The notes under the pieces are model-generated. The model did no database searches, was not told where the DNA came from, and saw only the letters and a list, made by a program, of their open reading frames with translations. Shown here one piece after another: positions 1 to 36,155 of a stretch of 36,155 nucleotides of DNA (the first letter of the stretch is position 1; each line of letters opens with the position of its first letter). Origin of the DNA: Boseongicola sp. (GTDB lineage Bacteria; Pseudomonadota; Alphaproteobacteria; Rhodobacterales; Rhodobacteraceae); NCBI GenBank assembly GCA_028824715.1, contig JAPPCV010000026.1, positions 1-36,155 of the forward strand. Reading direction: 5' to 3'. Position numbers and translations under genes: made by a program.

Positions 1-125
1 ACACACGCTGCGCGGCCAAGCCGGAGCAATACGCCGACCCTGCCCAAACGCGCGGTCAGCGTCGGGCTACCTGACCTTACGACGCGGCAAGCGGAATCCA
101 GCGTGGGATACTCCTTGTCCCGATG

Positions 126-150
126 TCCAACTTCGGGTTTGGCCCAACTT
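126..150. repeat. ISKra4 left end: 9-bp target duplication plus left inverted repeat
   Basis: The 9-mer tccaacttc (126-134) is immediately followed by gggtttggcccaactt (135-150). The same 9-mer recurs directly after the matching inverted repeat at the other end (2583-2591). The inverted repeats match at 13 of 16 positions. A direct repeat outside an inverted repeat is the classic footprint of transposition, and ISKra4 elements are known to make target duplications of about this size. Confidence 0.85.
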
Positions 151-258
151 TTTTGACTCCGGCGTTTTCTGGTCCATTGTCGTGGGAGGCATGGCGACAT
201 CGGCCGGACGAACCGGCCGGCGATGCGCCGTTGCAGGTGATGGGCAGAAGCACGAACC

Positions 259-846
259 ATGGCGCATGGCAAAGGGGATCACGGGCATCGGCATCCGGAC
301 GCGGTGGCGTGTCCGGAAGGTCTGGGAGAGGAGGGCGCGGCGGTGGTTCGCACGCGCGCGGGCGGCTACGTCCGGCACTGGCTGCAGGACGGCGAGGTGC
401 GGAGCCTGGACGTTCCGGAGGAAAGGCTGCTCGAGGCGCTTCTGGAGGCGGTTTCGGCGGAGTTCGGACCGCAGCCTCCGGGCCTGGCGGCGGATCTCGC
501 GTCGGACGCTCCGGGACTGATGCCCTCGGCGGCGGTGGCGAAGTCCTTCCTGACCCGGCTGGGACGGGTCGAGGTGGAACGGACGTGCTTCCATTGCCGG
601 TCGTGCGACAAGGGAAGCTTCCCGCCGGACCGGGCGCCGGACCTGGAGGGAAGCGCTTTCACGCCGGGGATGGCGAGCGTCATCGCCGGGACTGCGCAGC
701 TCATGAGCTTCGAGGCGGCGAGCCGCCACGTCGCGAATCTTGAGGGTCTGGACCTGGTGACCTCCCAGGTCCCGGTGAAGTGCTTCTGCGCGTGCCATGG
801 TTCCTTGACCCCGGGATGCCCCACTTCGCCTCACCAATTCGGCTGA
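259..846 (+). pseudogene. ISKra4-family transposase, N-terminal fragment
   Basis: The first 171 residues of this frame resemble the N-terminal third of ISKra4 transposases. A cysteine cluster (C110, C113, C116) is followed by FPPDRAPDLEG and MSFEAASRHVANLEG, which are typical of the family. Homology stops around base 771, after VTSQV. The last 24 residues before the stop are unrelated read-through into inserted DNA. Full-length members have roughly 450 residues, so the catalytic part is absent here. The rest of the gene resumes in pieces at 2063-2561. Positions 1-125 upstream are outside the element and show no gene I can support. Confidence 0.75.
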
Positions 847-1075
847 TGGGTGCTGCCTTCGAACCATAAGGCAGTCTCGGCGCATCCGATCAAACCCATT
901 TCAAGGTCCAATCGCCCAGCCCATGCATGCCGCTTCCGACGCTTCGCCTGACACCTCGCGATGTCCGACGCACGGCTCGCGGTGAAAGTGGTGGTTAGCC
1001 TTTCCTTCCTGCGGGACTTTCACCCGCTGCACTCACGCCTGTTGACCTTGCGCACCCTATGTTGGGTTCAGGCCA
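847..1075. other. Inserted non-coding stretch inside the ISKra4 element
   Basis: I see no convincing coding sequence here. The stretch lies between the point where transposase homology ends (about 771) and the stop codon of the minus-strand membrane gene. It belongs to the foreign DNA that separates the two halves of the ISKra4 transposase. No second set of insertion-sequence ends could be recognised at its left border. Confidence 0.4.
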
Positions 1076-1633
1076 TCACTTTGGCTTGGGACGCCATACA
1101 CTAAGTGCAAGAAGTATCACGCCTGCAATCATGAATGGCAGGTTGATCACGCTCCCAGGGGCGGTTCCGGTCGTCTCAATTGCCTTGTTCGCCCCAACCC
1201 AAAGACGCATCGCGTATTCAACCGTGAACAGCAGGTAGAGCATCGGTATTAGCGCACGGTATCGGACAGCAGCGAGCAGGTAAATCAAGCCAATTATCAA
1301 CTGGGACAATCCCCATAAGCCGAATATCCCAATCACGGTCGCAGCCGCACTATCTTGATATGATTCCAGCGGGATTGAGGCAATGCTCTGCGCGCCGCCA
1401 TCGTGTGCAAATAGATGATGCTGACTGCGCCAAAGGGTGAGAGCCGTGAGCGCGTAGAATAGGTACAGTGCGATTTTGTGACCGGGAAACTGGTTGTCTA
1501 GCGATGTCGGGAAGATGTGGCGAAACAAATGAAAGCGCTCCTCTTTGGGTTCGGCGAACAGCGGAACAATTGCGGTTGCTTGCGCTCGCGAGATAAGACA
1601 CGATCTTCTGGACTGCAACGCGTCTTTCGCCAA
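1076..1633 (-). CDS. Conserved hypothetical membrane protein, four predicted membrane segments
   Basis: The 185-residue product is hydrophobic from about residue 50 onward. Likely membrane segments lie at about 53-70 (IALYLFYALTALTLW), 97-120 (AAATVIGIFGLWGLSQLIIGLIYLL), 127-145 (ALIPMLYLLFTVEYAMRL) and 160-180 (INLPFMIAGVILLALSVW). The motifs FRHIFPTSLDNQFPGHKIALYLF and ETTGTAPG look like those of a conserved uncharacterised bacterial membrane family, recalled rather than searched. The first 30 or so residues are polar and lack a clear ribosome site, so the true start may be further in. The gene lies inside the ISKra4 element, so it is a passenger or part of a secondary insertion. Function unknown. 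Confidence 0.6.
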   Translation of the reverse strand: MAKDALQSRRSCLISRAQATAIVPLFAEPKEERFHLFRHIFPTSLDNQFPGHKIALYLFYALTALTLWRSQHHLFAHDGGAQSIASIPLESYQDSAAATVIGIFGLWGLSQLIIGLIYLLAAVRYRALIPMLYLLFTVEYAMRLWVGANKAIETTGTAPGSVINLPFMIAGVILLALSVWRPKPK

Positions 1634-1814
1634 GTCCAGGTTGCGACCAGATCACGAATCGCTTCGCGCATTGACCTCCTTGCTCATGTCGTCCTTCCAT
1701 GGACGGGCCAAGTTTGGCCCGGGTTGACGCGCCGCGCACGATTGCGGCACCCGCTGGAGACAATCACGGCCGGCACCGCGCGTTCTGGAATGCTTCGGCG
1801 TCTAGTGGTTTGAT
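1634..1814. other. Spacer with possible IS630 right end
   Basis: No gene is visible. Next to the IS630 transposase tail is tctagtggtttgattc (1801-1816). It contains a TA dinucleotide at 1803-1804 and sits where an IS630 terminal repeat and its TA target would be expected. The matching other end is missing, so this is only a suggestion. Confidence 0.3.
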
Positions 1815-2060
1815 TCACTCATTTGATGTCATTTCCTGAAGCATCTGGTGGCCTCGCTTCCACGCCTCGACGAGGTCCTCCGGCTTACTGCTCCAGCGGA
1901 CCGGGCGGGCGTCGTTGGCGTTGTGGTGTTCGATGTAGCCCTCGATGGCGGCGATGCGCTCGTCGGGCGAGTCAAAGAGCGTGTCCTTCCGCCTCTGCCA
2001 GGGCAGCTTCGAGAAGGACCTCTCGACGGCGTTCATCCAGGACGCCGAGGTCGGGGTGAA
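1815..2060 (-). pseudogene. IS630-family transposase, C-terminal fragment
   Basis: Reading leftwards from about 2060, the frame gives FTPTSASWMNAVERSFSKL and then YIEHHNANDARPVRW before the stop at 1815. This matches the end of the IS630/Tc1-mariner DDE domain, in which the last catalytic acidic residue sits in the WxNxVER motif. Upstream of the FTPTSASW motif the frame becomes arginine-rich nonsense, and at the same point (2060-2063) ISKra4 homology begins on the other strand. The fragment is thus cut by a recombination or insertion junction. Roughly three quarters of the transposase is missing. Confidence 0.75.
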
Positions 2061-2062
2061 TC

Positions 2063-2561
2063 GTCGTCGTCTCCGACGGGGCGGAATGGACGCGGAACAC
2101 GTGCGACGAGATCTTCGGGGGCGGGAAGGTCACCTTCGTGCTCGACCTGTGCACGCCCTGGAATACGCGTCCGACGCCGTGAAGGCGGTCCTCACCGAAG
2201 GGGCGGAGCGGGACCGGCGTTTCGAGGAGGTCAGGGCGGACATCGGGGCGGGGCGGGGCGCGACGGAGGTCCGGGAACTCGATCCCTTCAGCGGCCGGCA
2301 CAAGGCCGTGGAGGACTGCTGCAGCTGTTTCCGAAACAACATTGAAAGGATGAGATACGACAGGTGCCGCGACCGGGCATGCAGCTCGGAAGCGGTGTCG
2401 TGGAGGGCGGCTGTCGGCAGTTCGGGCTGCGGTTCAAGCGCTCGGGCACCCGTTGGTCCGAGAGGGGCGCCAACGCGATGCTCGCTCTCAAGAGCTGCGC
2501 CATGAACCTCAGGGTGCCCGACTTCCTCGACTGGCGGGTGAATCAGGCCGTCGCAGCATGA
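2063..2561 (+). pseudogene. ISKra4-family transposase, C-terminal fragment with two frameshifts
   Basis: Three successive frames reconstruct the C-terminal half of an ISKra4 transposase. The first is SDGAEWTRNTCDEIFGGG and VTFVLDL (2063-2143). The second is HALEYASDAVKAVLTEG through NNIERMRYD (about 2145-2365). The third is LGSGVVEGGC, GTRWSERGANAMLALKS and DFLDWR (about 2372-2561). One-base shifts are needed near 2145 and near 2370. The GSGVVE and RWS motifs are hallmarks of the family. It belongs to the same element as the N-terminal fragment at 259-846. Confidence 0.8.
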
Positions 2562-2566
2562 CAAGT

Positions 2567-2591
2567 AACTTGGGCTACACCCTCCAACTTC
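2567..2591. repeat. ISKra4 right end: inverted repeat plus 9-bp target duplication
   Basis: Bases 2567-2582 (aacttgggctacaccc) are the inverse of the left end at 135-150 with three mismatches. The 9-mer tccaacttc follows at 2583-2591, identical to 126-134. The element therefore ends 8 bases before the TTGACA hexamer that probably serves the downstream operon. Confidence 0.85.
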
Positions 2592-2599
2592 TATTGTTC

Positions 2600-2628
2600 T
2601 TGACAGGTCTCCCGGAAACCCCCATTCT
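2600..2628 (+). promoter_or_regulatory. Candidate promoter of the potD-like operon
   Basis: A perfect -35 hexamer TTGACA (2600-2605) is followed after 17 bases by CATTCT (2623-2628), a weak -10 match. It lies between the IS right end and the operator-like repeat at 2638-2658, 90 bases or more ahead of the first gene. The -10 is poor, so the assignment is tentative. Confidence 0.4.
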
Positions 2629-2637
2629 CGATCTTGA

Positions 2638-2658
2638 AATTGTAGACAAAATACAATT
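2638..2658. promoter_or_regulatory. Operator-like inverted repeat upstream of the potD-like gene
   Basis: The arms aattgta (2638-2644) and tacaatt (2652-2658) are perfect inverse copies separated by 7 bases. AT-rich TTGT/ACAA dyads of this kind are typical binding sites of FCD-type GntR regulators. The site lies just downstream of the candidate promoter, a position suited to repression. A related palindrome lies ahead of the second binding-protein gene (14488-14503). A GntR/FCD gene sits at 9847-10527. Confidence 0.5.
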
Positions 2659-2717
2659 CACGAAACCGGTGTCGTACCTCAGACGCCGGAATTCCAATTG
2701 AAACGGAGGAACCAGAC

Positions 2718-3857
2718 ATGTCTGACCGCACGAAACTCAATACGCCAGGCGCCAGTCGATGGACGCGCCGAAGAGTCCTCGGCACCGCCGGCAAAGGATT
2801 GGCGCTCGGCACCACGGCACTGGCCGCACCGTGGCTGCTTCCCGGTCGCGCCTCCGCGCAGGCAAGCGAAGTGAACGTGCTCGCATTTGGGGGATACGAA
2901 GAGCCCGGAATGCTCGACGCGTTCCAGGAAAACACCGGAATCAAGGTCAACCTCAAGATTCACGACGGATCGGACGAGGAGATGGTAGCCCTCGTCCGCT
3001 CTTCTCCGGCTGGAACGTTTGACATCATCACGCCGACAAGCGCCTACGTGCCGCGGGCGGCGCGAGACGGACTGCTGCTTGAACTCAATCCGGGCGACTA
3101 TCCCCTGGACGACTACTTCGAGATTATTGCCAACTGGCCGCCGTGCTACGTCGATGGCAAGATGTACGGTCTTGTGAACCGCTTCGGCTACTACGGCATC
3201 ACGTACAACCACGAGAAGTTCTCCGAGGACGATGTCGCAAGCTACTCTGTCCTGTGGGACAGCGCCGTATCGGGCCGCGTCGCGCTCTTCGACTGGTTCC
3301 TGCCCAACATGGGCTGCCTTTCGAAGTTCAACGGCAACCCGCAACCCTATGACCTTGACGCCGCTGCCTTCGGCGCACTCGTCGACCGTCTTGCGAGTCT
3401 GCGTCCGCAGGTCGGCCTGGTCGGCAACACGTCGCAGGTCATCCAAGCGATGGCCGGGGGCAGTTACGACCTCGCAATCGCCGGAGAATGGGTTCAGGCC
3501 GGAATGTACGACGACGGTCTTCCATTCAAGGCGCGAGTGCCGAAGGAAGGTGGCGTGACTTGGGACCAGGCCGTTTGTATCGCAGCAAACACGCCGCGCA
3601 TGGAAAACGCCGTCAAGTTTGTGCAGTACGTGGCCGGGCCAGGGTTCCAGTCCATGCTGGCAATCGCAAAGACCTACTACAGCATGGTCCCGAACAAGAA
3701 GGCCGCGGAACTTCTGCCTGACGACAAGCGCGAATTGCTAAACCTGGTGGACCTCGACCGGTTCGACGAGGTGTTCATGGCCAACCTGTCGCCCAGGAAA
3801 GATCCTGACAACAGGCAGGAATGGCTTGATGCCTGGGAGAACTTCAAGAACCTCTGA
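2718..3857 (+). CDS. PotD-like periplasmic substrate-binding protein of a polyamine-type ABC importer
   Basis: The 379-residue product starts with a Tat-type signal: RRR at 17-19, followed by VLGTAGKG, a hydrophobic stretch and an ASA-type cleavage site near residue 48. The mature part resembles group 1 extracellular binding proteins of the spermidine/putrescine class, with VNVLAFGGYEEP, TFDIITPTSAYVPR, YGLVNRFGYYGITYN and YDLAIAGEW as characteristic segments. It would deliver its ligand to the PotB- and PotC-like permeases (5284 and 6167) and the PotA-like ATPase (10602). A GGAGG ribosome site precedes the ATG. The ligand is not predictable. The neighbours point to an amine or amide compound rather than a simple polyamine. 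Confidence 0.88.
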   Translation: MSDRTKLNTPGASRWTRRRVLGTAGKGLALGTTALAAPWLLPGRASAQASEVNVLAFGGYEEPGMLDAFQENTGIKVNLKIHDGSDEEMVALVRSSPAGTFDIITPTSAYVPRAARDGLLLELNPGDYPLDDYFEIIANWPPCYVDGKMYGLVNRFGYYGITYNHEKFSEDDVASYSVLWDSAVSGRVALFDWFLPNMGCLSKFNGNPQPYDLDAAAFGALVDRLASLRPQVGLVGNTSQVIQAMAGGSYDLAIAGEWVQAGMYDDGLPFKARVPKEGGVTWDQAVCIAANTPRMENAVKFVQYVAGPGFQSMLAIAKTYYSMVPNKKAAELLPDDKRELLNLVDLDRFDEVFMANLSPRKDPDNRQEWLDAWENFKNL

Positions 3858-3871
3858 GAACCACGACATCC

Positions 3872-3911
3872 GACCGATCGCCTCCGCTTGTCACGAGCGG
3901 GGCGTTCGGTC
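3872..3911. other. Intergenic hairpin after the potD-like gene
   Basis: The outer arms gaccg (3872-3876) and cggtc (3907-3911) enclose a 7-bp inner stem formed around ctccgct and agcgggg. No run of T follows, so it is more likely an mRNA-stabilising hairpin or partial attenuator between the binding-protein gene and the next gene than a full terminator. A comparable hairpin follows the second binding-protein gene. Confidence 0.5.
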
Positions 3912-3919
3912 TCCCGTCC

Positions 3920-5290
3920 ATGAGCAATGCACGGAGAATAGAACCGGGTATGGCAATCATTGACTGTTCGCAGTGCATGGAGCCGCATTGGCTTTGGCCG
4001 AGCTACCCGTTCGTGTCACAGTCCTACTATCGCGGCGACGAATTTCAGGAATTCGGTTACAGGTGGCGCGGCAGCGGGTTCAGCTTCACATCTGCCCCGG
4101 GATGGCGAATTCGCGGCGGAAAACGGCTCGACGACTATCCTTTGCAGATGTTCGCCGGCGTTGCGCAAGTCCTCGACGTCTCCGCTTCGGAAACGATCGA
4201 CGAAGCGGTGATCGCATCAAGTTGCTCTGGCGGGCCCGATCGAAACATACTTGTCCTGAGGAGCGGACATGCGGAGTCGGTTCACAATCGAAAGCCGGAC
4301 TACTGGCGGAACGCGCCCCGGATATCACCCGGTTGCGCTGCGGAAATCTCGAGGGCCGGATTCACGCATGTGGCAGTGGACCTGTCCTGTGACAACATCC
4401 CGGCCAGCCGTCCTGGAGGCGAAGGTGGATACAATAACCACAACGAGCCTTTCCGTGCCGCGCTCCACGCCGAAGGGCTGCTGCTGACCGAGAACTGCGC
4501 CGACCTCGGCGCCATCGAGAACGAAGAGGTCTTTTTCGTTGCGTTGCCGATTTCCCTTCCGGACAGTGCCACCGCGCCATGCCGGCCGATCGCGATGAGT
4601 TCTTGGCCGTCCGATACGCCCCGTATCGTCGACCTGTCGGTCCCGCTCTTCAATCACTGGCGATGGAGAATCGATGTCCGCCAGGGGAGGAGTTTTGCCG
4701 CAGGCGACGACGCGGAGGAAACCCATTTCCTGATCACCGGACATGGCTTTACCCATTGCGATGCACCATGCCACATGCGGAAAGGCGGCGCGACGATCCA
4801 GGATCTTCCGAACGAAGGGCTCGACCTGTTTGTCGGCGAAGCGGTCATTGCAGACTTTTCGGACCTGGAACTGCCTTTCCCGATTACGCAGTCGTTGCTG
4901 GCCGAGCGGCTTGGCGACCGTCTCCGTCCTGGCGACCGCCTGATCCTGCGCAGCGACCTGACGAACAGGCTCGGCTACGAAAGCCGGGAATGGCACATCA
5001 AGGCCCCGAACCTTGAACCGGACGCTGCCAAGTGGATCACATCCCGGAAACCAGCGGCGGTCTGCATCGACTTTCCACAGGACTACATTGCACGTGAAAT
5101 GCCGGTCAGGCATGTCTACAACGAGGAGTTCGTCACCCATCACGCTGTTTTCGCCGCTGGCATTCCTTTCGTCGAGGACCTGAGGGATCTCGGTCGCCTG
5201 CACGCGGAGCGCCCCTTTCTGGTGGCCGTGCCTCTGAAGTCGACTTGCGTGGACGGTGCCCCCATGCGTGCCGTGGCACTCGAATGGTAG
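3920..5290 (+). CDS. Tandem cyclase-family (kynurenine formamidase-like) hydrolase with degenerate N-terminal half
   Basis: The 456-residue product is about twice the usual length of the cyclase/metal-dependent hydrolase family, which cleaves formyl or cyclic amide bonds (kynurenine formamidase, isatin hydrolase). The C-terminal copy (from about 234) holds the metal-binding motif HxxTHxDxxxH at H275, H279, D281 and H285. It also has the usual ending FVEDLRDLG and FLVAVPLK. The N-terminal copy (about 12-226) keeps the fold landmarks (LLLTENCADLGAI, VFFVALPI), but the aligned segment at 51-62 has S52, F56, S58 and W62 in place of all four ligands. It likely acts as a non-catalytic partner domain. 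M11 (base 3950) is an alternative start. The stop overlaps the next gene by 7 bases. Substrate inferred to be an amide or formamide. Confidence 0.8.
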   Translation: MSNARRIEPGMAIIDCSQCMEPHWLWPSYPFVSQSYYRGDEFQEFGYRWRGSGFSFTSAPGWRIRGGKRLDDYPLQMFAGVAQVLDVSASETIDEAVIASSCSGGPDRNILVLRSGHAESVHNRKPDYWRNAPRISPGCAAEISRAGFTHVAVDLSCDNIPASRPGGEGGYNNHNEPFRAALHAEGLLLTENCADLGAIENEEVFFVALPISLPDSATAPCRPIAMSSWPSDTPRIVDLSVPLFNHWRWRIDVRQGRSFAAGDDAEETHFLITGHGFTHCDAPCHMRKGGATIQDLPNEGLDLFVGEAVIADFSDLELPFPITQSLLAERLGDRLRPGDRLILRSDLTNRLGYESREWHIKAPNLEPDAAKWITSRKPAAVCIDFPQDYIAREMPVRHVYNEEFVTHHAVFAAGIPFVEDLRDLGRLHAERPFLVAVPLKSTCVDGAPMRAVALEW

Positions 5291-6165
5291 GCACCGTCGA
5301 AACCGTGCGAGAAACATCCGTCCGTCGACGTGCGCCTGTGGCCAACCTGTGGCACGGTATCCTTCCTGCCGTAATCCTCATGGCCGGGTTCTTTGTCGTA
5401 CCAATCGGTTACACCGTCGGCCTCAGTTTCACCGGTGCCGATCACGGCGGGCTGACGCTGTCCAACTACGTGACCTTCTTCACGAACGACCGATTCACGG
5501 ACGCGCTTGTGCGTAGCGTCCTGCTGGCATCTGCCGCGGTCGTGCTCGCGTCCGTCATTGCATACCCGCTGGCGTGGTTCCTGACTTACGCGGCACACCC
5601 GCGGCGACGGTTCCTGTTGCTGTTCCTGCTGATCGCTCCGTTCTGGACAAGTTTCACGATTCGCGCATTTTCCTGGCAACTCGTGCTGTCTGACAGCGGT
5701 GTCATCGCGTTCGCACTGACCAAGGTCCTCGGCCAACCCGTCGCGCTCGGGTTTCTCTATACCATGTCTGCCTCGGTCTTCGGCCTGGCATTGTTCGGCA
5801 TCATGCTGATGACACTGACGATATTCAGCGTGATGGTCACCATCGATCCTCGTCTTCTCGAAGCGAATCGGGATCTTGGAGGCAGTGAGTGGCGCGGCTT
5901 CCTTGAGATCGTACTGCCCCTGAGCCTCCCCGGCTGGATCATCGGCGCCGTGCTGACATTCATCATTTGCGTCGGTGACTACGCCGTGCCGACCCTCCTC
6001 GGCGGTGGATTCAAACCGGTCCTTGCGCAATTGATGCTGAGCACGCTGAAGGGGACCTACGATCTGCCGATGGCCGCGACATTTGCCGCAGTCCTGATGG
6101 GCGTGGTGTTGGTTTCCGCCCTGCCGCTTGCGCTGGTTCGCCGCCAGGTCCGCCTGCAGGCATGA
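5284..6165 (+). CDS. PotB-like ABC transporter permease
   Basis: This inner-membrane subunit has 293 residues and about six hydrophobic segments. It carries the ABC-permease coupling loop (EANRDLGGSEWRGFLEIVLP), which docks on the ATPase. I prefer the ATG at 5284, which overlaps the upstream TGG-TAG end by 7 bases, over the longer form from 5245, because the extra 13 residues are arginine-rich and out of character. It pairs with the PotC-like permease that starts one base after its stop. Segments such as LTFIICVGDYAVPTLLGGG are typical of the PotB branch. Confidence 0.9.
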   Translation: MVGTVETVRETSVRRRAPVANLWHGILPAVILMAGFFVVPIGYTVGLSFTGADHGGLTLSNYVTFFTNDRFTDALVRSVLLASAAVVLASVIAYPLAWFLTYAAHPRRRFLLLFLLIAPFWTSFTIRAFSWQLVLSDSGVIAFALTKVLGQPVALGFLYTMSASVFGLALFGIMLMTLTIFSVMVTIDPRLLEANRDLGGSEWRGFLEIVLPLSLPGWIIGAVLTFIICVGDYAVPTLLGGGFKPVLAQLMLSTLKGTYDLPMAATFAAVLMGVVLVSALPLALVRRQVRLQA

Positions 6166-6166
6166 C

Positions 6167-6967
6167 ATGGTGAGCACGGTCCGCAAGAAAGCATACGACC
6201 GCTGGTTCGTACTTCTGTTCGCTGCAGTCGCGGCGACCATCTATCTGCCGATCGTCGTCATGGCCGTGTTCTCTTTCAACAGTGGCCGGTACCAGGTCAT
6301 GCCGTTTCGGGAATTCACGCTGGCGTGGTTCGGGCGCGTGTTCCGCGATGCACAGTATTTCTCCGGACTGATGAACAGCATCACCGTCGCGTCGGCCGTA
6401 AGCGTTTCCGCAACAGTCATCGCGTTCCTGTGTGCGTACTCGCTCGTCAATGCACGGTTCCCGGGAAAGACGGTGGTCACGCTGTTCGTCCTGGCGCCGC
6501 TCGCCGTGCCACTGATTCTCATCGGAATCGGTTTGCGGCTGTATTTCGTCTCCGTCGGCCTCGAACCCTCGTTGGCGCTGGTTTATGCGGGGCAGGTCCT
6601 CTACGTGTTGCCACTGGCCGTACTGAACCTTCGCAACCGGATTGCACAGATCCCGAAGAGTCACGAAGAGGCTGCCTGGGCCCTAGGTGCGTCGCGGCTA
6701 CGCGCCATTCTCGAAATCGTCCTGCCATCCTGCCGCTTTGCCATCGTCGCGACTCTGATCATCACCTTTACCTTTGCCTTTGACGAGTTTGTCATCGCCT
6801 ATTTCCTGACCAATTTCTCCATCACGCTGCCCATCAAGATCTGGACGACCCTGGTGACCGGATTCGATCCGGCAATCAATGCCATCGGCGTCATGGTATT
6901 CGGCTTTTCCATGGCGCTTGGCATCGCTGCTCAGGCCCTCTTCATGCGGAAGGACCAGCGGAAATGA
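6167..6967 (+). CDS. PotC-like ABC transporter permease
   Basis: This is the second membrane subunit of the polyamine-type importer, 266 residues. It carries VMAVFSFNSGR near the N-terminus and the coupling-loop motif EEAAWALGASRLRAILEIVLP. The GDYAV of PotB is replaced by FAFDEFVIAYFL, as usual for PotC. The ATG at 6167 follows the upstream stop by one base. The reading frame extends upstream to 6128, but that would overlap potB. Its TGA overlaps the next ATG (ATGA), so translation is probably coupled to the aminotransferase. Confidence 0.9.
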   Translation: MVSTVRKKAYDRWFVLLFAAVAATIYLPIVVMAVFSFNSGRYQVMPFREFTLAWFGRVFRDAQYFSGLMNSITVASAVSVSATVIAFLCAYSLVNARFPGKTVVTLFVLAPLAVPLILIGIGLRLYFVSVGLEPSLALVYAGQVLYVLPLAVLNLRNRIAQIPKSHEEAAWALGASRLRAILEIVLPSCRFAIVATLIITFTFAFDEFVIAYFLTNFSITLPIKIWTTLVTGFDPAINAIGVMVFGFSMALGIAAQALFMRKDQRK

Positions 6968-8079
6968 ACCTACGTCTTCGCAGATCCCCGACCCTCGCGC
7001 TGGCAGGGGAGATCGCATCGGCGCGCCTCACCGGCGAGACGGTTTATTCGCTCAGCACGCCGACTTTTCCGGATCGCACCGGCTCGATTGCCGCCGACAT
7101 CCGGTTCGGGACCACTCTGACGCCCGGCAACGGTCTCGCGGATCTGCGGGACCTGGCGCGAACGGGCCTGTTCAAGAAGTGGAAACTTCCCGAGCACGAG
7201 TGCTTGATCGTTGGCGGAGCGAAATCCTCGATCTTCTGCATCATTCGCACCATGCTGCCCGCCGGTGGAAAGGTGCTCGTGATTTCGCCGCATTGGCCAA
7301 GCTACGAGGACCTAGTCAGACTGGCGCATCTCCAGCCGGTGTTCCACGAAACCCGCGCCGACGACGGTTTCGAGATCGACGAATTTCGTTTGCGAGAGTC
7401 CTTGCGCGAGTCCGGGGCAGGTGCCGTCATGTGCAGCAATCCCGGCAATCCGAGCGGACGGGTGCTCGGGCAACGCGAACTCGACACGCTTTGCCGGGAG
7501 ACCGCAGATGCAGGGGCCATCCTCCTTCTCGACGAGAGTTTCTCGAACATTGTTTTCGACGTTCCGAAATGGCACGATTCGGTGTGTTCTCCGGAGGATC
7601 ACGTCTTCGTCGTCAATTCCTTTTCGAAAAACTACCATCTCCAGGGCTTGAGGCTGGGCGCATGCCTCGTGCACCGCGGCAGAACCGCACCGGTGATCGC
7701 CGCCCACCAGACCCTGCTCAGCGCCGCACCGACACCGAGCCAGAACATCGCCCTGCGGATCATCAACTCACCGGAGGCAAATCCAGAGAGCTACTCCGAG
7801 CAGCGGCGGCTCATGCTCGACTTCGCAGTGGCGCAGGGCTGGCCTCATGTGGCAACGGAGGGCGGGTTCTATCTGTTTCCGTATGTGGAATGTTTGGCAT
7901 CGTTTCGCCGGAAGCTGGAGGCCCGCCGGATCCTGTCCCTGCCCGGCGAGACCTTCGGCAAGGGATATCGCGATCACCTCAGGGTCTGCTTCGGAAAACC
8001 GGTTTCCGAGATTCGCGCTTTGCTGGGAATTCTCGCCGAAATTGCGGACGAATCGCCGGAGATGGATCGTGGGCGCTGA
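6964..8079 (+). CDS. Class I/II PLP-dependent aminotransferase
   Basis: The 371-residue product has fold type I aminotransferase motifs: SNPGNPSG at 158-165, the PLP-ring aspartate D190 in LLLDESF, and the Schiff-base lysine K222 in NSFSKNYHLQGLRLG. LRVCFG near the C-terminus is probably the substrate-carboxylate arginine region. The protein is near the lower end of the family's length range. It starts on the ATGA overlap with the permease gene, so it is part of the same transcription unit, and it may act directly on the imported compound or its hydrolysis product. The aromatic residue usual after the PLP aspartate is replaced (ESFSN). Substrate unknown. Confidence 0.87.
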   Translation: MNLRLRRSPTLALAGEIASARLTGETVYSLSTPTFPDRTGSIAADIRFGTTLTPGNGLADLRDLARTGLFKKWKLPEHECLIVGGAKSSIFCIIRTMLPAGGKVLVISPHWPSYEDLVRLAHLQPVFHETRADDGFEIDEFRLRESLRESGAGAVMCSNPGNPSGRVLGQRELDTLCRETADAGAILLLDESFSNIVFDVPKWHDSVCSPEDHVFVVNSFSKNYHLQGLRLGACLVHRGRTAPVIAAHQTLLSAAPTPSQNIALRIINSPEANPESYSEQRRLMLDFAVAQGWPHVATEGGFYLFPYVECLASFRRKLEARRILSLPGETFGKGYRDHLRVCFGKPVSEIRALLGILAEIADESPEMDRGR

Positions 8080-8080
8080 C

Positions 8081-9436
8081 ATGACACGCGCGGTGGTTTC
8101 GCCAAATGACGGGCGCGCATTTGCGCACTGGCGCCCGGATGCACCTGCCCATGCCGAACGGCTGCTGCAGCACCTCGCTCCGAGACGCCGGGCCCTGGCG
8201 GGCGATTGCCAGCTACGACGGGAGATCCTCGAAGGCTGCATCAAGGGACTGCAGTCCGCACGATCGGAACTGGTAGCGCTCGTGGTAAGGGAAGTGGGAA
8301 AGAAGCCCGGGGAAGCCGATGCCGAGATCGACTACGCGATTTCGTTCCTGGACCATTGCCTCGTCTTGCTGGACAACATTGAATTCGAGCAGACAATCGC
8401 GCCCGGCCGCCTTGTGACAGATGTGGGCCTGGGCGGCGCATTCCTGATCTGTCCGTTCAACGACCCCGTGGCAGGTCTGACACGAAAGATTGCACCCGCG
8501 ATCGCCGCCGGATGCCCGGTGATCGTCAAGCCCTCCTCTCTTGCGATGCTTTGCGCGCGTGCAATGTTCAGGGCGTTCCGGCAGGCAGGAGTCGGCAGCG
8601 AGGTCCAGCTGCTCGCGACCGGTGACCCCGAGCTTGCCGGTCGGGTGCTCAGGCACGATGAAATCGACATGGTCAGCTTCACCGGGTCCACCGCTGTCGG
8701 GCGTGAACTGGCAGCTGCATGCGCCGCCGGCGGCAAGAAGTCGGTCACGGAACTTGGGGGAAACTGTCCATTTTCCGTCTTCAGTGACGCCGATGTGGAC
8801 CGTGCTGTCAGGGACCTTCTTGACCGCAAGCTCAAGGCTGCCGGCCAGGCGTGTTCCTCCGTCAATCGCGTCTTCGTCGAAGAAGAAATCTACGCCGCAT
8901 TCAGGGAAAGGCTCCTGGAATGCGTCTCGGCAGTGACGGCGGGTCCCTCGGACCTCGGCGCAGATCTCGGCCCGGTACGGACACGAAAGGCAGCGGATGA
9001 ACTTGTTGATGTCGTGATCCGTGTAAGGGAGGACGGCGAGCGACTGTTGACGGCCGAACCGCACAAGGTCGGGGACGACAGTCCTTTCCTGTTTCCGCTG
9101 ACAGTGGTCGAGAGCGACCGTGACAGCTTCTTCGACCGGTACGAGACGTTTGGGCCACTGCTGTCGATCCGGCCCTTTTCCCGGCGGGAGGACCTGCTGG
9201 CACGCCTGTCATGCGAGCGTCACGCGCTGGCCGCCTATTTCTACACGGGTGCGCCGGACGCAATTCAGCCCCATCTCGGCGAAATGCGTTTCGGCAGCAT
9301 AGGGATCAATTCGACGGCCATACAGGGCGCGGAAGTTCCGACCGGAGGGTTCCGGGATGCTGGAATCGGTCGCGAAGGCGGCATCTGGGGAATGCGCGAG
9401 TTCTTGACCACGGTGAATTGCAGGCTCGGCGCGTAG
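8081..9436 (+). CDS. NAD(P)-dependent aldehyde dehydrogenase
   Basis: The product has 451 residues from the ATG at 8081. Family hallmarks are KPSS (K150), the Rossmann motif FTGSTAVG (200-207), the general base E224 in TELGG and the catalytic cysteine C258 in GQACSS. It would oxidise an aldehyde, possibly the semialdehyde made by a neighbouring aminotransferase. An in-frame GTG at 8069 has a better-spaced GGAG site (8058-8061) and would add four residues while overlapping the upstream gene by 11 bases. Either start is plausible. It is somewhat shorter than typical members (about 480), mainly at the N-terminus. The closest general resemblance is to succinate-semialdehyde dehydrogenases, without proof of substrate. 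Confidence 0.9.
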   Translation: MTRAVVSPNDGRAFAHWRPDAPAHAERLLQHLAPRRRALAGDCQLRREILEGCIKGLQSARSELVALVVREVGKKPGEADAEIDYAISFLDHCLVLLDNIEFEQTIAPGRLVTDVGLGGAFLICPFNDPVAGLTRKIAPAIAAGCPVIVKPSSLAMLCARAMFRAFRQAGVGSEVQLLATGDPELAGRVLRHDEIDMVSFTGSTAVGRELAAACAAGGKKSVTELGGNCPFSVFSDADVDRAVRDLLDRKLKAAGQACSSVNRVFVEEEIYAAFRERLLECVSAVTAGPSDLGADLGPVRTRKAADELVDVVIRVREDGERLLTAEPHKVGDDSPFLFPLTVVESDRDSFFDRYETFGPLLSIRPFSRREDLLARLSCERHALAAYFYTGAPDAIQPHLGEMRFGSIGINSTAIQGAEVPTGGFRDAGIGREGGIWGMREFLTTVNCRLGA

Positions 9437-9466
9437 CTTCATGCGCCAGCACCGAAGGAGGGGAGG

Positions 9467-9841
9467 ATGAGAGAGATTGTTGACCACCCTGATGTGCCGG
9501 CGTCGACCTCGGCGGTCGCTCAAGGCGTGAAGGGCGGAGGATTCGTCTTCGTCGGCGGGCAGATGCCGCGTGATCTGGCAACGGGCCGAATCGTCAAGGG
9601 AGCGGCAGCGCAGGCCCGTCTTTCCCTTGAACATTGCGTCACGGTGCTGGAAGCGGCAGGGAGCGGGGCGGAAAAGATCATGCTGGCCATAGTCTACGTA
9701 ACCGACCTCTCCGCGAAGGATGCCGTCAACGAGGCCTTTGCGGACGTCTTCGGCAACAGTGCCCCGGCGAGGAATCTTGTCGAGGTGAGCGCGATCGGCG
9801 AAGATGCAATCGTCGAAGTCGGCGTGATTGCGCTGGCATGA
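9467..9841 (+). CDS. RidA/YjgF-family protein
   Basis: The 124-residue product has the standard RidA layout, with FVFVGGQMPRD near residues 27-36 and the C-terminal PARNLVEV containing the conserved arginine R102. E117 lies in the final strand. RidA proteins form trimers and hydrolyse reactive 2-aminoacrylate-type enamines or imines released by PLP enzymes. Members within catabolic operons often serve the local pathway. A strong GGAGGGGAGG site precedes the ATG. It is the last plus-strand gene before the regulator and converges with it, with stops 5 bases apart. Confidence 0.88.
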   Translation: MREIVDHPDVPASTSAVAQGVKGGGFVFVGGQMPRDLATGRIVKGAAAQARLSLEHCVTVLEAAGSGAEKIMLAIVYVTDLSAKDAVNEAFADVFGNSAPARNLVEVSAIGEDAIVEVGVIALA

Positions 9842-9846
9842 AGCCC

Positions 9847-10527
9847 TCAGCTCGAAACAGCATCCTCATGTTCGTCAAAGAACGCCATCGCCCGGTCCAG
9901 GTTTTCCAGGATGTGCTCTTGCGTCAGCCGCTTCGCGTCGGGAATGTTCCCGGCTTCAAGCTGGTGCAGGATTTCCTCGTGATAGTCGAGAGAACGGTGT
10001 GTCGGGAACGCCTCCTTCAGAAGCTTGTAGCGAATCGGCAGCGAAATCTCGTTCACGTAGTACAGGACCTGTGCGATCGGACGGTTTCCGGTGTAGTCGA
10101 TAATGCACTGATGATAGGTGCTGTTTTCGCGGAAATAGCCCTCGATGTCATTCGCCTTGTAGTAACCCTCCATGATCGCGCATCGTCCCCGCAACGCCTT
10201 GCACAGGGGATCGATGTCGAGGTCTGCCAGTGCGGCAATCACCATCCCCTCGAGCGTGGCGCGGAGTTGGTAGATGTTGCGGACGTCGTCCCGCGTCTCT
10301 TTCCGGACCCGGAACCCGCGCCGCGGCAGATGCTCCACGAGCCCGTTGCGCAGGAGAAGGCGCAGGCTCTCCCGCACCGGTCCCCTGCTGCTGCCGTAGT
10401 CGGCCTCCAGTTCCTGCTCCCGCAACGCCTGGCCCGGGGCGAGATCCCCGGTTATGATCCGCCAGCGCAGCTTGTTCAGGATGAAATAGGACAGCGTCTG
10501 CGGAAGGCTGTCGTTTTCGTAATACAC
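9847..10527 (-). CDS. GntR-family transcriptional regulator, FCD subfamily
   Basis: The 226-residue product starts with GTG. Residues 8-75 form a GntR winged helix (LALRE-type segment ALREQELEADYGSSRGPVRESL, then GLVEHLPRRGFRV). Residues 85-220 form an FCD ligand-binding domain with YQLRATLEGMVIAAL and the candidate metal/ligand histidines in TYHQCI, DYHEEI and EHI. FCD regulators usually respond to organic acids or amino acids and bind AT-rich palindromes. Position between the two halves of the cluster, divergent from the PotA-like gene, makes it the likely local regulator. Candidate operators are at 2638-2658 and 14488-14503. None is evident in its own 74-base promoter gap. Confidence 0.88.
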   Translation of the reverse strand: MYYENDSLPQTLSYFILNKLRWRIITGDLAPGQALREQELEADYGSSRGPVRESLRLLLRNGLVEHLPRRGFRVRKETRDDVRNIYQLRATLEGMVIAALADLDIDPLCKALRGRCAIMEGYYKANDIEGYFRENSTYHQCIIDYTGNRPIAQVLYYVNEISLPIRYKLLKEAFPTHRSLDYHEEILHQLEAGNIPDAKRLTQEHILENLDRAMAFFDEHEDAVSS

Positions 10528-10601
10528 GATTGCCTAGTCCAACTTGCCTCGACGACACGGACACAGAATAACCTGAGGCACGCACCCGGGACAAGCACAT
10601 C

Positions 10602-11726
10602 GTGAGCGCGGCGAAGGATGTAGAACTGGACCGTGTATCGAAGTCATTCGGCACCATGCTGGCAGTCCGGCCCCTGTCACTGCATATCCGTGCCGGCGAA
10701 TTCCTGACGCTGCTCGGCCCATCCGGTTGTGGAAAGACGACCATGTTGCGCTTGATCGCGGGTCTGGAACAGGTGTCCGGCGGAACGATCAAGGTCGGTG
10801 GCGAAGACGTGACCGACCATCCGCCGAACCGACGCGATACGAGCATCATGTTTCAGGACTACGCACTCTTTCCGCACAAGACACTGCTTGAAAATGTGGG
10901 CTACGGCCTGAAGATGCGCGGCATCGACCGCACTGCCCGCGAGAGCCGCGCCCGGTCCTGGCTCGAAACGATCGGCCTTGCCGAATACGGGCAACGCCTC
11001 CCGCATCAGCTGTCCGGAGGACAGCGGCAGCGGGTTGCGCTCGCACGGTCATTGATTGTCGAACCAGGGGTTCTCCTCCTGGACGAACCTCTCGGTGCAC
11101 TGGATGCGAACCTTCGTCAGCAGATGCAGCGAGAACTGCGCCGCATGCATCGGGACGTGGGATTGACATTCATTTACGTGACACACGATCAGCAAGAAGC
11201 ACTCGCCATGAGCGACCGGGTAGCCGTTATGCGGGACGGCCGGATCGAGCAACTGGGTGACCCGGTCAACATATATGATTGCCCCGAAACCGAGTTCGTT
11301 GCGCGGTTCATCGGTGCCTGCAACGTCATCGTGGCGCGGGTGCGCAGGGCGACAGCTTCGGGGATCGAATGTGACGCCGACGGCCTCGCATCCCTGGTCG
11401 CACAGCCAGCGCCAGGTGGGAATTTGTATGGCGAAGGCGAGCGGATTGCCCTGGCGTTGCGGCCCGAGGCCATTTCGATCAGGTCTGGCGACCACGGGTG
11501 CGTGCCTGAGCGGAACGGAACGGCACTCGAGGTCAGGAGTGTCGAATTCACTGGAGCAACACTGAAAATTCAGGGGGTGTCTCCTGGCGGAAACATGCTG
11601 GATGTCGAGTTCGGACGCAGGACCCTGGATGACTGGCCGCCGCCAGTGCCGGGTGACCAGATCATCGCGGAATGGCGCGAGCCGGACTTGACGGTGCTGC
11701 GGAAATCAGCCCGAAACGGAGATTGA
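10602..11726 (+). CDS. PotA-like ABC transporter ATP-binding protein
   Basis: The 374-residue product contains Walker A GPSGCGKTT (39-47), signature LSGGQ (137-141), Walker B VLLLDEP (157-163) and the switch histidine H195. After residue 240 comes a TOBE-type C-terminal domain (IALALRPEAISI, ATLKIQG). It would energise the PotB/PotC-like permeases encoded 3.6 kb upstream, from which it is separated by catabolic genes and the regulator. It starts with GTG at 10602 and has no strong ribosome site. The following aminotransferase begins 4 bases after its stop. The second importer in this cluster lacks an ATPase, and this protein belongs to the wrong subfamily to serve it with confidence. Confidence 0.9.
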   Translation: MSAAKDVELDRVSKSFGTMLAVRPLSLHIRAGEFLTLLGPSGCGKTTMLRLIAGLEQVSGGTIKVGGEDVTDHPPNRRDTSIMFQDYALFPHKTLLENVGYGLKMRGIDRTARESRARSWLETIGLAEYGQRLPHQLSGGQRQRVALARSLIVEPGVLLLDEPLGALDANLRQQMQRELRRMHRDVGLTFIYVTHDQQEALAMSDRVAVMRDGRIEQLGDPVNIYDCPETEFVARFIGACNVIVARVRRATASGIECDADGLASLVAQPAPGGNLYGEGERIALALRPEAISIRSGDHGCVPERNGTALEVRSVEFTGATLKIQGVSPGGNMLDVEFGRRTLDDWPPPVPGDQIIAEWREPDLTVLRKSARNGD

Positions 11727-11730
11727 TGAC

Positions 11731-13038
11731 ATGACGAGGACCAAGCAGGTCCTTGGCACTACGCGCGTTCACGAGTCAAGCGCAGCCAATACCTTTCGTT
11801 TCACGGCGGAACCACCCGTCTTCCTCCGGGGAGACGGATCGTGGCTTTACGACGAACGGGGCCAGAAGTGGCTCGACCTTGTTTGCGGTTCCGCTACGAG
11901 CAACATCGGTCACAACCACCCTGCGCACATTGCGGCCTTGCAGGAAACACTTGCCACGGGGGTCCTGCACACCGGTACCAGGCTTCCTTCGCCCTTCCGG
12001 GCTCGGCTCTACGAAGAGCTGATCTCGATTCTGCCCGAGGAGTTGTCCTGCATCCAACTGGCGAATTCTGGTGCCGAAGCCGTCGAGGCCGCGATCAAGG
12101 CCGCACAATACGCGACCGGACGCAATCGTCTGGTTTCTTTCGAGGGCGGGTATCACGGGCGAACAGTCGGCGCGCTGTCGCTCACTGACGGTGGCAGCAT
12201 TCGTGAACCCTTCTCCGTGCTGCACGAACTCGTCGACTTCCTGCCTTATCCCGGTTCACGCGGGTCCGAAGGCGACGAGGTCGGTACCTGCCTCTCCCGA
12301 TTGTCGGACCGCCTGGACGAGCTGCGAAGAAATGACGACCTTCCCGCCGCCCTGGTGGTGGAAGCCATCCAGGGTGTCAGCGGTGTCCTGTCTCCGCCCG
12401 CGGAGTTTCTGTCCGGCATCAGGGACCTGACGCGCCGGCACGGGATCCAGATGGTCTGCGATGAAATCTGGTGCGGGTTCGGTCGTGCCGGGGCTTGGTT
12501 CTCCTTCGAAAGCACCGGCGTTGTCCCCGACATGGTCACCATGGGCAAGGCCATGTCAGGGGGATTGCCCTTGTCGGCCGTGGCTGCCCGTCCCGAGATT
12601 CTCAAGGCCTGGCCGCCCGGCATGCACACCAGCACGTTTCAGGGCAATCCTCTCGCCTGCAACATGGCAGTCGCGACCATACGGACGATCCGCGGGGACG
12701 ACCTGCTTGCACATGTCGAGCACACGGTTGAGCCCCTTCTCGAACGCTCCCTGCGCCCGCTTGACGCACTCGAACGCACCCGCGGCGTTCGCGTCGCGGG
12801 TGCACAGGCGGCGGTCGATGTCGTGGACGGGAATGGCTGTCCCGACCGGGCGACCGCCATTCGCGTACAGAGTGCCGCGCACTCCCGGCGCATCCTGATC
12901 TACCTGGGCGGCCGTTGCGGAAACTCCCTGATGTTCGTGCCACCGATCAACATCGATGGCGCACATCTGTCAGAGGGGCTGGGGGAAACCGTAGGGCTGA
13001 TCAAGCACGAACTCGGAACTGGAAGACAACATGTGTGA
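11731..13038 (+). CDS. Class III PLP-dependent aminotransferase (omega-amino acid type)
   Basis: The 435-residue product shows class III motifs: GHNHPA at 60-65, SGAEAVEAAIKAA (113-125), YHGRT (141-145), the PLP aspartate D244 in CDEIWCGFGRAG and the Schiff-base lysine K273 in TMGKAMSGG. Such enzymes move terminal amino groups (GABA, diamines, beta-amino acids) to 2-oxo acids and yield semialdehydes. This fits the aldehyde dehydrogenase of the cluster. It is visibly related to the C-terminal domain of the fusion at 16866, so the two are probably paralogues with different duties. Its stop overlaps the amidase start by 8 bases. Confidence 0.88.
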   Translation: MTRTKQVLGTTRVHESSAANTFRFTAEPPVFLRGDGSWLYDERGQKWLDLVCGSATSNIGHNHPAHIAALQETLATGVLHTGTRLPSPFRARLYEELISILPEELSCIQLANSGAEAVEAAIKAAQYATGRNRLVSFEGGYHGRTVGALSLTDGGSIREPFSVLHELVDFLPYPGSRGSEGDEVGTCLSRLSDRLDELRRNDDLPAALVVEAIQGVSGVLSPPAEFLSGIRDLTRRHGIQMVCDEIWCGFGRAGAWFSFESTGVVPDMVTMGKAMSGGLPLSAVAARPEILKAWPPGMHTSTFQGNPLACNMAVATIRTIRGDDLLAHVEHTVEPLLERSLRPLDALERTRGVRVAGAQAAVDVVDGNGCPDRATAIRVQSAAHSRRILIYLGGRCGNSLMFVPPINIDGAHLSEGLGETVGLIKHELGTGRQHV

Positions 13039-14476
13039 ACCCTGTGATCTCTCCGCCGTCGACGCCCGTGCGGCAATCGGTGCAAAGCAGCTTTCTCCTG
13101 TCGAACTGCTCGACAGCTGCATCGCAAGGATCGAACGACTCGATTCGGTGCTCAACGCGATTGTCATTCCGTGCTTCGAAAGGGCGCGGGTCGAGGCCGT
13201 TGCGGCAGAATCCGCCGTCATGAACGGCGAACCGCTCGGGAAGCTGCATGGCCTGCCGCTCGGCGTGAAGGATCTCAATGACCTCGCCGGGGTGAAGACC
13301 ACGCAGGGATCGCCGCTATACGAGGACTTCATCCCCGAGCACGACGACAACATCGTTGCCGCCATGCGCAGTGAAGGTGCCGTGGCCATCGGCAAGACCA
13401 ACGTCCCCGAGCACGGATTCGGTGCAACCACCGACAATCCGCTGTTCGGCGCGACCGGCAATCCCTACGATCCTGCACTCTCCGCCGGTGCGTCCACAGG
13501 CGGCGGCGCGGCGGCGCTTTCTGCACGAATGCTTCCTTTGGCGATGGGATCGGATTTTGCTGGAAGCCTGCGCACGCCCGCAGCCTTTTGCGGCATTTTC
13601 GGGATGAGGCCTTCGGCGGGGGCCGTGACCAGCACCCGTCGCGGTTTCGGCTGGTCGCCATTCGACGTCGAGGGTCCCCTCGCCCGATCGGCGGCCGACG
13701 CGAGGCTCCTGATGTCGGCAATGATGACCGAAGACAGCCGCGACCCACTGGCCTGGCCGTCCGGCACCGACTTCCTCGGGCCTGTTCGCGGAACGGATCT
13801 CTCCCGCCTCAGGGTTGCCGTTTCCGAGGACCTTGGCTTTGCACCGGTGAGCCAGGAAATGCGCACCGCATTCAGAAAAAAGCTCGGGGAATTCAGTCAT
13901 GTATTCGCCGATGTCAAGGACGCACATCCCGACATGCGCGATGCGGACCGGGCCTTCTACGTTCTGCGCGGAATCGGCTTCGTCCATGATTTCGGGAGGA
14001 TTCACGACGAAACCCCCGAAGCGCTTGGCCCAACGATCGTCGATGAACTCCAGCGGGCCGAGAAGATCTCCGTTGCCGACATCGGCTGGGCAATGGACGC
14101 CCAGACGCGGATCTACCTCGCCGCCGATGCATTCTTCGAGAGTCACGACCTGCTCATCACGCCGGCAACCTCCGTGCAGCCTTTCCCGCACGAGGAACTG
14201 TACCCGAAACACATCGACGGAGAGGACATGGGCGGCTACCTACGATGGGAGGCCATCTCCTATGGCGTCACGCTCTTCGCCGGACCCGCTGCCGTCATTC
14301 CCTGCGGCATTGGACCTGGCGGCATGCCCATGGCGCTGCAAGTCATATCCCGGGTGCGTTCCGATGCCTGGCTTCTGGATGTCGCCCATGCACTGGAGAC
14401 TGTCTTCGCTTCCATTCCGGCGCTGGAAACACAGAAGCCGGACCCGGAAGCCTGGAAAAAAGATGATGACAGATAG
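13031..14476 (+). CDS. Amidase signature-family hydrolase
   Basis: The 481-residue product has the Ser-cisSer-Lys triad of the amidase signature family: K80 in GVKDLND, S155 in GASTGGGAA and nucleophile S179 in DFAGSLRTPAAFCG. The second serine of the usual GGSSGG motif is threonine here, and its first GG is GA, mild departures that keep the triad. Family members hydrolyse carboxamides, some N-acyl amines and carbamates. The ATG overlaps the end of the aminotransferase gene, so the pair is probably translationally coupled. Together with the cyclase-family protein it suggests that an amide bond is cleaved in the pathway. GatA is unlikely because no gatB or gatC is nearby. Confidence 0.88.
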   Translation: MCEPCDLSAVDARAAIGAKQLSPVELLDSCIARIERLDSVLNAIVIPCFERARVEAVAAESAVMNGEPLGKLHGLPLGVKDLNDLAGVKTTQGSPLYEDFIPEHDDNIVAAMRSEGAVAIGKTNVPEHGFGATTDNPLFGATGNPYDPALSAGASTGGGAAALSARMLPLAMGSDFAGSLRTPAAFCGIFGMRPSAGAVTSTRRGFGWSPFDVEGPLARSAADARLLMSAMMTEDSRDPLAWPSGTDFLGPVRGTDLSRLRVAVSEDLGFAPVSQEMRTAFRKKLGEFSHVFADVKDAHPDMRDADRAFYVLRGIGFVHDFGRIHDETPEALGPTIVDELQRAEKISVADIGWAMDAQTRIYLAADAFFESHDLLITPATSVQPFPHEELYPKHIDGEDMGGYLRWEAISYGVTLFAGPAAVIPCGIGPGGMPMALQVISRVRSDAWLLDVAHALETVFASIPALETQKPDPEAWKKDDDR

Positions 14477-14487
14477 GCGGTGTCTGG

Positions 14488-14503
14488 ATATTGTTAACAA
14501 TAT
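14488..14503. promoter_or_regulatory. Perfect 16-bp palindrome upstream of the second binding-protein gene
   Basis: The sequence atattgttaacaatat is its own reverse complement over all 16 bases. It stands in the 100-base gap between the amidase stop and the binding-protein start. Its attgt/acaat halves resemble the arms at 2638-2658, though with a different spacing. It is a good operator candidate for the GntR/FCD regulator at 9847-10527, and would let the second importer respond to the same signal as the first. Confidence 0.6.
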
Positions 14504-14576
14504 ACTGGAGCCAATTGGCGTTGTTCGCCTTTGTCCGCATGACCGGGGCGCAATCACGAAAAGAAGGAGAAAAGTC

Positions 14577-15419
14577 ATGTCAGTATTCCGCACGGCCAAG
14601 CGTTCAACAGCAGCACTCCTTGCCGGATTTGCTGTGACGATCCTGACCGTCGTTCAGCCCGCCGCCGACACGCTAGATGAAATCAAGTCGCGCGGCCATT
14701 TCGTCTTTGGTCTGGAAGTTGGATACAAGCCGTTCGAATTCCGCGACGAGAACAACGAAATCGTCGGTTACGACATCGACGTGGCCAACGAAATCGGAAA
14801 GCGGCTGGGCGTCGAGGCACGCCCGCAGGGAACCAACTGGGCAACGGTCATACAGACGCTTTATGACGGCGGATTCGATCTCATCCTTGGCGGGATGACC
14901 GCCACGGAGAAGAGATACCAGCGCGTTAACTTTTCGATCCCCTACATGGACGCGAGTTCGGGCCTGCTGGTCATGAGCAACAGCGGAATCATGGGCCGCA
15001 GCGAATTGGGAGGCAAAACCGTTTCGGCCGGTGCCGGAACGCCGCAGATCAACCAGTTGAAGCTGTCGGCTGAGGAACTGGGCTTCGAATACTCGGGAGA
15101 GATCAAGACCTACGATTCGGATGCCGTCGCCTATGAAGCGATGCGGGTCGGACGAATTGATGCCTACGCTTCAACGATCGTGAGCCTGCTTGAGTTTGCG
15201 AAGACCACCGAAGACTTCGACGTGCTTCCATTCGCGTCCGACATGTGGGAACAGGAATGGACGGCCATGGCGTTCCGGAAAGAGGACGAAACGCTTCGGG
15301 CCGCATTCAACGAGGCAATCCGGGACATGAAGGCAGACGGAACGCTTGCAGCCCTTCAGGAAAAATGGTTCGGAAAGTCGTTCGTCGATTTGCTGAGCGA
15401 CGAGGCGCCCACCTGGTAG
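14577..15419 (+). CDS. Family 3 periplasmic binding protein of a polar amino acid ABC importer
   Basis: The 280-residue product has a Sec signal peptide (basic RTAKR, then STAALLAGFAVTIL, cleavage near the QPA at about 25). The mature protein has typical family 3 segments: FGLEVGYKPFEFRDENNEIVG, GYDIDVANEIGKRLG, DLILGGMTATEKR and LQEKWFG. It would bind an amino acid or related zwitterion in the periplasm. An AAGGAG site lies 8 bases before the ATG at 14577. Two cognate permeases follow at 15525 and 16213. A palindromic operator candidate lies upstream. Confidence 0.9.
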   Translation: MSVFRTAKRSTAALLAGFAVTILTVVQPAADTLDEIKSRGHFVFGLEVGYKPFEFRDENNEIVGYDIDVANEIGKRLGVEARPQGTNWATVIQTLYDGGFDLILGGMTATEKRYQRVNFSIPYMDASSGLLVMSNSGIMGRSELGGKTVSAGAGTPQINQLKLSAEELGFEYSGEIKTYDSDAVAYEAMRVGRIDAYASTIVSLLEFAKTTEDFDVLPFASDMWEQEWTAMAFRKEDETLRAAFNEAIRDMKADGTLAALQEKWFGKSFVDLLSDEAPTW

Positions 15420-15467
15420 ACTCGCCCGGCACCCACGGGCCGAAACCTGCCAGTGGCACTTCTGTCT

Positions 15468-15485
15468 GAGCGGGACGGTCCGCTC
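15468..15485. other. Intergenic hairpin after the second binding-protein gene
   Basis: A perfect 6-bp stem, gagcgg (15468-15473) and ccgctc (15480-15485), closes a 6-base loop. There is no T-run. Hairpins between a binding-protein gene and its permease genes commonly protect the upstream mRNA and lower permease output, and that role fits here. Confidence 0.5.
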
Positions 15486-15524
15486 GTCCGTGCCGCGGGA
15501 AGCCGCTAGAAGGGACAGAGGTCC

Positions 15525-16208
15525 GTGGATGTTGCCTACATGCTCGACGCGCTCCCAAGGCTCCTTCCGGCGTTTTGGGTGACAATCGAGGTCAGCGCGA
15601 TTTCCCTCGCGCTGGCCATGCTCTTGGGCCTGAGTTGCGGTACCGCCCGTGCATTCCTGGCAAAGCGCAATCCCCTGACCTGGCTCATGGACGCCTATGT
15701 CGGGCTTGTACGCTGCACCCCAATTATCGTTCAAATCTATGCCGCCTATCTCCTGCTGCCAAAGATCGGCATGCGGCTCGACGTCTTCTGGATCGGTGTC
15801 ATCGCACTGACTTTCAATTCCGCGGGATACCAGATCGAGATCGCCAGAGCTGCCGTCCAGTCCATCAGCAAGGGGCAGACAGAAGCGGCAACGTCGCTCG
15901 GCCTTGGGTGGTGGCACACGATCCGGCTCGTCGTCTTGCCGCAGGCTTTCAAGCGCATGATACCCGCAGTAACCAATGAAATGTCCCACCTTGTGAAGGC
16001 ATCTGCCGTCTTGTCGGTCATTTCGCTCTTCGAACTCCACAAGGCCGCGACCGCACTGCAGGCCACCAGCTTCAAGTTCGTGGAGCTGCTCGCCGTACAG
16101 GCCATGCTCTACTTGCCTCTCATCCTTGGCGTCAGCCGCATCGCAAGATACCTGGAGACTGATGTCTTCGGATTCGAGGGCAAGACTGAAACCGTGGACA
16201 TCCGCTAG
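15525..16208 (+). CDS. Polar amino acid ABC transporter permease (HisQ/HisM type), first subunit
   Basis: This 227-residue inner-membrane protein starts with GTG. It has several hydrophobic segments and the His/Glu/Gln/Arg permease motifs LVRCTPIIVQIY and AATSLGLGWWHTIRLVVLPQAF, the latter being the ATPase coupling loop. It forms a heterodimer with the next gene product, which starts 4 bases after its stop. The GTG is supported by the family-typical N-terminus (LDALPRLLPAFWVTIEVS) directly behind it. No cognate ATPase gene is present in the window. Confidence 0.88.
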   Translation: MDVAYMLDALPRLLPAFWVTIEVSAISLALAMLLGLSCGTARAFLAKRNPLTWLMDAYVGLVRCTPIIVQIYAAYLLLPKIGMRLDVFWIGVIALTFNSAGYQIEIARAAVQSISKGQTEAATSLGLGWWHTIRLVVLPQAFKRMIPAVTNEMSHLVKASAVLSVISLFELHKAATALQATSFKFVELLAVQAMLYLPLILGVSRIARYLETDVFGFEGKTETVDIR

Positions 16209-16212
16209 CGCC

Positions 16213-16866
16213 ATGAATGTTCTCGATATCCAGTTCATGCTCGAGATCCTGCCGAAAATGCTGTTTGCGGCTCTGGTCACCCTTGAGATTTCCGTGCTGG
16301 CGGTCGTTTTCAGCATTGCCCTCGGCATCCTCCTCACGACCTGGAAGCTGCTCGGCGGGAAGGTCTCTGGTGCCCTGATTCAGGCGTTCGTCGAGTTTAC
16401 GCGGGGCGTGCCGCAGCTGGTACAGATCGCGATAATCTACTTCGCGCTTCCGCGCTTCGGCGTTGTCCTGAACGAATTCTGGACCGGTGTGGTCGCTCTG
16501 ACGTTCATCGGTGCCGGCTACGCCATAGAGATCATTCGGGGTGCGGTCGAGAGCCTCGACAGGGGACAGCGCGAAAGCGCCATTGCGCTAGGATTGAGCG
16601 AATTGCAAACCCTCTTCCTCGTGCTCTATCCGCAGGCAGCACGCCGCATCCTGCCACCACTGACCAATGAACTCGCGAATGTCATCAAGGCGTCGGCACT
16701 CCTGTCCGTTATTTCGGTAAACGAGCTGACCAAGGTCGCGAACGACATCATTTTCGAGTATTTTGTCGTGATCGAAGTCTTGATTGAACTGGCAGGGCTA
16801 TACATCGTCATCATCGGTGGCCTGATATGGCTTTCGCGCGCGCTTGAGAAACGGACACGGGCCTGA
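16213..16866 (+). CDS. Polar amino acid ABC transporter permease, second subunit
   Basis: The 217-residue product is homologous to the preceding permease. It carries FTRGVPQLVQIAIIYFALP and the coupling loop AIALGLSELQTLFLVLYPQAARR. The ATG at 16213 follows the preceding stop by 4 bases. Longer versions of the frame from 16126 overlap the first permease and are unlikely. Its TGA shares one base with the ATG of the fusion gene, so transporter and fusion enzyme are translated together. Confidence 0.88.
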   Translation: MNVLDIQFMLEILPKMLFAALVTLEISVLAVVFSIALGILLTTWKLLGGKVSGALIQAFVEFTRGVPQLVQIAIIYFALPRFGVVLNEFWTGVVALTFIGAGYAIEIIRGAVESLDRGQRESAIALGLSELQTLFLVLYPQAARRILPPLTNELANVIKASALLSVISVNELTKVANDIIFEYFVVIEVLIELAGLYIVIIGGLIWLSRALEKRTRA

Positions 16867-18824
16867 TGGCAGGCGATGTTGCGGCAGTCGGGCTGCTCTG
16901 GCCCTCCGACGGTCGCAATGACCGCGAATTCTGGCGCTGGTTGCCGAAGAACATTTCTCTCCTGGTTGCCCGCTACCAGGTCGGGGGAAACCTCGACCTC
17001 GAACAACTCGAGCGGGATGGCGACTTGGAAGTTCTGACAAGGGCTGCCTGTCTGCTGCATCAAGCCCGGCCGGACGTGATTGGACTGGCTGACTGCGCCG
17101 CCGGGATTGTGGGCGGTGCGACGGCGGAACTGGCAAAGATGCAGGCAATCGAAGATACAACCGGCATCCCGGTCGTCTCCATGAGCATCTCGCTTGTGAA
17201 GGCCATTTTGCATCTCGGGGCAAGACAGGTAGCTGTTCTCTCCCCCTACGGTGCCGACGTCTCCGAGAGACTCAGTCTCTTTCTGTCCGGGTACGGCCTC
17301 GAAGTGGTGCAAAGCCACGTCCTGTCCTGCGGTGACGAAGCGTCGATCGATGCAATGACTGACGCCGATTGGCTGAGGTTCTCACGTCTTGCCGATAGCA
17401 CCTCCGCGCAAGCACTCTTGGTTGCCGGTGGTGGCGCAAGCCTGTTTCCGGTTGTGGAAGAGATGGAAGCGCTTCTCGACAAACCTGTCGTATGCGGGCC
17501 GGGTGCGCTGATTTGGGATGCATTGGCGCAAATCGGCGTTGCCGATTCGCGCACCGGGTGCGGCACGCTTTTTCGCGAGCGTGCCACAACGAAACACCAT
17601 CAGTTGCCCTTCTCCCTGGATCCGCTGTTGTCGAGCGCGATGAAGACCTACGTCGTCAGTGCTTCGCCGCCGGTGATTTCCGGTGGCGCCGGTTCATGGC
17701 TGCTCGATTCCCGAGGCAGGCGCTACCTGGACTTTGCATGCGGATCCGGCACGACGAACCTCGGCCACAACCATCCCGCAATCATGGACGCAGTGGAAAC
17801 CCAGTTGAACAGTGGGTTGGCGCATGTCGGTCCGCACTTCCTCAGCGATGAGCAGGTCAGGCTCTACCGACTGCTGCGGCAAGCATTGCCGGAGAACCTT
17901 GGACGGTTTCATCCGGCGACCAACGGAACAGAGGCTACGGAGACCGCGCTGAAGGCGGCAATGCATTTTACCGGCAAGCGCCGTTTCCTCGCATTCGAGG
18001 GCAGCTACCATGGACGCACCATCGGCGCGCTGGCAGTGTCGGAGAGCAAGGGACGCAACCGGGCCCTCGGTCCGCTCCTGCCTGACACCATTTTTGCACC
18101 GTACGGCTGCCCACCGGATCGACTGGAGCGAATGATCGATAGCGCGCAGCCGCTGGCGGGGATTGTTGTGGAGCCGGCCCAGGCCACGCGTGGCATGATC
18201 TTCCCTGCAAAGGGCTGGCTGCGGAAGCTGGCGAATCTCGCGGCAGCCCGCGAAATCCCGCTGATTGCCGACGAGGTCTTCACCGGGCTCGGGCGGACAG
18301 GACATCTCTTTTCGTTCATGGGCGAAGACTTCGTGCCGGACCTTCTAGTTCTCGGAAAGGCATTCGGTGGCGGTTTTCCAGCGGGGCTGGTCGCCGGGCG
18401 TGACGACATCATGACCACGTGGCTGCCAGGGACCCAGTCGTCGACATTCCAGCTTCATCCCGTTTCGGCCGCCGCCGCCCGAGCCTCGCTGGAGTACACT
18501 GTGACGAATGAAGTGCCCGAAATGGCCAGCCGCATCGCGCGATGGATCTCTGTACACAGTGCAATGCTCGTCGATTTTCCGTTCGTTGCGGACATTCGCG
18601 GCCGCGGCGCGATGTTCGGTGTGGAAATCGCCGACGATGCCGGTGCCCCAGACCATGATCGGTCGAGAGCCATTCGCGCAGACGCGCTCGAGCACGGACT
18701 GATTACCTGGGAGTGTGGTTCGTCCGGCCATGTCATTGGGATTGTCCCGCCATTGACGATTTCCGAACGTGAAATAGCCCAAGGTTTCGATCTGTTGCGC
18801 AAATCCTTCGCTCGGGTCCGGTGA
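16866..18824 (+). CDS. Fusion protein: Asp/Glu racemase-superfamily domain plus class III aminotransferase
   Basis: The 652-residue product has two enzyme domains. Residues 1-240 resemble the Asp/Glu racemase superfamily, especially the maleate isomerase/arylmalonate decarboxylase branch. They carry a cysteine C77 in DVIGLADCAAGIVGG, a GIPVVSMSISLVKAL-like segment and GPGALIWDAL. The second catalytic cysteine expected near 187 is alanine (LLVAGGGAS). Residues 255-650 form a complete class III aminotransferase with GHNHPA (300-305), NGTEATETALKAA (353-365), YHGRT (381-385), D469 in ADEVFTGLGRTG and PLP lysine K498 in VLGKAFGGG. The frame is open throughout, with no internal ribosome site that I can see at the domain border. 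It overlaps the permease stop by one base. I know of no characterised protein with this arrangement. Reaction unknown: isomerisation, racemisation or decarboxylation followed or preceded by transamination. Confidence 0.87.
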   Translation: MAGDVAAVGLLWPSDGRNDREFWRWLPKNISLLVARYQVGGNLDLEQLERDGDLEVLTRAACLLHQARPDVIGLADCAAGIVGGATAELAKMQAIEDTTGIPVVSMSISLVKAILHLGARQVAVLSPYGADVSERLSLFLSGYGLEVVQSHVLSCGDEASIDAMTDADWLRFSRLADSTSAQALLVAGGGASLFPVVEEMEALLDKPVVCGPGALIWDALAQIGVADSRTGCGTLFRERATTKHHQLPFSLDPLLSSAMKTYVVSASPPVISGGAGSWLLDSRGRRYLDFACGSGTTNLGHNHPAIMDAVETQLNSGLAHVGPHFLSDEQVRLYRLLRQALPENLGRFHPATNGTEATETALKAAMHFTGKRRFLAFEGSYHGRTIGALAVSESKGRNRALGPLLPDTIFAPYGCPPDRLERMIDSAQPLAGIVVEPAQATRGMIFPAKGWLRKLANLAAAREIPLIADEVFTGLGRTGHLFSFMGEDFVPDLLVLGKAFGGGFPAGLVAGRDDIMTTWLPGTQSSTFQLHPVSAAAARASLEYTVTNEVPEMASRIARWISVHSAMLVDFPFVADIRGRGAMFGVEIADDAGAPDHDRSRAIRADALEHGLITWECGSSGHVIGIVPPLTISEREIAQGFDLLRKSFARVR

Positions 18825-18944
18825 GTTCCAACAAGTCCCGGGAATTCGAACCCGCGACCGTTCATGAGGGGGAGGCCTCTGGCTGCAAAGCCGCTCATAG
18901 GGTACAGCGAGAGACCCGCCGGCGCCATCCCGCCTGCCGTCCGA

Positions 18945-19090
18945 CCCAAGGCCCCCTCGGCGGGGACCACGGTGCGCGCGGCAGTCCGAGCCGGCCCCAG
19001 ATCTCGGGCCACGGACCGGATCGATGGGCCCTCGACCAGGCGCGCCCGACGGACCCTCGCGATCGCGTCTGCCACCAGCGCCCTCTGATT
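18945..19090 (-). pseudogene. IS21-family IstA-like transposase, N-terminal fragment
   Basis: Reading leftwards, the frame ALVADAIARVRRARLVEG, SIRSVARDLG and TAARTVV resembles the helix-turn-helix start of IS21 transposases (VRRARLVEGxSIRxVARxLGLSRxTVRKV). Homology fades after about 50 residues and no IstB gene is present. It is a short relic. It lies in the otherwise empty 18825-19301 gap between the fusion gene and tRNA-Arg, where I see nothing else that can be supported. Confidence 0.45.
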
Positions 19091-19301
19091 CTACCGCAAG
19101 CCGCAAACACGGTCGCGAGCATTGCCGATTGCGTCATCAACGCGAGTTTCGGAAGTACACACCGAGGCCTGGGTCGGCACATTGGTTGAGGCACTGAATC
19201 CTTGCCTGGAACTGCTCGGGTAACGGAGCGACCACAGGGTGTGATGCTTGTGCAGGGATGCACTTGCGAAGAGGCGGCAACCTTACTATCAGGTCGCATC
19301 G

Positions 19302-19378
<77 letters not shown>

Positions 19379-19640
19379 TTTCCTCGAAATGCATGATGAG
19401 CCATGTGCTGATTTTGCCGCCACGATGCGAGTTGTCCGTCATGACGAAATGGCTGGAAGACCGGGCGCGTCTCCAGAAGTCACGGCGTTTGTGGTCTGCT
19501 TCTGTGCTTTGCTGCGTATCCTTGCAGGGATTGCAGTTCGCGGCGGAAATGAGGGGCCATGATCCGGCTGCTCCTGATTCAGGTGCTTTTTTCCAGCAGT
19601 GCTGTCATTGATTGCATTGTGACATGCATAGGAGGGTTTC

Positions 19641-19883
19641 GTGGCCAGCATCACTATCCGCAATCTTGACGACGGTCTCAAAGGGCGCCTGCGCGTTCGT
19701 GCGGCCGAGCATGGCCGTTCCATGGAAGAGGAAGTGCGGCAAATCCTGAGGCAGGTCGTCGGCCCCCCGGCAGAGAGCAGGAATCTCGGCGAAGCCATCC
19801 ATCGGCGGTTCGCCGCAATGGGAGGCGTAGTGCTTAAACTGCCGGATCGGGATCCAATGCCTGAGCCGCCAAGCTTCGATTGA
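19641..19883 (+). CDS. FitA-like ribbon-helix-helix antitoxin
   Basis: The 80-residue product starts with GTG behind an AGGAGGG site. Residues 2-38 (SITIRNLDDGLKGRLRVRAAEHGRSMEEEVRQIL) form an Arc-type ribbon-helix-helix domain of the FitA/VapB-like antitoxin class, which binds its own promoter as a dimer. The C-terminal tail (VLKLPDRDPMPEPP) is typical of the toxin-wrapping region. The PIN-domain partner overlaps its stop codon. The 262-base gap upstream (19379-19640) shows no gene. Confidence 0.85.
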   Translation: MASITIRNLDDGLKGRLRVRAAEHGRSMEEEVRQILRQVVGPPAESRNLGEAIHRRFAAMGGVVLKLPDRDPMPEPPSFD

Positions 19884-20310
19884 GACCACGATCCTGATCG
19901 ACACCAATGTCGTCTCGGATCTGATGCGGCCGTTGCCCGCTCCTGCCGTACTGGACTGGTTCGGGTGTCAGGATGTTACCGGTCTTCATCTGAGCGCGGT
20001 TGGAGAGGCCGAATTGCGGCGCGAAACCCTGATCCTTCCGGCAGGGCGGCGCCGGGACAGGTTGATTGCTGAGATCAACGCCTTGGTTTGGGATGACTTC
20101 GGACACCGCGTATTGCCATTCGACAGCGCCGCCGCTCAGGAGTTTGCAGCGATCTTCGCTGACCGACGAGCCGCCGGTCGGACAATCAGCTGCCCCGATT
20201 GCCAGATTGCCGCAATTTCTCGTTCCCATGGTGCCGCAATTGCCACGCGCAATGGGAGAGATTTCGAGGGATGCGAGATCGAGATCGTCGACCCGTGGGT
20301 TCCGCGTTGA
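19879..20310 (+). CDS. FitB-like PIN-domain toxin with no standard start codon
   Basis: From base 19879 the frame encodes 143 residues with all PIN-domain acidic positions: D8 in LIDTNVVSDLMRP, E43 in SAVGEAE, D107 in CPDCQIAAI and D128 in RNGRDF. PIN toxins are Mg-dependent RNases. No in-frame ATG, GTG or TTG precedes the first aspartate. The codon overlapping the antitoxin stop is ATT, CTG occurs at 19894, and the first ATG (19924) would delete D8 and leave a dead nuclease. Either a rare start (ATT or CTG, coupled to antitoxin translation) is used or the toxin has been silenced by loss of its start. Otherwise the frame is intact. Confidence 0.75.
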   Translation: METTILIDTNVVSDLMRPLPAPAVLDWFGCQDVTGLHLSAVGEAELRRETLILPAGRRRDRLIAEINALVWDDFGHRVLPFDSAAAQEFAAIFADRRAAGRTISCPDCQIAAISRSHGAAIATRNGRDFEGCEIEIVDPWVPR

Positions 20311-20363
20311 ATGCCATCCAACGCCTCGATTGTCTTTCCAGGAAACGGAGACGAATTGCGAGT

Positions 20364-20405
20364 GGCAGAAGCCGGAGATGCGAATCCTCTCGGCTGGGCC
20401 ATTTC
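20364..20405 (+). repeat. Right direct repeat: degenerate copy of the tRNA-Arg 3' end
   Basis: The sequence matches 19341-19382 at 36 of 42 positions, including an uninterrupted cgaatcctctcgg core and gccatttc. It cannot fold as a tRNA, because the 5' half is missing. It marks the far end of a 1-kb segment behind tRNA-Arg. The remainder of the gap (20406-20662) holds no gene that I can support. Confidence 0.7.
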
Positions 20406-20662
20406 TCTCAATACCGTCGTTAGCCAATGGATGCGCTACCTTTTGTCGGATTTTCGCAGCCGAGAATCGGAAGCAAAGCATCCAGAAGTGGCGTGATCCC
20501 ACGCGTTTGTAGCGGCGCATGGATTTCGCACGAGGGATTCGAAAGGTGCATTCAAGCGTGTCGAAGGACACGACAATCGCAGCTGCGCTGGCTGCACGCG
20601 GCAAATCCTCAATTGATTGGCCCAGCTTTGGTAGTCCGTTTGTTGGCGCAATGGGACACTCG

Positions 20663-21136
20663 CTATGCCGATCCTGGTCTCTGCATGAACAGGAAGAAAA
20701 TTCCCATGAGGATCAGGCAACTGCCGAGCACCTGGCTCCAGGAAATGTGCTCCTTCAGGACAAGGAACGAAAACAGCAGCGCAATGACAATCGTGCCGCT
20801 CACGATTGTTGGAATGGCAATGCTCGCAGCCATCGACTTCATTCCTGCAACGCCCCCGAAGAGGTAGAGATAGCCAATCTCCGCGCCTCCGATGCATAAC
20901 CCGGCAACCGCAGCCCAGAAATAAGATCCAGGAGACAGCGAAAACACGTGTCCGCCTCGAACCGCCAATACGGCGAAAAACACGACGGATGTAGAGAGCG
21001 CAGCGACTTGGATGCACATCGTGGCAAGAACGGTTGTTGTGGCCCCGGAAGGCACGTGTCCTCCCGCCAGCTTCACGAACAGGTTGTAGCCCGCGTAGAG
21101 AATTGTAACCGCGGCAAGTAGCACGATACCAGCCAT
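20663..21136 (-). CDS. Half-size DMT/EamA-type membrane transporter
   Basis: The product has 157 residues and about five hydrophobic segments, beginning MAGIVLLAAVTILYAGYNLFVKLA. It resembles a single EamA repeat: ASIAIPTIVSGTIVIALLFSFLVLKEHISWSQVLGSCLILMGIFFL is the classic carboxy-terminal pair of helices with the KE(x)1-3W motif. Full DMT proteins have two repeats and ten helices, so this one would work as a dimer, as small single-domain members are thought to do. I chose the ATG at 21136 because an AGGAGAGG site precedes it. The longer frame (to 21196) has a polar lead. Substrate unknown. Confidence 0.78.
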   Translation of the reverse strand: MAGIVLLAAVTILYAGYNLFVKLAGGHVPSGATTTVLATMCIQVAALSTSVVFFAVLAVRGGHVFSLSPGSYFWAAVAGLCIGGAEIGYLYLFGGVAGMKSMAASIAIPTIVSGTIVIALLFSFLVLKEHISWSQVLGSCLILMGIFFLFMQRPGSA

Positions 21137-21294
21137 CGAACCCTCTCCTTTCCTTCCTGAAATCACGAATTTGGCCCATTCAGGTGGCAGACACACAAGT
21201 TCGGGCGCATTGCTTCTCCATCGCCACTAGCATTTCATCAATCCAGCGGACAGCGCCCGTTTGCAGACGTTCCACGGCCTGCGCCTGCGCCAGT

Positions 21295-21890
21295 TCATCG
21301 GAGATTCTCGACCATGATCAGTTCGGTCGGTTTCGTACCTGGAGATGGCACCTTGCCTTCGAAGTGAAGGACAAGTGAATCGACGGTGGTGTGTGCGGCA
21401 CGTTCCAAGTCTCGATGCATGACAACGTCGAACATCCCGGCGAGGAGTCCGTTTTGGGTCAATGGCGCAAGTTGGAAGGCACAGTAGACGAACTGGTTCT
21501 GCCGCCATGATTCCAGGAGGGCTTTCCCAATTCCCTGTTGCCGCCGCCAATGCAGCGAATGCCGCGCAGGTTGTCACAGCCTCGCGCCATGACGTAGATG
21601 CGGTGCGGATCTTCGCCGCTGGAGAATGTCGCAAGGACCCCGCGGTTCTGAGAACTGTTGCGAATGTCGCTGCGGAATCCGGCCTTTCGTGCCACGTGGC
21701 TGCGATTTAGCTCGCCATCGGCGACCGATGCCAGATCGCGCGGATCACTACATAGACGTCCCGTCAGAAGACTTGCGGCCTGTCCCGCAGCACGATTGTC
21801 GAGACAAACGCAATCCAGCTGGTCCGGCACCGGGGAATCGGGAAGCAACTGGCGCAGCGCAGGCCTTAGGGCACTGCATCTTTCTGTCTC
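21295..21890 (-). pseudogene. LacI-family regulator relic, C-terminal sensor domain with a frameshift
   Basis: Two minus-strand frames together give the periplasmic-binding-protein-like domain of a LacI-type regulator. QLDCVCLDNRAAGQAASLL, EDPHRIYVMARGCDNLRGI and RCIGGGNRELGK lie in one frame (about 21848-21530). LLESWRQNQFVYCAFQLAP, TQNGLLAGMFDVVMHRD and KPTELIMVENLR lie in the next (to the stop at 21295). The join near 21530 needs a one-base shift. The N-terminal DNA-binding helix-turn-helix is missing, and the relic runs up against the end of carB. It is no longer a functional repressor. Confidence 0.65.
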
Positions 21891-21930
21891 GTGCTCATGG
21901 ATCCGGACACGGGCATTCTGCGTGAGCCGT

Positions 21931-24900
21931 TCAATCCTGCAGTGATCTCACACCCAGCTCGCCTTCCGCCCTTGATTCCATGGCGAGCGCCGCCGCGTGA
22001 ATCCCTGCTGCGGTCGTGAAATACGGTATCCTGTCCATGAGCGTCACGCTTCTCATCGAACGCGAGTCCTCGATGGCCTGGGCGCCCTCGGTCGTGTTCA
22101 TGACAAGCGCCACCTCTCCGTCCTTCATCACGTCAATGATCGTGCGCCCGCCTTCGTAGACCTTGTTCACGATGTCTGACGGAATGCCGTTGTCGGTCAG
22201 GAACCTTGCGGTGCCGCGCGTGGCGAGGATCTTCAGTCCGAGCCTGTTCAACGTTCGTGCCGTTTCGACCAGTTCTTCCGTCTTGTCCGCGTTCTTGATG
22301 GAGAAGAAGACCGTCCCTTCTTCGGGAAGCATGGCGCCGGCGCCAAGCTGCGCCTTGAGGAATGCACGCGCGAAGCTCCTGTCCCATCCCATGACCTCCC
22401 CGGTCGACCGCATTTCGGGACCGAGAAGCGTGTCGACGCCGGGGAAGCGCGCGAAGGGCAGCACGGCCTCCTTGACCGAGTACCACGGCGTGCGAAATTC
22501 CCTGAGTGTCATGGGATCCGTACCGCCGTCGCCATCGGTGGCCTGGACCGGGAAGTCCGAGAGCCTTTCGCCAGCCATCACGCGAGCCGCAATCGAGGCG
22601 ATGGCGCTGTCCACGGCCTTGGCCACGAACGGCACGGTACGCGAGGCACGCGGGTTGACCTCGATGAGGTAGATGTCTTCGCCCTTGATCGCGTACTGCA
22701 CGTTCATCAGCCCGACGACTTTCAGTTCCCGGGCCAATGCCTCGGTCTGTTGGACGAGCTCGTCGATGATTCCGGTCGCAAGCGAGTGCGGCGGCAGCGA
22801 ACATGCGCTGTCGCCCGAATGGACGCCGGCCTCTTCGATGTGCTCCATGATGCCGGAGACATGCACCTCCTCGCCGTCGCAGATCGCGTCCACGTCCACC
22901 TCGGTTGCGCCGTCCAGATAGCTGTCGAGAAGGACCGGGCTTTCGCCGGAGACGACGACAGCCTCGCGGATGTATCGCTCAAGCTGGCTGGCATCGCGGA
23001 CGATCTGCATCGCGCGGCCGCCAAGCACGTAGGACGGCCGGATCACCAACGGATAGCCGATGTCGTCAGCGACGGTGAGCGCCTCTTCGCCAGAATGCGC
23101 TATGCCGTTCTTGGGCTGCCTCAGGTTCAGGCGGTTGACGAGTTCCTGAAAGCGCTTCCGGTCCTCGGCCAGGTCAATTGCATCCGGCGAGGTGCCGAGA
23201 ATGGGAATGTTCGCGTCATCCAGCGCATTGGCGAGCTTCAGGGGAGTCTGCCCGCCGAATTGCACGATCACGCCATGGAGCGCGCCGCGTTCCTGTTCAA
23301 CCCGAAGGATCTCCATGACATGCTCGAATGTCAGCGGCTCGAAATACAGCCGGTCCGAAGTGTCGTAGTCCGTGGAGACGGTTTCCGGATTGCAGTTGAC
23401 CATTATCGTCTCAAAGCCCGCATCGGAGAGCGCAAAGCAGGCATGGCAACAGCAATAGTCGAACTCGATTCCCTGGCCGATGCGGTTGGGACCCCCGCCG
23501 AGAATGACCACCTTGCGCCGCTCGGTCGGGTTCGCCTCGCATTCGGCCTCACCCATGGCGGGCGCTTCGTAAGTCGAATACATGTAGGGCGTGTGCGCCT
23601 CGAATTCCGCCGCGCAGGTGTCGATTCGCTTGAAGACCGCGTTGACACCCAGACCGTGGCGCTTGCGACGGATATCATCTTCCCGGAGACCGGCCAGCTT
23701 CGCCAGCCGTGCATCAGTGAAGCCGAGCATCTTCAGCTTTCGCAGGTCCTGCGTGGTTTCGGGCAACCCGTATTCCAGCACCTCGGCCTCGGCGTCCACG
23801 ATTTCGCGGATCCGGGCGAGGAACCAGGGATCGAAATTCGTCACTGCCTGAATGTCGCAGTCCGAAAGCCCGTGCCGCATTGCCTGCGCGATGACCCGCA
23901 GCCTGTCCGGCGTCAGCTTGGCGAGGGCTGCCGTGATGGCTGCGCGCCCATCGCCTCCCGCATCTTCTTCGGTGGAGGCGACGGCATTGCTGTTGCAGAA
24001 TGGTGCGGGCAAGGGCGGCGCGCCGGGAATCTCGATCTCGTCAAGCCCGGCCAGGCCGGTCTCAAGGGACGCAAGCGCCTTCTGCATGCTTTCGTGGAAC
24101 GTGCGGCCGATTGCCATGGCTTCGCCCACCGATTTCATCGAAGTCGTGAGCGAAGGTTCGCTGCCCGGAAACTTCTCGAAGGCAAATCGCGGGATTTTCG
24201 TGACCACGTAGTCGATCGTCGGCTCGAACGAGGCGGGCGTTACCTTGGTTATGTCGTTGTCAAGCTCGTCCAGCGTGAAGCCCACGGCGAGCTTTGCGGC
24301 AATCTTGGCGATCGGGAAACCCGTGGCCTTCGATGCCAGCGCCGATGACCGGGAAACCCGGGGGTTCATCTCGATCACGACCATGCGCCCGTCGGCGGGA
24401 TTCACCGCCCACTGGACGTTGGAGCCTCCGGTCTCGACGCCAATCTCGCGGAGGACGGCGATCGAGGCCGTCCGCATCCGCTGGTATTCCTTGTCGGTGA
24501 GGGTCAGCGCAGGGGCTACCGTGATGGAGTCTCCAGTGTGGACGCCCATGGGATCAACGTTTTCGATGGAGCACACGATGATCGCGTTGTCCGCCTGATC
24601 ACGGACCACTTCCATCTCGAATTCCTTCCAGCCGAGCAGGCTCTCGTCAATCAGGATCTGCGCGACGGGCGAGGCTTCGAGTCCCCGGCGGCACATCTCG
24701 AGAAACTCGGTGCGGTTGTAGGCGACGCCGCCGCCTGTGCCGCCCAAGGTGAAAGCGGGCCGGATGATTGCCGGAAGCCCGACTTGGCCCAGTGCTTCCA
24801 TCGCGCGCTCGACGCCTTTCGAGATGTCATGGCGGCCGTTGGCGTCCTTTGGCGCATCGGCAATCGCGGCCTTCGGGTTCTCAAGGCCGATCCGCTCCAT

Positions 24901-25305
24901 TGCCTCCCTGAAGAGCTTGCGGTTTTCGGCCATTTCGATGGCTTTCGGCCTGGCGCCGATCATTTCGACCCCGAACCTCTCCAGGACGCCCATTTCCTTC
25001 AGCGCGAGGGACGTGTTGAGGCCGGTCTGCCCGCCCATGGTTGGCAGAAGCGCGTCGGGCCGCTCCCTTTCGATGATCTTGGCCACGACTTCAGGCGTGA
25101 TGGGCTCGACATAGGTCGCGTCCGCCAGGCCAGGGTCGGTCATGATCGTGGCCGGATTCGAGTTCACGAGCACGACGCGAAAGCCCTCCTCGCGAAGCGC
25201 CTTGCAGGCCTGTGCGCCCGAGTAGTCGAACTCGCAAGCCTGTCCAATCACGATTGGACCGGCCCCGATTATCATGATGGACCCAATGTCGGTTCTCTTC
25301 GGCAT
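21931..25305 (-). CDS. carB: Carbamoyl-phosphate synthase large subunit
   Basis: This 1,124-residue enzyme makes carbamoyl phosphate from bicarbonate, ammonia (from the CarA glutaminase) and two ATP, feeding pyrimidine and arginine synthesis. Both ATP-grasp halves are evident: [27 protein letters not shown] near the N-terminus and [24 protein letters not shown] at the start of the second half. The allosteric MGS-type domain is at the C-terminus ([16 protein letters not shown]). I chose the ATG at 25305 because MPKRTDI is the classic CarB beginning. The frame runs on to 25506, but that extension is unrelated. carA is not in the window. The gene diverges from aspS. Confidence 0.97.
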
Positions 25306-25339
25306 CCGCTGCCTCGTGGTCACGCGCAAATTGTCCTGC

Positions 25340-25367
25340 GTTATAGGGATTGGCCGTTCCTGCGCAA
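25340..25367 (-). promoter_or_regulatory. Candidate carB promoter
   Basis: On the minus strand TTGCGC (25367-25362) and TATAAC (25345-25340) are separated by 16 bases and lie 35-62 bases upstream of the carB ATG. The -10 matches the sigma-70 consensus at five of six positions and the -35 at four. Confidence 0.5.
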
Positions 25368-25452
25368 GGGGATAACCGAGGCGCCGCCGAGTTTTGTGAC
25401 GCCGGGTTCCGGCAAACGGCAAGCCCGCTCGGCCTTGGCGTCTCTTGTCCGC

Positions 25453-25481
25453 TTGACTTCCGGCCCGTTGCAAGTTGTATC
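25453..25481 (+). promoter_or_regulatory. Candidate aspS promoter
   Basis: TTGACT (25453-25458, five of six consensus) is followed after 17 bases by TGTATC (25476-25481, weak). A ribosome site AGGAG (25496-25500) follows before the ATG at 25511. The -10 is poor, so confidence is limited. Confidence 0.4.
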
Positions 25482-25510
25482 GGCGCCCTGCAATCAGGAG
25501 ACGCAACTAC

Positions 25511-27295
25511 ATGCACGCCTTTCGAAGTCACAACTGTGCCGAACTCAATGCCTCCCATGTAGGCGAGTCGGTGCGTCTTTCGGGCTGGGTTCACCGCGTT
25601 CGAGATCATGGCGGCGTGCTGTTCGTCGATCTTCGCGACCATTATGGCGTGACCCAGGTCCTGGCCGACCCGGACAGCCCGGCCTTCGCGGAGGTGGAGA
25701 AGGTTCGCTCCGAGTGGTGCATCCGGATAGACGGCGAGGTGAAGGCGCGGGACGCTGATCTCGTGAACCCGAAGATCTCCACCGGCGACATCGAGGTCTT
25801 CATCCGCGATCTCGAGGTCCTCGGAGCTGCAGAGGAGCTTCCGCTGATCGTGTTCGGTGACCAGGAGTACCCGGAAGAGACGCGGCTGCGATACAGGTTC
25901 CTCGACCTTCGGCGCGAGGCGATGCAGCGAAACATGAAGCTCCGCTCGGACGTGGTGGCCAGCATTCGGCGGCGCATGTGGGACGCCGGATTCCGCGAGC
26001 ATCAGACACCTGTCATCACGGCATCCAGTCCCGAAGGTGCACGCGACTTCCTTGTGCCATCGCGGATACATCCGGGCAAGTTCTACGCTCTTCCGCAGGC
26101 ACCGCAGCAGTTCAAGCAGCTCTTGATGGTTTCCGGCTTCGATCGATACTTCCAGATCGCGCCATGCTTCCGGGACGAAGATCCGCGCGCCGACCGTTCG
26201 CCCACCGACTTCTACCAGCTCGACATGGAAATGAGCTTCGTCACGCAGCAGGACGTGTTCGATACGATCTCGCCGGTGATTGAAGGGGCGTTCTCGGAGT
26301 TTGCGGCGAGCCGTGACGTCGACCCGGTCGCCGACTGGCCGCAGATTCCGTATCGCGACACGATGCTCTGGTACGGTACCGACAAGCCCGACCTGAGGAT
26401 CCCGGTCAGGATGGAGGATGTCTCGGAACATTTTCGGGGGTCCGGATTCGCGACATTCGCGAGGATCCTGGAACAGGACGGCACGGAGGTCCGCACGATT
26501 CCCGCGCCGGGTGGCGGCAGCCGTCGTTTCTGTGACCGCATGAATGCATTTGCTCAGGGAGAGGGCCTCCCGGGCATGGGCTACATCATCTGGCGCGACG
26601 GCGAAAACGGCATGGAGGCGGCCGGGCCGGTCGCAAAGAACATCGGCCCGGAACGCACGGAGGCCATCAGGAAACAGCTCGACCTGGCTTCTGGCGACGC
26701 GGCATTTTTTCTTGGCGGCAAGGCAAGGAGCTTTGAGGCCGTGGCGGGCAAGGCCCGCGTGCTCATAGGCGAGGAGCTAGGACTTGTCGAGAAGGACCGG
26801 TTCGCGTTTGCCTGGATTGTCGATTTCCCGCTCTACATCGAGGGTGAGGAAAGTGGCGGGATCGACTTTGAGCACAATCCTTTCTCGATGCCCCAAGGGG
26901 GCATGGCCGCGCTTGAGGGCAATCCTCTCGACGCTCTTGGATTCCAGTATGACCTGGTGTGCAACGGCCACGAAATTGCCTCCGGCGCAATCCGCAACCA
27001 TAAACCCGAGATCATGTTCCGGGCCTTCGAGATTGCGGGATACGGAGAGGACGAGGTGCGCGCCAGATTTGGCGGCATGGTCAATGCGCTGCGCTTTGGC
27101 GCTCCGCCTCACGGCGGTTGCGCCGCGGGAATCGATCGGATCGTCATGCTCCTGGCTGACGAGGAGAACATTCGCGAGGTCATTCTCTTTCCGATGAACC
27201 AGCGGGCGGAAGATCTCATGATGGGTGCGCCGACGGAGCCGACACGAGAACAGTTGCGTGAACTGCGATTGCGAACGCTGCCGCCCGAAGAGTGA
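25511..27295 (+). CDS. aspS: Aspartyl-tRNA synthetase, bacterial type
   Basis: This 594-residue class II synthetase charges tRNA-Asp. It shows the N-terminal OB-fold ([23 protein letters not shown]), the class II motif 2 region ([24 protein letters not shown]), the bacterial GAD insertion and motif 3 ([19 protein letters not shown]). The length is normal for bacterial enzymes. In alphaproteobacteria this enzyme is often non-discriminating and also charges tRNA-Asn, but that cannot be decided here. The ATG at 25511 begins [12 protein letters not shown], a normal AspRS start. The upstream in-frame start at 25475 is less likely. Confidence 0.97.
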
Positions 27296-27399
27296 TCGCA
27301 GATTCGCGATGCGAGCTTCGGCGGGCGACAATTTGGCTGTCGATCCGGCCAGGATGACGCATTGCGCCGCGATGTCGAGGATCTGAGGAAGGCAAAGCC

Positions 27400-28086
27400 A
27401 TGAGCCTGAAGGACTGGTCACCTCCGCCGCTTCCATCTCGAACGGCAATTGAAGGACGCTATGTCGTGCTGGAGCCGGTCGGACGCGAACATGTCGCCGG
27501 GCTGGTGGAAGCCTTCGCCGAGGATGCGGACGGCAGGATTTGGGAGTATCTGCCACACGGGCCGTTCGACCAGGCTGGCTATCTGGCCTGGACGGACACG
27601 GCACGCGCGTCGCCCGATCCATTGCACTATGCGGTGCGCATGGAAGACGGCCGGCTCGGAGGCACCCTCAGCCTGATGCGGATCAAGCCTGCCGCGGGTT
27701 CGATCGAGACGGGCTGGCTCACGTTCTCGCCTCGCCTGCAACGGACTCGAGAGGCCACCGAAGCGGTCTACCAACTGATGCATTGGTCCTTCGAAGCGGG
27801 TTATCGAAGGTTCGAATGGAAATGCGATGCGGCGAATCATCGCTCGCGGCGCGCGGCGGAGCGATTCGGCTTTTCCTACGAAGGTGTGTTTCGGCAGGCG
27901 ACGGTCGTTAAGGGACGGAATCGTGACACGGCCTGGTATGCGTGCATCGACGGCGAATGGCCGGCTCTCAGGGAAGCGTACGAGGCTTGGCTCGAACCCT
28001 CGAATTTTGACGCCGGCGGCACGCAAAGGCAGAGGTTGGGTGACTTGACGGCATCGATTCTTGCGTGCCGGGATCCTGCGCTTTGA
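27400..28086 (+). CDS. GNAT-family N-acetyltransferase (RimJ/RimL-like)
   Basis: The 228-residue product begins with the RimJ/RimL-like VLEPVGREHVAGLVEAF. It contains the acetyl-CoA-binding region WSFEAGYRRFEWKCDAANHRSRRAAERFGFSYEGVFRQA, typical of the acetyltransferase 3 subgroup that modifies protein N-termini or small molecules. An AGGAAGG site lies before the ATG. It stands alone between aspS and glmM in the same direction. The acceptor substrate cannot be predicted. Confidence 0.85.
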   Translation: MSLKDWSPPPLPSRTAIEGRYVVLEPVGREHVAGLVEAFAEDADGRIWEYLPHGPFDQAGYLAWTDTARASPDPLHYAVRMEDGRLGGTLSLMRIKPAAGSIETGWLTFSPRLQRTREATEAVYQLMHWSFEAGYRRFEWKCDAANHRSRRAAERFGFSYEGVFRQATVVKGRNRDTAWYACIDGEWPALREAYEAWLEPSNFDAGGTQRQRLGDLTASILACRDPAL

Positions 28087-28259
28087 GCTGCCGGTTGCCC
28101 AGAACGCCATGGTGGAGCGGATTGCCGGCTCATTGGTCACATGGGTTCCGCGCATGTTCGATGCAGCGGTGACCTTGAGGCCGAATTTGCAAAGGTGGTT
28201 TCGGAATCCAGCATGGGCATGGTAGGGTTGCGGAAAAGGCGAGACATCCGGTCGGGCAG

Positions 28260-29603
28260 ATGACACGCAAGCTATTCGGCACTGATGGCGCGCGCGGACG
28301 CGTCAACACGCATCCCATGACCGCGGATGCCGTTCTGCGTCTCGGTGCTGCCGCCGGACATCACTTTCTCCGGGACGGTTCCGCGACGCACCATGTCATC
28401 ATCGGAAAGGACACGAGGCTCTCCGGCTACATGTTCGAAAGCGCCTTGACGGCAGGTTTCACGTCGACCGGCATGAACGTGCTGCTGCTTGGTCCGGTGC
28501 CGACACCCGCCGTGGGCTTTCTGGTGCGTTCCATGGGAGCCGACGTGGGGGTGATGATTTCGGCCAGCCACAATCCCCATGAAGACAACGGCGTGAAGTT
28601 TTTCGGTCCCAACGGCTTCAAGCTTTCGGACGAAGCCGAGGCCGCAATCGAGGCGATCATGGCGGGCGACATCAAGCTGGCCGAGCCGGTCAGCATCGGT
28701 CGCGCCCAGCGGGTGGAAGGCGGGCTCTCGAGCTATGTCGAGAATCTGCAATCCACGCTTCCAGCTGACCTCAACCTTTCCGGCATGAAGGTCGTGATCG
28801 ACTGCGCGAACGGGGCCGCCTATCGTGCGGCGCCAGAACTGCTCTGCAAGCTGGGCGCCGAAGTGACGGAAGTCGGCACGTCGCCCGACGGAAAGAACAT
28901 CAACGAGAACTGCGGCACGACATGCACCGCCACGGCTGCGGAAACCGTATCGGCCAGCGGCGCCGATGTCGCGATTTGCCTGGATGGCGATGCAGACCGG
29001 GTGATGATCATCGACGAAACGGGCGAAGCTGCCGATGGCGATCAGATCATGGCGTTGTTCGCGGCGCGCTGGGCTGATGAGGGCCGACTTCACGGCAACA
29101 CCTTGGTGACTACCGTGATGTCGAATCTAGGTCTGGAGCGTTTCCTGGCGGATCGAGGCGTCTCTCTCTTGCGCACGTCCGTGGGCGACCGTTACGTGGT
29201 CGAGGCAATGCGCGCTGGCGGGTACAATCTCGGCGGCGAGCAGTCGGGGCATATCGTCATGACGGACCATGCGACGACCGGGGACGGCCTGCTGGCGGGA
29301 GCTCATTTCCTGGCCGAGATGCAACGCACCGGACGGTCGGCAAGCGAACTTCGCCAAATGTTCGAGCCGGTTCCGCAACTCCTCAAGAACATTCGATGCT
29401 CGAAGCACGCGCAGCCTCTCGAATCGGCGTCCGTGAAAGGCGCGATCACGGAGGCCGAGAAGCGACTGGCAGGGACTGGTCGTCTCCTGATCCGTCGGTC
29501 AGGAACCGAATCGCTGATTCGAGTGATGGCGGAATGCGAGGACGAAGCGCTCCTGAGGGAAGTGGTGGACGGGATCGTGGCTGATGTCGAGGCATCGGCC
29601 TGA
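28260..29603 (+). CDS. glmM: Phosphoglucosamine mutase
   Basis: This 447-residue enzyme converts glucosamine-6-phosphate to glucosamine-1-phosphate for UDP-GlcNAc and cell-wall synthesis. It starts MTRKLFGTDGARG as expected. The phosphoserine S103 lies in MISASHNPHEDNG, the Mg loop is DGDADRVM, the sugar-binding motif is GGEQSGH and the phosphate-binding loop is RRSGTES. The length is standard. The 173-base gap upstream shows no gene. In many alphaproteobacteria it follows ftsH or folP, which is not the case here. Confidence 0.97.
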   Translation: MTRKLFGTDGARGRVNTHPMTADAVLRLGAAAGHHFLRDGSATHHVIIGKDTRLSGYMFESALTAGFTSTGMNVLLLGPVPTPAVGFLVRSMGADVGVMISASHNPHEDNGVKFFGPNGFKLSDEAEAAIEAIMAGDIKLAEPVSIGRAQRVEGGLSSYVENLQSTLPADLNLSGMKVVIDCANGAAYRAAPELLCKLGAEVTEVGTSPDGKNINENCGTTCTATAAETVSASGADVAICLDGDADRVMIIDETGEAADGDQIMALFAARWADEGRLHGNTLVTTVMSNLGLERFLADRGVSLLRTSVGDRYVVEAMRAGGYNLGGEQSGHIVMTDHATTGDGLLAGAHFLAEMQRTGRSASELRQMFEPVPQLLKNIRCSKHAQPLESASVKGAITEAEKRLAGTGRLLIRRSGTESLIRVMAECEDEALLREVVDGIVADVEASA

Positions 29604-29610
29604 TCCGGTC

Positions 29611-30309
29611 TTACCTGTTCCGGTCTTGCACTTCGTATCGGGCGACAAGCCTTTCGGGAGATGCGCCGAGGAGATAGCGCATGAGCGTGCCGAGGTTGCC
29701 GATGCTTCGCCGCATCCATCCATCGGTCTCGTAGCGATCGGCCGACGTGAGCGCGATCGAGTTGAGCGGGCGAAGGCGGCCCTTGAGGCGGCGGGCGAGG
29801 GCCACGTCCTCCATCAGCGGAATGCCCGGCACGCCACCGACCTCGTCCAGCGTTGCGCGTGCGACCAGCAGCCCCTGGTCGCCATAAGGCAGCCCAAGGA
29901 GGCGAGAGCGAAGATTCGCGCCTCCCGCGACCAGTCGTGGCGCGAAGCCGTTCGCCCGAAACCCCAGCCGGAACCAGCCCGCCTTGTCCGGATGGTTCTC
30001 AATGTGACCGCGCGCGGCCTGAGCCCAGCCATCCGAGAGGTGCGTGTCGGCGTGAAGAATCAGCACCCAAGGAGCCCGTGCGGAAGCAACCCCACGCGCA
30101 ATCTGCCCTCCGCGTCCCTTGGGGCCGGTCACGAGTGTCGCTCCCAGTTCTCTTGCAACGTCGGTGATGCCGTCCTTCGAGCCACCGTCAGAAAGGACAA
30201 GCTCGGCGACCAGCCCGTCCGTCAGTCCGCCAAGAAGCGCCTCGGTCGTGGCCGGCAGGGCATGGGCCGCGTTGAGCGTAGGGATGATGACGGCAATGGG
30301 TGCGGGCAT
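29611..30309 (-). CDS. Family 2 glycosyltransferase, TIGR04283-like
   Basis: The 232-residue product has a GT-A fold. The N-terminal IAVIIPTLNAAHALPATTEAL, the SDGGSKDGT-like segment (SDGGSKDGI) and GRGGQIARG, followed by ILHADT with the metal-binding aspartate, match the TIGR04283 group. LPYGDQGLLVARATLDEVGGVPGIPLMEDVALARRL completes the acceptor side. No membrane anchor is seen, so it is likely cytosolic or peripheral. It converges with glmM (7 bases between stops) and diverges from the ygfZ-like gene. Sugar donor and acceptor unknown. Confidence 0.85.
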   Translation of the reverse strand: MPAPIAVIIPTLNAAHALPATTEALLGGLTDGLVAELVLSDGGSKDGITDVARELGATLVTGPKGRGGQIARGVASARAPWVLILHADTHLSDGWAQAARGHIENHPDKAGWFRLGFRANGFAPRLVAGGANLRSRLLGLPYGDQGLLVARATLDEVGGVPGIPLMEDVALARRLKGRLRPLNSIALTSADRYETDGWMRRSIGNLGTLMRYLLGASPERLVARYEVQDRNR

Positions 30310-30366
30310 GGCTGCAATTTGGCTGGCAAGTCCCTATATTGGCCCGGAAACCCGCAGGAGGCCAGC

Positions 30367-31110
30367 ATGGGCGGACGCAAGGTCATTCGGATTGCCGGAG
30401 CTGACCGGGAAGAATTTCTCCAGAACCTCGTCACCAACGACGTGGCACGCCTGAAGGACGGGCTTGTCTGGGCTGCTCTCCTCACGCCACAAGGCAAGTA
30501 TCTCGCGGATTTCTTCCTCGTTGCCGACGGAGACGCGATCCTGCTCGACGTGGCGGAGGTGCTTGCGAAGGGGCTGATGCAGCGCCTTCAGATGTACAGG
30601 CTACGGGCAGACGTGACGATCGAGGAAACGGACATCGCCGTCGCACGAGGCCTTGGCAATGCGCCGGAGGGCGCGTTTCCCGACCCGCGAGATCCTGCGC
30701 TGGGCTGGCGGGCCTACGACGGTCGAACGGGCGACGCGGCGGATTGGGAGGCGATTCGCGTCGCAGCAGGAGTGCCGGAAAGTGGCATCGAGTTGCTTCC
30801 AAACAACACCTATCCCCTTGAGGCGTGCTTCGAGCGGTTGAACGGCGTTGATTTCAAGAAGGGCTGCTATGTAGGCCAGGAGGTCACTGCACGGATGAAG
30901 CACAAGGCGAGTCTTCGCAAGGGACTGAAGCGGGTTCATGTCACTGGCGAGGCGCCGGTCGGTACCGAAGTGCTGAACGGCAAGGGGCAGATTGCGGGCG
31001 CGCTCCATTCGCAGAGTGACGGTCTGGGGCTAGCCTATTTGCGCCTGGATCGGGTCGATGACGCCATGCGGGCCGGAGATGCGGCCGTCAGGCTTCGCGA
31101 GGACGGATGA
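30367..31110 (+). CDS. Folate-binding protein YgfZ/GcvT-like
   Basis: The 247-residue product carries the YgfZ signature KGCYVGQE (165-172) and ends the GcvT-type domain with a C-terminal barrel (GLKRVHVTGEAPVGTEV). YgfZ-type proteins use tetrahydrofolate and help maintain certain iron-sulfur enzymes. A GGAGG site precedes the ATG at 30367, while the much longer open frame upstream is antisense to the glycosyltransferase gene and not used. The start of the divergent glycosyltransferase is 57 bases away, so a shared promoter region is likely. Confidence 0.9.
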   Translation: MGGRKVIRIAGADREEFLQNLVTNDVARLKDGLVWAALLTPQGKYLADFFLVADGDAILLDVAEVLAKGLMQRLQMYRLRADVTIEETDIAVARGLGNAPEGAFPDPRDPALGWRAYDGRTGDAADWEAIRVAAGVPESGIELLPNNTYPLEACFERLNGVDFKKGCYVGQEVTARMKHKASLRKGLKRVHVTGEAPVGTEVLNGKGQIAGALHSQSDGLGLAYLRLDRVDDAMRAGDAAVRLREDG

Positions 31111-31238
31111 GACTGCCATGCCGATCGGCGAGGCGTTGAAGCGGTGACAGGCAGACTTGGGACAGGCGCATTCAGAAGATCGAACGGCCTCACCGAAGGC
31201 CATCAATGGCATCTTGAAGTGGCCTGATCGGGGAACAT

Positions 31239-31460
31239 GCAATGGGGCTTATGGAGAATGGTTTACATGCGGGAAGCACCCAGCCGATCAATGCTGGACA
31301 CACATGTCCGAAACATGTGGATTTGTCGTGTGGCGCGACACGCGGGCCGCAGAACGGCTGTCGCCCTGCTCGGCCTCGCGACCGCCCGACGTCGCCATGC
31401 CACTGCACAACGGCGAGCCACGAAAGCGGAACATCGAAAGGCGTCAGCGTTTCGTTGCAA
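31239..31460 (+). repeat. Left arm of a diverged inverted repeat flanking the DUF4160/DUF2442 pair
   Basis: This segment resembles the reverse complement of 32450-32800. The best stretch is 31239-31410 against 32631-32800, sharing for example acatgtccgaaacatg, cttgtcgtgtgg-like and acgcgggccgcaga blocks. The rest resumes at 31415-31457 against 32454-32496. It does not read as an intact gene on either strand. The 31111-31489 gap contains nothing else that I can name. Confidence 0.65.
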
Positions 31461-31489
31461 GTTCCGAACGTTCAGGCATCGGGATGCGT

Positions 31490-31975
31490 TCAAGGCGATG
31501 CGGTCTCGCGGACACCATCCCCCCGCGCACGCGTCTCGACACCCGGTTTCTTTCGAGGCCGGCCGCCTTTCGCCCCGTTTGCCCGGGCTGCTGCAGCCTT
31601 GGCAGGTGAAGTGGCCCGACCAGCGCGCCGGGCGAGGGCCTTGACCATCCAGTCCTGCGTGCCGAATACGCCTGCCACCAGTGCGGGCACGTACAGGTCG
31701 ACGTCGAGTTTCGGCCAATGGAGATTGAAGCCCAGGCCCTCGACCTCGACTTGAACGAGATCTGCGCGCGACGCGCCGGACAGTTCCTGCACAAGCTGCG
31801 CAGGAAACACGTAAGTGCATCCGTTGATCAAATCGATCGTCACCTCTTTCTTGGCATCGTCGTAGCGAGCCGCCCTGGCGCGCGGCTCGCGTTCGAGCGC
31901 TTCCTGCCCGCGAGCAAATGCCTCGCCGAAATCTGCGTCACTCCGTTTTGGCTTCGTCTTCCTCACGCGTGCCAT
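31490..31975 (-). CDS. DUF2442-domain protein, probable partner of DUF4160 protein
   Basis: The 161-residue product has a central DUF2442 domain (about 35-115): AARYDDAKKEVTIDLINGCTYVFPAQLVQEL and FNLHWPKLDVDLYVPALVAGVFG. The tail AAAARANGAKGGRPRKKPG is a basic extension common in this family. It overlaps the DUF4160 gene by 38 bases, so they are co-translated. Such pairs have been proposed as toxin-antitoxin-like modules, but the function is not established and I treat it as inference. Confidence 0.82.
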   Translation of the reverse strand: MARVRKTKPKRSDADFGEAFARGQEALEREPRARAARYDDAKKEVTIDLINGCTYVFPAQLVQELSGASRADLVQVEVEGLGFNLHWPKLDVDLYVPALVAGVFGTQDWMVKALARRAGRATSPAKAAAARANGAKGGRPRKKPGVETRARGDGVRETASP

Positions 31976-32210
31976 GAATCTCTTCCCACCGCTTCAAGAA
32001 CTCTTCCCGGTTTTCCAGGACTTCCTTCACCAAACGACGCAGCCTGTGCTGCGGAATGCCTGATGTCCGCTCGACCTCGAGGTCTCCGTTGGTCCCGAAC
32101 AGCTGGACTTTTGCATGCCCGTCCCCAGAGATGAGGTGCACATGCGCCGGGTCGTGGTCGTTCGAATGAATCACAAAACGAAATTCGTGGAGGCGATGAA
32201 TTGTGGCCAT
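31938..32210 (-). CDS. DUF4160-domain protein
   Basis: The 90-residue product begins MATIHRLHEFRFVIHSNDHDPAHVHLISGDGHAKVQL. The HDPAHVHV-like motif (HDPAHVHL) is the signature of DUF4160. I chose the ATG at 32210, preceded by a GGAGGAA site, over the longer frame start at 32255. It is the upstream member of a two-gene unit with the DUF2442 gene. The compact size, overlap and partner suggest a toxin-antitoxin-like or stress module, but activity is unknown. Confidence 0.82.
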   Translation of the reverse strand: MATIHRLHEFRFVIHSNDHDPAHVHLISGDGHAKVQLFGTNGDLEVERTSGIPQHRLRRLVKEVLENREEFLKRWEEIHGTREEDEAKTE

Positions 32211-32348
32211 GTTCAGCACTTCCTCCCTCAATGGCTGTTGGGGCCATGAATTCAAGTGTCATCGTGATTTCCAATCGTATCCTATCTGTTGGGTTTACGA
32301 GTAGCTTTGCTTCCCGACTGTGTCAAGCCGCAATCGAGGTTCGCCAGA

Positions 32349-32419
32349 ATCAAGTCCCAGCCGTGCGGCTTGCCATCACGGTCGGAAGCCCGGGCAGGGT
32401 ACCGAGGCCGGGACTTGAT
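32349..32419. repeat. Short inverted repeat upstream of the DUF4160 gene
   Basis: The arms atcaagtcccagcc (32349-32362) and ggccgggacttgat (32406-32419) match as inverse copies at 13 of 14 positions with 43 bases between. It could be a hairpin or the trace of a small mobile element. It lies between the DUF4160 gene and the right arm of the large inverted repeat. Confidence 0.45.
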
Positions 32420-32449
32420 CGGGAGTGCGACGCCAGCGCAATTTGGGCA

Positions 32450-32800
32450 CCTAAACGAAAGGATGACACCTTTCGAAGCTCCGGTTTCGCGGCACGACGC
32501 TGTGCACCGGAGAAAGTGCTGACAACATCCATTTGTTGCTCCGGCAACCTGTGTCGGGGACCGGCGCAACTGGACGGGCGAGAGGCGGTCGCGTTGGCAA
32601 CCTCCACTGACTCGCCAACACTGAGGCGCCGTGCAGAGGCATGGCGACTTTGGGCGGTCGAATTGCCGAGCATGGCGAAAGCCGATCTGCGGCCCGCGTG
32701 CAGTTCCACACGACAAGTTCGCATGTTTCGGACATGTACGCCCAGCCTTCATCGGCGGGGCGTTTCCCGCATGTCAACCATTCCTTGTAAGCCCCCACGC
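32450..32800 (-). repeat. Right arm of the diverged inverted repeat
   Basis: The reverse complement of this segment resembles 31239-31460. It carries about 130 extra bases (roughly 32500-32632) that are absent from the left arm. No intact reading frame is conserved between the two arms, so a non-coding repeat or decayed element is more likely than a gene pair. Confidence 0.6.
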
Positions 32801-33413
32801 AATCTGGCGGGTCCGGATCTGCCTTGTCACGATTCGACCCGGTCCCGGCTTTGAGGGCTGGCCATTCGCTTGAACACCGACGCCGCAGCCCGTGGCGGAG
32901 CATACTGCCGTCATTGCGCCGATCTTCACCTGTCAAATTGCCAGAGCGGCCTGACAGGATCCGGGACATCGAGTGCGCTGCAGGCCTTCTCTACGGAGCC
33001 AGCATTCCCTTCTGCCTCCGCCTCGCCACTTGTCCGATCCGGAAGATCGCGATCCAACAAGTTCTCAACCCGGGGTTCGCGCAGTTCATGCAATTCCGTT
33101 TCCAGAATCAACCGGCACAACTCGTTCAGCACGCCAGCCAGACGATCAACGTGGAAGCGGAATCGCGGCATCCTTTCTTGGATCAGCCGTGCTGCAAGCA
33201 CCGCATGTTCCCCATCGCGCAGCTTCCTTGAGCCACCAGCCCCGCGCGGTCCTCGCCCATTCACGAAGGCGATTCGGGGAGCGCGACCGGGCAGGTCGTC
33301 CCTTGCCTTCTTCATGAGGGGGAAATAGGTTCCGCTCCAGGACTTGCCGGCATGGCGCCGGGGCTTCCGTTTCGCCTGGCCGGCAGGGCATGCAGGAAAT
33401 GGAGGAGCGTTCG
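32801..33413. other. Intergenic stretch without a supported gene
   Basis: A minus-strand frame (32926-33315, 129 codons) is open but has no ribosome site and no recognisable domain. The overlapping plus-strand frames are serine- and arginine-rich, like antisense translations. I do not call a gene. The 5' leader of the symporter gene lies at the right end. Confidence 0.4.
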
Positions 33414-34808
33414 ATGGACCGGTTGAATTCCATAATTGACTCGATCAATGCGTTTGCGTGGGGGCCACCCATGCTCGGCATACTCGGCGTGACCGGTGTT
33501 CTCCTGACACTGGGCCTTGTTTTCATGCCCTGGCGCAGGGTTGGTTACGGGTTCCGTCTCTTGTTCGACAAGGAGACCGTCGGCCAGGGCGAGGTCAAGC
33601 CGTTCAACGCGCTGATGACGGCGCTGTCGGCGACCGTCGGCACCGGGAACATTGCAGGAGTGGCAACAGCGATCGCGCTGGGCGGCCCGGGAGCGATCTT
33701 CTACATGTGGCTGATTGCTCTCTTCGGCATGGCGACCAAGTATGCGGAGGCGGTCTGCGCGGTGACCTACCGCGAAGTGGACGCGACCGGCAAGTATGTC
33801 GGCGGGCCCATGTACTATCTGCGCAACGGCGTCGGCGAATTTGCCCCTGAACTCGGCAAGTGGCTTGGCATCGCCTTTGCGGTCTTCGGGGCGATAGCCG
33901 CGTTTGGCATAGGCAATGCGGTCCAGGTCAACTCGATGGCCGCCGCCCTCGGCGGCAGCTTCAACGTTCCGACATGGATTACGGGCATTGTTGTCGCCGC
34001 GCTGGCGGGATTCGTCATAATCGGCGGGATCAGCCGGATCGGCGAGGTGGCCGGCAAGCTCGTGCCCGCCATGATCGTGCTCTACGTCGGCACAGCGCTC
34101 CTGATCATCATCATCAACATCACGGAAGTCCCTTCGGCCATCGGAATGATCTTCACCCATGCATTCACGCCAGCCGCCGCAACTGGCGGGTTTGCGGGCG
34201 CTGCCGTAGCGGCGGCAATCCGCTTCGGCGTCGCCCGGGGCGTTTTCTCCAACGAGTCCGGACTGGGCTCGGCAGCCATCGCCCATGCGGCGGCGCAGAC
34301 CAACAGCCCCGTCAGGCAGGGCGTCATCGCGATGCTTGGGACCTTCATCGACACCATCATTGTCTGCACGATGACGGCTCTGGTCATCCTGACCTCGGGC
34401 GCATGGACCATGACCGGTGCCGACGGCGGCGGGTTGACGGGTGCAATTCTTACGTCGACCAGCTACGAGACGTCGATTGCCGGTGGCCAGTACATTGTCA
34501 CGATCGCGCTTGCAGTGTTTGCGTTCACGACGATTCTCGGCTGGTCATATTACGGGGAGCGGTGCTGGCAGTACCTGTTCAACGAGAGGAGCCTTCTCGT
34601 CTATCGGGCGCTCTGGATCCTGGCGGCGCTTGGGTTTGCGAACGTGAAGGTTGATTTCGTGTGGAACCTGTCGGACACGCTGAACGGGCTGATGGCGGTT
34701 CCCAACCTGATCGGCCTGATCCTGCTGGCGCCTATGGTGTTCAGGGTGACGCGCCATTACTTCGAGGACGAGGGAATGCCGCTGGCGAGGCCGCTCAAGA
34801 AGGCCTGA
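33414..34808 (+). CDS. Sodium/alanine (AGCS-family) amino acid symporter
   Basis: The 464-residue product has about eleven membrane segments. It carries the family hallmarks ALSATVGTGNIAGVATAIALGGPGAIFYMW, GMATKYAEAVCAVTYRE and FSNESGLGSAAIAHAAA. AGCS proteins bring alanine, glycine or related small amino acids in with sodium. A GGAGGAG site lies just before the ATG at 33414. The frame runs upstream to 33390, but that start has no site. It is followed after 481 bases by the M19 homologue. A dipeptidase next to an amino acid symporter suggests peptide use. Confidence 0.93.
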   Translation: MDRLNSIIDSINAFAWGPPMLGILGVTGVLLTLGLVFMPWRRVGYGFRLLFDKETVGQGEVKPFNALMTALSATVGTGNIAGVATAIALGGPGAIFYMWLIALFGMATKYAEAVCAVTYREVDATGKYVGGPMYYLRNGVGEFAPELGKWLGIAFAVFGAIAAFGIGNAVQVNSMAAALGGSFNVPTWITGIVVAALAGFVIIGGISRIGEVAGKLVPAMIVLYVGTALLIIIINITEVPSAIGMIFTHAFTPAAATGGFAGAAVAAAIRFGVARGVFSNESGLGSAAIAHAAAQTNSPVRQGVIAMLGTFIDTIIVCTMTALVILTSGAWTMTGADGGGLTGAILTSTSYETSIAGGQYIVTIALAVFAFTTILGWSYYGERCWQYLFNERSLLVYRALWILAALGFANVKVDFVWNLSDTLNGLMAVPNLIGLILLAPMVFRVTRHYFEDEGMPLARPLKKA

Positions 34809-34839
34809 CCGCAACGGGAGCGTGCACAGCGGGCGGAAC

Positions 34840-34865
34840 GCCTGCTTGCCGGGCCCGGCGCAGGC
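34840..34865 (+). terminator. GC-rich hairpin after the symporter gene
   Basis: gcctgc (34840-34845) pairs with gcaggc (34860-34865), and inside lies the palindrome gccgggcccggc (34848-34859). It begins 32 bases after the stop. No T-run follows, so it may be a Rho-assisted or weak terminator. Confidence 0.4.
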
Positions 34866-35289
34866 TCCGTCATTGCCTTGGCGGCATGCGTGCCATCCAC
34901 GCGGTGGACGCGAGGCGCATGTCGCTGCCGAAGTGCGGCATGCTCAGGGGAGCTGTTGCGAGAGGCCGCGGCGAATTGAAGTGACAGGAACCGGATTCGC
35001 CTGACGGTCGGCTCCAACACCGAGCTGGGCGTCTGCGAGGGACGGATCAGGCGATCAACGGCAGCCGCAAGATGCAGCGGCGCCGTCCTGCCGGCTTCGA
35101 CAGAACCGGCACGGTTCAGGTTCGTCCGTCCCGCAACCAGGAAGCGAGCCATCGGGACGCCAACGTTGCCGTCCATTGACCAGTTCCTGAAGCCGGCATC
35201 GCACAAGGCTTGACGGTCGCGATGATGGGTGGTCGGGTCTGCACGAATGTTGCCGGTTGACCTCGGGGCAAAGTGGAGGCGCGCGTTTC
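34866..35289. other. Intergenic region with no supported gene
   Basis: No frame on either strand has a ribosome site with a recognisable domain. It contains the leader of the M19 gene, with GGAGG at 35274-35278. Confidence 0.4.
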
Positions 35290-36155
35290 GTGCGGATAGA
35301 CGGACTTCAATACGCGAACTGGTCTGAGAGGATCTTCCGCCAGATGCGCGAAGGTGGACTCGACGCCGTTCACGCAACCGTTGCCTACCATGAATCCTTT
35401 CGCGAGGCGGTGCTGAATCTCGAACTCTGGAACCGTTGGTTCGAAACCTATCCGGACCTGATAACGAAAGGGTTGACGGCGGACGATGTCAAATGCGCCC
35501 GGGAGACCGGCCGCACGGCAATCTTCTTCGGCTTCCAGAATCCGGGCCCCATCGAGGACGACATCGGCCTCGTCGAGATTTTCCACGCACTTGGCGTGCG
35601 CTTCATGCAGCTGAGCTACAACAACCAGTCGCTCTTGGCGACAGGTTGCTACGAGAAGGAAGACAGCGGCATCACGCGCATGGGCCGACAGGTCATCCGG
35701 GAGATGAACCGTGTCGGCCTTGTGGTGGACATGAGCCATTCCGCGGATCGCTCGACGATCGAGGCTGCAGAGATATCGGAGTGCCCGATTGCGATCACGC
35801 ACGCGAATCCTCACGAGTGGGCGCCTGCCTTGCGCAACAAGAAGGCCGATGTGATTCGGGCCGTTACCGAATCCGGTGGCATGCTGGGGTTTTCGCTCTA
35901 CCCGCATCACCTCAAGGACAAGTCCAGGTGCACCATCGAAAGCTTCTGCGAGATGATCGCGCGGACCGTTGACGCCTTTGGCACGGAACATTTCGGCATA
36001 GGTTCGGATCTCTGCCAGGATCAGCCGGACAGCGTGGTTGAATGGATGCGCACCGGGCGCTGGACGAAGGAGATTGACCATGGGGAGGGATCGGCAACTT
36101 CGCCCGGGTTCCCGCCAATGCCAGACTGGTTCCAGGACAATCGGGACTTCGCGAA
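35290..36155 (+). CDS. Peptidase M19 (membrane dipeptidase) homologue, partial at the right edge
   Basis: From the GTG at 35290 the frame reads VRIDGLQYANWSERIFRQM and continues open to the window end (288 codons seen; full members have about 330-400). Family segments include GLVEIFHALGVRFMQLSYNNQS, GLVVDMSHSADRSTIEA, AITHANP and the late FGIGSDL. The two later zinc-ligand histidines (in DMSHS and ITHAN) are kept. The early HxD is absent (IDGLQY instead of the usual DGHND), and the bridging glutamate region reads FGFQNPG, with Q where E is expected. The enzyme may therefore bind metals differently or act on a different substrate. A GGAGG site lies 11 bases before the GTG. Confidence 0.85.
   Translation, partial: MRIDGLQYANWSERIFRQMREGGLDAVHATVAYHESFREAVLNLELWNRWFETYPDLITKGLTADDVKCARETGRTAIFFGFQNPGPIEDDIGLVEIFHALGVRFMQLSYNNQSLLATGCYEKEDSGITRMGRQVIREMNRVGLVVDMSHSADRSTIEAAEISECPIAITHANPHEWAPALRNKKADVIRAVTESGGMLGFSLYPHHLKDKSRCTIESFCEMIARTVDAFGTEHFGIGSDLCQDQPDSVVEWMRTGRWTKEIDHGEGSATSPGFPPMPDWFQDNRDFA

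Follow-up and report, generated by a model that had tools for sequence, protein, structure and literature searches.

A single open reading frame of 652 codons, running from ATG to stop at 16866..18824 (+ strand) in the 36,155-nucleotide stretch of DNA analysed here (the window), joins a domain with the arylmalonate decarboxylase (AMDase)/maleate isomerase fold to a class III PLP domain. The architecture recurs in a family of six members from six genomes, as a single gene in the window, G1297, G1789 and G1146 and as two adjacent genes in G1145 and G1240, with neighbours in common at each locus. We rather favour reading the protein as a two-domain catabolic enzyme whose halves act on the same or neighbouring metabolites. 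ABC importers would take up an amino-acid-like or polyamine-like compound, and the class III PLP domain would handle an amine of this compound or of an intermediate. The tethered AMDase/maleate-isomerase-fold domain would bind the same metabolite, or one before or after it, and carry out a proton transfer, be it isomerisation, epimerisation or decarboxylation, in which Asp76 replaces the cysteine pair. The join would hold both activities at 1:1; the split genes stay adjacent, overlapping or nearly touching. We infer the kind of substrate, the catabolic role of the locus and the action of both domains on related metabolites. Among the open-licence papers searched we found none that names a fusion of the racemase fold with a class III enzyme, and the parts of PMC6328768 that we drew on name no such fusion. 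The recurrent domain architecture would add to what those papers describe.

The N domain covers residues 1–236 (16866..17573, +), the interdomain linker the 18 residues 237–254 (17574..17627, +) and the class III PLP domain (fold type I) residues 255–652 (17628..18821, +), assigned from Pfam and NCBIfam searches and, for the N domain, from AlphaFold2 and Foldseek. Pfam places Amdase (PF17645) at residues 45–236 (82.3 bits against a cut-off of 25.9), Asp_Glu_race (PF01177) at residues 73–218 (32.3 against 31) and Aminotran_3 (PF00202) at residues 270–646 (282.3 against 30.5). None of the best 25 of 71 NCBIfam models for the whole protein reaches its cut-off. The AlphaFold2 model of the whole fusion, built from a 44-row alignment, has two confident domains (mean pLDDT 84.6, pTM 0.61) and leaves their mutual placement unfixed; residues 250–267 have a pLDDT below 50, and the tether is predicted to be loose and disordered. 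By title, the 50 fold matches listed for this model are class III-fold PLP enzymes or scaffolds constructed on one. In each of the 13 blocks of 50 codons, GC is higher at codon position 3 than at position 2, a weaker sign given the noise of the blocks. An earlier note, made from the sequence alone, had described a single 652-codon fusion of a racemase-superfamily enzyme to a class III aminotransferase with K498 as PLP lysine, and the open frame, the Pfam matches and the three other fused genomes bear this out. The one-base overlap with the permease gene that it reported is also there, as TGATG, in which the permease 2 stop TGA and the fusion start ATG have one base in common.

Active-site positions of the two domains

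The C domain is a class III PLP enzyme (PF00202) by profile, PLP lysine and site motifs. Residue 498, the expected Schiff-base residue (codon 18357..18359, +), is a lysine within VLGKAFGGG, which aligns with the AKALGGG region of the PDB matches, and NGTEA, YHGRT, DEVFTG, the PLP lysine and SSTFQ are invariant in all six family members. Fold, PLP lysine and site motifs are those of class III PLP enzymes such as the GABA and acetylornithine transaminases and caprolactam racemase (2zuk), from which the fusion differs by the AMDase-fold domain added in front and by Thr441 and Gly625 in place of a Glu and an Arg. EPIQGEGG of the aligned 6j2v reads EPAQATRG here (Thr441), and its VIRLLPP reads VIGIVPP (Gly625); Gly625 also replaces the Arg of the aligned 1vef, and both substitutions are found in 6/6 members. 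The Glu/Arg pair is the gate that allows GABA transaminase to accept both its amino acid and 2-oxoglutarate, and we assume that the roles of these and related C-domain residues can be transferred from work on that enzyme. The C domain thus has neither the Glu of EPxQGEGG nor the Arg of VIRxxPP of GABA/acetylornithine-type transaminases, and because the pair is replaced by Thr/Gly, 'aminotransferase' should be taken as the name of its family and not of its activity. The best NCBIfam transaminase model, PRK08117, scores 281.1 against a cut-off of 574. By alignment, a second class III PLP enzyme at the same locus, AT1 (11731..13038, +; PF00202), is likewise without the pair; in the tree it forms the sister clade of the fusion's C domain, with support of 88/94, below the starred level.

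The C domain could instead be a class III-fold racemase, epimerase or lyase, so that the fusion would pair two stereochemical or eliminating steps, a possibility that we regard as somewhat doubtful. It would fit the Thr441/Gly625 substitution of the 6j2v Glu/Arg in all six members and the PDB matches to alpha-amino-epsilon-caprolactam racemase (1.2e-52) and broad amino-acid racemase (7.7e-50), and at locus L084 the class III gene that adjoins an Amdase-like gene scores above the cut-off for leucine/methionine racemase (859.6 against 800). However, the highest-scoring NCBIfam models, none of which reaches its cut-off, are those of transaminase families, R384 of YHGRT is kept while caprolactam racemase is without it (YHGCT), and the tree places the C domain with AT1 and not with the L084 gene. 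GABA and acetylornithine transaminases are among the same C-domain PDB matches as the racemases. The racemase or lyase possibility overlaps the two-domain catabolic reading, which leaves the PLP reaction unspecified.

Modelled alone, residues 1–258 reach a pLDDT of 90.7 and a pTM of 0.90, and the first two PDB matches by Foldseek are maleate isomerase 4fq5 (E 5.0e-20) and AMDase 3dg9 (E 1.4e-19), both with a TM of 0.83 on the query. Profile and fold place the N domain in the AMDase/maleate isomerase branch of the Asp/Glu racemase superfamily, and judged from the alignment it is not a two-cysteine enzyme. The first catalytic-cysteine position of the superfamily is occupied by Asp76 (codon 17091..17093, +) and the second by Gly188 (codon 17427..17429, +) in 6/6 members. 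The cofactor-free cysteine chemistry that the earlier note had ascribed to the domain fails on these two residues. Of 82 homologs compared, 80 of them taken from a contig scan and two from other genomes, 79 have cysteines at both positions, and the other three (L129, L156 and L158) have neither; the pattern used for the scan lies elsewhere in the protein, so there was no selection for the two cysteine positions. A first contig scan with the N domain alone as query gave no match.

Three cysteines were considered as replacements and rejected. C77, one residue off the first position, is Cys in three members and His in the other three while D76 is invariant. C210 lies in VVCGPG in the window, a segment that reads VITGPG in the split forms and AVPATA in the fused ones, and a Cys at 189 is present in G1297 and G1789 only.

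One close comparison is with AMDase of Bordetella bronchiseptica (3dg9, 2vlb), which has the same fold as the N domain (3dg9 rmsd 1.7) and whose aligned chains, unlike the fusion, are single-domain. In the parts of PMC4996985 that bear on this enzyme, AMDase has Cys188 as its sole proton donor, Y126 is the Tyr of the dioxyanion hole, and racemases of the AMDase family have their second Cys at position 74. In the fusion C188 becomes Gly188 and G74 becomes Asp76, and Y126 aligns with Y128. The AMDase equivalog NF052327 gives 78.5 bits against a cut-off of 225, with Gly188 for Cys188. Maleate cis-trans isomerase (4fq5, the best Foldseek match, and 2xec) also has the fold of the N domain, at 20–23% identity in the fold alignments and with both cysteine positions changed. 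EutA of hydroxyectoine catabolism is a weak profile match (TIGR02990, 72.6 bits against a cut-off of 318). Of 13 relatives, 12 have both cysteines, and the seven of these that were scanned have EutA as their best match, below cut-off.

Fifty-one N-domain residues are invariant in all six members, among them W12, P13, D15, G16, N18, D19, E21, R36, D76, S126-P127-Y128, G188 and G190. We suppose that the N domain is catalytic and that Asp76 may be its acid/base. With both cysteines gone it might also be non-catalytic, and an unlikely alternative is that it serves as a ligand-binding or allosteric domain that controls the PLP domain or presents substrate to it, leaving the protein a single active site. 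The absence of either catalytic cysteine in 6/6 members points this way, as does the solved structure 4ix1, which is among the top fold matches, misses the pair by alignment and is titled hypothetical protein. Against it, the polar set D15, N18, D19, E21, D76 and Y128 is invariant down to 32% identity, and the split genes retain a separate N-half protein with the same residues, which would suggest a catalytic meaning. The family presents a well-studied cofactor-free fold with Asp and Gly instead of the catalytic cysteines.

Gene neighbourhood and the pairing of the two domains

The locus is best read as an undescribed one that holds parts of two ABC importers, a second class III PLP enzyme, a class I aminotransferase-like protein, an aldehyde dehydrogenase, an amidase and a cyclase-family hydrolase. 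It has a PotD-like substrate-binding protein (2718..3857, +; PF13416, with PDB matches to polyamine binders), a cyclase-family hydrolase in two matched stretches (3920..5290, +; PF04199, homologs in G773, G1297 and G1146) and two PotB/PotC-like permeases (5245..6967, +, as 5245-6165 and 6128-6967; PF00528). These are followed by the class I/II aminotransferase-like protein (6964..8079, +; PF00155), the aldehyde dehydrogenase (7847..9436, +, as the longest frame, with the true start probably further in, near 8072; PF00171) and a divergent GntR/FCD regulator (9847..10527, − strand; PF00392, PF07729). A PotA/PhnT-type ABC ATPase (10602..11726, +; Pfam, NCBIfam), with homologs in four of the six loci compared, precedes AT1. 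Beyond AT1 lie the amidase-signature hydrolase (13031..14476, +; PF01425), with homologs in 5/6 loci and shortened in G773, and a family 3 (amino-acid type) substrate-binding protein (14571..15419, +; PF00497), which was aligned with four homologs. HisM/GlnP-type permease 1 (15525..16208, +; PF00528, TIGR01726) and permease 2 (16210..16866, +, by Pfam, its start approximate and its longest frame from 16126) lead directly into the fusion.

The window genes were compared with six loci (G773, G1145, G1297, G1146, G1789 and G1240). The order amidase, family 3 binder, permeases 1 and 2, in some loci an ATPase, N domain and C domain is common to G1145, G1297, G1146 and G1789; G1240, whose contig starts inside permease 1, shows the permeases and the two halves only. 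The earlier note had proposed checking for the fusion in other species with the same neighbours, and it does occur in two further genera, upstream permease genes included. The layout around the common core in the window differs from that of the other fusions. Permease 2 adjoins the N domain in the window, G1145 and G1240, and a His-type ATPase gene stands directly before the fusion in G1297, G1789 and G1146. On the far side of the fusion, G1297 and G1146 carry the aldehyde dehydrogenase and class I aminotransferase genes on the opposite strand, with the PotD-like protein, cyclase, PotB/C-like permeases, PotA-like ATPase and an adjoining AT1 homolog farther on. The G1789 contig extends over the aldehyde dehydrogenase and class I aminotransferase genes and part of the PotD-like gene before it stops. 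The GntR regulator was found in the G773 and G1145 loci and not in the stretches compared of G1297, G1146, G1789 and G1240. The common genes, which number 14 in the window, offer a testable handle on a putative catabolic pathway.

PDB matches of the binding proteins are to amino-acid and polyamine binders and indicate no single ligand, the amidase gave no match at 1e-50, and no NCBIfam equivalog listed for the scanned neighbours reaches its cut-off. The family 3 binder has KR(Y/F) before VNFS and a Thr in YASTIVSLLE in 5/5 aligned sequences, the latter at what we take to be the position where amino-acid binders hold the amine with an Asp. As a lead only, the Thr hints that the ligand carries a carboxylate and lacks an ordinary alpha-amine. 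Two known pathways were considered and rejected. For hydroxyectoine catabolism, none of the EutA and EhuA/B/C/D models reaches its cut-off, and the scanned neighbours give none of the Pfam matches that eutB, C, D or E should produce. EutA genes, according to the parts of PMC5924519 that treat them, accompany an importer and other catabolic genes, with an aminotransferase gene among or beside them. For aminoethylphosphonate use, the PhnR and PhnT models that had pointed to it are below cut-off, and the Pfam-scanned neighbours include no phosphonate-cleaving enzyme.

More tentatively than the two-domain catabolic reading itself, we propose that the family may form a cysteine-free, Asp76-dependent branch of the AMDase/maleate isomerase enzymes that works only with a gate-less class III PLP partner, encoded in fused or touching genes, and that the two would carry out a two-step conversion in an undescribed alphaproteobacterial catabolic pathway.

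The join might also be a convenience of expression, which places two catalysts on one chain with neither channelling nor a common substrate; we judge this improbable. Split relatives among the same neighbours and a tether predicted to be disordered are what it would lead one to expect, but the pair is kept together in both fused and split forms, and unrelated lineages keep such genes adjacent. The linkage is not general: a class III gene is visible at 12 of the 82 homolog loci, a set that includes many short ones. Ten of these 12 loci are from Caldilineaceae, and in nine of the ten a class III gene is followed by an Amdase-like gene with 55–154 bases between the match ends. The Amdase-like genes of those nine loci have >60% identity to that of L081, in which the first Cys is retained and the second position is an Asp. 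L084 (Thermococci) has an Amdase-like gene with both cysteines and, directly after it, the class III gene; L112 has its class III gene >5 kb away on the opposite strand. For the family itself, the natural split and fused versions make it possible to test directly what the tether adds.

Recurrence of the fusion

The other fusions come from three alphaproteobacterial genomes in two further genera and families, with frames of 662 aa in G1146 and 669 aa each in G1297 and G1789, these two from one genus. From Phe236 or its equivalent to the LSS/LST motif at the start of the second domain, the linker is 18 residues in the window and 19 in the other three. The fusion in the window is thereby confirmed as real and its junction as free of frame error, because the same junction is open in the full-length fusions of three other genomes. 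Loss of a stop near residue 245 through a sequencing or assembly artefact is therefore nearly refuted, even though the window's genome is a 181-contig draft and its closest relatives by sequence, G1145 and G1240, have split genes, since three other genomes carry the open full-length fusion with a nearly equal linker length. The possibility raised earlier that only this assembly is fused while relatives encode two proteins holds in so far as these two relatives are split and falls with the three other fused genomes. Four fused genomes are few, which weighs against the two-domain catabolic reading.

In G1145 and G1240, both of one genus (the fourth overall), the halves are adjacent and in different frames with a stop between them. 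The G1145 genes overlap by 8 bases, or 26 if an earlier ATG is the start, and those of G1240 are 1 base apart. The window's N domain is 50 and 48% identical to those of the split forms and 32–34% to those of the other fusions; for the C domain the figures are 63 and 61% against 52%. Both domain trees show the six members as a supported group, divided into one branch that holds the window and the split forms and another that holds the remaining three fusions, and because the grouping is the same in both, the two halves have one common history at that level. One fusion followed by fission suits the linker lengths, and two fusions require an equal number of events on the tree.

Genomes were sampled with the whole protein as query from the class (385 genomes), with the N domain as query from the order (390), the phylum (398), the order of G852 (397) and the order of G1027 (375), and with whole proteins as query from the genus (8) and around matches (4, 1 and 16), giving a running count of 1975 sampled genomes, a figure that repeats across samples may affect. 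Apart from a remnant in G773, the remaining matches among those listed are single-domain and at ≤39% identity. Six N-domain matches in long open frames (G1254, G540, G504, G645, G470 and G715) have no adjoining class III match. A plasmid match, H1, that covers 90% of the query was rejected as a fusion, as it consists of a class III gene, a phosphotransferase gene and then an Amdase-like stretch.

G773 is a congener of the window's genome; the other six congeners in the genus sample have matches of ≤38% identity. Its match to the window runs at 91% from 2956, where the compared stretch ends, to 13636 and resumes at 86% from 17973 on. The 4.3 kb between the two matches is absent, and the matches overlap by 10 bases, which leaves a cut amidase and C-domain residues 369–652. 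The gap may be a deletion in the organism or in the draft assembly. Over the 284 kept C-domain codons, dN/dS between G773 and the window is 0.096.

Importer ATPase and binding-protein genes

In the locus comparison, a His-type ABC ATPase gene lies precisely at the junction of the HisM/GlnP-type permease 2 and the Amdase-fold N domain in G1297, G1789 and G1146, other genomes with a full-length fusion. No such gene is present between permease 2 (about 16210..16866, +) and the fusion at position 16866 of the window, and likewise, in the two genomes with split halves, G1145 and G1240, none separates permease 2 from the N domain. As a guess, both ABC importers encoded in part at the locus may be served by the PotA-like ATPase (10602..11726, +). 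The binding protein at 14571-15419 carries Thr at the position that holds the amine-binding Asp in amino-acid binders, and this Thr is shared by all members of the alignment (5/5).

Remnant and Amdase-like loci elsewhere

At L075, the locus of the congener G773 that retains a C-domain remnant, two matches to the window overlap by 10 bases (9319-9328) and 4.3 kb of the locus is missing between them, an absence that brings the amidase up against the C domain. By alignment, L129, L156 and L158 encode further Amdase-fold proteins with neither catalytic cysteine. A Caldilineaceae locus (L081, 2729-10762) encodes a class III enzyme and two Amdase-like proteins together with PhyH, an M20 deacylase, a 2-hydroxyacid dehydrogenase and an FAA hydrolase. 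On a Mesorhizobium plasmid (L076, 5944-9343), a class III gene, a phosphotransferase gene and an Amdase-like frame, the last missing from the listed annotation, are consecutive.

Other features of the window

The cyclase-family protein (PF04199; 456 aa; 3920-5290) contains two matched stretches. Its second half carries the motif HGFTHCDAPCH, which seems by eye to be missing from the first half, and homologs are found in G773, G1297 and G1146. Separately, positions 799-1020 (-) match group II intron D1-D4-6 (137.3 bits).
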